Assembly: GCF_003058225.1 (NCBI RefSeq)
Contig: NZ_QBUG01000005.1
Coordinates: 310,001 to 374,000 of the forward strand
DNA from: Promicromonospora sp. AC04
GTDB lineage: Bacteria; Actinomycetota; Actinomycetes; Actinomycetales; Cellulomonadaceae
DNA length: 64,000 bases
Reading direction: 5' to 3'
The notes below the pieces were generated by a model that was not told where the DNA came from, did no database searches, and saw only the letters and a list, made by a program, of their open reading frames with translations. The translations under genes and the position numbers were made by a program. This document shows positions 1 to 64,000 of this stretch, in pieces (within the stretch, counting starts at the first letter, position 1; each line of letters opens with the position of its first letter).

Positions 1-67
1 GCACGTCCAACCCGAGCCCGCTCAGCAGCGCGGAGACGTCGCTGAGGACCGCGTCCCACCAGGCCAT
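1..67 (-). CDS. 5' end of an unidentified gene running off the left edge
   Basis: Reading leftward from an ATG at 67, the frame stays open to the window edge and gives about 22 residues starting MAWWDAVLSDVSALLSGLG. The codons mostly end in G or C, as in neighbouring genes. A TAGCCT box at 74-79 lies six bases before the ATG, the spacing of an actinobacterial leaderless promoter. The family cannot be recognised from so little sequence. Confidence 0.4.
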   Translation of the reverse strand, partial: MAWWDAVLSDVSALLSGLGLDV

Positions 68-205
68 CCGCCCAGGCTAGGGGCGGCCCCCGGGCCGGAA
101 CAGAGGCTCGAGCGGTTCAGGCGGGTGAAGTCACAGCAGATCGAGGGGGATGGCCTCAACCCTTCGGCTGATGCTGCGGGCGAGGGCGGGAGAGATGCCG
201 CCGGC

Positions 206-253
206 GAGTGGTGTTGCTGTGCGTAGACGTTGTCTACGCAGAGCAACACACTC
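206..253. repeat. long inverted repeat, copy A of a two-copy palindromic element
   Basis: The arms at 206-228 and 232-253 pair with one mismatch and one bulged base around a 3-base loop. The right arm and flank (232-256, GTCTACGCAGAGCAACACAC and on) match 45617-45641 exactly over 25 bases. It lies about 50 bases past the stop codon of the minus-strand lyase gene ending at 305, so it could end that operon's transcript. There is no T-run. Perfect sequence sharing with a distant site suggests a repeat family rather than an ordinary terminator. Confidence 0.75.
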
Positions 254-304
254 CGCTGAGTACGTGTCTCCCCCAGGGCTCCAACAACGGTGCAGCGCCG
301 CCCT

Positions 305-1180
305 TCAGCGGGCCAGCCGCAATACCCAGCGCGCCCGCTCAACCATCGCGACGTCGAGAAACGTCCCGTCCTCCAGCGCCACGGCACCGACGCCCTCGGT
401 CGCGGCGTCGCCCACCCGCTCAAGCACCTCTCGCGCAGCCGCGAGTTCTCCGTCGCCAGGCAGGAACGCGGCCCGGATCGTGTCGAGCTGCCCCGGGTGG
501 ATCGCCGTCCGGCCGCAGAAGCCGAGCGCGCGGCCCGTGCGGCATGACGCCGCGAGCCCGTCCAGGTCGCGCACGTTTGTGTACGCCGACATGTGCGGCG
601 GCGGCAGTTTCGCCGCCCGGGCCGCGACGACGACGCGGCTCCTCGCCCAGGTGAGCCCGTCGTCGGCGTCGACCCGCAGGTCCGAGCGTAGGTCCGCCTC
701 CCCCAGCCCGATGGACGCGACCTGCGGCGACGCCGTCGCCAGCTCGAAGGCACGCTCGACGCCGAGCGCCGACTCGACCAGCAGGTGCAGCGCCCGGCCG
801 GGCAGGGCCGCTGCGAGCGCCCGGACCTCGTCGGCCGACTCGACCTTGGGAATGCGCGCGCCGACTCCGGGCGGCAGGGCCGCGACCATCGCGACGTCGT
901 CGACGTGCCACGGCGTGCCGCGGTGGTTGATCCGCACCTGGACGGCCGTGGCGGCCCGGTCAGCAGCCGGGCCACCGGAAGACCCGGCACCCCGGCCACC
1001 GGCCGCGCCGTCGGGCAAGCCCGCGAGCAGCCGCGCCGCGCTCTCCCGCGCCTCCCCCTTGCGCGACGGCGCGACGGCGTCCTCCAGGTCGACGAGCACC
1101 GAGTCGGCCGGCGAGGCCAGCGCCTTGGTGACCCGGTCGGGGCGGTCGGCCGGGACGTACAGCAGGGTCAGCGGCGTCAT
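305..1180 (-). CDS. HpcH/HpaI-CitE family CoA ester lyase
   Basis: This 291-residue protein looks like the beta subunit of citrate lyase and related CoA-ester (malyl-, citramalyl-) lyases, which cleave a hydroxyacyl-CoA in a TIM-barrel site with Mg2+. It begins TPLTLLYVPADRPDRVTKAL and has the family's VLVDLEDAV segment near residue 30 and a metal-binding glutamate in IPKVESADEV. An Ala/Gly-rich insert (around residues 55-75) is not typical. Its ATG overlaps the stop of the CoA-transferase gene by 4 bases, so the two are translationally coupled and probably act in sequence: one makes a CoA thioester, the other splits it. The actual substrate is not known. Confidence 0.85.
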   Translation of the reverse strand: MTPLTLLYVPADRPDRVTKALASPADSVLVDLEDAVAPSRKGEARESAARLLAGLPDGAAGGRGAGSSGGPAADRAATAVQVRINHRGTPWHVDDVAMVAALPPGVGARIPKVESADEVRALAAALPGRALHLLVESALGVERAFELATASPQVASIGLGEADLRSDLRVDADDGLTWARSRVVVAARAAKLPPPHMSAYTNVRDLDGLAASCRTGRALGFCGRTAIHPGQLDTIRAAFLPGDGELAAAREVLERVGDAATEGVGAVALEDGTFLDVAMVERARWVLRLAR

Positions 1181-2385
1181 ACCGCCCCCTCCTCCCGCAG
1201 CTCCGCGACCCGCTCGGCACTGAACCCCAGCTCACCCAGCACGAGATCCGTGTCCGCGCCGTGCGGCCGGCCGGTGAACTGGATGACGCCGTCGTGCTCC
1301 GAGAGCCGGAACAGCGGCCCCTGCATCAGCATCGGCCCCAGCTCGGGGTCGTCGATCTCGTGGATCGTCCCGAGCGCCTGGAACTGGGGGTCCTCGACGA
1401 TGTCCCGCGCGTCGTACACGGGGGCGACGGCGGCCTGGGCCTCCTCGAACGCCGCCACCACCTCGTCGCGTGTCCGCAGCGCGATCCACCCGCCCACGGC
1501 CTCGTCCAGCTCCTCGGCGTGTCGAGCCCGGTCGACGCCGCGGGCGAACCACGGCTCGTCCACGAGCTCCGGACGCCCGACCAGCCGCACCACGCGCTCC
1601 GCGATCGACTGCGCCGACGTCGACACCGCCACCCAGTGCCCGTCGCTCGTGCGGTAGGTGTTGCGGGGCGCGTTGTTGCTGGACCGGTTACCGGTCCGAG
1701 CCTGCACGGTCCCCAGCTGGTCCCAGCGCGTGATCTGCGGCCCGAGCATCGCGAGGATCGGCTCGACGATCGCGGTGTCCACTACCTGCCCGTGGCCGGT
1801 CCGGTCGCGCACCGAGAGCGCCGTCATGATGGCGAACGCGGTGGCCAGCGACGCGACGCCGTCGGCCAGGCCGAAGGGGGGCAGGGTGGGCGGGCCGTCG
1901 GGCTCGCCGGTCATCGCCGCGAAGCCGCTCATCGCCTCGGCGAGCGTGCCGAACCCCGGGCGCGCGCGGTACGGGCCGGTCTGGCCGAACCCGGAGATCC
2001 GCGCGAGCACGAGGCGCGGGTTGCGGGCCGACAGCTCCGCGTAGCCCAGGCCCCAGCGTTCGAGCGTCCCGGGCCGGAAGTTCTCGATCACCACGTCGGC
2101 CTGCTCCGCCAGGGCGAGGAACACCTCGCGGCCACCGGGCGAGCCCAGGTTCGCGGTGACCGTGCGCTTGTTGCGGCCCAGGGTCTTCCACCAGAGGTTG
2201 ACGCCGTCCTTCGCGGCGCCGTGCGTGCGCGACGGGTCGGGCCTGGCCGGGTGCTCCACCTTGATGACGGAGGCCCCGAGGTCACCCAGGTGCATCGCCG
2301 CCATCGGCCCGGCGAACAGCGTGGACGCGTCCACGACGCGCAGGCCGGCCAGGGCGCCGTCGGCGGGATCGCGGGACACGCTCAT
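1177..2385 (-). CDS. CaiB/BaiF family class III CoA-transferase
   Basis: The 402-residue product matches family III CoA-transferases, which move CoA between carboxylic acids through an aspartyl-CoA mixed anhydride. The N-terminus contains LRVVDASTLFAGPMAAMHLG and GASVIKVEHPARPDPSR. The stretch ENFRPGTLERWGLGY is typical, and Asp175 in FGLADGVASL fits the catalytic aspartate. The ATG at 2385 overlaps the previous stop (ATGA), which decides the start over upstream in-frame codons. With the lyase it suggests that the operon's substrate releases a carboxylate that is activated and cleaved. Confidence 0.88.
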   Translation of the reverse strand: MSVSRDPADGALAGLRVVDASTLFAGPMAAMHLGDLGASVIKVEHPARPDPSRTHGAAKDGVNLWWKTLGRNKRTVTANLGSPGGREVFLALAEQADVVIENFRPGTLERWGLGYAELSARNPRLVLARISGFGQTGPYRARPGFGTLAEAMSGFAAMTGEPDGPPTLPPFGLADGVASLATAFAIMTALSVRDRTGHGQVVDTAIVEPILAMLGPQITRWDQLGTVQARTGNRSSNNAPRNTYRTSDGHWVAVSTSAQSIAERVVRLVGRPELVDEPWFARGVDRARHAEELDEAVGGWIALRTRDEVVAAFEEAQAAVAPVYDARDIVEDPQFQALGTIHEIDDPELGPMLMQGPLFRLSEHDGVIQFTGRPHGADTDLVLGELGFSAERVAELREEGAV

Positions 2386-4520
2386 GCGGTTGCCTCCCCT
2401 CGAACGTCCGACGCCGGATCCGCCGGCAGGTCCCACGCACAACGGAACCCGACGGTGGCGCTCCGCGCGAGCCCGAGCCCCGGGAGCAACAGCTTCACCG
2501 AGTAGTCGGGCGCGTGCCGCCCGCCCTCGACGTACCAGTCGGAGCCCTCGGCCCGGTAGTCGCTGCCGCCCTTGAGCATGACGAACCGGGTGCGGCCGTC
2601 GCTGTGCTCGCTCTCGGTCCAGTTCCACACCGCGGGCTCGACCCGGCGCAGGCCGCCGGTCTCCCCCGCGAGCTGCCACTCGTCCTCGGTCGGCAGCCGG
2701 CCGCCGCGCCACGCGCAGTACGCGCGGGCGTCGTCGAGGTCGACGAACGTCACCGGGTGCCCGTCGGTGCCCGCGGCGGACGGGCCGCCGTCGGCCCAGT
2801 GCGCCAGGAACCGGTGCGGCTCGGCGGGCGCGTAGTCCGTAGCGGCGAGGAACTCGGCGAACTGCGCGTTCGTCACCTCGGTCGCGGCGACCGCGACCGG
2901 CGCGGCCAGCGCGCCGTCGCGCTGCAGCGTCCGCGCGTCGTGCAGGCGTGGCGGAAGCGGCTTCCACTCGTCCACGTAGGGCGCGCCCTGGTACATCCCG
3001 GCCTCCCGCGCGCGGTAGCGCACGGTCAGCACGTAGGGACCTTCCGGCACGACGACGGCGTCCGCATCCGGCGTGCCCGACGGCGTCCGCGAGCTGTCAG
3101 ACGCGTCGGTCGCTCCGGTGACCCGTGGCTCCGACCCGACGGGGCGCCCGACGCGGCGCGCGAGCGCGTGCGGGAACCGGGCGTCGGCGTCGTGCGGCGC
3201 TGCCGCCAGGGCGTCGAGGAGGCCGGGCAGCCACTCGGGCTCCGCGGCGTCCGCGCCCACGTGCAGCAGCGCGGCGATCCCCCGCCCGGGTACGACGACG
3301 TCCGGCCCGCCCGACGGGTCAGACGCACGGATCCCTCCGGTGACCTCTGCGCACGGCGCGTCAGTGAGCGCGACGAGGCGCCCCGCCGCCCGCTCGGGAG
3401 CGTCCACAGCCAGCACCGGCCCGGCGTAGTCGGCGTCGCCCCGGTTCACCAGCGTCCAGAGCGTGACGCCGTCCAGCTCCCACCGGGAGGCGTACACCCC
3501 TGCGGCGTCGGCCTCGGGCGCGAGCTCCGCGAGCGGCGTCCACTCGCCGTCCAGCAGCAGGTCGCCGGCGGCGCGCTGGACGGTCACCAGGCGGCGAACC
3601 GTCGCGGCGTCGCGCCGGGACCAGCCGACCCACACCCCGAACACGACCTCCCACACCATGACGCCCACACCGTTGAGCCACGCGGACTGCAGCTCCGCCG
3701 AGTGGTCCCGGTGCCAGCGCCGCACGTGGTGCTGCATGTGCCGCCGCTCGTACCAGTGCGCGCGCAGCACGCCGGGCACCGGCGAGTCGGCGAAGAACTG
3801 CGCCCACGACGAGGAGTGGTCCTCGATGCGCTCGACCGCCAGCTTCGACTCGCCCTCCAGGACGATCCCGGGCCGCGCCGCCTCCAGCCGCGCGACCAGC
3901 TCGGGCTCGGCCTTCTTCAGGGTGTCGAGGAAGACGCCGTCCGCCCCGAGCTCGGCGACCACCGCGGCCAGCTCGGTGAGGTCGTCGGCGCCGCGCCGCG
4001 TGCCGACGTCCCACGGGTTGTAGTCGACGAACACGTGCAGGCCCGCCTCGTGGAACGTCCGCACCAGGCCGGCGAGGCCTGGCACGTCGCGGTAGAAGTC
4101 CCACTGGTTCCGGTCGTCCAGCCCGATCACCGGGTAGGCGTGCCACAGGACGACGGCGTCGAGCCCGCCGAACCGCTCGCGGGCGTCGCCGAGGAACCGC
4201 TCCGGCGTGAAGCGTCCATCGGAGAACGAGTAGAGCAGCTCGTCCCACAGCCACACCTGCGCCACGGTGCTGCACCGCGCCGCCCAGGCGGCCTCGGGCC
4301 GGGTGTACGCGGCGCCGGAGTAGCCGTGGTGCTTCTTGGCGTCGGAACGCCAGGCCCGCAGGGTCTCGCGCCAGGCCGGCCGGTCCGCCGGGTCCGCGGG
4401 CCCGGAGAAGATCTTGGCCTCGTCCAGGGCTGCGCTCCGCTCGGCGCTCAGCGGCCCGACGCCGACCTCGGTCGGCCGGTCGATCGGCCGCGGGACGAGG
4501 GGGTCGAACGTGTAGCTCAT
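2382..4520 (-). CDS. TIM-barrel (glycosidase-like) protein fused to a SUMF1-type domain
   Basis: The protein has 712 residues in two parts. Residues about 80-300 look like a glycosidase-type barrel, with VVLWHAYPVIGLDD, VFVDYNPWDVGTR, ADGVFLDTLKKAE (Asp199) and VLEGESK (Glu222/Glu224) as possible acidic active-site residues. A beta-rich segment and a Ser/Thr/Asp-rich linker (about 460-485) follow. Residues about 540-696 are a formylglycine-generating-enzyme (SUMF1) fold ending in VGFRCAW. The cysteine pair needed for sulfatase activation is absent: that position reads DYRAEGSDWYVEGG. A sulfatase-maturing role is therefore unlikely, and the domain may bind substrate. It lies between the kinase and CoA-transferase genes and overlaps the latter by 4 bases. 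There is no signal peptide, so it acts in the cytoplasm. Confidence 0.75.
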   Translation of the reverse strand: MSYTFDPLVPRPIDRPTEVGVGPLSAERSAALDEAKIFSGPADPADRPAWRETLRAWRSDAKKHHGYSGAAYTRPEAAWAARCSTVAQVWLWDELLYSFSDGRFTPERFLGDARERFGGLDAVVLWHAYPVIGLDDRNQWDFYRDVPGLAGLVRTFHEAGLHVFVDYNPWDVGTRRGADDLTELAAVVAELGADGVFLDTLKKAEPELVARLEAARPGIVLEGESKLAVERIEDHSSSWAQFFADSPVPGVLRAHWYERRHMQHHVRRWHRDHSAELQSAWLNGVGVMVWEVVFGVWVGWSRRDAATVRRLVTVQRAAGDLLLDGEWTPLAELAPEADAAGVYASRWELDGVTLWTLVNRGDADYAGPVLAVDAPERAAGRLVALTDAPCAEVTGGIRASDPSGGPDVVVPGRGIAALLHVGADAAEPEWLPGLLDALAAAPHDADARFPHALARRVGRPVGSEPRVTGATDASDSSRTPSGTPDADAVVVPEGPYVLTVRYRAREAGMYQGAPYVDEWKPLPPRLHDARTLQRDGALAAPVAVAATEVTNAQFAEFLAATDYAPAEPHRFLAHWADGGPSAAGTDGHPVTFVDLDDARAYCAWRGGRLPTEDEWQLAGETGGLRRVEPAVWNWTESEHSDGRTRFVMLKGGSDYRAEGSDWYVEGGRHAPDYSVKLLLPGLGLARSATVGFRCAWDLPADPASDVRGEATA

Positions 4521-4529
4521 GATGCCTCT

Positions 4530-5582
4530 CTAGTTCTTTTCGACGAGCAGGCGCTCGGCCAGCGCGACGACGTCGGCGGCGTCAGGCACGGCGTCCTGCG
4601 CCCCGAACCGGGTAACGGCGAGCGCCCCGGCCGCCCCGGCCACCTGCGCGGCCTCGACCAGCCCGCACTCGACGGGGCGGGCGAGGGCGGCCGCCAGGAC
4701 GCCGCAGTAGGTGTCGCCCGCGCCCGTGGTGTCCACCGCGGTGACCTGGGCGGCGGGCACGCGGACGGACGGGACGTCACGCTCGGCGACCAGGCTCCCC
4801 TGCCCGCCGAGCGTGACGACGACGGCGGGCACCCGAGCCAGCAGCTCGGCCGCGAGTTCCTCGGGGGTCGCGGAGCCTGTCGCATCGGGCCCACCGGCCG
4901 CACCCGCGCCGGAGTCTCCCGAAGCTGACCCGCCCGCCCCCACCGTCGGACCACCGACCAGGTCAGCGGCCTCGTGCTCGTTGACGACGAGCACGTCGAC
5001 CTCCTCCCAGAGCTCGTCGGGCAGCGGGCGCGACGGCGCGGCGTTGAGCACGAACAGCGCGCCCTCCCGGCGCGCCCGGGCGGCCGCCACGACGGTGTCG
5101 AGCGGGATCTCCAGCTGCGCCAGCACGACGTCGGCGTCCGCGATCCGTTGCGCCTGCGCCGCGCCCACCCGCACGCGCGAGTTCGCCCCGGGCGCCACGA
5201 CTATCGTGTTCTCGCCGTCGGGCGACACGGTGATCAGCGCGGTTCCGGTCGGGGCCGCGACGCGCTCGACGATGTCGGTCCGCACGCCCGCCCCCGCGAG
5301 CGAGGCGAGCAGCAGCTCGCCCGGCTCGTCCCGGCCGAGCGCCCCGACGAACGTGGTGTCCGCTCCCCCGGCGCGCGCCGCGGCGACCGCCTGGTTGGCG
5401 CCCTTGCCGCCGGGCGTGCGGCGGAGGTCGCCGCCGAGAATCGTCTCGCCGCCCGCGGGGTGCCGGGGCACGTCGACGACGAGGTCGACGTTCGCCGAAC
5501 CGACGACGACCACCCGGCCGCCGTCGGCCGAGCCAACGCCCGGGCGGTCGGCGCCCCCGGAGCTCAGGTCCCCCACGCTCAT
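4530..5582 (-). CDS. ribokinase-like PfkB family sugar kinase
   Basis: This is a 350-residue PfkB-fold kinase that probably phosphorylates ribose or a related sugar with ATP. It shows GSANVDLVVDVPRHPAGGET, the glycine pair PGGKGANQAVAAARAGG near residue 58, AAPSRPLPDE, VVVNEHEA and the C-terminal DTTGAGD with catalytic base Asp290. A Gly/Ala/Ser-rich insert (about 213-240) lengthens it beyond usual ribokinases (about 300 residues). The ATG at 5582 overlaps the stop of the upstream glycohydrolase gene (ATGA), which fixes the start. Placed after two ADP-ribosylglycohydrolase-like genes, it could trap ribose freed by them; this is inference. Confidence 0.87.
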   Translation of the reverse strand: MSVGDLSSGGADRPGVGSADGGRVVVVGSANVDLVVDVPRHPAGGETILGGDLRRTPGGKGANQAVAAARAGGADTTFVGALGRDEPGELLLASLAGAGVRTDIVERVAAPTGTALITVSPDGENTIVVAPGANSRVRVGAAQAQRIADADVVLAQLEIPLDTVVAAARARREGALFVLNAAPSRPLPDELWEEVDVLVVNEHEAADLVGGPTVGAGGSASGDSGAGAAGGPDATGSATPEELAAELLARVPAVVVTLGGQGSLVAERDVPSVRVPAAQVTAVDTTGAGDTYCGVLAAALARPVECGLVEAAQVAGAAGALAVTRFGAQDAVPDAADVVALAERLLVEKN

Positions 5583-6979
5583 GCCCCGCCCCCGACGGTT
5601 GAGGCCGGCGCGGCCAGCGCGACGGTGCGCGCCACGAGGTCGTCGATGCGCTGCTCCCCGCCCGGCAGTGAGGTCGCGATCCGCCCGTCGAGGGGCACGG
5701 TCCACCGCTCCCCGATCCCGTCGAGGCCGCGCAGGGCGCCCACGACCCCGCCCACGGTCGCGGCCGCCGAGTCGGTGTCCCACCCGGCGGTGACGGCGAT
5801 CGAGACGGAAGGCCCGAACTCGCCCCGGCCCGCGGTGAGCGCGAACGCGATGACCGCCGCGTTGTTCAGCACGTGCACCCAGTGCAGGTGCCCGTACTCG
5901 GCGTGGATGCGGTCCAGCCCGGCCCGCACGCCCGCCTCGCTCCCGTCACGCTCCGCTCCCAGCGAGCGGCCGAGCCGCACGGCGTCGGCCAGCCGGCTGC
6001 CCGGCGGCACGACGGCGTCCGCTGCGTCGAGCACCTGCTCCACGCCGTCGGCCACCATCGCCGCCGCGGCGAGCGCCGCCGCCCAGGCCGCCCCGTACAC
6101 CCCGTTGCGGGTGTGGCTGAGCCGGGCATCTGCCCAGGCCAGCCGCGCAGCCGTCCGGACGTCGCCGGGCGAGACCCAGCCGAGCAGGTCGGTGCGGATG
6201 AGCGCCCCGATCCACTCGCGGAAGGGGTTGTGGTGCGTCGCGGTCTCGGGCACGGGGCGCGCGTCGAGGATGTTGCGGTACGCGGCGCGCTCGGCCGTGA
6301 AGGTGCGGCCGGCGGGCAGGTCGTCGAGCCAGAGCTGCGCGACGTCGTCGGTGGTGAACCCGCGACCGTGCCGTTCCAGGAGCGCGAGGGCGAGGATCGG
6401 GTAGTTCAGGTCGTCGTCCTCGGGCATCCCGTCGATGTTCTCCTCCAGCGACGTCGGCGCCGACCGGCGGTTCCAGGGCCAGCGCGCCGCGACGTCGTCG
6501 GGCAGGCCGGCGGCCGTGAAGTACCGGTCGAGCGGCCAGCGGCCGGTCGACCGGAGGATCTCCTCGATGCCCGCCCGGGGGATCTTCTCCACGGGTTTCC
6601 CGAGCAGGCAGCCGGCCGCACGGCCGGTCCAGGCGCCGAGCACGCGGTCGGCGTACGCGGCCTCGGGGCTGCCGGGTCCGGACGGCCGCCGCGGCAGCGC
6701 GGGCACGGGCGGCAGCAGCGACTCGAAAGCCGCCCACTCGTCAGGCTCCTCGGGGGCCGACGGCGCGGGCCGGGCTGCCAGCTCGTCCAGCAGCTCGCGC
6801 GCCAGGGCCCGGAGCTCGGGCGACGCCGGCACCGGCCCCGCCCCGGACACCGCCGGCGTCGGGTCACCGCCCGCCGCGACCCAGCGGTCGCGGAGATCGG
6901 TGACGTCCTTGCCCTCGGCCGCCGACTGCACGAGCTCGTGCGTCAGCAGGTCCTCCGGCTGGGCCCAGGTCAGCCTCAC
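5579..6979 (-). CDS. ADP-ribosylglycohydrolase family protein (first of two)
   Basis: The 466-residue protein belongs to the ADP-ribosylglycohydrolase (DraG/ARH) family, Mg2+-dependent all-helical enzymes that cleave ribosyl bonds. It has GAWTGRAAGCLLGKPVEKIP, an acidic EDDDLNYPILALALLE in place of the usual TDDT, and the second metal site AGWDTDSAAATVGGVVGAL. The N-terminal 130 residues are an extra, family-unlike region. It overlaps both neighbours by 4 bases, with a second family member directly upstream. Substrates of such paralogue pairs in sugar operons are unproven; the transporter context suggests a small riboside rather than a modified protein. Confidence 0.88.
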   Translation of the reverse strand: MRLTWAQPEDLLTHELVQSAAEGKDVTDLRDRWVAAGGDPTPAVSGAGPVPASPELRALARELLDELAARPAPSAPEEPDEWAAFESLLPPVPALPRRPSGPGSPEAAYADRVLGAWTGRAAGCLLGKPVEKIPRAGIEEILRSTGRWPLDRYFTAAGLPDDVAARWPWNRRSAPTSLEENIDGMPEDDDLNYPILALALLERHGRGFTTDDVAQLWLDDLPAGRTFTAERAAYRNILDARPVPETATHHNPFREWIGALIRTDLLGWVSPGDVRTAARLAWADARLSHTRNGVYGAAWAAALAAAAMVADGVEQVLDAADAVVPPGSRLADAVRLGRSLGAERDGSEAGVRAGLDRIHAEYGHLHWVHVLNNAAVIAFALTAGRGEFGPSVSIAVTAGWDTDSAAATVGGVVGALRGLDGIGERWTVPLDGRIATSLPGGEQRIDDLVARTVALAAPASTVGGGA

Positions 6980-8178
6980 GCGGGCTCACCCGCCGTCGCC
7001 ACGTCGGCAGGGGCGACGGCGTCGAGCGCCACCAGCCGGGTCAGGGCCCGCTCCCGGTCCGCCCGCAGGATGTCGGCCGCGGCGGAGGCCATGAGCCGGC
7101 CGGTCTCCCGGACGTCCATCTTGCTCGCGGACTCGACCTCGTCGAGCCACTCGGCGGGCACGACGCCGCTCCCGCCCAGCCCCGCGCTGATCGCGCCGGC
7201 CATGACGGCTATCGAGTCGGCGTCGCGACCGTAGTTCACCGCGGCCAGCACGGCCCCGCGGTAGTCGCCGCGGTGGGCGAGCAGGAGCCCGAGGGCGACC
7301 GGCAGCTCCTCGATCGACTTGGTGCGCGAGGGGCGGCGCGCGTCCATCGACATCTGCCGGTACTCCGGCCCGACCGAGTCGTACGGGGCAACGGCCTCCC
7401 GGACGAGGCGCGCGAGCTCGCGCTCCTCGTCGTCGGTCGCCGGCCTCCCTCCGGCACCCGAGCCGGTCCACCCGGCGACCGCGTCCACCACCGCGTGGAG
7501 CGCCGCGGCGGTCCCGTCGTGCGCGACGTCGAACGCCGCCACCACGACGTCGTCGAGCGTGGCGCCCGGGGCGACCGACGCCGCCACCATCGCCGCGAAG
7601 ACGCCGGCCGCCTCACGCCCGTAGCTGGACTGGTGGGCGCCCGTGAGGTCGATCGCCTCGGCGTAGGCGCCCCGCGGGTCGCCCGCGTTCGCGAGCCCGA
7701 TGGGCGCCGCGTACATGGCGGCCCCGCAGTTGACGACGTTGCCCACACCAGCCTCGCGCGGGTCCACGTGCCCGTAGTGCAGCCGGGCCACCAGCCACTT
7801 CTCGGCGAGGAACACGCGCTGGAGCAGCAGCACCGTCGACTCGAGCTCGGGAATCCAGCGGGGCTCGCCGATCATGAGCGGCACCAGGTCCTCGGCCATC
7901 GCGTACGCGTCGAGGTGCTCGCGCCGCTTCGCATAGACCTCCACCAGTGCCCTGGTCATGAGGGTGTCGTCGGTGATGTGCCCGTCGCCCTTGTGGTATG
8001 GCGCAATGGGGCGCGCGTCCTGCCAGTTCGGGTACCAGGGCCCGACGATGCCGCGCACGCGGCCCCCGTGCCGCTCCTCGATCTGCTCGGGTGTCCAGCC
8101 CTCGGTGGCGCCACCAAGGGCGTCTCCCACGGCAGCACCGGTGATCACAGCCACCGACCGTTCCTCTAACCAGCTCAC
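6976..8178 (-). CDS. ADP-ribosylglycohydrolase family protein (second of two)
   Basis: This 400-residue ADP-ribosylglycohydrolase-fold protein has the canonical N-terminal VITGAAVGDALGGATEGW, the metal motif GHITDDTLMTRA (TDDT at 69-72) and the C-terminal YGRDADSIAVMAGAISAG. I chose the GTG at 8178 because an AAGGAG ribosome site lies 7 bases upstream and the conserved domain begins about ten residues in; the longer open frame has unlike codons. It is coupled to the following paralogue by an ATGA overlap. It differs from that paralogue in keeping the usual metal ligands, so the two may handle different anomers or act as a heteromer. Confidence 0.87.
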   Translation of the reverse strand: MSWLEERSVAVITGAAVGDALGGATEGWTPEQIEERHGGRVRGIVGPWYPNWQDARPIAPYHKGDGHITDDTLMTRALVEVYAKRREHLDAYAMAEDLVPLMIGEPRWIPELESTVLLLQRVFLAEKWLVARLHYGHVDPREAGVGNVVNCGAAMYAAPIGLANAGDPRGAYAEAIDLTGAHQSSYGREAAGVFAAMVAASVAPGATLDDVVVAAFDVAHDGTAAALHAVVDAVAGWTGSGAGGRPATDDEERELARLVREAVAPYDSVGPEYRQMSMDARRPSRTKSIEELPVALGLLLAHRGDYRGAVLAAVNYGRDADSIAVMAGAISAGLGGSGVVPAEWLDEVESASKMDVRETGRLMASAAADILRADRERALTRLVALDAVAPADVATAGEPA

Positions 8179-8248
8179 GGCTACGCTCCTTCGTCGTTCC
8201 TCGCCCGCCGCGCGTCGCGGCACGTCCCCCGCTCGTCCCCGGTGATCG

Positions 8249-9523
8249 TTACTGCGTGATCTCCTCCCAGCCGCTCGTGAGCTGCTCGGCGAGCTCCGCC
8301 TCGTCGGTCTCCTGCGCGAGGTAGCGCTGGTAGGCCGGCGTCGCCACCGTGTCCTTCCACTGCGCGTAGGAGTCGGCGAACAGGTACGGGGCCGAGACAA
8401 AGTTCTGGCCCCCGGCCAGGATCGTGCTCCAGCCGTTCTCGTCGCCGAGCTTGTCGGTCATGGCCTCCTGCGCCGACGTCGTCGCCGGGATCAGGGCGTC
8501 CGCCTCGTTGAGCGCGGCGAGGTTCTCCGTCTGGGTGAAGAACTCGATGAACTCGGCGGACTCCTCGACGTGCTCGGAGTCGATGTTGACCGACAGCGTC
8601 TGCGGGTTGGCCGCCTGCTGCGGGCCCTCGGGGCCGGCCAGCGGCGGCAGGGCCACCCAGTCGAAGCCCTCCGGCGCGTCCTTGGTGATGTTCGCGGCCT
8701 GGTAGGAGCCCTGCACGGTCATCGCCGTCTGCCCGGCGTAGAACGACGCGATGGCCTCGGACCCCGACTGCGTCATGGTGACCGGGAGGATCGACTTGTC
8801 CTCGTACGCCATGGCGTGCACTTGCTCCGGCAGGGCCATCTCGCCGTCGCCGATCGTCAGGGTGGCGTCCTCGCCGGTGCCCTCGATGTAGGTGCCGCCG
8901 AACCCGGGGGCCAGCGACATGAACGTTGCGGTCGGGCTCGCCAGGCCCCAGCCGAGGCCGTAGACGTCGCCCTTCGTGGTCGCCTTCGCGATCTCGCGCA
9001 GCTCGTCCCAGGTCATGGTGTCGCCGGTCGGGATCTCGACGCCGGAGTCCTCCAGGAGCTTCCGGTTGGCGAAGACCACGTACGACTGCAGCTCGGTCGG
9101 GTACGCGATCACCTGGTCGTCGACGGTCACGGAGTCGAGGATGCCCTCGGGGATGTCCGCGCGGCGCTCGTCCGACATGAGGTCGGTGAGGTCCGCGAGG
9201 TAGCCGTCCCGGGCGAACGAGACGATGCTCGCGGCCTCGTAGTGGATGATGTCGGGCGCGGCGCCGCCGTTGAACTGGGTGATGAGCTTGTCGTAGACGC
9301 CGTCCCAGCCGGCGGGGACGATCTCGACCTGGACGTCGGGGTTCTCCTCGTTCCAGTCCGCGACTATCGACTCCGTCGCCGCGATGGCGGCCGGCTGGTC
9401 GGACAGCGCCTGGAACTTCAGCGTCACCGGGCCGTCGTCGCCCGCGTCACCGCTGCCGCAGGACGCGAGCAGCAGGGTGGTGATCGTGAGGCATGCGGCG
9501 ATGGACACTCCACGAGTCTTCAT
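8249..9523 (-). CDS. extracellular sugar-binding lipoprotein of ABC importer (operon 1)
   Basis: This 424-residue solute-binding protein family 1 lipoprotein captures the substrate outside the membrane for the two permeases encoded just upstream. The N-terminus MKTRGVSIAACLTITTLLLASCGSG has a basic start, hydrophobic core and a lipobox with the lipidated Cys at 22. The mature part has the usual layout of two alpha/beta lobes, with FQALSDQPAAIAATESIVAD early on. The ATG at 9523 follows a purine-rich GAAAGGC site. It is encoded third in the operon, 70 bases before the glycohydrolase gene. Ligand cannot be told from sequence. Confidence 0.88.
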   Translation of the reverse strand: MKTRGVSIAACLTITTLLLASCGSGDAGDDGPVTLKFQALSDQPAAIAATESIVADWNEENPDVQVEIVPAGWDGVYDKLITQFNGGAAPDIIHYEAASIVSFARDGYLADLTDLMSDERRADIPEGILDSVTVDDQVIAYPTELQSYVVFANRKLLEDSGVEIPTGDTMTWDELREIAKATTKGDVYGLGWGLASPTATFMSLAPGFGGTYIEGTGEDATLTIGDGEMALPEQVHAMAYEDKSILPVTMTQSGSEAIASFYAGQTAMTVQGSYQAANITKDAPEGFDWVALPPLAGPEGPQQAANPQTLSVNIDSEHVEESAEFIEFFTQTENLAALNEADALIPATTSAQEAMTDKLGDENGWSTILAGGQNFVSAPYLFADSYAQWKDTVATPAYQRYLAQETDEAELAEQLTSGWEEITQ

Positions 9524-9570
9524 GGGTCTGCCTTTCGGATAGGTTCTTGCGGGGTGGTTCGGGTGGGCGG

Positions 9571-10410
9571 TCATCCCTTGACCGCCCCGGCCATGAGGCC
9601 GCCGGTGAGCTTCTTCTGCATGATCGAGAAGAAGACGATGCTGGGTATCGCGGCGAGCACGGAGCCCGCCGCAAGGGGGCCGAGCGCGACCTTTCCCTCG
9701 CCGCCGATGAACGTCGACAGGGTGATCGGCAGGGTGTAGTTCTCGGGCGACTGCAGCAGGACCAACGCGAAGAAGAACTCGTTCCAGGAGGACACGAAGC
9801 TGAACATCGCCGTCGCGACGACGCCGGGGGCGAGCAGCGGGAAGACGATCCGGCGCAGCACCACCAGGCGGTTGCCGCCGTCCATCGCCCCGGCCTCCTC
9901 GAGGTCCACGGGGATCGCGGCCACGTAGCCCTGCAGCATCCACAGCGCGAACGGCAGCGTGTACGTGGTGTGCACGAGGGTGAGCCCCACGAGACTGTCC
10001 GTCAGCCCGATCGTCCGCAGCACGAGGAACAGCGGCAGGATCACGAGCACCACGGGGAACACCTGGCTCACCAGGATCCAGCCGACGCCGGCCGCGCGGA
10101 TCGCCCCCTTGAGCCGCGCCAGCACGTAGGACGCGGGCAGCGCGACGAGGATGACGAGCGCTGTGGACGCCAGCGCCACGATCGCGCTGTTCCCCGCGGA
10201 GCTCACGAGGCCCTGGCGGGCGAGCGCGTCGGCGTAGTTCTCCCAGTGCCACTCCTGCGGCAGCAGGCTCACCACGAGCGAGTTGAGCTCGGCGGACGAC
10301 TTCACCGACGCCGAGATCAGCCACAGCAGCGGGAACCCGAGGAACACTATGTAACAGGCCAGCGCCACGTACTGGGCGAGGCGGACCAGCTGCTGGGCTA
10401 AGACGCGCAT
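9571..10410 (-). CDS. carbohydrate ABC transporter permease, MalG type (operon 1)
   Basis: A 279-residue inner-membrane permease of the CUT1 family with hydrophobic segments throughout. The EAA-loop EEAGAMDGGNRLVVLRRIVF contacts the ATPase, and the ending GGLMAGAVKG is typical of MalG-type subunits. It starts 4 bases after the stop of the MalF-type gene and pairs with that product. No ATP-binding subunit is encoded in this operon, so it most likely uses a shared MsiK/UgpC-type ATPase encoded elsewhere. Confidence 0.9.
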   Translation of the reverse strand: MRVLAQQLVRLAQYVALACYIVFLGFPLLWLISASVKSSAELNSLVVSLLPQEWHWENYADALARQGLVSSAGNSAIVALASTALVILVALPASYVLARLKGAIRAAGVGWILVSQVFPVVLVILPLFLVLRTIGLTDSLVGLTLVHTTYTLPFALWMLQGYVAAIPVDLEEAGAMDGGNRLVVLRRIVFPLLAPGVVATAMFSFVSSWNEFFFALVLLQSPENYTLPITLSTFIGGEGKVALGPLAAGSVLAAIPSIVFFSIMQKKLTGGLMAGAVKG

Positions 10411-10414
10411 CAGC

Positions 10415-11395
10415 TCAGCCCTCCTTCTTTTTCGTCTCGACGCGGTCGTCGCGCAGCTGCGACCGCAGGTAGACCGCGAGGAGGAGGACGACCACGACGA
10501 CGAGCACGACGCCCATCGCCGCCGCGTACCCGATGTTGCGGTTCTTGAACGCCTCCAGGTAGGTGAACAGCATCGGCAGCATGGTGCGGCCGCCGGGCCC
10601 GCCCTCGGTCAGCACGTAGACCAGGGAGAACGAGTTGAAGTTCCAGATGAAGTTCAGCGACGTGATCGACGTGAGGATCGGCCGCAGGCTCGGCAGCGTG
10701 ACCGCCCAGAACCGGCGCCAGGCGCCGGCGCCGTCCATCGCTGCGGCCTCGTGCAGCTCGGCCGGGATCTGCTGCAGCCCGGCGAGCAGCGTCACCGTGG
10801 TCTGCGGCATGCCCACCCAGACGCCGACGACGATGACGGCGGGCAGGGCGGTCGAGAAGTCGGCGAGCCAGTTGATGTCGTCCGGCAGGCCCAGCGAGCC
10901 GAGGAACGCGTTGAGCGGCCCCGCGTTCGGCGAGTAGATCATCTTCCACATGATCGCCACGACGACGGGCGGCATCGCCCACGGGATCAGCGCCAGCACT
11001 CGGGTGAGCCCCTGCAGCCGCAGCCCGGAGTTGAGCAGCTGCGCCAGGCCCAGCGCGGCGACGAGCTGCAGGAGCGTCACCGCGACGGCCCAGATCATGC
11101 CGATGCGGAACGAGTCCCAGAAGAACGAGTTGCCGGCCAGCCGCACGAAGTTGTCGACGCCGACGAACTGGTAGTCGGGGCGCCGCACGAGCTCCGCATC
11201 GGTGAACGCCAGGAGCACGCCCATGAGCAGCGGCGCGACGGACAGCACGAGGATCGGCAGCAGCGACGGCATCACCAGCGCGGCCGCCTCCCGGCGTCGG
11301 GCACGGTCCAGGCCGCTCGGGGCACGACGGCGGTCCGAGCGGCCGCCCTGGCGGGGTACCGGCGTCGGCGGCCGGGACGAGGTGGCGACGGTCAT
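10415..11395 (-). CDS. carbohydrate ABC transporter permease, MalF type (operon 1)
   Basis: This 326-residue permease has a long basic, Pro/Arg-rich cytoplasmic N-terminus (about 45 residues). A first hydrophobic segment around ALVMPSLLPILVLSVAPLLM and later segments follow, with the EAA loop HEAAAMDGAGAWRRFWAVTL. It forms the membrane channel with the MalG-type partner. Its ATG overlaps the stop of the LacI-type gene (ATGA), placing regulator and transporter on the same transcript. Confidence 0.9.
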   Translation of the reverse strand: MTVATSSRPPTPVPRQGGRSDRRRAPSGLDRARRREAAALVMPSLLPILVLSVAPLLMGVLLAFTDAELVRRPDYQFVGVDNFVRLAGNSFFWDSFRIGMIWAVAVTLLQLVAALGLAQLLNSGLRLQGLTRVLALIPWAMPPVVVAIMWKMIYSPNAGPLNAFLGSLGLPDDINWLADFSTALPAVIVVGVWVGMPQTTVTLLAGLQQIPAELHEAAAMDGAGAWRRFWAVTLPSLRPILTSITSLNFIWNFNSFSLVYVLTEGGPGGRTMLPMLFTYLEAFKNRNIGYAAAMGVVLVVVVVLLLAVYLRSQLRDDRVETKKKEG

Positions 11396-12495
11396 CGTGC
11401 GCTCTTCTCCTTCGAAGCGGGCGGGCCGGCGACGTCTTCGGCGCCGGGCAGATCAGCGGGCGTGGCAGCGGGCGGGTCCGCAGGCAGGGTGGACTCGCGC
11501 ACGACGAGGTGCGGCCCGATGGCGATCTGCTGGGCGGGCTCGACGACGTCGCCCACCCGGTCCAGGACGAGCCGGGCCGCCGCGCGGCCGCGCTCGGCTG
11601 ACCCGAGGGACACGCTGGTCAGGCTCGGCTGGAAGACGCGGCCGATCTCGGTGTCGTCCATGCCGGTGATCGCGAGCGCGCCGGGCACGGACAGCCCCAG
11701 CTCCCCGGCGGCCCGGATGACGCCGATGGCGAGCAGGTCGTTGGCGGCGACGACGGCGTCGAACGGGCCCGCCGCCGGGGTGCGGGACAGCAGGCGGCGC
11801 GCGGCGGCGAGCCCCGCCGCGACGGTGAAGTCGTCGGCCTGCTCGGTCTCCGCGTGGTCCCCGGCGAACGCGGGCCCGCTCGTGGCGGCGTCGAAGCCGC
11901 GCTGCCGGGCAGCGCCCGGCGTGGTGTCCAGCGGTCCGTTGACAAAGCCGATGCGGCGTCGGCCGATCTCCACGAGGTGGGCGACTGCCTGGCCGAGGCC
12001 CGCGGCCGAGTCCGTGGAGACGGAGTCGATGCCCTGCTTCTCGAGCGAGCGCCCGATGACGACGACGGGGACCGGCGCCTGCTGGATCGCCTTCACGAGC
12101 TCGTCGTCGGTGCGCAGCGGGCTGACGATCAGGCCGTCCACGAAGCCGCTGCCGAGGCTCCGGACCAGGTCGATCGTGGAGGCCACGGTGTGGCCGGTGG
12201 ACATGACGACCACCCGGTAACCGTGGGGCGCGAGGACCTCGTGGATGGCGGTGAGCATCTCGACGTAGACCGGGTTGCCGATGTCGGCGACGGCGAACGC
12301 GACCTGGAAGGTCCGCTTCATCCGCAGCGACCGGCCGATCGCGTCCGGGCTGTAGCCGAGCTCGGCGGCCGCGGCGCGGACGCGGTCGACCATCGCCCGA
12401 CTCGCTCCCGTGCCGTGCAGCGCCCGTGAGGTCGACGCGAGCGACACCCCGGCGCGCTCCGCCACCTGCATCAGGGTGGCGCGTGATGACGACAC
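11392..12495 (-). CDS. LacI family transcriptional regulator of operon 1
   Basis: A 367-residue LacI/GalR repressor with an N-terminal helix-turn-helix (TLMQVAERAGVSLASTSRAL), a hinge helix (SPDAIGRSLRMKRT) and a periplasmic-binding-like effector domain containing GLIVSPLR and AITGMDDTEIGR. I prefer the GTG at 12495, which has GTGGAG five bases upstream; GTG at 12501 is possible. It is the first gene of the minus-strand operon and lies beside two GGAAACGTTTCC palindromes, so it probably represses its own operon until the sugar ligand binds. Confidence 0.87.
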   Translation of the reverse strand: MSSSRATLMQVAERAGVSLASTSRALHGTGASRAMVDRVRAAAAELGYSPDAIGRSLRMKRTFQVAFAVADIGNPVYVEMLTAIHEVLAPHGYRVVVMSTGHTVASTIDLVRSLGSGFVDGLIVSPLRTDDELVKAIQQAPVPVVVIGRSLEKQGIDSVSTDSAAGLGQAVAHLVEIGRRRIGFVNGPLDTTPGAARQRGFDAATSGPAFAGDHAETEQADDFTVAAGLAAARRLLSRTPAAGPFDAVVAANDLLAIGVIRAAGELGLSVPGALAITGMDDTEIGRVFQPSLTSVSLGSAERGRAAARLVLDRVGDVVEPAQQIAIGPHLVVRESTLPADPPAATPADLPGAEDVAGPPASKEKSAR

Positions 12496-12543
12496 TGTCA
12501 CTCCACTTCGTCGTGAGGTTCTGCTGGCGGTTCCGGTTCGGAC

Positions 12544-12557
12544 TGGAAACGTTTCCA
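12544..12557. promoter_or_regulatory. LacI-type operator 1, TGGAAACGTTTCCA
   Basis: A perfect 14-base palindrome with the central CG typical of LacI/GalR operators. It lies 49 bases upstream of the LacI start codon. The 16 bases 12541-12556 recur exactly at 12575-12590, 34 bases (about three helical turns) further upstream, so two dimers could bind on the same face of the DNA. Confidence 0.8.
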
Positions 12558-12578
12558 ATTCGCGAGTGCGTACAGACT

Positions 12579-12590
12579 GGAAACGTTTCC
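12579..12590. promoter_or_regulatory. LacI-type operator 2, GGAAACGTTTCC
   Basis: Second copy of the palindrome, inside a 16-base direct repeat of the first site (GACTGGAAACGTTTCC). Together the two sites bracket the likely promoter of the 12 kb minus-strand operon. Confidence 0.78.
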
Positions 12591-12652
12591 TGTGATGGCG
12601 GCCAGTGTGGCACCGAGCCAAACAAGACGTCAAGCGGCCGAGTGACAGGCCA

Positions 12653-12734
12653 TCGCGAACCGCAACCTACGGGTCCAGCCAGTCGCCGAGCCGTCGCGAA
12701 CCGCAACCTACGGGTCCAGCCAGTCGCCGAGCCG
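12653..12734. repeat. two exact 41-base tandem repeats
   Basis: The 41-base unit starting TCGCGAACCGCAACCTACGG occupies 12653-12693 and again 12694-12734 without a mismatch. It lies in the 0.7 kb gap between the LacI gene and the oxidoreductase at 13233. No open frame with good codon use crosses it. A recent duplication is the simplest reading; two units with no spacer do not make a CRISPR array. Confidence 0.85.
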
Positions 12735-12802
12735 CAACGAACTGACCAATCAGCGCCCAAGTGGACCATCAAGCTTCGGCTCGACAGCGCGCCAGACGGC
12801 TG

Positions 12803-12854
12803 GCTTGCGGGTCGGCGTCAAGGGGGTGGAGGTGGAGCTTGCGGGTCGGCGTCA
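12803..12854. repeat. 18-base direct repeat pair
   Basis: GCTTGCGGGTCGGCGTCA occurs at 12803-12820 and again at 12837-12854, 34 bases apart. The second copy ends over the stop codon of the possible small membrane protein gene (12852-12968). Such short duplications are common at deletion or insertion scars. Confidence 0.7.
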
Positions 12855-12968
12855 CGCCGTCGGCAGCAGGAGCGCGTAGCCGGCGAAGCCGAACAGCGAC
12901 CTCCACACCAGCCCCCGCACCCCGGGCACCCGCGTGATCGGCAGATCTTGGTTCGGTGCGGTCGACAT
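12852..12968 (-). CDS. possible small membrane protein or gene remnant, 38 residues
   Basis: An ATG at 12968 opens a 38-codon frame: MSTAPNQDLPITRV followed by a hydrophobic end GLVWRSLFGFAGYALLLPTA. All but about three codons end in G or C, as expected of real genes here, and not for chance frames in this otherwise repeat-rich gap. It starts four bases after the stop of another short coding-like frame. It may be a small membrane protein, or the broken 5' end of a permease gene. Function unknown. Confidence 0.4.
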   Translation of the reverse strand: MSTAPNQDLPITRVPGVRGLVWRSLFGFAGYALLLPTA

Positions 12969-12972
12969 CCCG

Positions 12973-13068
12973 TCAGGCGCCGTCGCCGGTGGTCTCGTCG
13001 CGCAGGTCACTCATGAACTCACCCTGGGCGGCCGGGGCGCGGCCCCGAAACGCGGCGGCCCGGCCCGC
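12973..13068 (-). pseudogene. possible C-terminal remnant of a lost gene
   Basis: This frame has no sensible start in its first half but strongly GC-ending codons. It translates to a tail reading RAPAAQGEFMSDLRDETTGD before a TGA, four bases before the ATG of the small frame at 12968. The pattern of a gene 3' end followed by a tightly spaced start suggests remains of a two-gene unit. The family is not recognised and the call is weak. Confidence 0.25.
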
Positions 13069-13232
13069 TCAGGACACCATCGAGGACACGAAACGCTTGT
13101 CGCCCCTGCCCCGGCCGTGTAGACCTGGCACCACACCGGCCCGACGTGTCAGCCGTGCAGCCCACCCGCGGCGACCTGCACGTCTGGCAGCGGAAGGCCC
13201 ACCGAGCACGGACGCATTGACGGGAGATCGGG

Positions 13233-14204
13233 ATGCGGGCAGTCGTCTACGACGAGTACGGGCCGCCGGAGGTGCTGCGGGTCGAGGAGGTGCCGGCGCC
13301 GTCCCCTGGCCGGAACCAGGTGCTGGTCGAGGTCATCGCGACGTCGATCAACCTGTCCGACTGGGAGGGCCTGCACGGGACGCCGTTCTACGCGCGGTTC
13401 GGCGGGCTCCGCAGGCCGAGCCGACGGGTGCTGGGCTCGGACATCGCGGGCCGGGTCGCGGCAGTCGGCCCCGAGGTCACCCGGTTCCGGCCCGGCGACG
13501 CGGTGTACGGCGACAACCTCGCCCTGATGGGCGGCTTCGCCCAGTACGCCGTGGCGGCCGAGTCGGTGCTCGCGCACAAGCCGGCGGCGCTGACGTTCGC
13601 CGAGGCGTCGACCCTGCCGCAGGCGGCCCCGATCGCACTCCAGGGGACGGCGAGCGCGGGCCCCGGCCGGCGGGTCCTGATCAACGGCGCGGGCGGCGGT
13701 TCGGGATCGTTCGCGATCCAGCTCGCCAAGCTCGCCGGGGCCCACGTGACCGGCGTGGACAACGCGGGCAAGCTCGACTACATGCGGTCCCTCGGCGCCG
13801 ACGACGTGCTCGACTACCGCAGCGAGGACTACACCCGGACCGGCCCGTACGACCTGGTGCTCGACCTCGTCGCCCACCGGTCGGTGTTCGCCTACCGCCG
13901 CGCGCTGGCGCCCGGCGGCCGGTTCCTGTGCGTCGGCGGGCCCGTGCGGACGCTGCTGGAGATCCTGACCGTCGGCACGGTCGCGGGCCTGCTGTCCGGG
14001 CGCCGGATCCAGGTCATGGCCGTGCGCCTGGGCCCGAAGCACTTCGAGCCGCTGGCCCGGCAGTGCCTGGCCGGCGAGATCGACATCCACATCGACCGCA
14101 CGTTCCCGCTCGACGAGGTGCCCGAGGCCCTGGCCTTCCACGGCGAGGGCCACGCCCTCGGCAAGGTGGTCGTCGACGTCGCGGGCCGCGCGCACGAGGC
14201 CTGA
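13233..14204 (+). CDS. NAD(P)-dependent zinc-independent MDR oxidoreductase
   Basis: A 323-residue medium-chain dehydrogenase/reductase of the quinone-oxidoreductase type. It starts MRAVVYDEYGPPEVLRVEEV and shows LGSDIAGRVAAVGPEVTRFR and the nucleotide-binding loop INGAGGGSGSFAIQLAKLAG. No structural or catalytic zinc cysteines are present. It should reduce an enone, quinone or aldehyde with NADPH in the cytosol. A CGGGAG ribosome site precedes the ATG. A GH16-like gene follows after 3 bases, implying one transcript, though the two functions do not obviously belong together. Confidence 0.88.
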   Translation: MRAVVYDEYGPPEVLRVEEVPAPSPGRNQVLVEVIATSINLSDWEGLHGTPFYARFGGLRRPSRRVLGSDIAGRVAAVGPEVTRFRPGDAVYGDNLALMGGFAQYAVAAESVLAHKPAALTFAEASTLPQAAPIALQGTASAGPGRRVLINGAGGGSGSFAIQLAKLAGAHVTGVDNAGKLDYMRSLGADDVLDYRSEDYTRTGPYDLVLDLVAHRSVFAYRRALAPGGRFLCVGGPVRTLLEILTVGTVAGLLSGRRIQVMAVRLGPKHFEPLARQCLAGEIDIHIDRTFPLDEVPEALAFHGEGHALGKVVVDVAGRAHEA

Positions 14205-14207
14205 GCA

Positions 14208-14969
14208 GTGCGCGACGGCGAGCTCCACGACACGTTCGAGGGTCCCGCGCTCGACCCCGAGCGTTGGGTGGCCCACTACCTGCCGCACTGGACGACGCCG
14301 GAGCGGTCCGCAGCCCGGTACGACGTCGGCGCCGACGGCCTGCGGCTGCGGATCGACCACGACCAGCCCGCGTGGCGGCCCGAGGACGGCGAGATGCGGG
14401 TCTCGAACCTCCAGACCGGTAGCTGGGCCGGCCCGGTCGGCGGCACGCGAGGCCAGCACCGGCACCGGCCGGACGGGCTGGTCGTCCGGACCGCGACGCC
14501 GGCGCGGCGGCTGTGGACGCCGTCGTCCGGCGAGGTGGAGGTGGTCGTGAGCGCCTCGCCCGACCCCACCTGCATGGTGGGGGTGTGGCTCGTCGGGTTC
14601 GAGGAGAGCTCGCCGCGGGACTCCGGCGAGATCTGCCTGGCAGAGCTCTTCGGCGACCGGGTGGGCCCGGAGGGTTCGACGGTCCGGCTCGGCATCAAGG
14701 CCCACCACGACCCGCGGCTGGAGACCGACCTGGCCGACGTCGGGCTTCCGATCGATGCCACCACCCCGCACGCCTACGCGGCCGAGTGGGACGCCACCGG
14801 CGTCCGGCTGTTCGTGGACGGCGAGCCGGTCTGGGCGTCGGCCCAGGTCCTGGCCTACCCCCTGCTGCTCATGATCGACCTGTTCGAGTTCCCCGCCGGC
14901 CCGCGGGTCCCGGGCAGCTACCCCAAGACCGCGGCGGTCCGCTCGGCAAGAGGAACCGCCGGTTCGTAG
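14208..14969 (+). CDS. GH16-like concanavalin-fold protein without signal peptide
   Basis: This 253-residue protein resembles family-16 glycoside hydrolase jelly-roll folds: an opening DTFEGPALDPERWVAHYLPHW, a mid region SGEVEVVVSASPDPTCMVGV, and VRLFVDGEPVW near the end. The catalytic EIDxxE signature appears as EICLAE, keeping both glutamates but with Cys in place of the aspartate between them. There is no secretion signal, so it would act inside the cell, unusual for GH16. The GTG start lies 3 bases after the oxidoreductase stop. Whether it is an active hydrolase is uncertain. Confidence 0.65.
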   Translation: MRDGELHDTFEGPALDPERWVAHYLPHWTTPERSAARYDVGADGLRLRIDHDQPAWRPEDGEMRVSNLQTGSWAGPVGGTRGQHRHRPDGLVVRTATPARRLWTPSSGEVEVVVSASPDPTCMVGVWLVGFEESSPRDSGEICLAELFGDRVGPEGSTVRLGIKAHHDPRLETDLADVGLPIDATTPHAYAAEWDATGVRLFVDGEPVWASAQVLAYPLLLMIDLFEFPAGPRVPGSYPKTAAVRSARGTAGS

Positions 14970-14995
14970 TCAGCGCTCCAGGTCAGCGCTCCAGA

Positions 14996-15757
14996 TCAGA
15001 GCTCCGGCCGGCGCGCCACCGCCCAGCGAAAGGCGTTCATGAGCCGGTAGCTGCCGTCCGGCGTGCGGAAGGAGGCCGCCGCCTCGACCACGACGGGCGC
15101 GAGGTCGGCGACGGTCGAGGCATCCTCCCCGAAGAGGATCCCGCGCACCAGATCGGTGTCGTTGCGGGCGGTCCACGGCACGGGCACGACGCCGCCGTCG
15201 AGCACCTCCCAGCCGGCGCCGCGCAGGACCTCGGCGAGCCCGCCCTCGAGGCGCAGCGGGCCGTCCTCGGGCGGCTCGTCGTCGTCGGCCGCGGCGAGCG
15301 CGCTGTTGATCGCGTCCAGGTCGTTCCGCGCGCGTTCGGCCCACCCGGCCAGGCCGACGACGCCGCCCGGCGCCAGCACGCGGCCGGCCTCGGCCAGCGC
15401 GTCCGCCTGGTCCTCGGCGAACTGGAACGCGTTCACGGCGAGCAGCGCGTCGAAGGCGCCGTCGTCGAACGGGAGCCGCTCGAAGTCGCCGGGCCGCACG
15501 TCGACGCCGACGGCGCGCGCCCGCGCGAGCTCGACCATCCGGGGCGCGGGGTCGACACCGCTGGGCCGGGCGCCCAGCTCCTGCAGGTGTTCGAGCAGCT
15601 CGCCGGTGCCGCAGCCGACGTCGAGCACCCGCGTCCCGGGGCCGATCCCCGCGGTGCGCAGCAGCGGCTCCCACGCGGGCCGAGCGAAGTCGCCCCAGTA
15701 CCGTCCCCAGTCGTCGGCGACGGCGGACCAGGGGTCGTCCGGGCTGGTCGTCGGCAT
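14996..15757 (-). CDS. class I SAM-dependent methyltransferase
   Basis: A 253-residue methyltransferase with the SAM-binding motif TRVLDVGCGTGELLEHLQEL (around 43-62), an acidic SGVDPAPRMVELARARA strand and GDFERLPFDDGAFDALLAVN. It fits the Methyltransf_11/UbiE-like group that methylates small molecules. The methyl acceptor cannot be inferred. It is convergent with the GH16-like gene 26 bases away, and its 3' neighbour on the other side is a LysR remnant. Confidence 0.88.
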   Translation of the reverse strand: MPTTSPDDPWSAVADDWGRYWGDFARPAWEPLLRTAGIGPGTRVLDVGCGTGELLEHLQELGARPSGVDPAPRMVELARARAVGVDVRPGDFERLPFDDGAFDALLAVNAFQFAEDQADALAEAGRVLAPGGVVGLAGWAERARNDLDAINSALAAADDDEPPEDGPLRLEGGLAEVLRGAGWEVLDGGVVPVPWTARNDTDLVRGILFGEDASTVADLAPVVVEAAASFRTPDGSYRLMNAFRWAVARRPEL

Positions 15758-15780
15758 GCCACGAGATTAACGGAACGCGG

Positions 15781-16140
15781 TCAGCCAAGCTCCCGCGCCA
15801 CCTGGCGCAGCACCGCCACCACCGCGTCAACGCTCGCGGGACGCTGGGGCCGCTGGGGCCGCTCGGGCCGCGTGATCGCGACCGCCGCGCGGCCGAGCCA
15901 GGCCGGGTCGTCCACGCCGACGGTCACGACGTCGGCGGGGAGAGCGGGGGCGGCGATCTCGGGCAGAGTGGTGATGCCGAGCCCAGCGGCGACCAGGCCG
16001 AGCCGGGCGTGCCACTCGCGCGCTGCGTGCGCAACCTTCGGTTCGAGGAGGGTGGGCCACGCCCCGAACTGCGGTTCGCCGCGCAGGCCCTTGCCGACTA
16101 CCCACTCCTCGTCAGCCAGCTCGGCCACCGGGACCCGCCG
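15781..16140 (-). pseudogene. 3' remnant of a LysR-type regulator gene
   Basis: About 119 residues of a LysR effector-binding domain remain, from RRVPVAELADEEWVVGKG to VDAVVAVLRQVARELG. They include the conserved REWHARLGLVAAGLG and VDDPAWLGRAAVAITRP. The DNA-binding N-terminal half and start are missing. Near 16140 the LysR similarity stops and the opposite strand begins to code for another C-terminus. It is therefore a broken gene, not a small protein. Confidence 0.75.
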
Positions 16141-16227
16141 CTGGCCGCCGTCGAGCAGATCTACGCCGAACGCCTGCGCACGTGGCGCGAATGGGAGCCC
16201 GTCGCGCTGGAGGCGTTCGGGACATAG
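16141..16227 (+). pseudogene. 3' remnant of a gene once divergent from the LysR gene
   Basis: On the plus strand from about 16141 a GC3-rich frame reads LAAVEQIYAERLRTWREWEP and ends ALEAFGT at a TAG. A perfect 15-bp terminator-like hairpin surrounds that stop, as expected at the end of a real gene. No start or domain remains and the family is not recognised. It most likely was the LysR target gene, cut by the same deletion that removed the LysR 5' half. Confidence 0.45.
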
Positions 16228-16243
16228 CCCCGAACGCCTCCAG
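16207..16243. terminator. 15-bp perfect hairpin spanning a stop codon
   Basis: Arms 16207-16221 and 16229-16243 are exact complements around a 7-base loop that contains the TAG of the plus-strand remnant. It also lies 13 bases past the stop of the minus-strand F420-reductase-like gene (ending 16256), so it can serve as a two-way terminator. No T-run follows. Confidence 0.7.
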
Positions 16244-16255
16244 CCTCCGTGCGGC

Positions 16256-16897
16256 TCAGATGACGCGCTGCGCCAGTGCCAAGTTGGCGCGGAGCTCCTC
16301 GGCGTTCTGCCGGACCACATAGGCGGGCCGGTCGCGCTCGACGCGCCAGGACTCGCTGAGCGGACCCGCGCTGACGGTGTCGAAGCCGGCCGCGTCGTAG
16401 AACGCTGTGACGAACTCGACGGCCTCCGGGTAGTCGCTCGCGGTCGCCAGAGCCCGGCGGTTCGCCGTCCCGGCCGGGGAGCCGTCGGTCGTGATGGTGG
16501 CGGCGACGATGTGGTTGAACGCCTTGACCACCTGCGAGGTGGGCAGGTGCTTCTGCAGCAGGCCGGAGGTGGTCTCCTCGCCGCGGTCGAGCGCCTCGAT
16601 GTGACCGTCACGCTCCCAGTAGTAGTTGTTCGCGTCGAGCACGATCTTTCCCGCCAGCGGGTCGACCGGGACGTCGCGGTAGGCCTTCAGCGGCACGGCC
16701 ACGACCGCGACGTCGGCTGCCGCGGCGGCCTCCTCGGCCGTCGCCGCCCGGGCCTTGGGCCCCAGCTCCTCGATCAGGTCCGCGAGGGTCTCGGGACCGC
16801 GCGAGTTGGCGATCACCACCTCGTTGCCCTGGGCGAGCGCCACGCGCGCGACCTGACGACCGATGTTTCCTGCTCCGATGATCCCGAAGGTAGTCAT
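16256..16897 (-). CDS. NADPH-dependent F420 reductase-like NAD(P)-binding protein
   Basis: This 213-residue protein has a single Rossmann domain beginning TTFGIIGAGNIGRQVARVAL, then VVIANSRGPETLADLIEELG, VVAVPLKAYRDVP and LDANNYYWERDG. It fits the Fno/YadX-type F420-NADP oxidoreductase-like group. Such proteins move hydride between NADPH and F420 or a small substrate; the true acceptor here is uncertain. The ATG at 16897 lies inside a dyad shared with the divergent TetR gene, suggesting TetR control. Confidence 0.83.
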   Translation of the reverse strand: MTTFGIIGAGNIGRQVARVALAQGNEVVIANSRGPETLADLIEELGPKARAATAEEAAAAADVAVVAVPLKAYRDVPVDPLAGKIVLDANNYYWERDGHIEALDRGEETTSGLLQKHLPTSQVVKAFNHIVAATITTDGSPAGTANRRALATASDYPEAVEFVTAFYDAAGFDTVSAGPLSESWRVERDRPAYVVRQNAEELRANLALAQRVI

Positions 16898-16919
16898 ATG
16901 CTCGCCAACCTCGCATATG
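16895..16919. promoter_or_regulatory. probable TetR operator, CATATGC-N11-GCATATG
   Basis: Arms 16895-16901 and 16913-16919 are perfect inverted repeats. The left arm covers the start codon of the reductase gene. The site lies in the 84-base gap before the TetR gene, the usual place for an operator controlling a divergent TetR target. Confidence 0.65.
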
Positions 16920-16981
16920 GGCACCGCATTCCGTGTCCTGCCCCACACTCCGCGCTCGACGTCGCTTCGTACGATGCACCC

Positions 16982-17635
16982 ATGGCCAACGGCGATGCGG
17001 GATCCCACGAGCGGTCGTACCGGAAGGGCCCGGAGCGACGCGCGCAGATCCTGCTGCGCGCCATGGAGCTGTTCGCCGAGCGCGGTGCGGGCGCCTCGCT
17101 GCGCGCCATCGGCGAGGCGATCGGCGTCTCGCACGCCGCGCTGCGCTACTACTTCGCCAACCGCGACGAGCTGCTCGTCGAGGTCTACCGGGCACACGAG
17201 GCCAAGGTGCACGAGGTCCAGGCGCGCGAGCGGTCCACGCCCGAGGAGGTGTCGGCGGTGGTGATGATGGAGCAGAGCGCGGAGCGGAACCGCTCGATCC
17301 CGGGACTCGTGGAGCTGTACGCGACGCTGACCACGGATGCGCTGCAGGGGCAGCAGCACCCGGCGACGCGCGAGTTCGTCCAGGCGCGGTTCCGGCGGGT
17401 GCGCGCCGACCTGGCGGAGCGGGTCCGGGCCGGACAGCGCTCGGGTGCGATAGCGGCCGACGTCGACCCCGACGACGCCGCCGCGCTGGTCGCCGCCGCC
17501 TCGGACGGCCTGCAGCTCCAGTGGCTGCTCCAGCCCGACGCCGTCGACGTCCGCCGGTCCCTGGAGCTGCTGGAACGGCTCCTGCCCGGTGCCGGATCAC
17601 CCGGCACCGGGCAGGAAGCCTCCGTCGGGCCATGA
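16982..17635 (+). CDS. TetR family transcriptional regulator
   Basis: A 217-residue regulator with an N-terminal TetR helix-turn-helix (RRAQILLRAMELFAERGAGA then LRAIGEAIGVSHAALRYYF) and a helical ligand domain with a C-terminal DPDDAAALVAAASDGLQLQW segment of TetR_C type. The ATG at 16982 is preceded by TACGAT (16970-16975) six bases away, a leaderless promoter, which excludes the in-frame ATG at 16899. It is divergent from the F420-reductase-like gene and likely represses it. It ends one base before the next convergent gene. Confidence 0.88.
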   Translation: MANGDAGSHERSYRKGPERRAQILLRAMELFAERGAGASLRAIGEAIGVSHAALRYYFANRDELLVEVYRAHEAKVHEVQARERSTPEEVSAVVMMEQSAERNRSIPGLVELYATLTTDALQGQQHPATREFVQARFRRVRADLAERVRAGQRSGAIAADVDPDDAAALVAAASDGLQLQWLLQPDAVDVRRSLELLERLLPGAGSPGTGQEASVGP

Positions 17636-18757
17636 CTACCCGGCGGTCGAGACGGCCGGGTCCCAGCCCTCCGGCAGCGGTGCGACCGGCCCGACGGCCG
17701 ACGCGATCTCCACCGGCTGCCCGGCCGCGGCGGCGTCCCGCACACCGAGCAGGATGTCCAGGACGTGCGCTGCCACCGCGCCCGAAGCGCGCTCGGTGCC
17801 GCCGTCGCGGATCGAGCGCACCAGGTCGACGACGCCGGCGCCGCGCCCGGACTCGGCACCCTTGGCGGGGAGCGCCGTCGGCTCGTCCTGCCCGTACCGC
17901 CACAGGGCCGAGTCGCCGTCGAACGTGTTCGGGTCCGGCAGGACGATGGTGCCGTCGGTGCCGTTGACCTCCACGAACCCGTTTCGGGGCAGGGCATGCT
18001 GGAACGAGAACGTCGACTGCGCCGAGCGTCCCTCGCCGAACTCGATCAGCGCGGCGTGGTGCGTCGGCACCTGCACGTCGAACACCTCGCCGGCCCGGGG
18101 GCCGCTCCCGATCGTGCGGGTCTGGCGGGAGGTGGAGGCCACCGCCTGGACCCGGGTCGCGGCGCCGAAGACGTGCACGAGCGTGGTCACGTAGTAGGGA
18201 CCCATGTCGAACAGCGGGCCCCCGCCGAGCGCGAACAGGAAGTCGGGGCTCGGGTGCCACGACTCCGGTCCGGGCACGTGGAACATCGTGGTCGCGGTCA
18301 GGGGCTCCCCGATGTCGCCGCGCGCGATCGCCCGCAGCGCGGTCTGGATGCCCGCGCCCAGCACCGTGTCCGGCGCGCAGGCGACCCGCAGGCCGCGCGC
18401 CTCGGCGTCCGCCAGCAGCGCGGCCGCCGCGTCCCGGTCCAGCGCGAGGGGCTTCTCGCTCCACACGTGCTTCCCGGCGGCCAGGATGCGGTGCCCGACG
18501 TCGGTGTGCACGGCCGGGACGGTGAGGTTCACGACCACCTCGACGTCCTCGCGGGCCAGCAGCTCGTCCACGCTGCCCGAGGCGGGCACGCCGTACGCCT
18601 CCGCCTGGGCGGCGGCGCGCGGCAGGTCGAGGTCGGCGACGAACCGGACCTCGACGTCGGCGAACCGGGTCAGGTTCTCCAGGTACTGGGTCGAGATGTT
18701 GCCCGCGCCGATGATGCCGACACCCGCTGCCCGCGACCGGTTCGTGGCGGCCGTCAT
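17636..18757 (-). CDS. Gfo/Idh/MocA family sugar dehydrogenase
   Basis: A 373-residue NAD(P)-dependent oxidoreductase. The Rossmann part has GVGIIGAGNISTQYLENLTR, and the family's lysine motif is HVWSEKPLALD. The C-terminal domain contains GGGPLFDMGPYYVTTLVHVFG with the putative catalytic His region. Members oxidise or epimerise sugars and inositols. It overlaps the preceding isomerase gene by 4 bases, so both act on the same pathway, perhaps the sugar handled by the operon just upstream. Substrate not determined. Confidence 0.88.
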   Translation of the reverse strand: MTAATNRSRAAGVGIIGAGNISTQYLENLTRFADVEVRFVADLDLPRAAAQAEAYGVPASGSVDELLAREDVEVVVNLTVPAVHTDVGHRILAAGKHVWSEKPLALDRDAAAALLADAEARGLRVACAPDTVLGAGIQTALRAIARGDIGEPLTATTMFHVPGPESWHPSPDFLFALGGGPLFDMGPYYVTTLVHVFGAATRVQAVASTSRQTRTIGSGPRAGEVFDVQVPTHHAALIEFGEGRSAQSTFSFQHALPRNGFVEVNGTDGTIVLPDPNTFDGDSALWRYGQDEPTALPAKGAESGRGAGVVDLVRSIRDGGTERASGAVAAHVLDILLGVRDAAAAGQPVEIASAVGPVAPLPEGWDPAVSTAG

Positions 18758-19491
18758 CGGTCGTTCTCCTTCAGCCAGGCCAGCGACTGCGCGATCCCGT
18801 CGAACACGTCCCCGGCGTACGCGTCGAACTCGATGACGCGGGTCGCCTGCGGCGCGGCGGCCAGGACGGCGCCCACGCCCGCCTCCCCGGAGCCGGCCGG
18901 CTGCTGCTTGCTCACGTCGCCGTCGAGCGTGCCGTCCTTGACGTGGATCAGGCGCACGCGGTCACCGAGCGTGGCGAGCAGCGCCGGGGTATCGGCGCCG
19001 CCGACCCCCGTCCAGTAGGTGTCGACCTCAAGCACCACCTCCGGCGCCAGATACCCGACGAACACCTCCAGCGCGTGCCTGCCCTCGATCCGGGTGCTCA
19101 GCTCCCAGCTGTGGTTGTGATAGCCGAACTCCAGGCCGCGCTCGGCGGCCAGGGTCGCGAGATGGTTCACGCGCTCGGCGAGCTCGGCCACCTGCTCCGC
19201 CGTCTGCCAGTGCTCGGCCGGGATGTACGGGTCGATCACGGTGGCGATCCCCAGCGTGGCCGCCGCGTCGAAGATCGCCTCGGGACCGTCCGAGGTGATC
19301 ACGGGCGCGTGGCCCGACGGCGCGGTCACGCCCGCCGCCGCGAACGCCCGCTGGTACTCCTCGGTGCGCTCGTGAAAGGCGTACGGCTCCACCTGTTCGA
19401 GCCCGATCTCGGCCAGGCGCGCGACGGCGCCGTCCAGGTCTTCAGCAACCGCGTCTCGGACCGAGTACAGCTGCACGGATGTCGTTGGCAT
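18754..19491 (-). CDS. sugar phosphate isomerase/epimerase (xylose isomerase-like TIM barrel)
   Basis: The 245-residue product has the AP-endonuclease-2 type barrel of sugar isomerases: SVQLYSVRDAV at the start, then LEFGYHNHSWEL, VLEVDTYWTGVGG, RLIHVKDG and a terminal RVIEFDAYAG. These supply the Glu/Asp/His metal ligands. It is followed, with an ATGA overlap, by the dehydrogenase gene, a common pairing in catabolism of inositols and rare sugars. A 74-base gap separates it from the kinase gene, so it could be read with that operon or from its own promoter. Confidence 0.86.
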   Translation of the reverse strand: MPTTSVQLYSVRDAVAEDLDGAVARLAEIGLEQVEPYAFHERTEEYQRAFAAAGVTAPSGHAPVITSDGPEAIFDAAATLGIATVIDPYIPAEHWQTAEQVAELAERVNHLATLAAERGLEFGYHNHSWELSTRIEGRHALEVFVGYLAPEVVLEVDTYWTGVGGADTPALLATLGDRVRLIHVKDGTLDGDVSKQQPAGSGEAGVGAVLAAAPQATRVIEFDAYAGDVFDGIAQSLAWLKENDR

Positions 19492-19557
19492 GGGAACCCC
19501 TTCGTTCGACCTGACGTCTCCTCGGCCACTCCGTCGCGGCCGCGTCCGATCGTACTC

Positions 19558-19567
19558 AAGAATTCTT
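19558..19567. promoter_or_regulatory. palindrome AAGAATTCTT at kinase 3' end
   Basis: A perfect AT-rich 10-base palindrome in otherwise GC-rich DNA, overlapping the TAA of the kinase gene and lying 67 bases upstream of the isomerase start. It could be an operator for the isomerase/dehydrogenase pair. Function is a guess. Confidence 0.3.
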
Positions 19568-20786
19568 ACAGTGGAAGGTTTTTGCCGGGCTGGGATTCCC
19601 CGCCCGCGGCCAGGACCGCGATGAAGCCGCCGACGAAGGAGTCGCCGAGCCCGATGGTGGTCGGCGTCGGCGTCGTCAGGGCGAGAGCGGGCCGGCAGGC
19701 GAGCCGGGCACCGAACCGCCGCTCGAGCTCGCGCGCGAAGGCGATGCCGCGCTCGGGGGGATCCATCGCGGCGGTGCGGGCGTAGTCCTGGGCCGTCTGG
19801 CCATCGCCCACGAGATAGCGCGTGCTCGCCATCAGGATGCCGCCACGGACCGCTTCGGCGAGCTCCTGGCCGCGCTCGCCCAGGGCCAGTGCCCAGTGCT
19901 TCGTGTGGATGACGAGGCAGGGTGCCGGGATCAGTGCCGCGATGTCGCGCAGGGCCTGCTCGACGGCATCGGCGTCGAGGAGATCGAACCGGCGGCCGAG
20001 GTAGGCGAACAGCTCGTCCTCGTTGAGCGAGTACACGTCCACGGCGGAGGCCATCACCTCGCGTACGCGGAGGCTGAACGCCGGCTCGTGATAGCCGGCG
20101 TCCTCGAAGATCGAGACCCCGCCGGCCGGGACCGTGCCGAGAAGTCGCTCGATGTGGCGGAGGCGGTCCTCGAGCAGGTCAGGGTCCTGGATCGTGTTGA
20201 ACCCCGACACCAGGAACACCCTGGCATCCGGCACAATCGTGTCGAGCTCGTCGCTCAGCACGAGCTCGCGGTTGGGCCTGTCGTTGACGTAGATCAGGCG
20301 GTTCGGGTGCTCGGTGACGACCTTCGTGTCGCCCACGCGGATCGCCGCGCCCGCCGGGTACTGGACGATCAGGTGCGCATCTGTCGAGTCCGCGTCGGCG
20401 CTGCACACGTACGAGACGCCGTCGGGCAGCAGCCGGCGCACGTGGTCGTCGATGCTGACCAGGTGCACGAGCGAGTCGACGCCGAGCGAGCGCATGGCGA
20501 TCGCCGCCCGCACGCACGTGCCGCCCAAGGTCACCCGGGTGTCGAACCGGGCGGCGAAGGCGTCGAGGATCTCGGACCTCGTGACGAAGCGTTCCCCGCC
20601 GACGCCGTCCTTCAGGTACCCGAGAATCGAGACGACGAGGCTGCGCTCGTCGACCACGGGGATCGTGGCATCCAGCTCGGATGCCACGATCCCGTGGTGT
20701 GCGGCGAGCGACGCGAGCACCTCGGCGTCCCAGGCGAGCTCGTAGTCGACGGTCCCGCCGAGTCCCAGCACGATCGAGGCGCTCAT
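19566..20786 (-). CDS. ADP-dependent phosphofructokinase/glucokinase-like kinase
   Basis: This 406-residue ribokinase-superfamily protein is longer than usual PfkB kinases and resembles the ADP-specific phosphofructokinase/glucokinase group. It has GLGGTVDYELAWD at the start, VTLGGTCVRAAIAMRSLGVD, VDVYSLNEDELFAYLG and the C-terminal TTIGLGDSFVGGF, whose Asp382 fits the catalytic base. It probably phosphorylates a sugar or sugar phosphate, making the bisphosphate or phosphate that the aldolase encoded next to it splits. The phosphate donor (ADP or ATP) cannot be settled from sequence. Confidence 0.72.
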   Translation of the reverse strand: MSASIVLGLGGTVDYELAWDAEVLASLAAHHGIVASELDATIPVVDERSLVVSILGYLKDGVGGERFVTRSEILDAFAARFDTRVTLGGTCVRAAIAMRSLGVDSLVHLVSIDDHVRRLLPDGVSYVCSADADSTDAHLIVQYPAGAAIRVGDTKVVTEHPNRLIYVNDRPNRELVLSDELDTIVPDARVFLVSGFNTIQDPDLLEDRLRHIERLLGTVPAGGVSIFEDAGYHEPAFSLRVREVMASAVDVYSLNEDELFAYLGRRFDLLDADAVEQALRDIAALIPAPCLVIHTKHWALALGERGQELAEAVRGGILMASTRYLVGDGQTAQDYARTAAMDPPERGIAFARELERRFGARLACRPALALTTPTPTTIGLGDSFVGGFIAVLAAGGESQPGKNLPL

Positions 20787-20813
20787 GTACGGCTTTCTCA
20801 GTATCAGTAGCGG

Positions 20814-21677
20814 TCAGTAGAGGGTGGCCTGGCCCGCGGCGTCGAAGAGGTGGATCTTCTGGGCGGCGGTGACCTTCAGGGCGGCGATCGGCTCAGGCTG
20901 GATCGCGTTGGGCTCACGCAGCTTGCGGTCGGTCCCGAGGACCTCGCGCATCCGCTCGTGATAGGCCACCTTGATGTCGCTCGAGATGTTGATCTTGTTG
21001 ACGCCGAGCTTGACGGCCTGGCCGATCTCCTCGTCCGGGTTCGCCGAACCGCCGTGCAGCACCAGGGGGATGCCGACCACGCCCTTGATCTCGCGCAGCA
21101 GGTCGAGCTTGAGCTCGGGGCTCTTCTCGGCCGGGTAGAGGCCGTGCGACGTGCCGATCGCGACGGCGAGGCTGTCGACGCCGGTCTCCTGCACGAAGCG
21201 CAGGGCGTCGGCCGGGTCGGTGTAGGTGATCTCGGCGGCGCCGGCCTCGCCGTAGCTGTCGTTGGCGCCGATCGTGCCGAGCTCGCCCTCCACCGAGACA
21301 CCCACGACGTGGGCGGCGTCGACGACCTTCTTGGTGAGCGCCACGTTCTCCTCGAACGGCAGCAGCGAGGCGTCGATCATCACCGACGTGAAGCCGGCCT
21401 GGATCGCGACGAGCATCTGCTCGTAGGTGCCGCCGTGGTCCCAATGGATGACGACGGGCACCGACGAGCGGTGCGCACGCGAGCGGATGGCCTGGATCAG
21501 GTCCGTCGTCACGTGGCTCACCTCGTCGGGATGGATCGCGATGATGACGGGAGCCTGGAGCTCCTCGCTGATGTCCATGATTCCGGTGAACATGGCCCAG
21601 TCGCTGATGTTGAACGCCGGGACCGCGAAGTTGTTCGCGTTGGCGACGTCGAGCAGGGCTTTACCGTTGATGAGCAC
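20814..21677 (-). CDS. class II ketose-bisphosphate aldolase
   Basis: A 287-residue Zn2+-dependent aldolase of the fructose/tagatose-bisphosphate type. It shows FAVPAFNISDWAMFTGIMD, the metal site IHWDHGGTYEQM, SVEGELGTIGANDS, VAIGTSHGLYP and the phosphate loop LVLHGGSANPD. It cleaves a ketose (bis)phosphate to dihydroxyacetone phosphate and an aldehyde in the cytosol. The neighbouring kinase gene is 27 bases downstream and the permease genes are upstream, forming a transport-phosphorylate-cleave set. Confidence 0.9.
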   Translation of the reverse strand: MLINGKALLDVANANNFAVPAFNISDWAMFTGIMDISEELQAPVIIAIHPDEVSHVTTDLIQAIRSRAHRSSVPVVIHWDHGGTYEQMLVAIQAGFTSVMIDASLLPFEENVALTKKVVDAAHVVGVSVEGELGTIGANDSYGEAGAAEITYTDPADALRFVQETGVDSLAVAIGTSHGLYPAEKSPELKLDLLREIKGVVGIPLVLHGGSANPDEEIGQAVKLGVNKINISSDIKVAYHERMREVLGTDRKLREPNAIQPEPIAALKVTAAQKIHLFDAAGQATLY

Positions 21678-21719
21678 TCTCTTTTTCTCCGATGTCTTGA
21701 GGGTGGGTCGGTGAGCCGG

Positions 21720-22622
21720 TCAGCTCTTCACTGATCCGGAGGTAAGGCCGCTGATGAAGTAGCGCTGGAAGAAGAGGAAGAGGACGAGCACGGGGACCGA
21801 CCCGAGGATGCTCATCGCCATGATCTCGTTCCACTCGTACGAGTGCTGGCCCATGAGCAGCTGGATGCCGATGGGGACCGTGCGCATGTCCTGCGTGCGG
21901 GTCAGCGTGAGCGCGAAGAGGTACTCGTTCCACGCGATCATGAACGTGTAGACGCCGACGGAGACGATCCCGGGCACCGAGACCGGCACGAGCACGCGCC
22001 AGAGGGCCGTCAACGATCCCGCGCCGTCCATGCGGACGGCCTCGTCGAGCTCCTTGGGAATCGTGTTGAGGTAGCCGGTCAGCATGATGATCGCGTACGG
22101 GAGCGTGAACACCATGTACGTGAGGATCAGGCCGGGGTACGTGTTGTACAGGCCGAGCGCGACCACTATGCCGAAGTACGGGATCAGCAGCGTGATCGGC
22201 GGGACCGCCTGCACGCTGACGATCACCATGTTGATCGGCCTCTTGCCGGGAAAGTCGAACCTGCTGAACGCGTAGGCCGCGTGGATCGCCACCAGCAGCG
22301 TGAGCGTGGTGACCGAGAACGACACCACGTAGCTGTTGACGAAGAACTGCACCTTCTCGGGATCGCTGAAGATCGCGGTGTAGGCGTCGAACGAGAAGTT
22401 GTCGGTGATCAGCCGGGGCGGGAACTCGAAGATCTCGGTGTTCGACTTGAACGAGCTCGCGAGCATCCACAGCACGGGTGCCGCGGCGAAGATCGCCCCG
22501 AGGACGAGGCCGATGACCACTCCGACCCGCTGGCGCGATCGCCGGCGCTCGATCTTGGACCTGGGCCGGGGTGCGGTGCGTACGGAGCCGTCGGCCGGGG
22601 TGCTGGTCCTGGTCTTGGGCAT
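21720..22622 (-). CDS. carbohydrate ABC transporter permease, MalG type (operon 2)
   Basis: A 300-residue CUT1 permease. A basic N-terminus is followed by hydrophobic GVVIGLVLGAIFAAAPVLWM, the EAA loop DEAVRMDGAGSLTALWRVLV and the typical ending YFISGLTSGSVKS. It pairs with the MalF-type product encoded one base upstream. Like the other importers in this window, its operon has no ATPase gene. Confidence 0.9.
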   Translation of the reverse strand: MPKTRTSTPADGSVRTAPRPRSKIERRRSRQRVGVVIGLVLGAIFAAAPVLWMLASSFKSNTEIFEFPPRLITDNFSFDAYTAIFSDPEKVQFFVNSYVVSFSVTTLTLLVAIHAAYAFSRFDFPGKRPINMVIVSVQAVPPITLLIPYFGIVVALGLYNTYPGLILTYMVFTLPYAIIMLTGYLNTIPKELDEAVRMDGAGSLTALWRVLVPVSVPGIVSVGVYTFMIAWNEYLFALTLTRTQDMRTVPIGIQLLMGQHSYEWNEIMAMSILGSVPVLVLFLFFQRYFISGLTSGSVKS

Positions 22623-22623
22623 G

Positions 22624-23544
22624 TCAGTCCTCCGCCCTCTGGTGCCGCACGTAGAAGAACGCGAGCACCATCGACATGAGCAGCACCAGCACGGCGCTCG
22701 TGGAGGCGAGCGCGAACTCGTAGCGGCTGAACGCGAGCTTGTAGGTGTACGTGCTGAGCATCTCGGTCACGTTGACGGGTCCGCCGCCGGTAGTCATCCA
22801 GATCAGCGCGAACTGCTGCGAGGTCCAGATGAGATCGAGCAGCGTCAGGCTGATGATGATCGGCCTGAGCTGGGGGATCGTCACGCTCCAGAACCGCTGC
22901 CAGCCGTTGGCTCCGTCCACCGTCGCCGCCTCGTGCAGCTGGGCCGGGACGCCCTGGAGGCCCGCGAGGAGGCTCACCATGAAGAACGGGTAGCCGGCCC
23001 AGATGTTGATGAACGTGACAGTGCCGAGCGCGAGGGCCGGCGAGGCGAGCCATTCGACGTCGGTGTCCAGCAGGAAGTTGACGACGCCGTTGGGGGCGAG
23101 CAGCATCCGCCACAGCACCGCGATCACTGCCGCGGTGAAGAGCCACGGAAGGATGTACAGGGCGCGGAAGATCGCGCGGGAGACGGTGCCGATCAGCGGG
23201 CTGTTGAGCAGCATCGCGAAGCCGAGGCCGATCACGAGGTGCGCGACGACGCTGCTGATCGTGAAGAAGAGGGTGTTGCGGATCGCGGTCAGGAACACGC
23301 CGTCGGTCAGGACCGTGACGAAGTTGTCGACGCCGACGAACTCCGGTTCCTTGGTCAGGATCACGTTGTCCATGAACGAGTAGCCGACGACGAGGACGAC
23401 CGGGATGACCATCAGCACGAACATCAGGACCAGGGTCGGTGCCAGGAAGCCGAACGGTTCGGCGGTCTTGCGGAACGGCCTCCGCTTGCGCGGTGGCTGA
23501 GGGGTCGCTGCCGGCGGGGCGGGCGCGACGATCACGTCTTGCAT
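22624..23544 (-). CDS. carbohydrate ABC transporter permease, MalF type (operon 2)
   Basis: A 306-residue permease. The ATG at 23544 has a GGAGG-type site (GAGGAGCAGCGAGCT) upstream. A basic proline-rich start precedes the first membrane segment LAPTLVLMFVLMVIPVVLVV. The EAA loop reads HEAATVDGANGWQRFWSVTI. It forms the channel with the MalG-type partner and receives ligand from the lipoprotein encoded just before it. Confidence 0.9.
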   Translation of the reverse strand: MQDVIVAPAPPAATPQPPRKRRPFRKTAEPFGFLAPTLVLMFVLMVIPVVLVVGYSFMDNVILTKEPEFVGVDNFVTVLTDGVFLTAIRNTLFFTISSVVAHLVIGLGFAMLLNSPLIGTVSRAIFRALYILPWLFTAAVIAVLWRMLLAPNGVVNFLLDTDVEWLASPALALGTVTFINIWAGYPFFMVSLLAGLQGVPAQLHEAATVDGANGWQRFWSVTIPQLRPIIISLTLLDLIWTSQQFALIWMTTGGGPVNVTEMLSTYTYKLAFSRYEFALASTSAVLVLLMSMVLAFFYVRHQRAED

Positions 23545-23615
23545 AGCTCGCTGCTCCTCCTGTGGGGTGCCGTGCCGCGGTCGGGACCGCGGCACGGCAC
23601 AAAATCGCTGGGGAC

Positions 23616-24905
23616 CTAGAACTCGGCTTCCCACGCAGCCTGGGTCTTTTCCAGCATCTCCTCCACCGTCTGTCCGCCGTCCAGGAGGACCTGGAGCTGC
23701 TCGCCGAAGAGGCGCATGAGCTGCTCGGCGACGGGCAGGCCCGTGAACTCGTTCGCGGGGTAGCCCGCCTGGTAGATCTCGAACGCCTCGGCGAAGAGCT
23801 CGTCGTCGGCCACGAAGTCCGGCGTCGACTTCGTGTTGCCCGGGAACGCGCCCGCGATCGAGGACAGCTCCGCGTTGGTCTCCTGGCTCATCAGGAACTC
23901 GACCAGCTTGAAGGCCTCCTCCGGGTGCTCCGAGCTCTCGGCCACGCCGATGCCCCAGGACGCGTAGGGGATCCCGCGCTCGCCCTCGTAGCCGTCCTCG
24001 GCGGGGACCGCCGAGATCGAGAACTCGAGGTCGGGGTTGGCCTCGCGGATGAGGTTGATGTGCGCGAGCGAGTCGATCATCATGCCGACGCGACCGTTCG
24101 TGAACTCCTCGACCTTGTCCTGCTCCTTCATCGTGAAGGAGCCGGGGGCGATGACGCCGTCGTCCCACATGCCCTGCACGTACTCGACCGCGGACGTGAC
24201 GTCGTCGTTCGTGACGTCGGGCCCGCCGTCGGCGAGCATCGTGCCGCCCGATGCCCAGGCCCACGACATGACGTCGTTCTGGATGCCGTTGGGGGTCTCG
24301 AGCGAGAGCGGGAGGATCCAGCCGCTCGTGTTGTCGCCCAGGTCAGTGACCGCCGCGGCGGCATCCGCGAACTCCGTGCGGTTCGTCGGCGGTGCGTCCA
24401 CGCCGGCGTCCGCCAGGAGGGCGTCGTTCGTGAACATGGGGTAGACGAAGTTGACGACGGGGATCATGTAGGTGGAGCCGTCGACCTGGATCTGGCTGGC
24501 CAGCTCGCTGTCGTCGTACCCCACATCGCCCATGAGGGCGGTCAGGTCCGTGATGACGCCCTGCGACGCGAAGTCGCTGACCCAGGCCCCGTCGAGGCCG
24601 ACGACGTCGGGCATCGTGCCCGAGGCGGCGCCCGCGAAGAGCTGCTCCTTGGTCGCGGCGTAGGGGCCGCTGATCAGCTCGACCTTGATGCCGGGGTTCT
24701 GCTTCTCGAACTCGTCCATCAGGGCCTGGAACTCACCGTCGGGCAGCTCGGGCTCCCACCACTGGGCGAACTCGATGGTCACGTCGCCGCCCGAGTCGCC
24801 GCTTCCGCCTGCGCCGCATCCAGCGGTGGCGAGCAGTCCGAGCGTGGCGGCGGTGACACCGGCAACCAGGACGATGCGTCGCCTGCCTTGAGCTTCGTTG
24901 CTCAT
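23616..24905 (-). CDS. extracellular sugar-binding lipoprotein (operon 2)
   Basis: A 429-residue family 1 solute-binding lipoprotein. The N-terminus has twin basic residues, a hydrophobic core and LLATAGCGAG with the probable lipidated Cys30. The mature domain includes EFAQWWEPELPDGEFQALMD. GAGGAG lies four bases before the ATG at 24905, favouring it over an in-frame ATG at 24917. First gene of a transport-kinase-aldolase operon, facing the divergent DeoR gene. Confidence 0.88.
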   Translation of the reverse strand: MSNEAQGRRRIVLVAGVTAATLGLLATAGCGAGGSGDSGGDVTIEFAQWWEPELPDGEFQALMDEFEKQNPGIKVELISGPYAATKEQLFAGAASGTMPDVVGLDGAWVSDFASQGVITDLTALMGDVGYDDSELASQIQVDGSTYMIPVVNFVYPMFTNDALLADAGVDAPPTNRTEFADAAAAVTDLGDNTSGWILPLSLETPNGIQNDVMSWAWASGGTMLADGGPDVTNDDVTSAVEYVQGMWDDGVIAPGSFTMKEQDKVEEFTNGRVGMMIDSLAHINLIREANPDLEFSISAVPAEDGYEGERGIPYASWGIGVAESSEHPEEAFKLVEFLMSQETNAELSSIAGAFPGNTKSTPDFVADDELFAEAFEIYQAGYPANEFTGLPVAEQLMRLFGEQLQVLLDGGQTVEEMLEKTQAAWEAEF

Positions 24906-24953
24906 TTCACTCCTCATTCCGATCTCTGCTGTTCTGCGCTGTTCTTTGCGCGT

Positions 24954-24975
24954 TACTGCAACTTTTGAGACAGTA
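24954..24975. promoter_or_regulatory. inverted repeat TACTG-N12-CAGTA before operon 2
   Basis: Five-base arms at 24954-24958 and 24971-24975 flank an AT-rich spacer, 49 bases upstream of the binding-protein start and 152 bases before the divergent DeoR start. This is a plausible DeoR-family operator for the sugar operon. The arms are short, so chance cannot be excluded. Confidence 0.4.
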
Positions 24976-25126
24976 GCCGCAGCACGCGAGGAGGTCAAGC
25001 ATCGATGCGCATCCTTGATATTGCGGGGTTCCGGTGGCCGACGGCGGCCAACCCTGCCGCTCTCGCCGTGCCGTTTCATGCGGTCGAAGTCGCGCGGAGG
25101 TGCCGTCCTATGCTAGAAATTTCCGC

Positions 25127-25939
25127 ATGACCATCGGCGACGACGCGGGAGAACGGGCACGCCAGCTGCCCGCGGGGCGGCGCGCCGCCCTCGCCGACTA
25201 CGTCGGTCGGCACGGCCAGGTCACCGTCGCGCAGCTCGCCGAGCGTTTCGACGTATCGATCGACACCGTGCGCCGCGACCTCGACCAGCTCGACATCGAG
25301 GGGCAGCTGATCCGCACGCACGGCGGTGCGGTGAGCGTGTCGTCCACGGCGCCGAAGGACAGCGGTCTCGACGTCCGGCTGCGCATGCAGGTCGAGGAGA
25401 AGGAGGCGATCGCACGGCGCGCTGTCGAGATCGTCTCGGACGGGTCGGTGGTGATGCTCAACGGCGGCACCACCAATCTGGCGGTCGCCCGCAACCTGCG
25501 CGGCCACCGCGACCTGACGATCGCCACGAACAACCTCCGGGTTCCCGCGGAGATCCCGCCGAAGGCGTACCGCGACCTCTACGTGTTCGGCGGCTCCGTA
25601 CGCTCAATCACCCAGACGACGACCGGTCCCGTGAGCTTCCAGGTCGACGGGAACGGCGAGCAGATCGCCGTGCAGGCCGATCTCGCCCTGATCGCCGTGG
25701 GCGCCGTGTCGACCACGGGGTACTCGACCAGCAACCTCGGCGACGCCGCGATGATGGCGGCCATGATGGACCACGCGAGCAAGGTCGCCGTCCTCGCCGA
25801 CTCGACCAAGCTCGGACGCCGGCTGTTCGCCAAGGTCGCGGACCTCGCCCGCGCCGACTACTTCATCTGCGAGACCCGGCCGCCGGACGACATCGCCGCA
25901 GCGCTCGAGGCCGGCGAGGTGGAGATTCTCACGCCCTGA
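25127..25939 (+). CDS. DeoR family transcriptional regulator of operon 2
   Basis: A 270-residue DeoR/GlpR regulator with the N-terminal winged helix GQVTVAQLAERFDVSIDTVR then RDLDQLDIEGQLIRTHGGAV, and a sugar-phosphate-sensing domain (GSVVMLNGGTTNLAVARNL, DLTIATNNL, VAVLADSTKLGRR). The ATG at 25127 follows a TATGCT box at 25109-25114. It is divergent from the operon of transport, kinase and aldolase genes and probably represses it, with a phosphorylated intermediate as inducer. Confidence 0.88.
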   Translation: MTIGDDAGERARQLPAGRRAALADYVGRHGQVTVAQLAERFDVSIDTVRRDLDQLDIEGQLIRTHGGAVSVSSTAPKDSGLDVRLRMQVEEKEAIARRAVEIVSDGSVVMLNGGTTNLAVARNLRGHRDLTIATNNLRVPAEIPPKAYRDLYVFGGSVRSITQTTTGPVSFQVDGNGEQIAVQADLALIAVGAVSTTGYSTSNLGDAAMMAAMMDHASKVAVLADSTKLGRRLFAKVADLARADYFICETRPPDDIAAALEAGEVEILTP

Positions 25940-25951
25940 CGGTCCAGTAGC

Positions 25952-26800
25952 GTGCGCGCCATGCTCTTCGTCCTCGCCGCGACCGTCCTGCAGGGCACGG
26001 TGGCGGCGCTCCTGGGAGAGTCCGGCTCGCTCGGCGAGAATCTCTGGTACACGCTCGTCGCGTTTCTCCTGGCTGCCGGCCTCGCAAATCTTCGCCTCGC
26101 GACGACGCCGGGCACCCGCTCGGTGCCGCTGCGCGAGGCGGTCCCGATCAACCTGCTCACTGCGCTCGTCTTCCTGAGCTTCTACGTGTCGCTGGCCTTC
26201 GTGCCGGGCTCGGTGACCACGGGGATCGAGACCGCGCTGGGCCCGCTTGCCGCCTGGGTGCTGACCCGGCGCAAGGGCAACCTCTGGCTCGCTCTTGCCG
26301 TGCTCGGCGCGGGAGTCGCTTTCTGCCTGGTGCGCAGTGCGTCCGGGACCACGCTCGTAGACCTCGCCGTCGGCGGAGCACTGGCCGCCGTCGCCGGCGT
26401 GGGGGCGGCCGGGATCGCCACGGAGTCGGTGCGACTCTCGGGGCTCGGGCACAGCCCGAGCGCCATCCTCGCGAGCCGCTACCACCTGACGTACCTGCTC
26501 GCTGCCGTGGGCGTGGCCTGGCACTGGGCAGGCAACGGTGCGCCGACGCTCGACTGGCCCCATCTGATCGTGCTGTCGCTGGTCGGCGTGGTCGCGCCGC
26601 TGTGGCTGCTGCAGATCGGGCTCACGCGCACGAGTCCGGTCGCCGCGATGGCGATCATGTCCACGCTGCCCGTGATCAGCTACGTCACCGAGGTCATCCA
26701 GGGCTCGGTCCAGGTCACGTGGTCGCTCCTGCTGGCGGCGGCCGTGGTGGTGCTTGCGTTCTTCGCGAACCGATCGGCATCCCGCCCCACAGCTCACTGA
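25952..26800 (+). CDS. EamA/DMT superfamily transporter
   Basis: A 282-residue membrane protein with about ten hydrophobic segments in two halves, as in drug/metabolite (EamA) exporters. Examples are FVLAATVLQGTVAALLG, NLLTALVFLSFYVSLAFV and SLLLAAAVVVLAFFANR. It starts 12 bases after the DeoR stop, at GTG 25952 or ATG 25961, so it is likely co-transcribed with the regulator. The transported compound is unknown. Confidence 0.82.
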   Translation: MRAMLFVLAATVLQGTVAALLGESGSLGENLWYTLVAFLLAAGLANLRLATTPGTRSVPLREAVPINLLTALVFLSFYVSLAFVPGSVTTGIETALGPLAAWVLTRRKGNLWLALAVLGAGVAFCLVRSASGTTLVDLAVGGALAAVAGVGAAGIATESVRLSGLGHSPSAILASRYHLTYLLAAVGVAWHWAGNGAPTLDWPHLIVLSLVGVVAPLWLLQIGLTRTSPVAAMAIMSTLPVISYVTEVIQGSVQVTWSLLLAAAVVVLAFFANRSASRPTAH

Positions 26801-26987
26801 TCAGCGCGCGCTCATCGCGCCGAGGGGCCCTCGGCAGCCTGGCCGGCGCCCCCGCGCCCAGGCTCTTACGCGGATGGCAGAAGAACGGGCGGGTGTCGGT
26901 GGCCGGCCGTAGAGTCGAACAAACGTCCGTAGCAATGGCGAGCATGACTAGCCTTGATCCAAGATACCCGGTGAGGAGTGTGCTGAC

Positions 26988-28841
26988 ATGCGTGAAGCTC
27001 TGTCCGACGACGTCATGCCCGACCGTGCGCCGGTCGACGAGGCGATCCCGTTCGGGGAGTGGGAAGCACCCGCCGGACCGGACTGGTCGCCGGAGGTGCC
27101 TGCTTGGCTGGACTCGATGCCGGAGGTGCCTGTCTGGCTGGATTCGATGCCGGACTGGCCGCCGGAGGTCGTGCCGGTCGTGCTGTGGCCGGTCGAGACA
27201 CTGCGGCAGGCCCTGTCGGGTATGCCGGGCGCCCAGCTGGCGCGAGTGGTCGCGGAGGCAGTCGGCATCGGCCCGGGCACGGGCGCGACCCCGGACGGGG
27301 ACCTCCTGCAGGATCTTCCAGACGACGCACTCGGCGACCTGATGGTCGCGTCGGGGCGGTTGCAGTCCTGGGCCGCCGGTCTGCAGGCGAGGATCGTGGC
27401 CGAGCGCGCCGCCCGCGAGAGCCACCCACTGGCGCATAACTCGCTGGTCGGGCAGGTCACCAGCGAGCTGGTGGTGACCGAGCCGGAAGCCACCGAGGTC
27501 GTGGTCCGGGCCGAGTCCGGTGCCCAGCACCCGAGCGTGATCACGGCCCTGATCGCGGGCCGGATCGATGTGCGTAAGGCGCACACCCTGCTGCGGTCCG
27601 CGTCCCAGCTGACCCTGGCCGAGCGGGCCGAGGCAATCGCAAAGTACCTGCCCCAGGCCCCCCGCCACACGTGGCGGTGGTTGCAGGCCCGGATGCTCGC
27701 GTTCGCCAAGGACCGCCACGGCGCCGGAGAAACCGCGAAAGCCGAGGCACAGCGACGCTCGGTACAGCTGGACCGGGCCGAGAACGACATGGGCTGGCTG
27801 ACAGCCTACCTCCCCGCCACCGACGCCGCAGCAGTATGGGGCGTCGTAGACGACATGGCCCACCAGCTACGACACGTCACGGGCGAGGACCGCACCCTGA
27901 GCCAGCTGCGCGCCGACTCCCTGACCGGCATCATCACCGGCCGCCTCCTACCCGCCGACCGCTTCACCCACAAGGCCGACGTCGGCAGAGAGAGCGACAC
28001 CAGCCGGGAGGGCGACGTCGGCAGGGAGAGCGACACCGCAGCGGCCACCGGCACTGACCAGGACGTGCCGGTGTGCACGTGTGGTGGCCGGGCGCCGGTC
28101 CAGGAGGTGGTGGTGCGCGAGGTCGTGCAGGTCGTGCGGATCGCCCCGACCCGGCCCGTCGTACGAGTCACCGTCCCGGCCAGCGTGCTCCTCGGCCTGG
28201 ACGACACACCCGGGAACCTGGACGGGTACGGACCCATCCCCGCCGACACCGCCCGCCTGATCGCCACCGACGCGACCTGGCAACGCCTGCTCACCGACCC
28301 CATCACCGGGGTACTGACCGACTACTCCACCACCACCTACCAACCCGGCAAGGTGCTCCGCGCAGCAATCGAAGCAAGAGACGAGACCTGCACGTTCGGA
28401 TCGTGCGACACCCCAGCGAACCGGTGCGACCTGGACCACATCGAACCCTTCGACCACCACCGGGCCGACACCGGCGACACAGGCACAGGTACAAGTACGG
28501 GTACAGGTACGGGCGAGCGCGGGCAGACCAGCGCCCTCAACCTGCATCCGCTGTGCCGTAAGCATCACCTGCTCAAGACCCACGCCGGCTGGGGCATCAT
28601 CCGCGACCCCCACACCGGGATCACGACCTGGACCACCCCCACCGGACGAACCCACACCCGACCACCCACCGTCCTGGACACCCACATCGACCTCGACCAG
28701 ATCGACCCCGACACCAGCCACCACCTCACCCTGCAAGCCCTCACCGGCCAACGCCTACCCCGGCAGTACGCCACCACCGAACCAGGCGCCATACCAACCG
28801 AACCCACCAACCCGACCAGCCCCGACAACCCACCCTTCTGA
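26988..28841 (+). CDS. DUF222 domain protein with C-terminal HNH endonuclease motif
   Basis: A 617-residue protein of the 13E12-repeat type common in actinobacteria. The middle part is DUF222 (residues about 110-330). The C-terminal HNH segment has CTFGSCDTPANRCDLDHIEP and LNLHPLCRKHHLLKTHAGW, with zinc-type cysteines and the catalytic His. Two coding repeats are visible: a 30-base tandem (27091-27150) giving PEVPxWLDSM twice, and a 24-base unit at 27978 and 28014. A Thr/Gly microsatellite sits inside the HNH loop (about 28480-28512). GAGGAG precedes the ATG. No partner gene or inverted termini are seen. Its biological role is not known. Confidence 0.85.
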   Translation: MREALSDDVMPDRAPVDEAIPFGEWEAPAGPDWSPEVPAWLDSMPEVPVWLDSMPDWPPEVVPVVLWPVETLRQALSGMPGAQLARVVAEAVGIGPGTGATPDGDLLQDLPDDALGDLMVASGRLQSWAAGLQARIVAERAARESHPLAHNSLVGQVTSELVVTEPEATEVVVRAESGAQHPSVITALIAGRIDVRKAHTLLRSASQLTLAERAEAIAKYLPQAPRHTWRWLQARMLAFAKDRHGAGETAKAEAQRRSVQLDRAENDMGWLTAYLPATDAAAVWGVVDDMAHQLRHVTGEDRTLSQLRADSLTGIITGRLLPADRFTHKADVGRESDTSREGDVGRESDTAAATGTDQDVPVCTCGGRAPVQEVVVREVVQVVRIAPTRPVVRVTVPASVLLGLDDTPGNLDGYGPIPADTARLIATDATWQRLLTDPITGVLTDYSTTTYQPGKVLRAAIEARDETCTFGSCDTPANRCDLDHIEPFDHHRADTGDTGTGTSTGTGTGERGQTSALNLHPLCRKHHLLKTHAGWGIIRDPHTGITTWTTPTGRTHTRPPTVLDTHIDLDQIDPDTSHHLTLQALTGQRLPRQYATTEPGAIPTEPTNPTSPDNPPF

Positions 28842-28847
28842 GAAGAC

Positions 28848-29687
28848 TCACCGCGATGCTCGGGCCTCCAGCCACCAGCCGATCCGGCCCGCGTCGTCCA
28901 GGTGGGCAAGCTGCTCCAGGGTGGCGCGGTCGAGGTTCGACTCCGCGCCGAGCAGCGGCTCGACGCCGATCGAGCGATACGGCGCATCCTTCGGCCAGCC
29001 GCCGAGGTTGCGCCACACCACGAACGCCACCGGGGCCGCGTAGCCCGGCTCGACGCCCCACCGGAGGGAGAGCCTGTCGACGCCGTCCACGATGTCGACC
29101 CGGTCGGTCGCCACGACGGCGCAGCGGGCGGTCCCGTCGTCGGGGCCCAGGACGTCGAAGGGCACTCCCCTGCCGTCGGGCCAGGTGGACGACGCCGTCG
29201 CGCCCCGCTCCGGCCATTCGACCACCAGCACGTCCGGTCGCCCGGGCACCTCCAGGCGCGCACCCGGCCCGACGTCGAGCAGCAGGTGCACCGCGTGCAG
29301 CACGCTCGCGCCAGGCGGGCCGTCGATCGCGTAGCTCGCGCGCACGACGCCGTCGTCCGCGGTCAGGTGACGGCGGAGGGCGAGGTCGCCCGTCGTGACC
29401 CGGGCGGCGCCATCGCCGTCGGCGGCCCATGGCCGCGACCACACCTCACCGTGGTCGCTCGGGCCGTTGAGCGTCGGGAAGCACTCCTCGCCGCCGCCCG
29501 CGTCGACGAACGAGTCGCCCGGGACGACGGCGGCCCGCTCGGCGTCGGGGATCCGCGGATTGCGCCAGAGCCACTCGCGCTCGGGCGTGGCGAGCGAGGT
29601 CCAGCGCCCGCCGAGCGCCAGGTCGGTCCGTACGGTCAACGGCCGGGCTACGCCCACGCCGGGCTCGGTCACACTCGGTTCGGTCAC
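28848..29687 (-). CDS. aldose 1-epimerase-like (galactose mutarotase fold) protein
   Basis: A 279-residue protein resembling aldose epimerases/mutarotases. It includes ERVDIVDGVDRLSLRW-like beta strands, an HAVHLLLDVGPGARLEV region and the conserved closing YRSIGVEPLLGAESNL. It would interconvert sugar anomers. It is last in the alpha-galactoside operon, 10 bases after the GH36 stop, consistent with processing of released galactose. Its stop lies 6 bases from the convergent HNH gene. Weakly conserved overall, so the enzyme activity is inferred. Confidence 0.62.
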   Translation of the reverse strand: MTEPSVTEPGVGVARPLTVRTDLALGGRWTSLATPEREWLWRNPRIPDAERAAVVPGDSFVDAGGGEECFPTLNGPSDHGEVWSRPWAADGDGAARVTTGDLALRRHLTADDGVVRASYAIDGPPGASVLHAVHLLLDVGPGARLEVPGRPDVLVVEWPERGATASSTWPDGRGVPFDVLGPDDGTARCAVVATDRVDIVDGVDRLSLRWGVEPGYAAPVAFVVWRNLGGWPKDAPYRSIGVEPLLGAESNLDRATLEQLAHLDDAGRIGWWLEARASR

Positions 29688-29697
29688 CCCCGCATCC

Positions 29698-31980
29698 TCA
29701 CACCAGGTCCAGGATCACGACATCGCAGTCCCGCCAGGTCCATCCGACGGCGAGGCCCTCGCTGCCGAGCTCCTTGCCGGTGAGCGTGCCGGTGAGCGTG
29801 CCGATGACCGCGTCGTCCCCGCCGCGCACGCGGTACCGGGCCTCCGGGTCCAGGTCGCCGAGGCGCACCGTGAAGTCACCGCCCGCGAGACCGTCGGCGG
29901 AGGGCCGCCGCCACGCCAGCACCACCACCGTGTCCGCGCCCGTGTACTGCACCGCGCATGCCACGTCCGCGGGCGTCCCGTGGCGCCGCACCCTGCCGGT
30001 GTGCACCACGGGCCGGATCGACCGGTACAGCTCGACGAGCGACGCCGCGCGCTCCCGCGTCGCCGCGTCCCACGCCAGCAGGTCGGCGCCGATGCCGAGC
30101 ACCCCGGCCATCGCGACCACGAACCGGAACTCGAGGCTCGCCGGCTCGTTCGCCCGGTCACGATCGAGCTGGTCGGGCAGGTCGGTGACCCAGGAGCTCA
30201 TGGTCCACGCGGGCAGCACGCCCAGGAACCCGTGCTGGATCGCCAGGCGGTCGCGCGGCCCGGTCTCGTCACTGGGCCAGACGACGTCGGTCCGCGCGAG
30301 CACCGCGTGGTCGATCCGACCGCCGCCGCCCGCGCACGCCTCCACCGTGACCTGCGGGAACTCGGCGCGCAGGGCGTCGAGGACCCGGTAGTAGGCCTGC
30401 GTGTGCAGCCAGGACCAGTCGTCGCCACCGAGCACGCTCTGCCCGCCGTCGGCGATCGAGCGGTTCATGTCCCACTTGAGGTAGGTGATGTCGGTGTCGC
30501 CCAGCAGCCGGCGCAGCGTGCCGAGCACCCACTCCTCGACCTCCGGCAGGCCCAGGTTCAGGACGTACTGGTTGCGCAGCGTCTCCAGCGGACGGCCGGC
30601 CACCTGGTGCGCCCAGTCGGGGTGCGCGCGGTAGAGGTCGCTGTCGGGGCTCACGGCCTCCGGCTCGACCCACAGCCCGAACCGCATGCCGAGCTTGCGG
30701 ACGCCGTCGGCGAGCGGGCCGAGCCCGCCCGGGATCCGGTTCAGGTCCACCTCCCAGTCGCCCAGCGCCGCCCGGTCGCTCGTGCGCCCGCGGAACCAGC
30801 CGTCGTCGACGACGAAGACCTCGGCGCCCACCTGGGCGGCGACCTCCGCGAGCCGGAGCTGGTGCTCCACGCGGACGTCGAACGTCGTGGCGAACCACGA
30901 GTTGTAGACGACCGGGCGGTGCTCGGGGCCGCGCGTCCGGGCAAGAGTCGCCTGGTAGGTGTGCCAGGCCTGCGCCAGGTCGTCGGCGTCGCCCTCGACG
31001 CGCACCCCGGCCAGGGTTGGGGTGGTCAGGCCGGCGCCGGGCTGGAGGGTGAGGATGCCCGACTCGTCGTCGGGGCCGGCAGAGATCCGGACGTGGTTCG
31101 CGAACGGGACGGCGTCCAGGGCCATGCGCCACGAGCCGCTCCAGGCGAGCGCGACGCCGTACCGGGCGCCGGGCCCACCCCCGGCCACACCCGAGCCGGC
31201 AGTGCTGGACCCGCCCGGGTCGGCAGTGCTGGACCCGCCCGGGTCGGCGGCGCTGGACCCGCTCGTGCCAACCCCAGTCGGCCCGCCCCCGGCGCCGCCC
31301 CGCGGCACTACGGCGACGAACGGGGAGTACGTGTGCGACGTGATGCCCTGCCTGCTGCCGATGCTCAGCGTGCCCGCGCCGAGCTCGGCGTCGAACGGCG
31401 TGAACTCCCGCGACCAAGCGCCACCCAGCAGCCCGATCGACCTTCGCGGCTCCGCCGACGGCCCGGCATCTGCACCTGCACCTGCACCGACGCCAGCGGC
31501 GGCGCCCTCGCCCGCACCGACGGGCACCATGAACGCCCCGCCCCAAGCCCGCAGCAGCTCGATCGGGTGCGCGGAGTCGTTGCGCAGGTCCGCCCACTTC
31601 TCCACGACGTCGTGGCCCGGATGGGTCCGGATGTGCAGGCGCACGCTCAGGCCGAGCACGTCGTCGGCCAGCGGGCAGGCGAGGTGCGTCGCGCCGTCGT
31701 CGTCCCGCGTGAGCGTGACCTCCCCCGAAAGGGCGAGGCGCGCGCCCCGCAGGCCGTCCGCGCGGCGGACCACCAGCTCGGCGCCGTGCACGCTGCGCGT
31801 GCCGAGCGCCGTCGCCTCCAGCGGCAGCAGGTCCAGGTCCGCCTCGAACGACGACGTCGCCGCCACCGGCTCCGCCGCCTCCTCGGCGGCGGGCCCCCAG
31901 CCGACGGCAACCAGCCCGGCCCCGCGCGGCGCCAGGCCCACGACGTACCGGCCTGACCGGGTCGGGAGTATCCAGGTCAC
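29698..31980 (-). CDS. GH36 alpha-galactosidase
   Basis: This 760-residue cytoplasmic protein has the GH36 layout: N-terminal beta-supersandwich, TIM barrel and a C-terminal beta domain. The catalytic regions are TYLKWDMNRSIADG with nucleophile Asp504, and VWPSDETGPRDRL with acid/base Asp571. FGLWVEPEAVSPDSDLYRAH and EACAGGGGRIDHAVL are also typical. Gly/Ala/Ser-rich inserts (about 154-176 and 228-272) are unusual. The GTG start at 31980 overlaps the permease stop in a GTGA, which decides the start. It hydrolyses imported raffinose- or melibiose-type oligosaccharides, releasing galactose. Confidence 0.92.
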   Translation of the reverse strand: MTWILPTRSGRYVVGLAPRGAGLVAVGWGPAAEEAAEPVAATSSFEADLDLLPLEATALGTRSVHGAELVVRRADGLRGARLALSGEVTLTRDDDGATHLACPLADDVLGLSVRLHIRTHPGHDVVEKWADLRNDSAHPIELLRAWGGAFMVPVGAGEGAAAGVGAGAGADAGPSAEPRRSIGLLGGAWSREFTPFDAELGAGTLSIGSRQGITSHTYSPFVAVVPRGGAGGGPTGVGTSGSSAADPGGSSTADPGGSSTAGSGVAGGGPGARYGVALAWSGSWRMALDAVPFANHVRISAGPDDESGILTLQPGAGLTTPTLAGVRVEGDADDLAQAWHTYQATLARTRGPEHRPVVYNSWFATTFDVRVEHQLRLAEVAAQVGAEVFVVDDGWFRGRTSDRAALGDWEVDLNRIPGGLGPLADGVRKLGMRFGLWVEPEAVSPDSDLYRAHPDWAHQVAGRPLETLRNQYVLNLGLPEVEEWVLGTLRRLLGDTDITYLKWDMNRSIADGGQSVLGGDDWSWLHTQAYYRVLDALRAEFPQVTVEACAGGGGRIDHAVLARTDVVWPSDETGPRDRLAIQHGFLGVLPAWTMSSWVTDLPDQLDRDRANEPASLEFRFVVAMAGVLGIGADLLAWDAATRERAASLVELYRSIRPVVHTGRVRRHGTPADVACAVQYTGADTVVVLAWRRPSADGLAGGDFTVRLGDLDPEARYRVRGGDDAVIGTLTGTLTGKELGSEGLAVGWTWRDCDVVILDLV

Positions 31981-32855
31981 TTGTTGGCTCCCACGAGAAG
32001 TCCGGACACGAACTGCTTCTGGAACATGAAGAACACGATCGCCGTCGGGACGGCCGCTATCAACGAGCCTGCCGCAACCACGTTCCACGCGCTCGCGTAC
32101 CCGCCCTGCAGGTTGAGCAGGGCGGCGGTGATCGGGAACTTCGACTCGGTGCGCAGCACCGTCATCGCCCAGATCAGGTCGTTGAAGATCCACGTGGTGG
32201 CCAGCGCCGCGAGCGCCGCCAGCGACGGCCGCGACAGGGGCAGCACTATGCGCCAGAAGATGCCGCCGGGGCCGGCGCCGTCGAGCCGTGCGGCCTCGAA
32301 GACCTCGGTGGGCAGGCTGCGCATGAAGCCGTGCAGCACGAACGTGTAGAAGCCGATGCCGAACCCGACCTGGACCACGACGAGGGCGGTGCGGGTGTCG
32401 GCGATGCCGATGGCCTCGGTGATGGACGCGACCGGGACGAGCAGGATCTGCGGGGGCAGGAGGTTCCCGGCGAGCATGGTGAGCAGGATGGTGCGGCGGC
32501 CGGGGATGGCGAACCGGCTGAGCGCGTACGCGGCGACGGACGACAGCGCCAGGGACGCGAAGACCGCGAAGGCGGTGACCACCACGGAGTTCCCGAGGGC
32601 CAGGAGCACCCCGCCCTCGGTCAGTGCGGTGGCGAAGCCCTCGGTGCTGAACGACGCCGGGAAGGCGCCGAGGCCGCGGCCGGCGATGTCGTCGTAGGAG
32701 CGGACGGCGACGAACAGGACGAACACGATGGGGCTGAGCCACAGGAGCGTGACCGGGATCATCGTGACGTGCAGCCACGGGGAGCGGGCGGGGCGGGGCC
32801 GGCGCCGGGCGCCGGTCCCGGTGCCGACCGCGACGGGTGTGGCGAGTGCTGACAT
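31977..32855 (-). CDS. carbohydrate ABC transporter permease, MalG type (alpha-galactoside)
   Basis: A 292-residue CUT1 permease. The first membrane segment is VTMIPVTLLWLSPIVFVLFV, the EAA loop is FEAARLDGAGPGGIFWRIVL, and the end is KQFVSGLLVGANK. It partners the MalF-type permease encoded one base upstream and is coupled to the GH36 gene by a GTGA overlap, linking import to hydrolysis. No ATPase gene accompanies it. Confidence 0.9.
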   Translation of the reverse strand: MSALATPVAVGTGTGARRRPRPARSPWLHVTMIPVTLLWLSPIVFVLFVAVRSYDDIAGRGLGAFPASFSTEGFATALTEGGVLLALGNSVVVTAFAVFASLALSSVAAYALSRFAIPGRRTILLTMLAGNLLPPQILLVPVASITEAIGIADTRTALVVVQVGFGIGFYTFVLHGFMRSLPTEVFEAARLDGAGPGGIFWRIVLPLSRPSLAALAALATTWIFNDLIWAMTVLRTESKFPITAALLNLQGGYASAWNVVAAGSLIAAVPTAIVFFMFQKQFVSGLLVGANK

Positions 32856-32856
32856 G

Positions 32857-33759
32857 TCAGTCCTCCGTCCGGGCCTGGCGGGCGAGGTAGGTGATGATGA
32901 AGCCGATCGCCAGGGCGAAGATGACCACGGCGATGGCCGAGGCGTAGCCGAGGTTCCCCGTGGTGAACGCCTGCTGGAACATGTAGGTGCTCAGGAGCTG
33001 GGTCTCGTTGTAGGGGCCGCCCCGGGTCATGGCCCAGACGATGTCGAAGGTGCGCAGCGAGTCGATGACGGTGACGGCGAAGACGACGGTGTTCACGCCG
33101 CGCAGCTGCGGCATGACGATGCGCCAGAACCGCTGCCACGCGCTCGCGCCGTCGACGGCGGCGGCCTCCTCGAGCGTGGGGTCGGTGCCCTTCAGGCCGG
33201 CCAGGTACAGCACCATGATGTAGCCGACCTGGCGCCAGACGGCGGCGATGAGCACGGCGCCGAGCGCGACGGCGGGGTCGGCGAGCCACTGGCGTTCCAG
33301 GGACTCGAGGCCGAGCAGGCCGAGCGTGCCGTTGATCGGCCCGTCGGGCGCGTACATGACGCGCCAGAACAGGCCGCTGACGGCGAGCGAGACGACCATG
33401 GGCAGGTAGATGGCGCTGCGGTACAGGCCCACGAGGGGGCCCGGCTTGTTCAGGGTGACCGCGAGGACGAGCCCGCCCACCACCGACAGGCCGCCGAACC
33501 CGAACACCCAGATCACGTTGTTCCGCAGGGCGGTGAGGAAGATCGGGTCGGCGGCCAGGTCGCGGAAGTTCTGCAGGCCGATGGGCTCGGCCGGCGTGAT
33601 CCCGTCCCACCGGGTCAGGGAGAGCGAGAACGAGTTGGCCGCGGGCCAGAACACCCAGAACAGCTCGATCGCGAACGGGACCAGCAGGAACACCCAGACG
33701 AGCAGCGGGACGCGCGCGAGCCCGGAGCGGCGGCGGGGCGCAGACGTCTGCGCGCTCAC
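32857..33759 (-). CDS. carbohydrate ABC transporter permease, MalF type (alpha-galactoside)
   Basis: A 300-residue permease whose GTG start at 33759 overlaps the binding-protein stop (GTGA). It has membrane segment VPLLVWVFLLVPFAIELFWV and EAA loop EEAAAVDGASAWQRFWRIVM. It forms the membrane channel for alpha-galactosides with the next gene product. The overlap with both neighbours suggests balanced translation. Confidence 0.9.
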   Translation of the reverse strand: MSAQTSAPRRRSGLARVPLLVWVFLLVPFAIELFWVFWPAANSFSLSLTRWDGITPAEPIGLQNFRDLAADPIFLTALRNNVIWVFGFGGLSVVGGLVLAVTLNKPGPLVGLYRSAIYLPMVVSLAVSGLFWRVMYAPDGPINGTLGLLGLESLERQWLADPAVALGAVLIAAVWRQVGYIMVLYLAGLKGTDPTLEEAAAVDGASAWQRFWRIVMPQLRGVNTVVFAVTVIDSLRTFDIVWAMTRGGPYNETQLLSTYMFQQAFTTGNLGYASAIAVVIFALAIGFIITYLARQARTED

Positions 33760-35063
33760 GACGCGAAGACCCCCTCGGCTGCCGTCTGCCACTCGTCGAG
33801 GATGCTCTTCATGGAGTCGGGCACGGCGAGGAACTTGGTCAGCGCGGTGTCGGCGGTGGCCTGCAGGGCGTCGGAGGAGTCGCGGTTGAAGAACTGCGTG
33901 ATCTCCTCGGTGTTGTTCAGCAGCTCGATGCCCTTCTGCACCAGCGGGCTGAGGCCCGAGGTGTCGACGTCGGGCGACGTGGGCAGGTTCGCCGAGCCGG
34001 ACTGCTCGATGTACTGCTGCTGCGACTGAGTGGAGGCGAGGTAGGACAGCAGGTCGAGGGCGCCCTGGTGGTTGTCGCTGTTGGCTGCCGCGAAGTAGCC
34101 GTCGGTGGGTGCCTCCTCGGCGATGGGCACCGAGTCGTTGATCACCGGGACCGAGAAGAAGTCGAGGTCGTCGCGCTGGTCCTCGGGGAAGTAGGACGTG
34201 ACGAACGCGCCGACGAGGTACATGGCCGACTTGTCCTGGGCGACGGGCGTGGCCGCGTCCTGCGCGGTGTAGGACGCCGCGTTCTTGTCGAAGTACGGGA
34301 TGAGCCGCTTGTACTCCTCCATGACGGCGACGACCTCCGGGTCGTTGAACGCGTGCTCGCCGGCCAGCAGCTCCCGGTGGTACTGCGCACCGTTGACGCG
34401 CAGGTTCAGGTAGTCGAACCAGCCCGAGGCCATCCACGGCGTCGACGACAGCCCGTTGGTCAGCGGGGCGATGCCCTGGCCGCTGAGGTTCTCGCACAGG
34501 GCGTGGAACTCGTCCCACGACGTCGGGGCCTCGACGCCCCACTTCTCGAAGGCCGACTTCTTGTAGAAGACGCTCCACCAGTAGTAGCTGGTGGGCACGA
34601 AGATCTGCTTGCCCGCGGCGTCGGTCGACAGGCCGCGCAGCGCGTCCGAGTACCCGGCGCACACGCCGTCGCCCTGCCACAGGGGGGACACGTCGAGCAG
34701 CAGCCCCTCGTCGGCGTAGGACCGCGCGACGGACCCGGCGTACCAGCTGAGCACCTCGGGTGCGTCGCCGGACCGCAGGTAGTTGGTGAGCTGCGCCCGG
34801 AACTGCTCGGTCGCCACCGAGTTCAGCGTGACCTCGTCGCCCTGGTACGCCTTGACGAGGGCCTCGAGCGCGGCCTTGGGCTCCGCGTCCTGGACCGAGT
34901 TCTGCAGGGTGACCGCGCCGGTGGTGGCCGCGCCGCCGCCACCGCCGCCCGTCGTCGTCCCCACGCACGCGGCCAGCAGGCTGGCCGCACCCAGTGTCAT
35001 GCCGCCCGCGATCAGCTCGCGGCGGGTCAGTGCTCGCTCGGAAATCGTGGTTCGCTTGGACAT
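33756..35063 (-). CDS. sugar-binding lipoprotein of alpha-galactoside importer
   Basis: A 435-residue family 1 solute-binding protein. The signal has ALTRRELIAGGMTLGAASLL followed by AAC, so a twin-arginine motif (RR at 14-15) precedes the lipidated Cys33, suggesting Tat export of a folded lipoprotein. A Thr/Gly linker follows. GGAGGAGG lies 7 bases before the ATG at 35063. A short stable hairpin (35079-35098) sits just upstream of that site and may protect or tune this part of the transcript. Confidence 0.88.
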   Translation of the reverse strand: MSKRTTISERALTRRELIAGGMTLGAASLLAACVGTTTGGGGGGAATTGAVTLQNSVQDAEPKAALEALVKAYQGDEVTLNSVATEQFRAQLTNYLRSGDAPEVLSWYAGSVARSYADEGLLLDVSPLWQGDGVCAGYSDALRGLSTDAAGKQIFVPTSYYWWSVFYKKSAFEKWGVEAPTSWDEFHALCENLSGQGIAPLTNGLSSTPWMASGWFDYLNLRVNGAQYHRELLAGEHAFNDPEVVAVMEEYKRLIPYFDKNAASYTAQDAATPVAQDKSAMYLVGAFVTSYFPEDQRDDLDFFSVPVINDSVPIAEEAPTDGYFAAANSDNHQGALDLLSYLASTQSQQQYIEQSGSANLPTSPDVDTSGLSPLVQKGIELLNNTEEITQFFNRDSSDALQATADTALTKFLAVPDSMKSILDEWQTAAEGVFAS

Positions 35064-35078
35064 CTCTGTTCCTCCTCC

Positions 35079-35098
35079 GTGCGCCATCGTTGGCGCAC
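35079..35098. promoter_or_regulatory. intercistronic hairpin before the binding-protein gene
   Basis: GTGCGCCA and TGGCGCAC (35079-35086, 35091-35098) pair perfectly over a 4-base loop, directly before the GGAGGAGG ribosome site of the binding-protein gene. Hairpins here are known in other importer operons to raise the level of the binding-protein message by blocking 3' decay; that role is inferred. Confidence 0.55.
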
Positions 35099-35108
35099 CT
35101 GGTGCATC

Positions 35109-35195
35109 TCAGATCACGGGTGCGGGTAGGTCCACGCCCGTCAGGTTCGCCGCTCGCGCTCGCTGCGGCACGACGTCGGCAAGCAGGCTGCTCAT
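35109..35195 (-). CDS. 28-codon coupled small ORF
   Basis: The ATG at 35195 overlaps the stop of the DUF5107 gene (ATGA) and opens a frame for MSSLLADVVPQRARAANLTG then VDLPAPVI, ending 45 bases before the binding-protein start. Most codons end in G or C. Ribosomes leaving the DUF5107 gene would read it. It may be a small protein, a translation-coupling relay, or the truncated 5' end of a lost gene. No family is recognised. Confidence 0.4.
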   Translation of the reverse strand: MSSLLADVVPQRARAANLTGVDLPAPVI

Positions 35196-38100
35196 GCGGT
35201 GAGCTCCTTCGAGTCGGCCTCGGCGGCGGGGTCCGCGGGCCGGTCGGGTCCGTGCAGCAGCGCCGCACCCTGCCGGGCCACGGCGTGGCGCAGGTCGGCC
35301 GCGTGCCGCGACGCCGCGAGCTCCGGCCGCCGCAGGAGCGTCTCGGCCGAGGCGGTGTCGCCGGCCAGGAGCGCGAGCTGGGCGTCCAGGACGAGTACGC
35401 GCCGGTCGCGCACGCGCAGCGGGTCCTCCTCGAACAGGAGGAGGTCGGGCAGGGACGTCGCGAAGTAGTCCACGCGCGGGACCTCGGCGGCGTACCGGTC
35501 GCGGAAGGCGCGCAGCGACGCCGTCAGCTCGTCCGCGGCGGGGCCCTGCCCGGTGCGGCGCAGGGCGAGGACCGTCCAGAGGGTCTGCTCGCTGTGCTCC
35601 TGCGTGCTCATCTCGACGAAGTCGCCGCGCTGCGCCGCTGCGCTGCGCCAGGCGTCGGCGGCTGCCGCGCCGTCCGTGTCCCCGTCCCCGTCCGCGGCCG
35701 CAGCGAGCGCGTCCCCGAGGAGCAGGTGCAGGTGCGCGGTGCTGGCCAGCGGGTGCCGCGCCTCGCCGAGGCTGCGCGGCGGCGCGAGGGCCGCCCGCAG
35801 GTGCCCGACGGCGTCCCGCGACCGGCCGTCCGCGAGCGCGTCCAGGGCCTGGTGGGTGTGCGCGCGGTCCCAGGCCAGCAGCGCCTGGCCCTCGCCGCCC
35901 TCCCACGGGTGGAGCCAGCGTCCCCCGAGGATCGCCAGCGCCTCGGCCGCCTGCCCCCGCGTCACCATCAGGTGCAGCGTCTCGACGGTGAGATCGTCCC
36001 GTTCGAGGTGGGCGGAGCCGCCGTCGAGCAGTGCGGCGAGGCGGTCCGCGGGGCTGGTGCCCGTCAGGGCGGCGAGCTGGTCGCGCTCGTACAGCAGCCG
36101 GGCGTCGCCCGGGGCGACGGCGCACGCGCGGTCGTAGGCGTCGCGCGCCGCCGTCAGGTCGCGCTCGTGGTTGACGGCGGCCAGGCCGATGTTGCGCCAG
36201 GCCACGGCGTCGGACGGGTCGAGCGCGACGGCGGACCGCCACAGCGAGAGGGCGTCCGCCCGGCGTCCGGCGGCGTAGGTCCAGTGGCCCAGCAGCGAGC
36301 GGGCGCGGGCGTCGCCCGGTTCGGCGTCGGCCGCCTCCCGCAGCACCGCAGCGTCCGCGAGCCGGCCGGGGAAGCACCAGGTGGCGTCCACCGTGCGGGC
36401 CCGCGCCCGCTCGGTGGCCGCCTCGTCCGGGCGGTCGGCGAGCCGCAGCACGTGCGCGCGGTGGTAGGCGAGCAGCGGCCCGGCGGCGGTCTGCCCCGCC
36501 GGACGCTGCCGCTCCCGGCCCTCGGCCTCCGCCAGGCACGCGAGCGCGGCGTCGTGCTCCCCCACCCCCGCGAGCTCGATCGCCACGTCGAGGAGGGTCT
36601 GGGCGTCACCGCTCGCGGGCTGCCCGTCCAGGTGCCGCAGCCAGGCGTCGAGCGGGTCGAGCGCACGGGCGGCGGCCAGCACCTCCGCTGCGGCGTCGTG
36701 CTGCCGCAGCCGCCCGTGACAGATCACGCTCAGGGCGAGCGCCTGCAGGTGCTCGGGCTCGGTCCGGCGCACGTCGGCGAGCCGCACCAGGGCGCCCGCG
36801 TGCCGGCCGGCGCGCGCGTCGAGGCGCGCCATGCGGTAGCCGGCGGGGGCCCGCCAGGCCCTCGACCAGGCGGCCTGCGCGTAGGCCGCGTAGGCGCCGA
36901 CGTCGTCGCCGAGCTCCTCGCGCACCAGGCCGAGCAGGTAGACCGCGGTGGTGTCGCGCGGGCTGCGGTGCAGCCGGGTCAGGCGGGCCACCGCCTGCTC
37001 GAGATGTTCCCTGGCCTGCGCCGGGCCGCCCGCGGCGTAGGCGTGCCGCGCGAGGCCGACCAGGCTGTCGACGTGTCCCGGGTCCCGGCGCAGCGCCTCG
37101 CGCCAGTAGGGCTCGGGCGCGCGCGTCGCGTGCCGGTACAGCTCCAGGTGCGCCGCGATCAGCGCCAGCTCCTCGACGGTGCCGACCTGCTCGGGGGCGG
37201 GCGGCTCCTCGGCGGGGGCCGGCTCCTCGCGGGTCGCGCCTGTCCCCGACGGCTCGTCCCACGCCACCAGGACGCGCCCATCGTGGGTCACGGTCACCGT
37301 GAGGGGCCCGGTCCCGGCGGGCAGGTCGTGCGTCAGGAGCGCCGGGTGGCTCGGGTCGACGTCGACGACGTCGATCGCGAGCATCCGCCCGCCGTCCGAC
37401 AGCGTCACCTCGACGCCGTCCAGCGGCCGCGGTACGACGACGCCCAGCGTCGCCGTCGTGCCCCCGTCGTCGGAGCCGGAACGCTCCAGCCGGACCGCGG
37501 CGTCGAGCGTGGCCCGGTCCACCGGGCCGACGTCGCGGAACGGGTACCAGAACTGGGAGAAGACCTTGGTCTCGCCCGGGGCGAGGTAGGCGAAGTCGGG
37601 CTGGTTGTCCGTGAACACGCCGGCCATCAGCTCGACGTAGTGCGAGCCGTCGTCGGCCAGGTTGGCGTCCCACGCGTGACCGAACGGGGCGTTGCCCCAG
37701 GTCCACTGCTTCTTGCCGGGCGAGAGCGCGCGGTCCGCGACGTGCACGAACCCGAGGCCTCCCGCGTGGTCGTACCCGCCGAAGAACTCGTCGTCGCTGG
37801 CGAGGACCATGTACGACGTCGGCACCGGGATGTTGCGGTACCAGTCGAGGCGGTCGCCGGTGAGCTCCACGCCGCCCGCCGCCGTGCCGAGCTCGCCCGC
37901 ACGCGCCGGGTAGTCGACGCCGTAGTAGGGCCGGTCCGCGTGCGGGAACGCCGTGATCGCGCGCCGGGCGTGGTCGGCCACGAACCGCACGTCGTGCGGG
38001 AAGAAGGACTGGTAGTCGTCGTCCACCTTGGCCGCCACGTTGGCCCACCACAGGAACGACTGCGGCAGCTCGCTGCGGTTGTAGAGCCGCACCGTCAGCT

Positions 38101-38668
38101 CCAGCACGGCGCTGTCGGGGCGCAACCGAACCCCGTGCATGCCCTTCATCCTCGTGAACGGGTCGTGGTCCGAGCACCAGACGACGACGGCGCCGTCCGG
38201 CTCCTCCTCGATCTCGACGTCCACCGGCAGGTAGGTCGCCGGGCGGTGGTGCTGCGGCCAGTTGAGCTCGACGCCACCCGCCACCCACGGGCCCGCCAGC
38301 CCGACGAGCGCGGGCTTGATCACGGGGTTGGTCCAGAAGAAGTCCCGGCCGCTCGCGCGTTCGCGGGCCACGTGGATGCGCCCGCCCAGCTCCGGAAGCA
38401 CCACTATGCGCAGCCACTCGTTCTCCAGGTGCACCGCATGCCATTCCCGCTGGTGGGGCTCGTCGGCGATCTGGTGGTGGAACGGGAGCGGGTACACGCT
38501 GCCGGACGACCCCTGGTAGACCCGCCGGTCCAGGTATGCCGGGAACCGGTCGGGGGGCAGAGGCTCGTACGTGGTCAGGGTGAGCGGCGCCGCCCAGGCG
38601 GCAGCGGCCCGGCCGGCCAGGTCGTCGGGCCGGTCGGGAAGGTCGAGCGTGGACTCCTCGTCGAGCAT
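35192..38668 (-). CDS. DUF5107 domain protein with tetratricopeptide repeats
   Basis: This is a 1158-residue protein. Residues about 20-420 are the DUF5107 domain, a galactose-mutarotase-like beta-sandwich with ENEWLRIVVLPELGGRIHVA, GGVELNWPQHHRPATYLPVD and GKKQWTWGNAPFGHAWDANL. The rest is helical TPR-like repeats rich in Ala/Leu/Arg, with units such as DPSDAVAWRNIGLAAVNHER. No signal peptide is seen. A TAGCGT box seven bases before the ATG at 38668 suggests a leaderless first gene of the alpha-galactoside operon. Its place there suggests a carbohydrate-active or sugar-binding role. The catalytic function is not known to me. Confidence 0.82.
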   Translation of the reverse strand: MLDEESTLDLPDRPDDLAGRAAAAWAAPLTLTTYEPLPPDRFPAYLDRRVYQGSSGSVYPLPFHHQIADEPHQREWHAVHLENEWLRIVVLPELGGRIHVARERASGRDFFWTNPVIKPALVGLAGPWVAGGVELNWPQHHRPATYLPVDVEIEEEPDGAVVVWCSDHDPFTRMKGMHGVRLRPDSAVLELTVRLYNRSELPQSFLWWANVAAKVDDDYQSFFPHDVRFVADHARRAITAFPHADRPYYGVDYPARAGELGTAAGGVELTGDRLDWYRNIPVPTSYMVLASDDEFFGGYDHAGGLGFVHVADRALSPGKKQWTWGNAPFGHAWDANLADDGSHYVELMAGVFTDNQPDFAYLAPGETKVFSQFWYPFRDVGPVDRATLDAAVRLERSGSDDGGTTATLGVVVPRPLDGVEVTLSDGGRMLAIDVVDVDPSHPALLTHDLPAGTGPLTVTVTHDGRVLVAWDEPSGTGATREEPAPAEEPPAPEQVGTVEELALIAAHLELYRHATRAPEPYWREALRRDPGHVDSLVGLARHAYAAGGPAQAREHLEQAVARLTRLHRSPRDTTAVYLLGLVREELGDDVGAYAAYAQAAWSRAWRAPAGYRMARLDARAGRHAGALVRLADVRRTEPEHLQALALSVICHGRLRQHDAAAEVLAAARALDPLDAWLRHLDGQPASGDAQTLLDVAIELAGVGEHDAALACLAEAEGRERQRPAGQTAAGPLLAYHRAHVLRLADRPDEAATERARARTVDATWCFPGRLADAAVLREAADAEPGDARARSLLGHWTYAAGRRADALSLWRSAVALDPSDAVAWRNIGLAAVNHERDLTAARDAYDRACAVAPGDARLLYERDQLAALTGTSPADRLAALLDGGSAHLERDDLTVETLHLMVTRGQAAEALAILGGRWLHPWEGGEGQALLAWDRAHTHQALDALADGRSRDAVGHLRAALAPPRSLGEARHPLASTAHLHLLLGDALAAAADGDGDTDGAAAADAWRSAAAQRGDFVEMSTQEHSEQTLWTVLALRRTGQGPAADELTASLRAFRDRYAAEVPRVDYFATSLPDLLLFEEDPLRVRDRRVLVLDAQLALLAGDTASAETLLRRPELAASRHAADLRHAVARQGAALLHGPDRPADPAAEADSKELTA

Positions 38669-38675
38669 GTGACCG

Positions 38676-38681
38676 ACGCTA
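38676..38681 (-). promoter_or_regulatory. -10 box TAGCGT of leaderless alpha-galactoside operon
   Basis: TAGCGT on the minus strand ends seven bases before the ATG at 38668, and there is no ribosome site. The shared AraC-type motif lies 45 bases further upstream. Confidence 0.6.
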
Positions 38682-38725
38682 CGAACCCGTGGGTGCCCCC
38701 GGGAAGCGACGTATCGATGCACTTG

Positions 38726-38740
38726 CCTGGACGATCCGAC
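38726..38740 (-). promoter_or_regulatory. AraC-regulator box, copy 1 (toward the importer operon)
   Basis: On the minus strand this reads GTCGGATCGTCCAGG, identical to 39696-39710 on the plus strand. Both copies are followed downstream by ACGTCG. This copy is 57 bases upstream of the DUF5107 gene and points toward it, as expected for AraC-type activation. Confidence 0.72.
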
Positions 38741-38800
38741 GATTCTCGCCGTCGCGGCCGCCGGCTGACACGGCCGGGCGCGTGGCGCTACCCTCCAGGG

Positions 38801-39688
38801 GTGCGAATCCGTGACGGCTTCCCGGGACAGCGCCTGCGGGTGCTGCCGAGCACGGTGGTCCGCGCGGCGTCGACGGCGGGCCCCACCTCGCGTCTGCTGG
38901 TCACCGACGCGGGCTATTTCCCGCACGCCGCGAACCACGGGCGCGTGCGCAGGAACGGCGCCGTCGGGACCATCGTCATCGTGTCCTCGGCCGGGCGCGG
39001 CTGGTGCCGCACCCCGGGCGGTCTGCACCGCATCGGGGCCGTCCAGGCCCTGGTCATCCCCGCCGGCGTCCCCCACGAGTACTGGGCGGACGACGACGAC
39101 CCATGGACGATCTGGTGGATGCACGCCCGGGGGCCCGACGTCGGCGAGTTCGAGCGCGACCTGGCCGGGCACGCCGGGCCCGACGACGTTGCGGTGGTCG
39201 AGGTGCACGACCTGATCCGCGTGGTCGCCGACCTCGAACGTGTCGTCGACGCGCTCGAGACGGACGAGACCTACCCCAGCCTGCTGCGCTGCGCGGGCGC
39301 CGCCTGGTCGGTGCTCGCCCAGATCGGGGCCGACGCCGCCGCCGGGAGCCCGGTCCGCGGCGAGCCGGTCCGCGCCGCGCAGGAGTACCTGCGCACGCAC
39401 CTGGACACCGTCGTCGAGGTGGCGGCGCTCGCCCGCCGGTTCGGCCTGAGCACCTCGCACTTCTCCGCCCGCTTCCGGGCGGCGACCGGCGGCGGCGTGG
39501 TCGAGTACGTCAAGCGGCTGCGGATGGCTCGGGCGTGCGAGCTGCTCATCACCACCGAGCTGCCCGTCGCCGACATCGCCCGCTCCGTCGGCTACCCCGA
39601 CCCCTTCTACTTCTCGCGCCAGTTCCGCAGCGTGCATTCCTGCAGCCCGACGGACTTCCGCCGCGGTATCCACGACCGGGAGCGCTGA
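38801..39688 (+). CDS. AraC family regulator of alpha-galactoside genes
   Basis: A 295-residue AraC-type regulator. The N-terminal cupin-like sensing domain has VQALVIPAGVPHEYWADDDD. The C-terminal double helix-turn-helix is built from VVEVAALARRFGLSTSHFSA, FRAATGGGVVEYVKRLRMAR and VADIARSVGYPDPFYFSRQF. GTG at 38801 follows TACCCT (38789-38794) by six bases, a leaderless start. It stands between two alpha-galactosidase units that share a 15-base box, so it probably activates both when an alpha-galactoside or galactose is present. Confidence 0.88.
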   Translation: MRIRDGFPGQRLRVLPSTVVRAASTAGPTSRLLVTDAGYFPHAANHGRVRRNGAVGTIVIVSSAGRGWCRTPGGLHRIGAVQALVIPAGVPHEYWADDDDPWTIWWMHARGPDVGEFERDLAGHAGPDDVAVVEVHDLIRVVADLERVVDALETDETYPSLLRCAGAAWSVLAQIGADAAAGSPVRGEPVRAAQEYLRTHLDTVVEVAALARRFGLSTSHFSARFRAATGGGVVEYVKRLRMARACELLITTELPVADIARSVGYPDPFYFSRQFRSVHSCSPTDFRRGIHDRER

Positions 39689-39695
39689 CGCCGGC

Positions 39696-39710
39696 GTCGG
39701 ATCGTCCAGG
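39696..39710 (+). promoter_or_regulatory. AraC-regulator box, copy 2 (toward the GH27 gene)
   Basis: Second copy of GTCGGATCGTCCAGG, 105 bases upstream of the GH27 start and in the same orientation relative to it as copy 1 is to its operon. An ACGTCG follows after five bases. It sits just past the AraC gene stop. Confidence 0.72.
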
Positions 39711-39815
39711 TGGGTACGTCGTCTTCTGCATTCCGTCCTACCCCGGCGCGCGCTTTGCTGGGCAGGTCCCTCCTTCGGCACCCGGCCGGACCGACGACGA
39801 CGTCAGGAGACCTGG

Positions 39816-41921
39816 ATGTTCACCGTACGCACGTGGGCGGCGAGGACGTGTGCCGCCCTCATCTCGACGACCTTGATCACGACGACCCTGGTCACGGCGG
39901 CCGCGGCGGTGCCGGTGACGGCGGACACCGCCGCACGCGCCGCCGAGACACGCACCGCGGCACAGAGCCCGAGCCCCACGCCCTACCAGGGCTGGAACAC
40001 CTACTACGGCCTCGGCGGGGACTTCAACGCCGACGAGGTGCTGGACGTGGCCGACTTCCTGGTCTCGTCCGGCCTGGCGGAGGCCGGCTACGACATCGTG
40101 TGGCTCGACGGCGGCTGGCAGGCCGACGTGCCGCGCGGCGACGACGGCCGCCTGCAGGGTGACCCGGCGCGGTTCCCCGACGGCATGGCGGCGCTGGCCG
40201 ACGCGATCCACGACCGTGGGCTGCGCGCCGGCATCTACACCGACGCCGGGCCGTACATCCCCGGGACGTGCGGCCTGGGCAGCGGCGGCCACTACCAGAC
40301 CGACGCCGACACCTTCGCCGAGTGGGGGTACGACGCCGTCAAGGTCGACTTCCTGTGCGGCATCACGGCGGACCTGGACCCGCAGGAGGCGTTCACCGCG
40401 TTCGCCGAGGCGCTGCGCAACAACAGCTCCGGGCGGTCCATGATCTTCAACCTGTGCAACCCCGTCACCTCGCCGGACTGGGGCGACTACCCCGAGGAGC
40501 AGCAGTCCACCTGGTCCTGGACGTACGCGCCGGACATCGCCGAGTCCTGGCGCACCTACACCGACGTCGGCTTCGTCGGCCAGATCCAGTTCAAGGACGT
40601 GCTGCGCAACTTCGACGCGAACGCGCGGCACCCGGAGGTGGCCGGGCCCGGGCGCTTCAGCGACCCGGACTACCTGGGCCCGGAGCTCGGCATGACCACC
40701 GAGGAGTTCCGCACGCAGATGTCGCTGTGGACCGTGGCTGCTGCGCCGCTGGTCATCTCCAGCGACCCGCGCACCCTGAGCCAGGACTCGATGGACATCC
40801 TGCTCGACGAGGACGTCCTGGCGATCGACCAGGACCGGCTCGGCATCCAGGGCACCCGGGTCGGCGCGGCCGGGACCACGGAGACGTGGGCCAAGCCGCT
40901 GGCGGACGGCTCGGTCGCCGTCGCGCTGCTGAACCGCGGCGACCGGCCCGCCGAGATCTCGACCACCGCGCTTGACCTGGGCCTGCGGGGACGATCGTTC
41001 TCCGTGCTGGACACCTGGACGGACAGCCGCACGCAGTCCGCGGGCACGATCCGCGCCGCAGTTCCTGCGCACGGCGCCGCGCTGCTGCGGGTCGCGCCGA
41101 GCCGGGCCGACGGCGTCCCGCGCCTGGTCGCCGCGCCGCCCACCTTCACGGCTGTCGGGGCTGACGACGTCGCGCCCACTACGGACCTGCTGGCCGCGGC
41201 CGGTGACCGGCTGGCGACCGAGGTGACGCTGCACAACGACGGCAGCACTTCCGTGCGCCGGCCGTCGGTCGAGCTGACGGCACCCGAGGGCTGGACGGTC
41301 AGTCCGGCCGGCCCGGCGCCGCTCGTGGTGCGGCCGGGCAGCTCGGCCACCGTCGCGTTCACCGTGGACGTGCCGGCGAACGCGGGCACGGGCGGCTACG
41401 ACGTCGCGGCGACCGCCTCGTCCGGCGGTGGGCCAGCCAGCACGACGCCACCGTCGCGCGTGAGGATCGCGCCCGCGGCACCCGGCGGGACCGCCGTCGT
41501 GCTGTCGCGGCACCCGTGGGTGAGCGCGAGCAGCGGCTGGATGGAGCCCACCGTTGACCAGAGCGTGGGCGGCGGGTCGCCGCTGACCGTCGCGGGCACC
41601 GTGCACCCGACCGGGATCGGCGTCGCGAGCCCGGCCCAGGTCAGGTACTACCTCGGCGGGGCGTGCACGCGGCTCACCGGCGGCGTCGGGATCGACGACG
41701 TCGTGGGCAACGTCGGGCCCGAGGGCGGCACGGCGACGTTCGACATCGTCGGCGACGGCGAGACGCTCTGGTCGAGCGGCACCGTGACACGCGGTGCGGA
41801 GGTGCCGTTCGACGTCTCCGTCGCGGGTGTGCGCGACCTGTCCCTGCGGGTAGGCGACGCCGGCGACGGCGGCTACAACGACAGGGCCGACTGGCTCTCC
41901 CTCGCCGTGGACTGCGCCTGA
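39816..41921 (+). CDS. secreted GH27 alpha-galactosidase with NEW3 and NPCBM domains
   Basis: The 701-residue protein has a signal peptide (hydrophobic segment around 12-32, probable cleavage near AAAA). A GH27 barrel (about 55-340) follows, with PYQGWNTYYGLGG, IVWLDGGWQAD, nucleophile Asp178 in YDAVKVDFLCG and probable acid/base Asp250 in ESWRTYTDVG. After a beta-sandwich come a NEW3-type domain (SVELTAPEGWTVSPAGPAPL) and a C-terminal NPCBM galactose-binding-like domain (HPWVSASSGWMEP to DRADWLSLAVDCA). It removes alpha-galactose side chains from galactomannan or oligosaccharides outside the cell, feeding the importer. CAGGAGA precedes the ATG. Confidence 0.93.
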   Translation: MFTVRTWAARTCAALISTTLITTTLVTAAAAVPVTADTAARAAETRTAAQSPSPTPYQGWNTYYGLGGDFNADEVLDVADFLVSSGLAEAGYDIVWLDGGWQADVPRGDDGRLQGDPARFPDGMAALADAIHDRGLRAGIYTDAGPYIPGTCGLGSGGHYQTDADTFAEWGYDAVKVDFLCGITADLDPQEAFTAFAEALRNNSSGRSMIFNLCNPVTSPDWGDYPEEQQSTWSWTYAPDIAESWRTYTDVGFVGQIQFKDVLRNFDANARHPEVAGPGRFSDPDYLGPELGMTTEEFRTQMSLWTVAAAPLVISSDPRTLSQDSMDILLDEDVLAIDQDRLGIQGTRVGAAGTTETWAKPLADGSVAVALLNRGDRPAEISTTALDLGLRGRSFSVLDTWTDSRTQSAGTIRAAVPAHGAALLRVAPSRADGVPRLVAAPPTFTAVGADDVAPTTDLLAAAGDRLATEVTLHNDGSTSVRRPSVELTAPEGWTVSPAGPAPLVVRPGSSATVAFTVDVPANAGTGGYDVAATASSGGGPASTTPPSRVRIAPAAPGGTAVVLSRHPWVSASSGWMEPTVDQSVGGGSPLTVAGTVHPTGIGVASPAQVRYYLGGACTRLTGGVGIDDVVGNVGPEGGTATFDIVGDGETLWSSGTVTRGAEVPFDVSVAGVRDLSLRVGDAGDGGYNDRADWLSLAVDCA

Positions 41922-41924
41922 CCA

Positions 41925-41956
41925 GTCGAACGTAGGGATGGTCGAACGTAGGGATG
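41925..41956. repeat. 16-base exact tandem repeat after GH27
   Basis: GTCGAACGTAGGGATG occurs twice in a row (41925-41940, 41941-41956), starting just after the GH27 stop and running into the left arm of the terminator hairpin. Confidence 0.85.
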
Positions 41957-41993
41957 GTCGCTCTATCGTGGCCCATAGAGCGACTACCCCTAC
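41948..41993. terminator. strong hairpin downstream of GH27
   Basis: Arms 41948-41966 and 41975-41993 (19 bases, two mismatches) enclose an 8-base loop, 27 bases after the GH27 stop. There is no T-run, as is common for actinobacterial terminators. Confidence 0.75.
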
Positions 41994-42258
41994 GGTCGGC
42001 GACCTTCTCATCTAGATTCCAGCCGCGGGCCTTCTCCTCGCGGAAGTTCATGTTTCGGCCGACGGAGGTGCGGCCAGACGGTCCAGGATCTGGGCCCACA
42101 TGCCCGATACTCCCTGGGCACGTGAGGTCGGGGCCGACTACACGGAGTAGTCATCTACCGGTCAGGCGGACTATCGCGAGGTCGGCAGATTGCTTCGAGA
42201 TCGGTCCAGTGATGAGCCGATCTCGATGCCAAGTGCCGACTTCAAGGCGCAGACCGCC
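41994..42258. other. intergenic region after the GH27 terminator
   Basis: Between the terminator and the LysR stop I see no gene-like frame. A small hairpin with GACTAC/GTAGTC arms (42136-42152) could help end the minus-strand LysR transcript. Nothing else is recognisable. Confidence 0.5.
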
Positions 42259-43164
42259 TCAGCCGACCGGCGCCGGAGAGCATGCCGGGGCATCGTCCAG
42301 AAGCTCCACCAGGTGGGGGGCCGGCGAGTCCGCGCGGTCCGACGAGCCGGTGACCACCGAGACCACCCAGTCCGGGGCGCCGTCCGGCAGGACCGGGACA
42401 GCGACCAGCCGGGCGGCCTGGGGCTTGGCCGCGACGTGCCGGGGCACGAGCGCGACGCCGAGGCCGCGGTCGACGAGGTCGAGCAGCGTGTGCACGTCGT
42501 TGACGGTGAACCGCACCCGCCGGCGCACGCCCCGCGCGCCGAAGGCGTCGTCGTTCAGCTTGCGGACCGCCCAGGACGGGTGGAAGTCGATGAAGCTCTC
42601 GCCGCCCAGGTCGGCCCGGTCCACGGCCGCGCGGGACGCGAACGAGTGCTCGGGCGGGCAGAGCAGGACCACCGGCTCCTGGCCCAGTACCGTGCGCGGC
42701 AGCACGCTGACGTGGTCGGTAGTGGCGACGAACGCGGCGTCGAGGTCGCCGTCGCGCACCCCGGCCAGGAGCTCGTGCGAGCCCGCCTGGGTGAACGCGA
42801 TCTCCACCCGCGGGTAGCGCCGGTGGAAGCGTTCCAGCAGCGTGGCCACGTCGACGACGCCGAGGCACTGCTCGGCGCCCACCCGCAGCGTCCCCGCGAG
42901 CTCGCGCGAGACCTGGACCACCGCGTCGCGTGCTTCCGTCGCGGAGGAGAGCATGGTGCGGGCGAAGGGCAGCAGCGCCAGGCCCGCCTCGGTCGGCTCG
43001 ACCCTGCGCGTGGTCCGGGTGAACAGCTTGGTGCCCAGCTCGACCTCGAGGTTGCGGATGGCAGCGGACAGTCCGGACTGGGAGACGCCGGTGACCTCGG
43101 CGGCCCGGGTGAACTGGCGCTCGTCCGCGAGGGCGACGAGGTACTCCATCTGACGCAGTTCCAT
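42259..43164 (-). CDS. LysR family transcriptional regulator
   Basis: A 301-residue LysR regulator with N-terminal helix-turn-helix MELRQMEYLVALADERQFTR, SQSGLSAAIRNLEVELGTKL, and an effector domain (LRVGAEQCLGVVDVATLLER; VALVPRHVAAKPQAARL). It is divergent from two aldo-keto reductase genes, which it likely controls. The 102-base gap between them holds a CTAGG-N9-CCTAG dyad in the LysR-box size range. Confidence 0.9.
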   Translation of the reverse strand: MELRQMEYLVALADERQFTRAAEVTGVSQSGLSAAIRNLEVELGTKLFTRTTRRVEPTEAGLALLPFARTMLSSATEARDAVVQVSRELAGTLRVGAEQCLGVVDVATLLERFHRRYPRVEIAFTQAGSHELLAGVRDGDLDAAFVATTDHVSVLPRTVLGQEPVVLLCPPEHSFASRAAVDRADLGGESFIDFHPSWAVRKLNDDAFGARGVRRRVRFTVNDVHTLLDLVDRGLGVALVPRHVAAKPQAARLVAVPVLPDGAPDWVVSVVTGSSDRADSPAPHLVELLDDAPACSPAPVG

Positions 43165-43203
43165 TTATCAGTACCAGTTCTAGGAATGATGATCGACAGT
43201 TGT

Positions 43204-43233
43204 TGGACTTCTAGGTTATCGCTTCCTAGTCTC
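43204..43233 (+). promoter_or_regulatory. promoter and LysR-box-like dyad before aldo-keto reductases
   Basis: TTGGAC (43204-43209) and TAGTCT (43228-43233) are separated by 18 bases. An inverted repeat CTAGG/CCTAG (43212-43216, 43226-43230) lies between and over the -10 box, suitable for LysR control. Confidence 0.5.
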
Positions 43234-43266
43234 GGATCCGAACCCGTTGCGACACGAGGAGAATCC

Positions 43267-44133
43267 ATGCAGCACCGCAAGATCGGCGACCGGGCAGTCT
43301 CCGCGATCGGCCTCGGCGGCATGCCGATGTCCATCGAGGGACGGCCCGACGCCGCCCGCTCGATCGCCACGATCCACGCCGCCCTCGACGCCGGCGTCAC
43401 GCTGATCGACACCGCGGACGCCTACCACCTGCACGCGGACGACGTCGGCCACAACGAGGAGCTCATCGCCGAGGCCCTGCGTTCCTACGGCGGCGACACC
43501 TCCGGCGTCCTCGTCGCCACCAAGGGCGGCCACCTGCGCCCCGGCGACGGGTCCTGGACCCAGGACGGTCGGCCCGAGTACCTCAAGGAGGCCGTGAAGG
43601 CGTCGGCGAAGCGGCTCGGGGTCGACGCCATCGGCCTCTACCAGTTCCACCGCCCCGACCCGAACGTGCCCTACGGCGACTCGGTGGGCGCGATCCGCGA
43701 CCTGCTCGACGACGGCGTCATCGAGCTGGCCGGCATCTCCAACGCGAACCCGGACCAGATCCGCGAGGCGAACCAGATCCTGGGCGGGCGCCTGGTGTCC
43801 GTGCAGAACCAGTTCTCGCCGCGCTTCCGTTCGTCGCTGCCCGAGCTGGAGCTGTGCGCCGAGCTCGGCATCGCGTTCCTGCCCTGGAGCCCGCTGGGTG
43901 GCATCTCGCTGGCCCGCTCCGGCGAGCTCGGCGCGGCGTACTCGGCGTTCCAGGAGGTCGCGGACGCGCACGGTGTCTCGCCGTTCCGCGTGACGCTCGC
44001 GTGGGAGCTGGCGCTCGCGCCCGTCGTCGTGCCGATCCCCGGGGCGTCGCGGCCCGAGAGCATCCGCGACTCCGCGCAGGCCGCGGACCTGACGCTCACC
44101 GCCGACGAGGTCGCCCGGCTCTCCGCGGCCTGA
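43267..44133 (+). CDS. aldo/keto reductase (first of pair)
   Basis: A 288-residue TIM-barrel NADPH-dependent reductase. The N-terminal strands are KIGDRAVSAIGLGGMPMSIE. The catalytic Asp/Tyr are in LIDTADAYHLH, the Lys in VLVATKGGHLRPG and the His in LYQFHRPDP. The C-terminal VPIPGASRPESIRDSAQA binds the cofactor phosphate. It reduces aldehydes or ketones; physiological substrate unknown. It is followed 39 bases later by another aldo-keto reductase and is divergent from a LysR gene. Confidence 0.9.
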   Translation: MQHRKIGDRAVSAIGLGGMPMSIEGRPDAARSIATIHAALDAGVTLIDTADAYHLHADDVGHNEELIAEALRSYGGDTSGVLVATKGGHLRPGDGSWTQDGRPEYLKEAVKASAKRLGVDAIGLYQFHRPDPNVPYGDSVGAIRDLLDDGVIELAGISNANPDQIREANQILGGRLVSVQNQFSPRFRSSLPELELCAELGIAFLPWSPLGGISLARSGELGAAYSAFQEVADAHGVSPFRVTLAWELALAPVVVPIPGASRPESIRDSAQAADLTLTADEVARLSAA

Positions 44134-44172
44134 GCGACTGACCTTTTCCAACCACCACAGGAGAGAATCCCC

Positions 44173-45105
44173 GTGAAGACCTTCACCCTGCCCGGGACCG
44201 AGCTCACCGTCCCGAACGTCGTCCTGGGCCTCATGCGTATCCAGGAGAAGACGGACGAGGAGGTGCGCACCCTCGTCAAGACCGCTCGCGACGCGGGCAT
44301 CTCGTTCTTCGACCACGCCGACGTCTACGGTTCGGCACTGCACGGCTGCGAGACGCGGTTCGCGGAGGCGATGCAGCTGACGTCGTCCGAGCGCGCGGAG
44401 ATCGTGCTCCAGACCAAGGCCGGCATCGTGCGCGAGGGGCCGTACTTCGACTACTCGTACGAGCACCTCGTCGAGTCGGTCGAGGGCTCGCTGGCCGCGC
44501 TCGGCACCGACTACATCGACATCCTGCTGCTGCACCGCCCGGACGCCCTCGTGGAGCCCGACGAGGTGGCGCGCGCGTTCGACGACCTGTCGGCTGCGGG
44601 CAAGGTGCGCGCGTTCGGCGTCTCGAACCACACGCCGGGCCAGATCGAGCTGCTGCGCAAGTCGGTGTCGCAGCCGCTGGTGGCCAACCAGCTCCAGCTC
44701 TCGGTGACGCACGCGCCGCTCGTGGCGCAGGGCGTGGCCGCGAACATGCAGGGGCTGGACCAGTCGATCAGCCGCGACTCCGGCACGCTCGACTACTGCC
44801 GCCTGCACGACATCACCGTGCAGGCCTGGTCGCCGTTCCAGGCCGGGTTCTTCAACGGGGTGTTCCTCGGCTCGGCGGACTACCCCGAGCTGAACGCCGT
44901 GATCGACCGGCTCGCCAAGAAGTACGACGTGCCGGCCATCGCGATCGCCACCGCCTGGATCACGCGCCACCCGGCGCAGATGCAGGTGGTGCTCGGCACC
45001 ACCAACCCGGAGCGGGTGGCTGGCGCTGCCCTGGGCTCGGACATCCCGCTCACGCGCGCCGAGTGGTACGAGATGTTCCGCACGGCGGGCTACTCGGTCC
45101 CGTAA
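44173..45105 (+). CDS. aldo/keto reductase, YdhF-like (second of pair)
   Basis: A 310-residue aldo-keto reductase of the YdhF type. It has TVPNVVLGLMRIQEKTDEEV, FFDHADVYGSALHGCE (Asp and Tyr of the tetrad), VLQTKAGIVREG (Lys) and DILLLHRPDALVEPDEVARA (His), with VVLGTTNPERVAGAA near the end. GTG start with AGGAGAGAA upstream. It probably works with, or on related substrates to, the preceding reductase under the same LysR regulator. Confidence 0.9.
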   Translation: MKTFTLPGTELTVPNVVLGLMRIQEKTDEEVRTLVKTARDAGISFFDHADVYGSALHGCETRFAEAMQLTSSERAEIVLQTKAGIVREGPYFDYSYEHLVESVEGSLAALGTDYIDILLLHRPDALVEPDEVARAFDDLSAAGKVRAFGVSNHTPGQIELLRKSVSQPLVANQLQLSVTHAPLVAQGVAANMQGLDQSISRDSGTLDYCRLHDITVQAWSPFQAGFFNGVFLGSADYPELNAVIDRLAKKYDVPAIAIATAWITRHPAQMQVVLGTTNPERVAGAALGSDIPLTRAEWYEMFRTAGYSVP

Positions 45106-45116
45106 CGCGGGATCCC

Positions 45117-45157
45117 GGCACGACGGCGTCAGGGCCCTGCTCTGCCGCCGTCGTGCC
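45117..45157. terminator. bidirectional 12-bp hairpin between convergent genes
   Basis: GGCACGACGGCG (45117-45128) and its perfect complement (45146-45157) flank a 17-base loop between the aldo-keto reductase stop and the convergent YjbR stop. Confidence 0.75.
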
Positions 45158-45163
45158 CGCGCC

Positions 45164-45511
45164 TCACCCTTCGGGGCGCAGGCGTTTCGGGAGTCCCGCC
45201 ACGACGGCGGTGTACGAGATATCGACCAGCTCCTCCAGCTCGTCGTCGGGCACGACGCCGTCGTCGTGCCGCACCGTGATCCAGCCGTGCCTGCCGATGT
45301 ACGCCATGGTCGAGACGTGGTCCGGGTAGCGGTCGTACCACTCGCGCGCCTCGTCGGTGGACCGGGCGACCTTCACCCCGAGCGTCTCCGAGCCGACGAA
45401 CGCGAAGATCTTCCCGCCGACCTTCAGGACGCCGCCGCCCTCGCCCCAGGGGTCGGTCTCCTCGGCGCCCGGCAGGGCGAGGCACAGGTCGAGCAGTTCG
45501 GCCGACTTCAT
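45164..45511 (-). CDS. MmcQ/YjbR family protein
   Basis: A 115-residue protein of the MmcQ/YjbR family with a CyaY-like DNA-binding fold: LLDLCLALPGAEETDPWGEG, FAFVGSETLGVKV, STMAYIGRHGWITVR. Its function in cells is unclear. I chose the ATG at 45511, which has TATCGT seven bases before it (leaderless type). The upstream extension of the frame runs through the palindromic repeat and is not coding. Confidence 0.85.
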   Translation of the reverse strand: MKSAELLDLCLALPGAEETDPWGEGGGVLKVGGKIFAFVGSETLGVKVARSTDEAREWYDRYPDHVSTMAYIGRHGWITVRHDDGVVPDDELEELVDISYTAVVAGLPKRLRPEG

Positions 45512-45574
45512 TACGACCACGATATCCGGCCTGCCCGTGGTGGCGGCGGCCCTGCCGGCGGAGCGACCCACAGG

Positions 45575-45653
45575 GTGACTGTAGGTCTGCGGAGTGTGTT
45601 GCTCTGCGTAGACATCGTCTACGCAGAGCAACACACTCCGCAGTTGTAGTCAC
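45575..45653. repeat. long inverted repeat, copy B of the palindromic element
   Basis: Arms 45587-45613 and 45617-45643 are perfect 27-base complements around the loop ATC, with outer GTGACT/AGTCAC at 45575 and 45648. A 25-base stretch (45617-45641) matches copy A (232-256) exactly, and the left arms differ by one substitution and one inserted base. It lies about 66 bases past the LPMO stop and upstream of the YjbR promoter. It may act as a terminator but looks like a dispersed repeat family. Confidence 0.8.
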
Positions 45654-45718
45654 TCCCCGGACCGACACGCCGGTGGCACGCATCGGTCGGACACGCCGGC
45701 CGGGCTCCTCGCGACCGA

Positions 45719-46414
45719 TCAGCCGAAGACGACGTCGGCGCAGTTGTAGAACGCCTCCGGGCTGTCCGACCGCGTCCAGATCGAGTAGATGATGTGGTAG
45801 CCGGACTTGTTCGGCAGGGTGGCGTCCCAGTAGTACTCGTCGCCCTGCGGTCCACCCGAGCGCAGGGGCGGGTTGGCCACCTCGTTGAACGGCGCCGGCT
45901 CAAGGTCGTCCCAGGCGAGCGGCTGGCTCGGGTCCCAGCTGTCCTTGGTGATGTACTGCGACCACGTGCCCGGGTGCCTGGCCCAGGCGTTGTACTGGAA
46001 CGTGATGGTCTGGCCGGCGGTGAGCGTCGTCGTCGGCCACTGCGTGCCCGGCTCGCGGAACGCGGAGAACGACTCCTGCGGGCCGCACAGGTTCCCGTCC
46101 GGGATGACCTCCTGGTGGTTCCCGTCCGCATTGCTGAGCAGGTTCCCGAACCAGTTGTAGAACGGGTAGTTGCCGTTGACGGCCAGCGCGTTCTGGCACA
46201 TCGGGTTCTGCGGGTTCAGGTCGCCGCCCTGGCCGTTCTCGATGCCGTCCACGTAGCACGCGTAGGTGCGGGTGGCGGGGTAGGTGAGGCCGCCGTGCGC
46301 GTAGGCCGCGGGCGGGTTCGGTTGGACGACGACGATCGCCGCCGCCACGAGCAGGCCGAGCGCGGCGACCAGCGCCGTCGCCCGGACCCGGCCGAGCTTC
46401 TTGTAGAGGGTCAC
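45719..46414 (-). CDS. AA10 lytic polysaccharide monooxygenase
   Basis: A 231-residue secreted copper enzyme that oxidatively breaks glycosidic bonds in chitin or cellulose. A signal peptide ends NPPAAYA, leaving His40 as mature N-terminus. With His147 (NAWARHPGTW) it forms the copper histidine brace, and the axial Phe is in SPEAFYNCADV. There is no carbohydrate-binding module. The GTG start at 46414 has GAAGGAGC upstream, and that site is part of a long leader hairpin (46423-46477). It stands alone between an FAD oxidase gene and the palindromic repeat. Confidence 0.92.
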   Translation of the reverse strand: MTLYKKLGRVRATALVAALGLLVAAAIVVVQPNPPAAYAHGGLTYPATRTYACYVDGIENGQGGDLNPQNPMCQNALAVNGNYPFYNWFGNLLSNADGNHQEVIPDGNLCGPQESFSAFREPGTQWPTTTLTAGQTITFQYNAWARHPGTWSQYITKDSWDPSQPLAWDDLEPAPFNEVANPPLRSGGPQGDEYYWDATLPNKSGYHIIYSIWTRSDSPEAFYNCADVVFG

Positions 46415-46422
46415 GTCCAGCT

Positions 46423-46477
46423 CCTTCGTCGGTGCTCCGTGAGATCAAGTGGCTCGATCCTCGGAGACCGACGAAGG
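46423..46477. promoter_or_regulatory. leader hairpin that includes the LPMO ribosome site
   Basis: Arms 46423-46439 and 46462-46477 pair almost fully (one bulge). In the minus-strand transcript the 3' arm ends in GAAGG, the start of the GAAGGAG ribosome site. It may hide that site from ribosomes, or serve as terminator for the FAD oxidase gene that ends 34 bases earlier. Confidence 0.55.
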
Positions 46478-46510
46478 CCGGACAATCGCCCGTAACGATT
46501 AAGCGCTACC

Positions 46511-47932
46511 TCAGGGCGTCACGTTGTGGTTCGACGCGAACAGGTTGGTCGGGTCGTACGCCCGCTTCACCTCGCGCAGCCGGGCCAGCGTCGCCTCGGG
46601 ATAGGCGTTGCGGACGTCCTGCTCCGTGGCGTTCGTCATGAAGTTCACGTACCCCCGGCCCGCGACGCCGAGCGTGTCCGACGCCGACGTCACCCACTCG
46701 CGCAGCGCCGGAACGCCGTCGGGACCCATCGCCATGCCCTGCACGGTGACCATCCAGGCGGCGTCGCGGTGCGCGAAGGCCGACGACGCGCCGTCGACAC
46801 CGGCGATCGCGCCGCCCATGGGCCGCATGTTCACCACGGCGGGCCCGTGCGACGCGCCGGACACCGCCTCGATGGCGGCCGCGGCCCACGCCTCGTCGGG
46901 CGCCCAGACGCCCTCGCCGAGGAACCCGGGCCGCGCCTCGGCGAAGACCCCGCCGTCCGGGCCACCGCCCGCGAACATCTCCGGATAGGGGATCTCGCGC
47001 ACCCCGTCGAACACCGTGCCGGGCGCACGCAGGGCCGCGAACACTGCCTCCGCCCCGGACGCCGGACCGGCGAAGCACACCAGCGCCATGACGAGCGGCT
47101 TGCCGTGCAGCTCCGCCGGCAGCATGGGCAGCGGCGGGGCGACCATCACGTTGAGCATGCCCGCCAGCTCGGCGGGCGCCTCGGCCAGGGTCGCCAGGAC
47201 CGTGGCGAGCGTGCCCGGCTCGGCGGCCCACGCGAGCATGCCGCCCGTGACCACCGGCAGCTCGCGCAGCCGCAGGTCCAGCCGGGTCACGACGCCGAAG
47301 TTCCCGCCGCCGCCCCGCAGCGCCCAGTAGAGGTCGGGGTGCTCGTCTGCGTTGGCCTGCACCACGCGGCCGTCCGCGAGGACCACCTCGGCGCCCAGCA
47401 GGTTGTCGAGGGTGAGGCCGTCGCGACGGCTGAGGTAGCCGATGCCGCCGCCGAGCGCGAGGCCAGTGATACCGACGGTCCCGGTGTCGCCGAACCCGGT
47501 GGCCAGGCCGCGCTCGCCCGCCGCCGTGCTGTAGGCGCCGGCGAGCACGCCGCCCTGCGCGTGCCCGACGCCGGCGTCCGCGTCGATCTCGATGCCGTCC
47601 ATGAGGCGCATGTCCAGGACGAGCCCGCCGTCGGCCAGGCCGTGCCGGGCGAAGCTGTGGCCGCCGCTGCGCACCGCGAGCGGCAGGCCCGTGTCACGGG
47701 CGACGGCGACGACTGCCGCGACCTCGTCGGTGGTGCGCACGCGCGCGATCGCGACCGGGGCCCGCTCCGGACCGCCCATGAACACGGCGGCGGTCTCGGC
47801 GAACCCGGCGGCGGACGGGATGAGCAGGCGGTCGCCGAGCGCGGCCACGAGCGGGGCCAGGGCGCTGTCGAGCGCCTCGGGCGAGAGCAGTGCTGTGGTG
47901 CTGGTGGTGCCATTCGAGCCGTGCGTTGACAT
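46511..47932 (-). CDS. FAD-binding (berberine bridge-type) oxidase
   Basis: A 473-residue flavoprotein of the PCMH/BBE type. It has LPLAVRSGGHSFARHG with the His that is covalently bound to FAD in the family, GDTGTVGITGLALGGGIGYL and the closing AYDPTNLFASNHNV. The second attachment Cys of bicovalent members is missing. Such enzymes oxidise alcohols, sugars or ring systems with O2; substrate unknown. It is divergent from a MarR gene, with a MarR-type palindrome over its promoter (TTGACG-N17-TAACGT). Confidence 0.88.
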   Translation of the reverse strand: MSTHGSNGTTSTTALLSPEALDSALAPLVAALGDRLLIPSAAGFAETAAVFMGGPERAPVAIARVRTTDEVAAVVAVARDTGLPLAVRSGGHSFARHGLADGGLVLDMRLMDGIEIDADAGVGHAQGGVLAGAYSTAAGERGLATGFGDTGTVGITGLALGGGIGYLSRRDGLTLDNLLGAEVVLADGRVVQANADEHPDLYWALRGGGGNFGVVTRLDLRLRELPVVTGGMLAWAAEPGTLATVLATLAEAPAELAGMLNVMVAPPLPMLPAELHGKPLVMALVCFAGPASGAEAVFAALRAPGTVFDGVREIPYPEMFAGGGPDGGVFAEARPGFLGEGVWAPDEAWAAAAIEAVSGASHGPAVVNMRPMGGAIAGVDGASSAFAHRDAAWMVTVQGMAMGPDGVPALREWVTSASDTLGVAGRGYVNFMTNATEQDVRNAYPEATLARLREVKRAYDPTNLFASNHNVTP

Positions 47933-47971
47933 CTCGAGCCTCCGAGTCGCTGCTGGAACCTTCGATCACCA

Positions 47972-48000
47972 ACGTTAGACATCTAAGTATTAGCCGTCAA
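47972..48000 (-). promoter_or_regulatory. promoter of FAD oxidase with MarR-type operator
   Basis: On the minus strand TTGACG (48000-47995) and TAACGT (47977-47972) are 17 bases apart. The palindrome TTAGACATCTAA (47975-47986) covers the spacer and the -10 edge, so a dimer bound there would block the promoter. Confidence 0.65.
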
Positions 48001-48034
48001 CGCATTTCGGAGATGGCCGAACTAGGCTGCGCGC

Positions 48035-48586
48035 ATGCAACCGAACGGGCACCCCGGCGAACCTGGCGGCACGGACCCCGGAAAGGGGCCGAGCGCGTCC
48101 GGGTCAGGCCAGTCCGGACCGGTCCCCGTCGCGGTCGCGATGTGGCAATCCGTGCAGCGCGTCATGCGCGCGTTCGACGCCCTGCTGTCCGAGCAGGGCG
48201 GCAGCTGGCAGGTCTGGCACATCCTGCTCGCCCTGCACCAGGGCACGCCGGCCAACCAGCGCGAGCTCGCCAATGCCGTCGGCATCCGGGAGGCCACCCT
48301 CACGCACCACCTGCGCGGCATGGAGGACCGGGGGCTGGTGGTCCGCACCCGCGAGGAGTCGAACCGCAGGGTGCAGCGGATCGAGGTCACCGAAGCGGGC
48401 GAGACGCTCTACCGCAAGCTCAAGTCCGCGGCGATCACCTTCGACCGGACGCTGCGGGACGCCATCGGCGACGACGAGGCCGACGTCGATGCGTTCTTCG
48501 GCACGCTCTGCCGCCTCGCCGACTCGGTGCCCGACGGCGGGCGCGACGTCGCGCCGGAGGGCTGGCCCGGCAACCGCCGGGCCTAG
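48035..48586 (+). CDS. MarR family transcriptional regulator
   Basis: A 183-residue MarR regulator with winged-helix segment ELANAVGIREATLTHHLRGM, EDRGLVVRTREESNRRVQRI and flanking dimer helices. The first 30 residues are a Pro/Gly-rich extension. TAGGCT (48023-48028) lies six bases before the ATG, a leaderless start. It is divergent from the FAD oxidase gene and followed 89 bases later by a drug exporter gene; it probably represses both. Confidence 0.88.
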   Translation: MQPNGHPGEPGGTDPGKGPSASGSGQSGPVPVAVAMWQSVQRVMRAFDALLSEQGGSWQVWHILLALHQGTPANQRELANAVGIREATLTHHLRGMEDRGLVVRTREESNRRVQRIEVTEAGETLYRKLKSAAITFDRTLRDAIGDDEADVDAFFGTLCRLADSVPDGGRDVAPEGWPGNRRA

Positions 48587-48675
48587 CACCGGGACGCGCC
48601 GGAACCGTGCCCGGGAATAGACGCTGCCCCAGGCAACTTTATATGTGTCGTGCAGCACACCACGGAGCCTCAGGC

Positions 48676-50112
48676 ATGACCGCCACGTCCACCAGCGCCA
48701 CAGAGACCCGGCTCGGGCTGCGCGGCGACCGCGGTCCGATCCTCGGCGCGCTGATGCTGTCGACCTCGCTCGTGGCCCTCGACGTCACGATCCTCGCGAC
48801 CGCCTCGACCACCATCGCGCGCGAGCTCGGCGCGTTCGAGCAGGTCCCGTGGCTCTTCTCGGCGTACACGCTCGCGCAGGCCGTGACCGTCCCCCTGTAC
48901 GGGCGCCTGGCCGACGTGTTCGGGCGCAAGCGCGTGATGATGGTCGGGATCGGGCTGTTCCTGCTCGGCTCGGTGCTGTGCGCGGTCGCCTGGAGCATGC
49001 CCGCGCTCATCTGGTTCCGGGTCCTGCAGGGCCTGGGCGCCGGCGCGATCCTGCCGATGTCCATGACGATCGCCAGCGACATCTACACGCTCGCCGAGCG
49101 CGCCAAGATCCAGGGGTACCTCGCGAGCGTGTGGGCCGCGTCCTCCGTGCTCGGCCCGACCCTCGGCGGTGTGTTCAGCCAGTTCGTGAGCTGGCGCTGG
49201 ATCTTCTGGGTCAACGTGCCGATCGCTCTCGTGGCGGGGGCCGTCCTCTGGCGCCAGTTCCAGGAGAAGGAGCGCGCGGGCGAGCGCCAGCCCATCGACT
49301 ACCTCGGTGCCGTCCTGCTCACCGGGGGCAGCACGCTCCTGGTCCTGGGGCTGCTCGAGGGCGGGCACGCCTGGGGCTGGGCAACGCCGCAGTCGATCGG
49401 GATCTTCGCCGCCGCTGTGGTGCTGCTCGCGGCGTTCGTCGTGTCCGCCCGCAGGAGCGCGCACCCGATCTTCGACCTGGGGCTGCTGCGCCGCCGCGTG
49501 GTCGGCGCCTCGACGGCGGCCGGGCTCGGCGTCGGCGTCATCACTCTCGGTCTGTCCACGTACGTGCCGATCTACGCGCAAGGTGTGCTCGGCGTCGGGC
49601 CGCTCGTCGCCGGGTTCGCGCTCGCGTCGCTCCTGGTCGGCTGGCCGCTCGCGGCGACCCTCTCGGGCCGGGTCTACCTCGCGATCGGGTTCCGGTGGAC
49701 CGCCGTCATCGGCGCGGTGATCGTGCTGGTTGGCGCCCTGCTCACCCTCGGCGCCGGCTCCCCGGTGTGGCACATCTCCGTGGCGGTGTTCGTGATCGGG
49801 CTCGGCATGGGTCTCGTGGCCGTGCCGACCCTGCTGGCCGCGCAGCACAGCGTGGACTGGGGCGAACGCGGTGCCGTGACCGCCACCAACATGTTCTCCC
49901 GGTCGATCGGGCAGGCCGTCGGCGTCGCCGTGCTGGGGGCCGTGGTGAACGCGGTGACCACCGTCGGCGCGGACGGCGCGCCCGAGGGCCCCGGCCTGGC
50001 CCACGCCATGCACCTGGTCTTCTGGTGCGTCACCGGCGTCGCCGCGCTGATGATCGGGACCGTGCTGCTGCTCCCCCGCGACAACCCGAGGGTCACGCAG
50101 TCCGCTCAGTGA
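48676..50112 (+). CDS. MFS transporter, EmrB/QacA (DHA2) type
   Basis: A 478-residue major facilitator with about 14 membrane segments. The N-terminal LMLSTSLVALDVTILATAST, the motif GRLADVFGRKRVMMVG and the motif C-like VLGPTLGGVFSQFVSWRWIF are typical of drug:H+ antiporters. CGGAG precedes the ATG. Downstream of a MarR gene, it likely exports a toxic compound or drug. Its last 20 bases overlap the convergent MerR gene. Confidence 0.9.
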   Translation: MTATSTSATETRLGLRGDRGPILGALMLSTSLVALDVTILATASTTIARELGAFEQVPWLFSAYTLAQAVTVPLYGRLADVFGRKRVMMVGIGLFLLGSVLCAVAWSMPALIWFRVLQGLGAGAILPMSMTIASDIYTLAERAKIQGYLASVWAASSVLGPTLGGVFSQFVSWRWIFWVNVPIALVAGAVLWRQFQEKERAGERQPIDYLGAVLLTGGSTLLVLGLLEGGHAWGWATPQSIGIFAAAVVLLAAFVVSARRSAHPIFDLGLLRRRVVGASTAAGLGVGVITLGLSTYVPIYAQGVLGVGPLVAGFALASLLVGWPLAATLSGRVYLAIGFRWTAVIGAVIVLVGALLTLGAGSPVWHISVAVFVIGLGMGLVAVPTLLAAQHSVDWGERGAVTATNMFSRSIGQAVGVAVLGAVVNAVTTVGADGAPEGPGLAHAMHLVFWCVTGVAALMIGTVLLLPRDNPRVTQSAQ

Positions 50113-50521
50113 CGAAGGCGCCAAGGGCGCCGTCGAGCACGTCCTGCACGTGCGCCCGGAAGCGCGGGCAGGTGGCGATGTCGTGCGCCCGGCACTGCAG
50201 CGCGTGCAGCGTCATCTCGCGCGACGCCGCCATCTCGGCCATCCGCCGGTCCAGGTCAGCGATATGCGCCTCCAGCACCTGGTGCCGGTCGTAGGCCTCG
50301 GCGTCGAGCATGACGCGCACCTGCTCCAGGCTCATCCCGGCGGCTTTGCTGCGCACGATGACGCCCACCCGTACGACGTCGTCACGCCCGTAGCGCCTGC
50401 GCCCGGCCGGATCGCGGGCCGGGCGCAGCAGGTTCTCGTCCTCCCAGTAGCGCAGGACATGGGTCTCCAGCCCGAATCGCCGGGCCGTCTCGCCGACCGA
50501 CCAGGTCTCGCTTGACTTCAT
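50093..50521 (-). CDS. MerR family transcriptional regulator (flavoprotein partner)
   Basis: A 142-residue MerR regulator. The helix-turn-helix is TWSVGETARRFGLETHVLRY then WEDENLLRPARDPAGRRRYG. The dimer helix contains DRHQVLEAHIADLDRRMAEM. The tail holds two cysteines (ALQCRAHDIATCPRF) that could sense metal, redox state or a ligand. Its ATG lies inside a 22-base dyad in the gap to the divergent thioredoxin-reductase-like gene. It overlaps the exporter gene 3' end by 20 bases. Confidence 0.88.
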   Translation of the reverse strand: MKSSETWSVGETARRFGLETHVLRYWEDENLLRPARDPAGRRRYGRDDVVRVGVIVRSKAAGMSLEQVRVMLDAEAYDRHQVLEAHIADLDRRMAEMAASREMTLHALQCRAHDIATCPRFRAHVQDVLDGALGAFVTERTA

Positions 50522-50535
50522 GTCAACATGAAGTC
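50512..50535 (+). promoter_or_regulatory. MerR operator and -35 box before the flavoprotein gene
   Basis: GACTTCATGT and ACATGAAGTC (50514-50523, 50526-50535) are perfect inverted arms with a two-base centre. TTGACT (50512-50517) at the left end fits a -35 box, so the dyad fills the spacer as in MerR-activated promoters. The start codon of merR is inside it. Confidence 0.7.
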
Positions 50536-50583
50536 ACATCCTGGGGTGGTACCGCAAGACGTCCCGGGAAACGGAGCCCTGCC

Positions 50584-51531
50584 ATGCCCGCACCTGACCT
50601 CTCGACCAGCCCCTACGACGCCGTGGTGGTCGGCGGCGGCCCCGCCGGCCTGCAGGCCGCGCTCACGCTCGGCCGCATGCACCGGCGCGTGGTCCTGCTC
50701 GACTCCGGCGAATACCGCAACGCGTCCGCCGAGCACATGCACAACTTCGTGACGCACGACGGCACGCCGCCCGCCGAGTTCCGCGCCGCGGCCCGGGCGG
50801 AGCTGGCCGCGTACGCGACGGTGACCGTCCGCGAGACGGGGGCGACCGCCGTCGTGCCGGACGGCGACGGGTTCCGGGTGGAGCTGGGCGGGGAGCCGCT
50901 CGCGACCCGCACCGTCGTGCTCGCGACCGGGATGCGGGACACCCTCCCCGCGATCCCCGGGCTGGAACCGCTGTTCGGCACCGTCGCCGCCGTCTGCCCG
51001 TACTGCCACGGGCACGAGCTGAGCGGCAAGCGCGTGGCCGTGCTCGGCAGCGGCCCGCATGTGGCCCGGGTGGTGTTCCTGCTGGAGCGCATCGCGAGCC
51101 ACCTCACCGTCCTGGCCGACGGCGGCGAGTTCGACCCGGGCGCCCGCGCGCAGCTCGACGACGCCGGGGTCGCCGTCCGGCCCGAGGCCGTCAAGGAGCT
51201 GCGGCCCAGCGCCGGGGGCGCGACGGTGTCGTTCACGGACGGTCCGGACGAGGAGGTGGGCGGCGTGTTCGTGTCGGCCGAGTTCGCCCAGCGCGCCCCG
51301 TTCGCGGAGCAGCTCGGCCTGGACCTGCTGCCGTCCGGCGCCGTGGAGATCGACGCGATGGGCCGCACGAGCGTGCCCGGCGTGTTCGCCGCGGGCGACA
51401 TGGCGCACACGTCGGCGATGCCGATGCCGCTGGCGTCGGTGCTCATGGCGGCGTCGTCCGGCCTGTTGGCCGCCGTGTCCCTGGACGCGGAGCTGCTGAG
51501 CCGCGACCACCCGGCCCCGACGCCGGCCTGA
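50584..51531 (+). CDS. thioredoxin reductase-like FAD/NAD(P) oxidoreductase
   Basis: A 315-residue two-domain flavoprotein. FAD binds at VVVGGGPAGLQAALTLGRM (about 14-32). The redox pair is Cys138/Cys141 in AAVCPYCHGHELSG. The NAD(P) site is AVLGSGPHVARVVFL, and the C-terminal FAD motif is VPGVFAAGDMAHTSAMPMPL. It resembles small-molecule disulfide reductases and oxidases of this family as well as thioredoxin reductase. No thioredoxin gene is adjacent, so the substrate is open. It is divergent from MerR. Confidence 0.88.
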   Translation: MPAPDLSTSPYDAVVVGGGPAGLQAALTLGRMHRRVVLLDSGEYRNASAEHMHNFVTHDGTPPAEFRAAARAELAAYATVTVRETGATAVVPDGDGFRVELGGEPLATRTVVLATGMRDTLPAIPGLEPLFGTVAAVCPYCHGHELSGKRVAVLGSGPHVARVVFLLERIASHLTVLADGGEFDPGARAQLDDAGVAVRPEAVKELRPSAGGATVSFTDGPDEEVGGVFVSAEFAQRAPFAEQLGLDLLPSGAVEIDAMGRTSVPGVFAAGDMAHTSAMPMPLASVLMAASSGLLAAVSLDAELLSRDHPAPTPA

Positions 51532-51538
51532 GGACCGC

Positions 51539-52030
51539 TCAGCCCGCCGGGCGGACCGCGCCGCGGATCCGCTCACGGGCGGTGCGGCCGCGGCGGGTCG
51601 CCGGGATGCTGCCGGTGGCGCGGGCGAGACCGAACGGGGCCCGCGCGTCCGCGTAGAGGCTCTCGTGCCCGCCGGCGGCCACGGCGAACGTCTCGTGCCA
51701 CACGTTGACCGCGCCCGGGACCTTCCTGGCGCGCCGGTAGAAGGCGAGCCAGGCGGGCCGATGGGCGCGCTCGTCGGCGTTCGCGTACCGGTAGATGTCC
51801 TCCACGCTGCGCCAGTACTGGATCGTCGTGACACCACGCAGGTCCGCGTCGAGAACCGTCCGGGCGTGGAGAAAACCGGAGGACGGGTCGTTCCACAGCT
51901 CGCGCAGCATCGGCCCCATCGCAGCGAACGCGGGCAGCCAGGCGTCGGGGCGCCAGGGCCGGTTGACCCGGGCGCCGATCAGGAAGACGGCGAGGTCGCC
52001 GTCGTGCTCGTGCGTCGTCAGCTCTGTCAT
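51539..52030 (-). CDS. DUF4188 domain protein (heme-dependent dehydratase-like fold)
   Basis: A 163-residue protein. AVFLIGARVNRPWRPDAWLP, TTIQYWRSVEDIYRYANADE and VNVWHETFAV match the DUF4188 group, ferredoxin-like alpha/beta-barrel proteins related to small monooxygenases and isomerases. Reaction unknown. It is divergent from a MerR gene, and its promoter TTGACA-N19-AATAAT (52094-52064, minus strand) has the long spacer of MerR-activated promoters with a dyad in the spacer. Confidence 0.78.
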   Translation of the reverse strand: MTELTTHEHDGDLAVFLIGARVNRPWRPDAWLPAFAAMGPMLRELWNDPSSGFLHARTVLDADLRGVTTIQYWRSVEDIYRYANADERAHRPAWLAFYRRARKVPGAVNVWHETFAVAAGGHESLYADARAPFGLARATGSIPATRRGRTARERIRGAVRPAG

Positions 52031-52044
52031 GGCAGGCCCTTCAG

Positions 52045-52064
52045 TTGGATAGTTTGACTCTCCA
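52045..52064. promoter_or_regulatory. MerR operator 1 in divergent promoter region
   Basis: TTGGATAGTTTGACTCTCCA is an imperfect dyad (TGGAnAGT and ACTnTCCA halves), repeated as TTGGATAGTGATAGTCTCCA 23 bases to the right. It contains TTGACT (52054-52059), a -35 box 19 bases before TAGTCT (52079-52084) for the MerR gene. Confidence 0.65.
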
Positions 52065-52067
52065 TTA

Positions 52068-52087
52068 TTGGATAGTGATAGTCTCCA
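52068..52087. promoter_or_regulatory. MerR operator 2 in divergent promoter region
   Basis: Second tandem dyad, centred in the 19-base spacer of the DUF4188 promoter (TTGACA at 52094-52089, AATAAT at 52069-52064 on the minus strand). This is the expected position for activation by MerR-type DNA bending. Confidence 0.65.
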
Positions 52088-52109
52088 ATGTCAAGACCTG
52101 GGGAGGAAC

Positions 52110-52751
52110 ATGCGGATCTCGATGCTGGCCGAGCGGACCGGCCTGCCCGTCGCAACCTTGAAGTACTACCTTCGCGAGGGCCTGGTGCCCCCGGGCATCG
52201 CGACGGCCCGCACGCAGGCGCTCTACGACGAGGCGCACGTCGCGCGCGTGCTGCTCGTCCGCGCGCTCACCGAGTCCGCCTCGCTCAGCCTCGCCGCCGT
52301 GCGGCAGGTCCTGGCTGTCCTGGACGACCCGCCCGCCTCACGGCACGATCTGCTCGGCGCCGCACAGCACGCGCTGCTCACCGACGAGGAGCGCAGCGCC
52401 GGTACGCCGGGCGCGCCGGCGGCCGACCCCTGGCTGAGCCGCGCCGCCGCCGTCGTCGCGGCGCGCGGCTGGTACTGCGACACGGACGACCCGCTCGTCA
52501 GGCGCCTCGCCGAGGGGCTCCGCGCCGCCGACGCCGCCGACGTCACCATCTCCGACGAGCACCTCGACGCGTACGCGCGGGCCAGCGAGACGATCGCCGA
52601 CGCGGACGTCGCCTCCGTGCCTGCCGACGCGGCCGGGGCGATGCGCCAGGTGGTGGTCGGGACGCTGCTCACCGACCCGTTGATCCTGACGTTGCGGCGC
52701 ATCGCACAGCAGCAGGCGAGCGACACGGCGGCAGCCCGCCCCACGTCGTGA
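52110..52751 (+). CDS. MerR family transcriptional regulator (DUF4188 partner)
   Basis: A 213-residue MerR regulator. MRISMLAERTGLPVATLKYY and LREGLVPPGIATARTQALYD form the DNA-binding part. The C-terminal domain is long and helical, suggesting a small organic ligand. GGGAGGA is directly upstream of the ATG at 52110, which decides against the ATG at 52068. It likely controls the divergent DUF4188 gene through two tandem 20-base dyads. It is convergent with dnaG. Confidence 0.87.
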   Translation: MRISMLAERTGLPVATLKYYLREGLVPPGIATARTQALYDEAHVARVLLVRALTESASLSLAAVRQVLAVLDDPPASRHDLLGAAQHALLTDEERSAGTPGAPAADPWLSRAAAVVAARGWYCDTDDPLVRRLAEGLRAADAADVTISDEHLDAYARASETIADADVASVPADAAGAMRQVVVGTLLTDPLILTLRRIAQQQASDTAAARPTS

Positions 52752-52755
52752 GCGC

Positions 52756-54717
52756 CTACGCGCTCTCGCGGAGTGCCCGGCGTTCGCTCTGGATTGCCAG
52801 GAGAGCCCTGTGCGCCGCGTCATAGCCGACCGTGTCGGACGGGTCAGTCCGTTGCAGCCGACTGCGAGCGTCGGCAATGCGGCGGGACAGCTCCAGGTCA
52901 GTCACCCTGCGCACCATACCTTCGACGAACGCACCGATGGCTTCCTCCCGGTCCTCCGGGAGGGTTACCACCGACAGTTGCGTGACCAGTCCCGACACCG
53001 TCTCAGGCGCCTGCTCCAGCACCGCCGCAACCCATTGAGCCGTCGAGATCTGTCGCCCAGTCGCTGCTCCGCCGGCCGCTCTGATCGCGGAGTGCACGGC
53101 GCGCCAAGCAGGTACGGAGAACGCGTCGTTGCCCAGGGTGTCGAATGACGCCGGCACGTGTTGTGGGTACTGCAGTACAGCCGCGAGGGCCATGTGCTCG
53201 TCACGGGCGACGAGGTCTGTGAGATCGGGTGTCGGTACCTGCGGCATGCCGGCCGATGCCAGGCGGTCGCCCCCGGGCCCGCGCCCCTCGGACGGCATGC
53301 GGTCGGCGGACGAGCGATCGCCGTCGGCCTGGCCGGGTGCGCGCCGCAGCGACGGTGTCGACGCCACGCGGGCGACCTCACGTCGCACCTCGTCGACCTC
53401 CGCGCCGATCCACCGGGCGACCTCGCGCATGTAGCCGTCCCGCTGACTGCGGTCCCGGATGCGCACGATCTCTGGTGCTGCAGCCCGCACGGCTGACACG
53501 CGGCCCTCCACGGTGTTCAGGTCGAACTGGTCGATCTTGGCCTGGATCACAAAGGCGAACAGGGGTTTGCGGCCGTCGACCAGCGCACGCACCGCCTCCG
53601 GGCCCTTTGCCATGCGCAGGTCGCACGGGTCCATGCCGTCGTCGGCGACGGCCACGAACGTCGCTGCGTAGAACCGCTGGTCCTCGCCGTACGCACGCTC
53701 CGCGGCCTTCTGCCCGGCCGCGTCGCCGTCGAACGTGAAGATGATCTCGCCGCCCACCGTCCCGCCGGACGCGAGCTGCATGCCGCCCCCCGCCGTCGTG
53801 TCGCCGAGCAGGCGCCGCACCACCTTGGCGTGGTCGGCGCCGAAGGCCGTGCCGCACGTGGCCACCGCCGTCGTCACGCCGGAGAGGTGCGCGGCCATGA
53901 CGTCCGTGTACCCCTCGACCACCACCACCTTCTTGTCCTTGGCGATCGCCCGCTTGGCGAGGTCGATCCCGTACAGCACGTGCGACTTCTTGTAGAGGCT
54001 GGTCTCGGGGGTGTTGAGGTACTTGGGCCCCTGGTCGTCCTCGAACAGGCGGCGCGCACCGAACCCGATCACGGCCCCCGTCACGTCCCGGATGGGCCAC
54101 ATGACGCGGCCGCGGAACCGGTCATAGATGCCGCGGCGGCCCTCCGACATCAGGCCGCTCGCAATGAGCTCCCCCTGCGTGAAGCCCCGGCCCTGGAGGT
54201 GGCGCTGCAGCGCGTCCCAGCCCTGGGGGGCGAACCCGACGCCGAACAGCTCGGCGTCGGACCGGTCGAAGCTGCGCTCGGCGAGGAACGCGCGCGCGGC
54301 CGTCGCGCCGGGCGCCATGAGCTGCTCGGCGTAGAACTCCGCGGCCACGCGGTGGGCCTCCAGCAGGCGCTGCCGCTTGCCCGGCTCGTCGCGCGGACGG
54401 GCGGCCCCGCCCTCCTCGTAACGCAGCTGCACGCCGGTCTTGCCCGCGAGGTACTCGATGGCCTCCGTGAAGCTCAGCCCGTCCATCTTCATGACGAACT
54501 CGATGACGTCGCCGCCCTCGCCGCAGCCGAAGCAGTGGTACCGCCCGACGCTGGGCCGCACGTTGAAGCTGGGGCTGCGCTCGTCGTGGAAGGGGCACAG
54601 CCCCACCAGCGCGCCCACCCCGGCGGGCTTGAGGGTCACGTGCGCCGAGACGATCTCGTCGATCCGCGCGCGCTCGCGGACCAGGTCCACGTCCTCGCGT
54701 CTGATCAGCCCGGCCAC
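52756..54717 (-). CDS. dnaG: DNA primase
   Basis: A 653-residue replicative primase that makes RNA primers at the fork. N-terminal CHC2 zinc finger: LVGLCPFHDERSPSF and RYHCFGCGEGG (Cys/His/Cys/Cys). The Toprim core has VVVVEGYTDVMAAHLSG and IIFTFDGDAAGQKAA, with acidic metal residues. The C-terminal helicase-binding domain begins near DEHMALAAVLQYPQHV. The GTG at 54717 follows TAGACT (54725-54730) by seven bases, indicating a leaderless transcript. In many actinobacteria it adjoins dgt; here about 2 kb of accessory genes lie between. Confidence 0.96.
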   Translation of the reverse strand: MAGLIRREDVDLVRERARIDEIVSAHVTLKPAGVGALVGLCPFHDERSPSFNVRPSVGRYHCFGCGEGGDVIEFVMKMDGLSFTEAIEYLAGKTGVQLRYEEGGAARPRDEPGKRQRLLEAHRVAAEFYAEQLMAPGATAARAFLAERSFDRSDAELFGVGFAPQGWDALQRHLQGRGFTQGELIASGLMSEGRRGIYDRFRGRVMWPIRDVTGAVIGFGARRLFEDDQGPKYLNTPETSLYKKSHVLYGIDLAKRAIAKDKKVVVVEGYTDVMAAHLSGVTTAVATCGTAFGADHAKVVRRLLGDTTAGGGMQLASGGTVGGEIIFTFDGDAAGQKAAERAYGEDQRFYAATFVAVADDGMDPCDLRMAKGPEAVRALVDGRKPLFAFVIQAKIDQFDLNTVEGRVSAVRAAAPEIVRIRDRSQRDGYMREVARWIGAEVDEVRREVARVASTPSLRRAPGQADGDRSSADRMPSEGRGPGGDRLASAGMPQVPTPDLTDLVARDEHMALAAVLQYPQHVPASFDTLGNDAFSVPAWRAVHSAIRAAGGAATGRQISTAQWVAAVLEQAPETVSGLVTQLSVVTLPEDREEAIGAFVEGMVRRVTDLELSRRIADARSRLQRTDPSDTVGYDAAHRALLAIQSERRALRESA

Positions 54718-54784
54718 GGTCCGAAGTCTATGCGCGCGCCCGGCACGAAGGCGCCGCCGTCCACAGCACCAGGGTCATGTGGTG

Positions 54785-54839
54785 GTGGGCGCGATCGTTG
54801 CGCCCGAACCGGACGCGATGTGGCAACGATCGCTCCCAC
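54785..54839. terminator. 17-bp hairpin with a competing alternative fold
   Basis: Arms 54785-54801 and 54823-54839 (one mismatch) enclose a 21-base loop. The loop segment 54805-54816 can instead pair with 54847-54860 (12 pairs, two-base bulge). It lies between the AraC stop (54866) and the dnaG promoter, so a terminator for the minus-strand AraC gene is the simplest reading. Confidence 0.6.
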
Positions 54840-54865
54840 AACAAATGCGTCCGGCGTTCGGGGGC

Positions 54866-55750
54866 TCAGCGTCCGGACAGCGCGAGCGCCGCCGCGCAGC
54901 TCCGGGCGTACTCGCCCGGCGCGACGCCGACCGCGCGCACGAAGTCCCCGGTGAAGTGCGCCTGGTCGTAGTAGCCGACTGCGGCCGCGAGCCCCGCCAG
55001 GTCCAGCGCCGGGTCGCGGCCCAGCATCTCGGCGGCGAGGTGCACCCGATGCCGCTGGAGCACCCACTTGGGGCTGACGCCCACCCAGTCCGCGAACAGG
55101 CGCTGCAGCGAGCGCGGCGTGGTGCCGAGCCGGTCAGCGAGGGCCGCGACGGTGGTGCCCGGCACGGCGTCGGCGATCACGTCGAACGCCTCGCGGAGTG
55201 CGGCCAGGGCGGCGGTGGACCGCGGCGTCCGGGCCCGTTCGGCCGCGGCCCGGAGGAGGGGGGTGATGGTCTCGACGGCGGCCTCCGGCCGGCCGGCCAG
55301 CGCTTGGGCGAGCGCCTCGCCGCCGGTGCGCGCCGCCGTCGGGCCGAGGAACGTGGCGGGTTCGACGGCGCCGCGCTCCCCCGCGTCCGCGAGCCCCAGC
55401 AGGGCGCGGTAGCCGCCCGGGCGCAGCTTGGTGCCGACCACGCCGCCGCGGCCGGCGAGCGTGCGCTGGTCGGAGGGCCCGGCGGGCATGGCGTAGGCGA
55501 GGAAGCCCGCGTCCTCCGCGACGACCTGTCCCACCGGATGCGGCACGACGGTCTGGGTGAACGTCACGCCGGGCGGCAGGTCCCAGGTGATCACCCAGTG
55601 CCAGTCCACGAGGTCGGCGAGGTCCGGGGCGGGTTCGACGCGGGCGAGCGCGAACCGGTCGCGCGCACGTGCGGGGTTGACGATGCCGAGCGTGGGCCCG
55701 GACTCGAGCGCGTGGGTCACCGAGGTACCGCCGTCGAACACCTGTCGCAT
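54866..55750 (-). CDS. AraC family transcriptional regulator (VOC partner)
   Basis: A 294-residue AraC-type regulator. The N-terminal beta-rich sensing domain resembles DUF6597 (LADLVDWHWVITWDLPPGVT, AGRGGVVGTKLRPGGYRALL). The C-terminal helix-turn-helix has TTVAALADRLGTTPRSLQRL, FADWVGVSPKWVLQRHRVHL and DLAGLAAAVGYYDQAHFTGD. The ATG at 55750 has GGAAGA next to it. It is divergent from a VOC-fold gene 43 bases away, which it probably regulates. Confidence 0.87.
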   Translation of the reverse strand: MRQVFDGGTSVTHALESGPTLGIVNPARARDRFALARVEPAPDLADLVDWHWVITWDLPPGVTFTQTVVPHPVGQVVAEDAGFLAYAMPAGPSDQRTLAGRGGVVGTKLRPGGYRALLGLADAGERGAVEPATFLGPTAARTGGEALAQALAGRPEAAVETITPLLRAAAERARTPRSTAALAALREAFDVIADAVPGTTVAALADRLGTTPRSLQRLFADWVGVSPKWVLQRHRVHLAAEMLGRDPALDLAGLAAAVGYYDQAHFTGDFVRAVGVAPGEYARSCAAALALSGR

Positions 55751-55793
55751 TCTTCCAAGACTGGCACAGCCAGGCCGCGACAGCATCGATGAC

Positions 55794-56246
55794 ATGAAGA
55801 ACTCAGCCCTGCACCCCAACATCTCCGTGGCCGACGCCCGCGCGGCCATCACCTTCTACGAGGCGGCGCTCGGCGCCGAGCCGCTCGACGTCATCACCGC
55901 CGGGGACGCCGTGATCCACTCCGACCTGGTCCTGCGGTCCGCAGCGGGCGAGTCCACGTTCACCGTCGCCGGCGCGTTCCCGCCGGACTCCGTCGCGCCC
56001 GAGCCCGGCGCGCCAACGCATGCGAGCTTCACGATCCCGGTCGAGGACACCGACGCCGCGTACGCCCGGGCGCTCGGCGCCGGCGCGACGAGCCTGGCCG
56101 AGCCGGCCGACTGGTTCGAGGGGTTTCGGCAGGCCGCGGTGCGGTGCCCGTTCGGCCACCGCTGGTACTTCGTCACGGTGGACGACGCCGTCACGCCCGC
56201 CGACGTCCAGCGCGCGAGCGACGCCTGGGCGGCTGCCCGCGACTGA
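55794..56246 (+). CDS. VOC (glyoxalase/bleomycin-resistance) family protein
   Basis: A 150-residue protein with the paired beta-alpha-beta-beta-beta modules of the vicinal oxygen chelate fold. It has HPNISVADARAAITFYEAAL at the start, THASFTIPVEDTDAAYARAL, and a closing AAVRCPFGHRWYFVTVDD. It looks like the PhnB-type subgroup. Members bind metals, antibiotics or small carbonyl compounds; substrate unknown. It pairs with the divergent AraC gene and ends just before a 31-bp hairpin. Confidence 0.87.
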   Translation: MKNSALHPNISVADARAAITFYEAALGAEPLDVITAGDAVIHSDLVLRSAAGESTFTVAGAFPPDSVAPEPGAPTHASFTIPVEDTDAAYARALGAGATSLAEPADWFEGFRQAAVRCPFGHRWYFVTVDDAVTPADVQRASDAWAAARD

Positions 56247-56258
56247 CCGGCCGAGGCC

Positions 56259-56327
56259 CCGGAATTGACCATGCGGTTGCTGCCAGATCGCGGCCTGATC
56301 TGGCAACAACTGCATGATCAATCCCGG
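56259..56327. terminator. 31-bp imperfect hairpin after VOC gene
   Basis: Arms 56259-56289 and 56297-56327 match at 27 of 31 positions around a 7-base loop, 12 bases past the VOC stop. All four differences are transitions; three become G-U pairs in the minus-strand RNA but only one in the plus-strand RNA. It probably ends the VOC transcript and insulates the next gene. Confidence 0.65.
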
Positions 56328-56398
56328 AGCATTGTTTTGGTTTGCCGGGCTCACGCAGTTCGGTACGCTTTGCCCCGACTCAGGGAGGAAAGTGCACT

Positions 56399-56566
56399 AT
56401 GCCTATTCGGTTTCGCAAGCGGTGGGGGCTTGGCCCGGTGAAGTTCAACTTCACGCAGCGCGGCCTGTCGTCGTGGAGCTTCAAGGTCGGCCCGTGGTCC
56501 TGGAACTCCAAGACCAAGAAGCACAGCGTGGACCTGCCGGGCGCCTTCAGCTGGCGACAGAGCTGA
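56399..56566 (+). CDS. DUF4236 domain protein, 55 residues
   Basis: A short basic protein, MPIRFRKRWGLGPVKFNFTQ onward, matching the DUF4236 family of small N-terminal domains (arginine-rich start, then beta strands with Ser/Trp). Its role is unknown; in other proteins this domain precedes membrane or secretion parts, but here it stands alone. AGGGAGGAA lies ten bases before the ATG. Confidence 0.8.
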   Translation: MPIRFRKRWGLGPVKFNFTQRGLSSWSFKVGPWSWNSKTKKHSVDLPGAFSWRQS

Positions 56567-56721
56567 TCCACCGGCGCTGACCCCGGACCGGGCCGTCGGC
56601 GTCCTCCCCGCACCAGCAGGCGATTCTGCCCGCTCCGGCTCCGGAGTGGTCAGGGTCGCCTGTTCGTGCTGGGAGCGGCCGGATTCCGGGGATGTCGGCC
56701 ACCGTGGCTAGAGTGGCCGAC

Positions 56722-58008
56722 GTGGAGCAAGCCCTTGGGAAGAGCATCCCGCCGTCGTACAGCGCGCAGGACGTCGAGCGCTGGGTGACCGAACCGCCCA
56801 AGTCGCAGGCCCGGACCCCCTTCGAGCGCGACCGCGGCCGCGTTGTGCACTCCTCGGCGCTGCGCCGGCTCGGCGCCAAGACCCAGGTGCTCGGCGCGGG
56901 GCACGACGACTTCGTCCGCACCCGCCTCACGCACTCCCTCGAGGTGGCCCAGGTGGGCCGCGGCATGGGCCGCTCGCTGGGCTGCGACCCCGACGTGGTC
57001 GACACCGCCTGCCTCACCCACGACCTCGGGCACCCGCCCTTCGGGCACAACGGCGAGACGGCGCTGGCCGAGATCGCCGAGCCGATCGGCGGCTTCGAGG
57101 GCAACGCGCAGACCCTGCGCCTGCTGACCCGGCTCGAGCCCAAGGTCCTCGCCGACGACGACACCCCCGCCGGTCTCAACCTGACCCGCGCCAGCCTCGA
57201 CGCGAGCGTCAAGTACCCGTGGGCCTACGGTGCGGGCCCGGCCCGGCCCGACGGTACGGCGAGCCGGAAGTTCGGCGTCTACGCCGACGACCTCCCCGTC
57301 TTCACGTGGCTCCGCAAGGACGCGCCCGACGGCGTCAAGTGCCTCGAGGCCCAGGTCATGGACCTCGCCGACGACATCAGCTACTCGGTGCACGACGTCG
57401 AGGACGGCGTGGTGGCGAGCCGGATCGACCTGGACCTCATGGCGCACGCCGAGGAACGCGCGCGCGTGGCCGAGTACGTGCGGTCCTGGTACGGCGAGTG
57501 GTACACGGCGGACGCCATCGACGCGGCGATCGGGCGCCTGCAGGAGCACCTGCGCGGCACGGGGCACCTGATGCGGGCGTTCGACGGGTCGCGCCGGTCC
57601 CTGGCCTCGCTCAAGGACATGACGAGCCAGCTCATCGGCCGGTTCATCGGCTCGGCGATCGCCGCCACCCGCGCCGAGTTCGGCGAGGGCGACCTCACGC
57701 GGTACGCCGCGCGGCTCGTGGTACCCGCCGACACCGAGCACGAGATCCTCGCGCTCAAGGGCATCGCCGTCACCTATGTCATGGCGCCGCGCGGCCAGGA
57801 GCCCCGCTACCTGCGGGAGCGGGAGATGCTGACCGACCTCGTGCGCGTGCTCGCCGACCGCGGCCCCGACGAGCTGGAGAAGCCCTTTGCCGCGGACTGG
57901 CGTGCGGCGCCCGACGACGCCGCACGCCTGCGGGTGGTGGTCGACCAGGTCGCGTCACTGACGGACCTGTCGGCTATCGCGCTGCACCGCCGGCTGGTCA
58001 CCCCTTGA
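56722..58008 (+). CDS. dgt: deoxyguanosinetriphosphate triphosphohydrolase-like HD protein
   Basis: This 428-residue dNTPase removes triphosphate from deoxynucleoside triphosphates, helping to control dNTP pools. The HD-domain metal ligands lie in VRTRLTHSLEVAQVGRGMGR and CLTHDLGHPPFGHNGE, with a later Asp in MDLADDISYSVHDVEDGVV. ARTPFERDRGRVVHSSALRR is the family's N-terminal signature. I prefer GTG 56722 because TAGAGT (56709-56714) lies seven bases before it; ATG 56692 would add ten residues. Its 3' end overlaps the convergent malG by 11 bases. Confidence 0.9.
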   Translation: MEQALGKSIPPSYSAQDVERWVTEPPKSQARTPFERDRGRVVHSSALRRLGAKTQVLGAGHDDFVRTRLTHSLEVAQVGRGMGRSLGCDPDVVDTACLTHDLGHPPFGHNGETALAEIAEPIGGFEGNAQTLRLLTRLEPKVLADDDTPAGLNLTRASLDASVKYPWAYGAGPARPDGTASRKFGVYADDLPVFTWLRKDAPDGVKCLEAQVMDLADDISYSVHDVEDGVVASRIDLDLMAHAEERARVAEYVRSWYGEWYTADAIDAAIGRLQEHLRGTGHLMRAFDGSRRSLASLKDMTSQLIGRFIGSAIAATRAEFGEGDLTRYAARLVVPADTEHEILALKGIAVTYVMAPRGQEPRYLREREMLTDLVRVLADRGPDELEKPFAADWRAAPDDAARLRVVVDQVASLTDLSAIALHRRLVTP

Positions 58009-58912
58009 CGGAGCCCGCCGTCAGACCGCCGACTATGTACTTCTGCAGGAACAGGAACAGCGCGAGCACCGGCACCGCCGATATGACGGCGCCCGCCGTG
58101 AACAGGCCCCAGTTGGCGTCCTGCAGCGACGACACCCAGCCGTAGAGCCCCACGGCGAGCGTCCAGTTCTCCTCCGACTGCAGCAGCACGCGCGCGATGA
58201 TGAACTCACCGAACGTGCTGATGAAGCTGAGCAGGCCCACCACGGCGAGGATCGGCGCGGTCAGGCGCAGCACGATGGTCCAGTAGATCTGGGCGTGCGA
58301 GGCGCCGTCGATCTTCGCGGCCTCGTCGATCTCGCGCGGCACGGTGTTGAAGAACCCGTACATGAGGAACGTGTTCACGCCGAGCGCCCCGCCCAGGTAC
58401 ACGCAGATCAGCGAGAGCTTGGAGTCCAGGCCGAGCCCCGGCACCACGTTCCCGAGCGAGATGAGCAGCAGGAAGATCGCCACGAAGGCGAGCATCTGCG
58501 GGAACATCTGGATCACGAGCAGGGCGGTGAGCCCTACGCGGCGTCCGCTGAACCGGAACCGCGAGAAGGCGTACGCGGCCGCCGCCCCCATGAGCACGGT
58601 CCCCACGCCGGTCGCGACCGCCACCACCAGGGTGTTCCCCATCCAGGTCCAGAACTTCGTTCCGCCGAGCGCCACGTAGTTGGCGCCCGACACCGACGCG
58701 AACAGGTCGTTGGAACCGGTGAGCGTGCCGCCGTCGGACAGCGAGGCCGACACGACGTAGACCAGCGGGAAGCCCGCGTAGAGGACGGCGAGGACGCCGA
58801 CCAGGTGGCGCCAGCCGATGTCGGAGAACCAGCGGGCGGCCGACGGGCGGCGGGTCACCGCCGGCCTGCGGGGCGGTGCCGCCGAGCGGGCCGGGGGAAT
58901 CGTCGTGGTCAT
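57998..58912 (-). CDS. malG: maltose-type ABC transporter permease MalG
   Basis: A 304-residue CUT1 permease. Basic N-terminus, first membrane segment LVGVLAVLYAGFPLVYVVSA, EAA loop DEAAKIDGASHAQIYWTIVL and ending YIVGGLTAGSVKG. The ATG shares one base with the malF stop (TGATG). The assignment to maltose or maltodextrin comes from the long MalF-type partner and the adjacent GH13 gene. Confidence 0.88.
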   Translation of the reverse strand: MTTTIPPARSAAPPRRPAVTRRPSAARWFSDIGWRHLVGVLAVLYAGFPLVYVVSASLSDGGTLTGSNDLFASVSGANYVALGGTKFWTWMGNTLVVAVATGVGTVLMGAAAAYAFSRFRFSGRRVGLTALLVIQMFPQMLAFVAIFLLLISLGNVVPGLGLDSKLSLICVYLGGALGVNTFLMYGFFNTVPREIDEAAKIDGASHAQIYWTIVLRLTAPILAVVGLLSFISTFGEFIIARVLLQSEENWTLAVGLYGWVSSLQDANWGLFTAGAVISAVPVLALFLFLQKYIVGGLTAGSVKG

Positions 58913-60480
58913 CAGGCGATCTCCTCGAGCGATCGGGTGCGCCGGAACGCGAGGGCGGAGATGGTCGCGACCACCACGAAGATGACTATCGACAGGGCGC
59001 TGGCCAGGCCGTAGTCCTTGGCGGCGGTCCCGTCGAGCCCGGAGACCGAGTAGACCATCGAGATGAGGATGTCGGTGTGCCCGAGCGGCACCGAGGCGTC
59101 GTCGAACCGCGGGCCGCCGCCCGTGAGCATGTAGATCAGCGTGAAGTTGTTGAAGTTGAACGCGAAGCTGGAGATGAGCAGCGGCGCCGTCGCGACCAGG
59201 AGCAGCGGCAGGGTGATGGACCGCCAGGTGCGCCACCGGCCCGCGCCGTCGATCTTCGCGGCCTCCAGCACGTCCGTCGGCAGGGACTGCAGCGCGCCCG
59301 TGCAGATCAGGAACATGTACGGGAAGCCGAGCCACAGGTTCACGCCGAGCACCGCCAGCTTGGCGAGCACCGGGTCGGTGAGCCACGGGATCTGCGCCCC
59401 GCCGAGCAGCACCTCGTTGACGAACCCGTACGACCGGTTGAGCAGGCCCGACCACAGCAGCGCCGCGAGGAACCCGGGGATCGCGTACGGCAGGATCACG
59501 AGCGTCCGGTAGACGCGACGGCCGCGCAGGCGCGTGTCGTTGAACGCGATCGCCAGGAACAGGCCGAGGAGGAACGTGGAGGCCACGGAGATCACGGCGA
59601 ACGCGAACGTCCAGACCAGGATCTTGCCGAAGGGGCCGGCGTACCGGTCGTCGCCGAACGCGGTGACAAAGTTGTCCAGCCCCACCAGCACCCGCCAGCC
59701 CACCGGCAGGGTGGTGCCGTCGGCGGCCTCGAACTGGCCGTCGTCGTTGGGCGAATAGGTCACCCCGGTCGTCGTGTCGGTCATGGTGTCCGACGCCGGG
59801 TCGTACTCCAGCGTGGACGTGAAGACGTAGCCGGTGCGGGCGTCCTGGGTGCGGATCGAGCCCTCGTTCGGGTCGCTGGAGACGGGGACGCGCAGCTCCG
59901 TGACCTCCTGCTGCCGCTCCAGGACCGCGGCGTACTCGAGCACGTCGTAGCCGGGCAGGGCGGTGACACGGCCCGCCTCGACGGTCGCGCCGTCCACGGT
60001 CTCCAGCGGCTGGTCGGCCGTGCCGGCCTCCACCACGCCGTCGGGCGAGATGATGGCGAAGCCGAGCGTGTCGCCGTCGGCCACTACCGTCAGGGGCGAC
60101 GACGGCGAGCCCTCCACCCGGCGCTCGTTCTGCACCAGGAGGGCCTCGATCGCCTGCTCCTTGGTGGAGTTGTGCCCGTCGCCGTAGTTGGTGAACGCGA
60201 CGTAGCCCGTGTAGGCCACGACGTACACCTGGTAGACGAGCAAGAAGGCGAGGCCCGGCAGGATGTACTTCAGCGGCAGGGCGCGCTTGGAGAAGTACGC
60301 CCAGTTCGCCACGAGCAGCAGCGCCACCATCGCGGCGAGGATGCCCCACGACCCGGCGCCCCACGCGGCCAGGACGGCGTAGACGCCGAGGGCGTCGACC
60401 AGCGCGATCAGTACGAGCTTGACGAGAAACCCGGGGCTCCAGCCGGTCCGGCCGGAGCCCCGGGTCGCAGGCAACGACAT
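58912..60480 (-). CDS. malF: maltose-type ABC transporter permease MalF
   Basis: A 522-residue permease, much longer than the three other MalF-type proteins in this window (300-326). After several N-terminal hydrophobic segments, residues about 95-270 form an extracytoplasmic insert like the P2 loop of E. coli MalF, which contacts the binding protein. The EAA loop is LEAAKIDGAGRWRTWRSITL. Start and stop share one base with each neighbour (TGATG), showing tight coupling to malE and malG. Confidence 0.9.
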   Translation of the reverse strand: MSLPATRGSGRTGWSPGFLVKLVLIALVDALGVYAVLAAWGAGSWGILAAMVALLLVANWAYFSKRALPLKYILPGLAFLLVYQVYVVAYTGYVAFTNYGDGHNSTKEQAIEALLVQNERRVEGSPSSPLTVVADGDTLGFAIISPDGVVEAGTADQPLETVDGATVEAGRVTALPGYDVLEYAAVLERQQEVTELRVPVSSDPNEGSIRTQDARTGYVFTSTLEYDPASDTMTDTTTGVTYSPNDDGQFEAADGTTLPVGWRVLVGLDNFVTAFGDDRYAGPFGKILVWTFAFAVISVASTFLLGLFLAIAFNDTRLRGRRVYRTLVILPYAIPGFLAALLWSGLLNRSYGFVNEVLLGGAQIPWLTDPVLAKLAVLGVNLWLGFPYMFLICTGALQSLPTDVLEAAKIDGAGRWRTWRSITLPLLLVATAPLLISSFAFNFNNFTLIYMLTGGGPRFDDASVPLGHTDILISMVYSVSGLDGTAAKDYGLASALSIVIFVVVATISALAFRRTRSLEEIA

Positions 60481-61700
60481 CAGCCGATCTCGCCCTGGAT
60501 GTCGGCGACCATCTTGTCCCAGGCCTTGGCCGGGTCGGACTTGCCGGAGACGATCCCGGCCTCGGTCACGCCCCAGTAGGCCCACACGGCGCCCATCTCG
60601 GGCAGCGACGGCATCGGCACGGCGTCGGCGCCGACCTCACGGAAGCCAGCGGTGATCGGGTCCTCCGACGCGGTGTCAGCGGCCTCGATGAGGGCCGGCG
60701 GGCGGTCGCCCGCCTCGTACAGGGCGAGCTGCGCCTCGGGGGTGGCCATGTAGTTGACCAGGAAGTCGTTGGCGAGCAGCGCGTTCTCGCTCTGCGCGCT
60801 CACGTAGAAGCCGGCCACGCCCACGAACGGCTGGGCGGGCTCGCCGCCGGCGCTCGGGACCGGGTCGATCGCCAGGTCGAGGTCCGCGAACTGCTCAAGC
60901 ATCCACGGGCCGCCCACGATGAACGGCGACTCGCCCTTGGCGAAGGCCGCCACCGCGATGTCGTAGGTGACATCCGTGCTCAGGTTGCCCGCCTCGCCCT
61001 GCTCCGCCAACCACTCGGCAAACGCCGTACCGCCCTCGCCGCCGAGCGCGAGCTCCGGCTTGTACGAGCCGTCCTCGTTCTGCTCGAAGACCGGGGCGCC
61101 GAACGACGTCTGCAGCGGGTAGAACGTGTAGGGGTCACCCTCGGTAGAGGTCTGGATCAGCAGCGGGTACTTGGTGCCGGCTTCCTTGCCGGCCGCGATC
61201 GCGTCGTCCCAGGTGGCGGGAGCCTCCGAAGCGAGCTCCGTGTTGCGGATCAGCGCGATGTTCTCCACGGCGTAGGGCAGGCCGTAGACCTGGCCGTCCT
61301 GCGTGAAGGCCGCCACGGAGACCGGCTCGAAGGCGTCGGCCGTGTCGCCGAGCTCGATCGGGGCCACGACGCCGTTGGTCGTGAGCTCACCCAGCCAGTC
61401 GTGCGCGCCGACGGTGATGTCGGGGCCCTTGCCCGTGGGGACCTGGGCCAGGAAGTCGGGGCGGATGTCCTCGAAGTTCTTCAGGACCACCTCCACCTTC
61501 GCGCCCGTGGCCTCCTCGAAGCCGGCGGCCGCGTCCTCGACGGCGGCCTGGCGGGTCTCGTCGACCCAGACGGTGAGGGTGCTGCCCTCGCCGTTCGGTG
61601 CGGCCGATTCCTCGCCCGCTGGTTCCTCCGCGCCGCTCGAGCAGGCGGCGAGCGCCAGCGTCGCGGTCAGCGCAGCGGCGGTCAGGATGCTCCGTCGCAT
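60480..61700 (-). CDS. malE: maltose/maltodextrin-binding lipoprotein
   Basis: A 406-residue solute-binding lipoprotein. RSILTAAALTATLALAACSS gives a lipidated Cys20. The mature protein has LTVWVDETRQAAVEDAAAGF and GPDITVGAHDWLGELTTNGV, close to the MalE pattern. GGGAGTG precedes the ATG at 61700. First gene of the malEFG operon; two CTTGCAAG motifs lie 75-115 bases upstream, toward the divergent LacI-type gene. Confidence 0.9.
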   Translation of the reverse strand: MRRSILTAAALTATLALAACSSGAEEPAGEESAAPNGEGSTLTVWVDETRQAAVEDAAAGFEEATGAKVEVVLKNFEDIRPDFLAQVPTGKGPDITVGAHDWLGELTTNGVVAPIELGDTADAFEPVSVAAFTQDGQVYGLPYAVENIALIRNTELASEAPATWDDAIAAGKEAGTKYPLLIQTSTEGDPYTFYPLQTSFGAPVFEQNEDGSYKPELALGGEGGTAFAEWLAEQGEAGNLSTDVTYDIAVAAFAKGESPFIVGGPWMLEQFADLDLAIDPVPSAGGEPAQPFVGVAGFYVSAQSENALLANDFLVNYMATPEAQLALYEAGDRPPALIEAADTASEDPITAGFREVGADAVPMPSLPEMGAVWAYWGVTEAGIVSGKSDPAKAWDKMVADIQGEIG

Positions 61701-61774
61701 CGTCACTCCCGATGGTTCGCGGCCCGACGTCGGGCCTGGATTGATGCCCGAACCGTAAGGCCGCTCCGGTCGAT

Positions 61775-61815
61775 CTTGCAAGCAGTTGCGATAAAGTTTC
61801 AGCATCGCTTGCAAG
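61775..61815. promoter_or_regulatory. MalR-type operators, two CTTGCAAG motifs
   Basis: CTTGCAAG occurs at 61775-61782 and 61808-61815, 33 bases apart (about three helical turns), in the gap between malE and the divergent LacI-type gene. CTTGCA-type sites are known targets of actinobacterial maltose and cellobiose LacI regulators. A related palindrome lies before the GH13 gene. Confidence 0.75.
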
Positions 61816-61882
61816 CCGTCGTGGACGACGGCGGCGACAGCGGGTGCCAAAAACCAGCACTCGCTCACGACGAGGAGGTCGC

Positions 61883-62932
61883 GTGTCACCTAGGCTGCCA
61901 GGCGTGCGCACCCGACTGACCGACCTCGCCGAGCAGGCAGGCGTTTCCACCGCGACAGTGTCGCGCGTGCTCAACGGCAAGCCCGGCGTGGCCGGCGAGA
62001 CCCGCCAGGCGGTGCTAGCCGCCCTGGACGTGCTCGGCTACGAGCGCCCCTCCGCGCTGCGCGCGCGGCCGGCCGGCCTGATCGGCCTCGTGGTCCCCGA
62101 GCTGTCCAACCCGGTGTTCCCGGCGTTCGCGCAGGCCATCGAGTCGCAGCTCGCCTCGCGCGGGTACACGCCGCTGCTGTGCACCCAGTCCCCGGGCGGC
62201 ACCACGGAGGACGAGTACGTCGAGACCCTGATCGACCACGCCGTGGACGGCATAGTCTTCGTGTCCGGCAAGCACGCCGACACCCGGGCCTCGACCGAGC
62301 GCTACCAGCGGCTGCGCGGCCGCGGCCTGCCGATCGTGCTGATCAACGGCTACGCGGCGGGCATCGACGCGCCGTTCGTCTCCCCCGACGACGCCGCCAG
62401 CGTCGAGCTCTCGGTGCGGCACCTGGTGTCCCTGGGCCACCGCCGCATCGGCATGGCGATCGGCCCCGACCGGTTCGTGCCGGCCAGGCGCAAGATCGAG
62501 TCGTTCGTCGCGCAGCTCGTGCGGCACGGGCTCGCGGCCTCCGAGAAGGAGGCGCGCGAGCACGTCAGCCTCACCCTCTACACGCTGGAGGGCGGCCAGG
62601 CGGCGGCCGGCGACCTGTTCGACACCGGGCACACCGCCGTCGTCTGCGGGTCCGACCTGATGGCGCTCGGCGCCATCCGTGCCGCCCACGCACGCGGCCT
62701 CTCAGTGCCGGACGACGTGAGCGTCGTCGGCTACGACGACTCGCCCCTTGTCGCGTTCACCGACCCCCCGCTGACGACGGTGCGCCAGCCCGTCGCCGAC
62801 ATGGCGCACGCCGCCGTCAGCGCCCTGCTCACGGAGATCCACGGCGAGCGAGCGCCCCGTTCGGAGCTGCTGTTCACCCCGGAGCTGGTGGTCCGCGGCT
62901 CGACCGGCGCCGCGCCGCACGCCGCTGTCTGA
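61883..62932 (+). CDS. LacI family regulator of maltose genes
   Basis: A 349-residue LacI/GalR regulator. RLTDLAEQAGVSTATVSRVL is the helix-turn-helix, RPAGLIGLVVPELSNPVFPA opens the effector domain, and VPDDVSVVGYDDSPLVAFTD is typical of the C-terminal lobe. The GTG at 61883 has GAGGAGG five bases upstream, better than GTG 61904. Placed between malEFG and a GH13 alpha-glucosidase with matching operators, it is most likely a MalR-type repressor. Confidence 0.88.
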   Translation: MSPRLPGVRTRLTDLAEQAGVSTATVSRVLNGKPGVAGETRQAVLAALDVLGYERPSALRARPAGLIGLVVPELSNPVFPAFAQAIESQLASRGYTPLLCTQSPGGTTEDEYVETLIDHAVDGIVFVSGKHADTRASTERYQRLRGRGLPIVLINGYAAGIDAPFVSPDDAASVELSVRHLVSLGHRRIGMAIGPDRFVPARRKIESFVAQLVRHGLAASEKEAREHVSLTLYTLEGGQAAAGDLFDTGHTAVVCGSDLMALGAIRAAHARGLSVPDDVSVVGYDDSPLVAFTDPPLTTVRQPVADMAHAAVSALLTEIHGERAPRSELLFTPELVVRGSTGAAPHAAV

Positions 62933-62970
62933 CGCAGCACACTGTCCGATCGGGCGCGATTCCTCCCGTA

Positions 62971-62985
62971 CGCTTGCAGCAAGCG
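62971..62985. promoter_or_regulatory. MalR-type operator CGCTTGCAGCAAGCG before GH13
   Basis: A 15-base palindrome (seven-base arms, single central base) sharing CTTGCA with the two sites before malE. It lies 38 bases upstream of the GH13 GTG start. Confidence 0.75.
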
Positions 62986-63023
62986 TTACAGCCCCCATTT
63001 CCCGATCTCGGAGGACGCGACAC

Positions 63024-64000
63024 GTGACAAGTACTGCCCCGCTCACCACCGGCGACCTCACCGCCGGTGCACCCGTCCACTCCCTCGCCGGCAGCGGCGA
63101 GTGGTGGCGCGATGCGGTGATCTACCAGGTCTACCCCCGCTCGTTCGCGGACGGGAACGGCGACGGGATCGGCGACCTGCCGGGCGTCACCGCCAAGCTG
63201 GACCACCTGAAGCAGCTGGGGGTCGACGCCGTCTGGCTGAGCCCGTTCTACCGCTCCCCCCAGAAGGACGCGGGCTACGACGTCGCCGACTACCGCGACA
63301 TCGACCCGCTGTTCGGCACCCTCGCGGACTTCGACGAGATGCTCGCCGGCGCGCACGAGCGCGGCCTCAAGATCATCGTCGACCTCGTGCCCAACCACTC
63401 CTCCGACCAGCACGTCTGGTTCCAGGAGGCGCTGACCGCCGCCCCCGGCTCGGCCGCCCGCGAGCGGTACATGTTCCGCGACGGGCGCGGCCCGGCAGGC
63501 TCCGATGTGCCGAACAACTGGCAGTCCATCTTCGGCGGCCCCGCCTGGACGCGGCTGGCGCCCAGCGAGGACGACGGTCCGCTCGGCCCGCAGTGGTACC
63601 TCCACCTGTTCGACTCGACGCAGCCGGACCTGAACTGGGAGAACCCCGAGGTCCGCGAGGAGTTCGAGGCGGTGCTGCGGTTCTGGCTCGACCGGGGCGT
63701 GGACGGGTTCCGCGTCGACGTCGCGCACGGCATGATCAAGGCGCCCGGCCTGCCCGACTGGGAGGGCCAGGTAGCGATGGTCGAGGGCACCGTCGAGGAG
63801 AGCACCGACAAGGCCACCGACCCGGGCGCCCCCGAGGACGGCTCCACGGGCGCCGGCCACCACGGCCCGATGTTCGACCAGGACGGCGTGCACGAGATCT
63901 ACCGCGCCTGGCACCGCGTCCTGGCGGAGTACGACGGCGACCGCTGCCTGGTGGCCGAGGCCTGGGTGGAGCCGCTGAGCCGCCTGGCCCGCTACGTACG
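63024..64000 (+). CDS. GH13 alpha-glucosidase/oligo-1,6-glucosidase, 5' part
   Basis: The frame from GTG 63024 stays open to the window end, giving 325 residues of a GH13 enzyme that cleaves alpha-glucosidic bonds in maltose-type sugars. It has WWRDAVIYQVYPRSFADGNG, IIVDLVPNHSSDQHVW, nucleophile Asp232 in VDGFRVDVAHGM and acid/base Glu312 in CLVAEAWVEP. There is no signal peptide, so it acts in the cytosol on imported sugars. GGAGG lies nine bases upstream. The C-terminal part is outside the window. A MalR-type palindrome sits in its promoter region. Confidence 0.92.
   Translation, partial: MTSTAPLTTGDLTAGAPVHSLAGSGEWWRDAVIYQVYPRSFADGNGDGIGDLPGVTAKLDHLKQLGVDAVWLSPFYRSPQKDAGYDVADYRDIDPLFGTLADFDEMLAGAHERGLKIIVDLVPNHSSDQHVWFQEALTAAPGSAARERYMFRDGRGPAGSDVPNNWQSIFGGPAWTRLAPSEDDGPLGPQWYLHLFDSTQPDLNWENPEVREEFEAVLRFWLDRGVDGFRVDVAHGMIKAPGLPDWEGQVAMVEGTVEESTDKATDPGAPEDGSTGAGHHGPMFDQDGVHEIYRAWHRVLAEYDGDRCLVAEAWVEPLSRLARYV

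What the first reader, a model, noticed from the sequence alone, without database searches (positions are those of the whole stretch)
305..12495. Ten-gene operon combining sugar import, two ADP-ribosylglycohydrolase-fold proteins, a ribokinase-like kinase and CoA-thioester chemistry
Gene order and 4-base overlaps show one transcription unit: LacI regulator, permeases, binding protein, two ARH-fold proteins, ribokinase, TIM-barrel/SUMF fusion, CaiB CoA-transferase, CitE lyase. Each family is known, but I know of no pathway using this set. A consistent model is import of a ribosylated or glycosylated acid, cleavage of the ribosyl bond by the ARH proteins, phosphorylation of the sugar, and CoA activation plus lyase cleavage of the acid. 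The model is inference.
Basis: partly seen in the sequence, partly recalled or inferred. Interest (0 to 1): 0.85.

Follow-up and report, generated by a model that had tools for sequence, protein, structure and literature searches.

The report
Sugar-uptake operon with ADP-ribosylhydrolase-fold enzymes
A soil bacterium carries a widely conserved ten-gene set that probably imports and breaks down an unknown sugar-linked acid, using enzymes of a family usually thought to remove ADP-ribose tags from proteins; the compound is not known, but it can be tested.

Summary
Ten co-directional genes (window 12495 to 305, minus strand; Promicromonospora-like genome) have the stated families and mostly 4-base overlaps. 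Conservation reaches well beyond the genus: 45 of 63 full-length actinobacterial loci hold all ten, and CaiB and CitE are each in 59 of 63. Two rhizobial plasmids hold a version without kinase and TIM/SUMF gene. Nine unnamed, Streptomyces-like loci hold four ARH-fold genes, CaiB and CitE without an importer. The sampled actinobacterial CaiBs next to ARH genes form one supported clade. Two LacI-type operators precede the operon; the site occurs three times in 6.85 Mb. Catalytic residues are kept.

Ribose and a malate- or citramalate-like acid are inference; PfkB and TIM/SUMF are dispensable, and CaiB also occurs without ARH genes. The wider point: ARH-fold proteins here look like catabolic glycosidases, by gene order perhaps including S. 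coelicolor SCO2028-2031. SCO2028 and SCO2030 were inactive on uridine-linked ADP-ribose (PMC13036486), but so was another ARH homologue that is active elsewhere, so this weighs little.

The parts
12579..12590 (.). LacI-type operator 1, GGAAACGTTTCC
   Evidence: three sites in the 6.85-Mb genome
12545..12556 (.). LacI-type operator 2, GGAAACGTTTCC
   Evidence: AACGTT lies within 250 bp upstream of LacI in 68 of 71 orthologous loci against 0.025 expected
11392..12495 (-). LacI-family regulator
   Evidence: Pfam PF00356 and PF13377 above cut-off
10415..11395 (-). CUT1-type sugar importer permease (MalF/UgpA-like)
   Evidence: PF00528 above cut-off; best NCBIfam hit UgpA, below cut-off
9571..10410 (-). 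second importer permease (MalG-like)
   Evidence: PF00528 above cut-off
8249..9523 (-). lipoprotein sugar-binding protein (N-terminus MKTRG...LLLASCGSG)
   Evidence: PF01547 and PF13416 above cut-off; distant solved relatives are mostly sugar-binding proteins
6976..8178 (-). ARH1: ADP-ribosylglycohydrolase-family protein with complete metal motifs (E26, T69-D70-D71-T72, D319, D321, S322)
   Evidence: PF03747; motif residues 100% in 78 sequences; below the curated cut-offs for DraG and Tri1
5579..6979 (-). ARH2: ADP-ribosylglycohydrolase-family protein with an N-terminal extension of about 100 aa; metal motifs E131, E187-D190, D401-S404
   Evidence: PF03747; AlphaFold model pLDDT 91.6 matches DraG and ARH3 structures; motifs 100% in 80 sequences
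4530..5582 (-). PfkB-family, ribokinase-like sugar kinase
   Evidence: PF00294; ribokinase model 256.1 bits against cut-off 299.65; N, D, GGKG, N, E and D of the ribokinase motifs 100% in 58 sequences
2382..4520 (-). glycosidase-like TIM barrel plus beta domain plus SUMF domain; no signal peptide seen by eye
   Evidence: PF03781 for the SUMF part only; model pLDDT 82; weak Foldseek matches to glycosidases and FGE; D194, D199, E222, E224 100% in 69 sequences
1177..2385 (-). CaiB, class III CoA-transferase, catalytic Asp D175
   Evidence: PF02515, 401 bits; D175 100% in 73 sequences
305..1180 (-). CitE, HpcH/HpaI-CitE-type acyl-CoA lyase, R83, E136, D163, D276
   Evidence: PF03328; best NCBIfam model RipC citramalyl-CoA lyase, far below cut-off; residues 100% in 71 sequences
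188..272 (.). imperfect inverted repeat past CitE, possible transcription end

Best explanation
A LacI-controlled catabolic operon for an imported glycoside. The repressor binds two GGAAACGTTTCC operators. A CUT1 importer (binding protein plus two permeases, ATPase supplied from elsewhere in the genome) brings in a small glycosylated compound. In the cytoplasm the glycosidase-like TIM/SUMF protein and the two metal-dependent ARH-fold proteins cut its glycosidic bonds. The released sugar, most likely D-ribose, is phosphorylated by the PfkB kinase. The released acid gets a CoA thioester from the class III CoA-transferase CaiB, and CitE splits it by a retro-Claisen reaction into an acyl-CoA and a 2-oxoacid. 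By the chemistry of these two families (recalled) the acid is most likely a 2-hydroxydicarboxylate of the malate or citramalate type. Shown: gene set, conservation, the operator sequences, domain identities and conserved catalytic residues. Inferred: co-transcription, repressor binding, the shared ATPase, the direction and order of steps, the bond type, ribose, and the acid. My estimates: catabolic operon for an imported glycoside 0.8; ARH proteins act as glycosidases on a small molecule rather than on ADP-ribosylated macromolecules 0.65; sugar is ribose 0.4; acid is malate/citramalate-like 0.35; the whole chain as written 0.25.
For: Ten-gene conservation: 45 of 63 full loci complete; ARH1 62, permeases and binding protein 62 each, LacI 61, CaiB 59, CitE 59, TIM/SUMF 55, PfkB 51 of 63. 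Recurrent 4-bp overlaps. AACGTT operator cores upstream of LacI in 68 of 71 loci; three full sites in the genome, the third before another LacI-ribokinase-MFS row. Same logic in two rhizobial plasmids with 37-39% identical ARH1 and 45% identical CaiB. All four PF03747 matches in the host genome lie in two loci that also hold LacI and CUT1 importer genes (the second binding protein by eye). ARH1 at E<=1e-40 was found in 10 of 396 phylum genomes and all 10 also have the CaiB, with a gap of 1.4-2.6 kb in nine and 4.6 kb in the window. The ARH-linked actinobacterial CaiBs in the tree are one clade. Active-site residues complete.
Against: No substrate evidence. PfkB missing in 12 of 63 and TIM/SUMF in 8 of 63 full loci, both absent near the two rhizobial clusters. 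Four of 63 loci (L033, L054, L064, L091) lack CaiB and CitE. No importer or LacI match was seen in the nine Streptomyces-like stretches. CaiB occurs without ARH genes in 23 of 32 fetched loci. The fold alone does not exclude ADP-ribosyl substrates. PfkB, CaiB and CitE score below the curated functional cut-offs. The glycosidase resemblance of the TIM protein is weak (TM-scores 0.5 or less, about 12% identity). The 10-of-10 coincidence of ARH1 and CaiB rests on two lineages, with at most four candidates scored per genome.
Confidence: 0.6

Rival explanations
1. The ARH proteins remove ADP-ribose from proteins, nucleic acids or NAD-derived metabolites, as the name says, and sit in this operon because ADP-ribose or nucleotide-derived ribose is salvaged as food.
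For: Fold and metal site match DraG and ARH3. The S. coelicolor DraG homologues are listed as putative ADP-ribosylhydrolases (PMC9411070, PMC5087735, passages read). Another S. coelicolor ARH homologue, SCO5809, does reverse phosphate-linked RNA ADP-ribosylation (PMC11833690, passages read). The repressor of the related E. coli operon yegTUV responds to a nucleotide sugar, ADP-glucose (PMC10819704).
Against: Scores far below the curated DraG (337) and Tri1 (490) cut-offs: ARH1 48.7 and 38.5, ARH2 19.1 for DraG. No ADP-ribosyltransferase, macrodomain or Nudix match among the ten by Pfam. A CUT1 sugar importer and a CoA module are not expected for protein de-modification. SCO2028 and SCO2030 had no detectable activity on U-alpha-ADPr (PMC13036486, passages read); this weighs little, because the ARH homologue listed there as SCO5909 (apparently SCO5809) was inactive too, and I saw no test of other linkages for SCO2028 or SCO2030.
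Confidence: 0.15
2. Two modules share one operon: a glycoside-uptake module (LacI, importer, ARHs, PfkB, TIM/SUMF) and an independent organic-acid module (CaiB-CitE) whose acid comes from elsewhere.
For: CaiB occurs without ARH in 23 of 32 fetched loci, 13 with CitE on the same strand; ten of these were read out, and in seven an IclR-like regulator is nearby (by eye), with cyclase, MmgE/PrpD, amidohydrolase and FAD-dependent proteins confirmed by Pfam in the two loci tested, L119 and L148. Nitratireductor and Deinococcus have the ARH-importer part alone.
Against: Association kept in 59 of 63 loci, through rearrangement, in importer-less Streptomyces-like loci and in rhizobia; ARH-linked actinobacterial CaiBs are one clade.
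Confidence: 0.2
3. The ARH-fold enzymes cleave a non-ribosyl bond (a hexosyl, arabinosyl or glycosylamine bond), and PfkB acts on another sugar or only sometimes.
For: PfkB is dispensable (51 of 63) and absent near the two rhizobial clusters, where the second ARH gene is a 700-aa protein with an unassigned C-terminal half. A glycosidase-like TIM protein is present in 55 of 63 loci.
Against: Kinase motifs are those of ribokinase, and characterised ARH enzymes act on ADP-ribosyl bonds (PMC7050489, passages read).
Confidence: 0.25

Closest known systems
E. coli yegTUV (GgaR/YegW target; PMC10819704, abstract and passages read)
   Same: One operon of transporter, ARH-family protein (YegU) and PfkB-family sugar kinase (YegV) with a dedicated repressor; neighbouring genes overlap by 4 bp. 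ARH1 profile against YegU: hhalign probability 98%, E 4e-14, both metal motifs aligned.
   Different: Predicted nucleoside:H+ symporter instead of CUT1 importer, GntR-family instead of LacI regulator, one ARH instead of two, no CoA-transferase or lyase. The paper states that the functions of yegTUV are unknown and links the operon to ADP-glucose and glycogen. ARH2 matches YegU only weakly (probability 8%).
DraG / ARH1-3 / Tri1 ADP-ribosylhydrolases
   Same: Fold and metal-site motifs.
   Different: 12-20% identity in the Foldseek matches listed, scores far below curated equivalog cut-offs, catabolic gene context instead of a transferase or nitrogenase context.
S. coelicolor SCO2028-SCO2031 DraG homologues (PMC9411070, PMC5087735, PMC13036486, passages read)
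   Same: Nine unnamed, Streptomyces-like loci hold ARH3-ARH4-ARH1-ARH2 next to CaiB-CitE; in L138, the one read out, trpB and trpA are close by (by eye), and the S. coelicolor trp genes are numbered just above (SCO2038 is trpX, abstract of PMC5036795). Assignment to the locus tags is my inference from recalled gene order, not from sequence.
   Different: No importer or LacI match was seen in those stretches; ARH4 shows no metal motif in four of the five sequences scanned.
Class III CoA-transferase plus CitE-type lyase pairs (malate, citramalate or itaconate catabolism; recalled)
   Same: Domain families and catalytic residues.
   Different: No hydratase among the ten; below functional cut-offs (CaiB 219 of 700 for mesaconate, CitE 136.8 of 375 for RipC); placed in a glycoside operon.
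CUT1 sugar-importer operons of actinobacteria (recalled)
   Same: LacI, binding protein, two permeases, no ATPase gene, palindromic operator.
   Different: Enzyme set contains ARH-fold proteins and CoA chemistry.

Membership tests
ADP-ribosylhydrolase (DraG/ARH) by fold | all-helical ARH fold | tested here: met
   PF03747 above cut-off for both; ARH2 model matches 1t5j, DraG and ARH3 entries, TM (target) 0.57-0.78 in the rows listed; ARH1 was not modelled
ADP-ribosylhydrolase (DraG/ARH) by fold | binuclear metal site motifs (DD(T/D) and DxD(S/T)) | tested here: met
   100% conserved in 78 ARH1 and 80 ARH2 sequences
ADP-ribosylhydrolase by function | score above NCBIfam equivalog cut-offs (DraG TIGR02662, Tri1 NF041672) | tested here: not met
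   ARH1 48.7 of 337 and 38.5 of 490; ARH2 19.1 of 337
ADP-ribosylhydrolase by function | hydrolysis of ADP-ribosyl substrates | not testable with these tools
   needs assay; SCO2028 and SCO2030 inactive on U-alpha-ADPr, as was another ARH homologue (PMC13036486)
Ribokinase RbsK | score above TIGR02152 cut-off | tested here: not met
   256.1 of 299.65 bits
Ribokinase RbsK | sugar- and ATP-site motifs (NxD, GGKGAN, E, GAGD; roles recalled) | tested here: met
   (58 sequences) and alignment to ribokinase 6znx
Class III CoA-transferase | CoA_transf_3 domain and catalytic Asp | tested here: met
   401 bits; D175 in 73 of 73 (catalytic role recalled)
CitE-type acyl-CoA lyase | HpcH/HpaI domain with Arg, Glu, Asp metal and substrate residues | tested here: met
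   roles recalled
Citramalyl-CoA lyase RipC | score above NF038242 cut-off | tested here: not met
   136.8 of 375
Formylglycine-generating enzyme | SUMF domain | tested here: met
   PF03781 73.4 bits; Foldseek to FGE
Formylglycine-generating enzyme | C-terminal pair of catalytic Cys (recalled) | tested here: not met
   one Cys near the C-terminus, C694, in 81% of 69 sequences; none in the 640-690 stretch of the window protein
Glycoside hydrolase with TIM barrel (GH13-like) | acidic residues at the ends of barrel strands 4 and 5 (GH13 rule recalled) | tested here: inconclusive
   D199 after strand 195-198 and E224 at the end of strand 220-224, both invariant (strand numbering is my reading), but Foldseek TM-scores are 0.5 or less and no Pfam GH family matched

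The most novel reading that the evidence does not exclude
The ADP-ribosylhydrolase fold has a large branch of true catabolic glycosidases for small molecules, here serving a pathway not described in the papers I could search, in which a glycosylated (probably ribosylated) hydroxy-acid is imported, deglycosylated by paired ARH enzymes and finished by CoA transfer and retro-Claisen cleavage. Many of the 'DraG homologues' of actinobacteria, including SCO2028-2031, would belong to it and not to ADP-ribosylation signalling.
Probability: 0.4. Interest if true: 0.8.

Novelty: new variant of a known kind. Interest (0 to 1): 0.6.

Why it matters
If right, a protein family read as erasers of ADP-ribosylation contains a whole branch of carbon-catabolic glycosidases, which would change how ADP-ribosylation repertoires are counted (four of the eight DraG/ARH homologues listed for S. 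coelicolor in PMC9411070, if my gene-order assignment holds). It also points to a carbon source that many soil actinobacteria and some rhizobia can use and that the searched papers do not name, with a binding protein, an operator and six enzymes ready for assay.

Tried and rejected
An ARH2-PfkB fusion in rhizobia was suspected from the 690-700 aa length; BLAST showed an ARH domain plus an unassigned C-terminal half, so the idea was dropped. A search for further genes that travel with the operon found, besides the ten, mostly antisense frames and small groups; these were not followed one by one. FGE, EgtB or SenA function for the SUMF domain was rejected for lack of the FGE Cys pair (recalled) and scores far below cut-off. 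A defence function was rejected: no PADLOC match for any of the ten proteins at E<=0.001. A specific substrate (bacillithiol-like glucosaminyl malate, methanopterin, alpha-ribazole, ADP-glucose) was considered from recall only; nothing tested favours one. The third genomic operator site lies before another LacI gene followed by a ribokinase-like and an MFS gene, a hint of a ribose link, but LacI paralogues often share operator sequences (recalled), so little weight is given. Nine literature searches listed no paper whose title or abstract start describes this operon; only the papers named in this report were opened, in passages, and the library holds open-licence PMC papers only.


Full report
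WHAT IS THERE. Ten minus-strand genes run from 12495 to 305: LacI, two CUT1 permeases, a lipoprotein binding protein, ARH1, ARH2, PfkB, a TIM/SUMF protein, CaiB, CitE. Starts were checked by eye at ARH1 (GTG 8178) and PfkB (ATG 5582, overlapping the ARH2 stop as ATGA). No sigma-70-like promoter was found in 1-13300, and the single terminator-like match falls inside the binding-protein gene, below the shuffle mean. An imperfect 41-bp inverted repeat lies past CitE.

CONSERVATION ANCHORED ON ARH2. Of the 63 with full flanks, 45 hold all ten genes; counts of 63: ARH1 62, permeases 62 and 62, binding protein 62, LacI 61, CaiB 59, CitE 59, TIM/SUMF 55, PfkB 51 (best-match ORF at E<=1e-10, no coverage filter). 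Genera among the 80 include Promicromonospora, Cellulosimicrobium, Cellulomonas, Amycolatopsis, Saccharopolyspora, Nocardiopsis, Jiangella, Micromonospora and Microbacterium. Four-base overlaps are the majority state at six junctions. Exceptions: L033 (Promicromonospora soli) keeps ARH1, ARH2 and PfkB by the loose count, but only ARH2 and PfkB in the stricter map; L054 lacks TIM/SUMF, CaiB and CitE; L064 lacks LacI, ARH1, PfkB, CaiB and CitE; L091 (Leifsonia) lacks PfkB, TIM/SUMF, CaiB and CitE and has an extra ARH2-like gene.

VARIANTS. In Microbacterium L087, L090, L092 and L099 there is no TIM/SUMF, CaiB-CitE stand upstream of LacI, and an extra ARH gene follows ARH2 (L087 also lacks PfkB). 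In L087, L090 and L091, read out, a further protein follows it. I call these two ARH3 and ARH4; that ARH4 is of the ARH fold is my reading of weak similarity. In Enemella L098 two further ARH-like genes and a CaiB fragment stand on the other strand upstream of LacI. Nine loci of one unnamed genus (L138-L146; genomes of 7.8-9.9 Mb, which I take for Streptomyces) hold ARH3-ARH4-ARH1-ARH2-(PfkB)-CaiB-CitE without an importer or LacI match in about 20 kb; PfkB was not detected in three of the nine. ARH3 keeps both metal motifs in 9 of 9, while 4 of the 5 ARH4 rows scanned show neither. On rhizobial plasmids, Ensifer L112 and Sinorhizobium L116 hold LacI-permease-permease-binding protein-ARH1-ARH(700 aa)-UgpC ATPase-CaiB-CitE; Nitratireductor L111 and Pseudochrobactrum L113 lack CaiB-CitE; Mycolicibacterium L114 and Deinococcus L115 have ARH, ribokinase and CUT1 importer only. 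Of eight annotated plasmid regions that I opened, seven hold sugar-ABC parts near the ARH gene (L111-L117; in L117 only the ATPase) and one does not (Halalkalicoccus L118).

CONSERVATION ANCHORED ON CAIB AND ARH1. Over 396 genomes drawn across the phylum, CaiB at E<=1e-130 was found in 33. I fetched all 32 that are not the window: 9 have the ARH genes beside it and 23 do not (several stretches are short, and L124 is partly masked). Of the 23, 13 have CitE on the same strand. I read out ten of the 23; by eye seven have an IclR-like regulator (L119, L122, L127, L132, L135, L148, L150). Pfam confirmed an amidohydrolase in L119, and cyclase, MmgE/PrpD and FAD-binding proteins in L148. ARH1 (profile, E<=1e-40) was found in 10 of 396, the window's genome and the nine above, so every ARH1 found has its CaiB nearby: gap 1.4-2.6 kb in nine, 4.6 kb in the window. 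This is only two lineages, with at most four candidates scored per genome. In a CaiB tree of 57 rows the 32 actinobacterial ARH-linked sequences form one group (99/97), the 23 unlinked fall outside, and the two rhizobial ones are a distant long branch (midpoint root, long-branch warning for L137 and the rhizobial pair).

REGULATION. GGAAACGTTTCC stands twice upstream of LacI, at 12545 and 12579. An AACGTT core lies within 250 bp upstream of LacI in 68 of 71 loci, two or more in 45, against 0.025 expected. The full site occurs three times in 6.85 Mb: here twice, and once before another LacI gene followed by a PfkB kinase and an MFS gene (MFS by eye).

ENZYMES. ARH1 and ARH2 keep their metal motifs in all 78 and 80 sequences. 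The ARH2 model (pLDDT 91.6) matches MJ1187, DraG and ARH3 at 12-20% identity. Neither protein reaches the curated cut-offs for DraG or Tri1. PfkB has the ribokinase motifs but misses the ribokinase cut-off. The TIM/SUMF model (pLDDT 82) matches glycosidases (neopullulanase, amylases, a GH30 xylanase, AlfB fucosidase, the Klebsiella enzyme Apg) at about 12% identity, and FGE at about 21% for the SUMF part; all TM-scores are 0.5 or less, so the likeness is at the level of the barrel only. D199 and E224 sit at the ends of what I count as strands 4 and 5, the GH13 positions as I recall them, and are invariant; the FGE cysteine pair (recalled) is absent. CaiB D175 and CitE R83, E136, D163 are invariant.

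GENOME CONTEXT OF ARH GENES. The host genome has four PF03747 matches. Two are here; the other two lie on contig 7 beside a LacI gene and a CUT1 permease (BLAST), with a binding protein and a phosphotransferase-like kinase recognised by eye. So all four ARH genes found in this genome sit in sugar-importer loci.

LITERATURE. S. coelicolor has eight uncharacterised DraG/ARH homologues including SCO2028-2031 (PMC9411070, passage; PMC5087735 lists seven, without SCO2031, passages). SCO2028 and SCO2030 showed no activity on U-alpha-ADPr (PMC13036486, passages). That result is weak: the ARH homologue printed there as SCO5909, apparently SCO5809, was inactive too, although SCO5809 reverses phosphate-linked RNA ADP-ribosylation (PMC11833690, passages). 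The match of the SCO tags to ARH3-ARH4-ARH1-ARH2 is my inference from gene order beside the trp genes. E. coli yegTUV is a transporter-ARH-kinase operon of unknown biochemical function (PMC10819704, abstract and passages). Its ARH, YegU, aligns well with the ARH1 profile (98% probability) but poorly with ARH2 (8%).

JUDGEMENT. Catabolic operon for an imported glycoside: likely (0.8). ARH proteins as small-molecule glycosidases: more likely than not (0.65). Ribose (0.4) and a malate- or citramalate-type acid (0.35) are inferences from family chemistry. The kinase and TIM/SUMF protein are accessory; the CoA module is portable but tightly associated. The substrate is unknown, and that keeps the score at 0.6.

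Noticed in passing
G000 contig 7, about 6000-12600 (locus L155): A second ARH locus in the same genome: two ARH-family genes beside a LacI gene and a CUT1 permease on the other strand, with a binding protein and a phosphotransferase-like kinase recognised by eye.
   Followed up: partly
G000 contig 2, 196088 (locus L154, 8089): The only other perfect GGAAACGTTTCC in the genome precedes the coding part of a LacI gene followed by a ribokinase-like gene and an MFS-like gene.
   Followed up: partly
window about 12970-12850, minus strand: A short reading frame resembles the start of the MFS-like gene that stands upstream of LacI in L031 (3248-4456) and soon ends; it looks like a remnant (by eye).
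   Followed up: no
window about 12740-12650: A tandem near-duplicate of roughly 40 bases (GGCTCGGCGACTGGCTGGACCCGTAGGTTGCGGTTCGCGA) upstream of the operators (by eye).
   Followed up: no
L119, L122, L127, L132, L135, L148, L150: A recurring CaiB-CitE cluster with an IclR-like regulator (by eye) in other actinobacterial genomes, with cyclase, MmgE/PrpD, amidohydrolase or FAD-dependent proteins where tested (L119, L148); function unknown.
   Followed up: partly
L115 10616-11728: A 370-aa protein without any Pfam match between the sugar-binding protein and the ARH gene in Deinococcus aetherius, possibly another catabolic enzyme.
   Followed up: no
window 5579-6979 (ARH2 model): Among the five best Foldseek matches of the ARH2 model are chains of the Chlamydomonas chloroplast FtsHi motor complex (8xqw_G, 8xks_Q), so the ARH fold is apparently reused there as well.
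   Followed up: no
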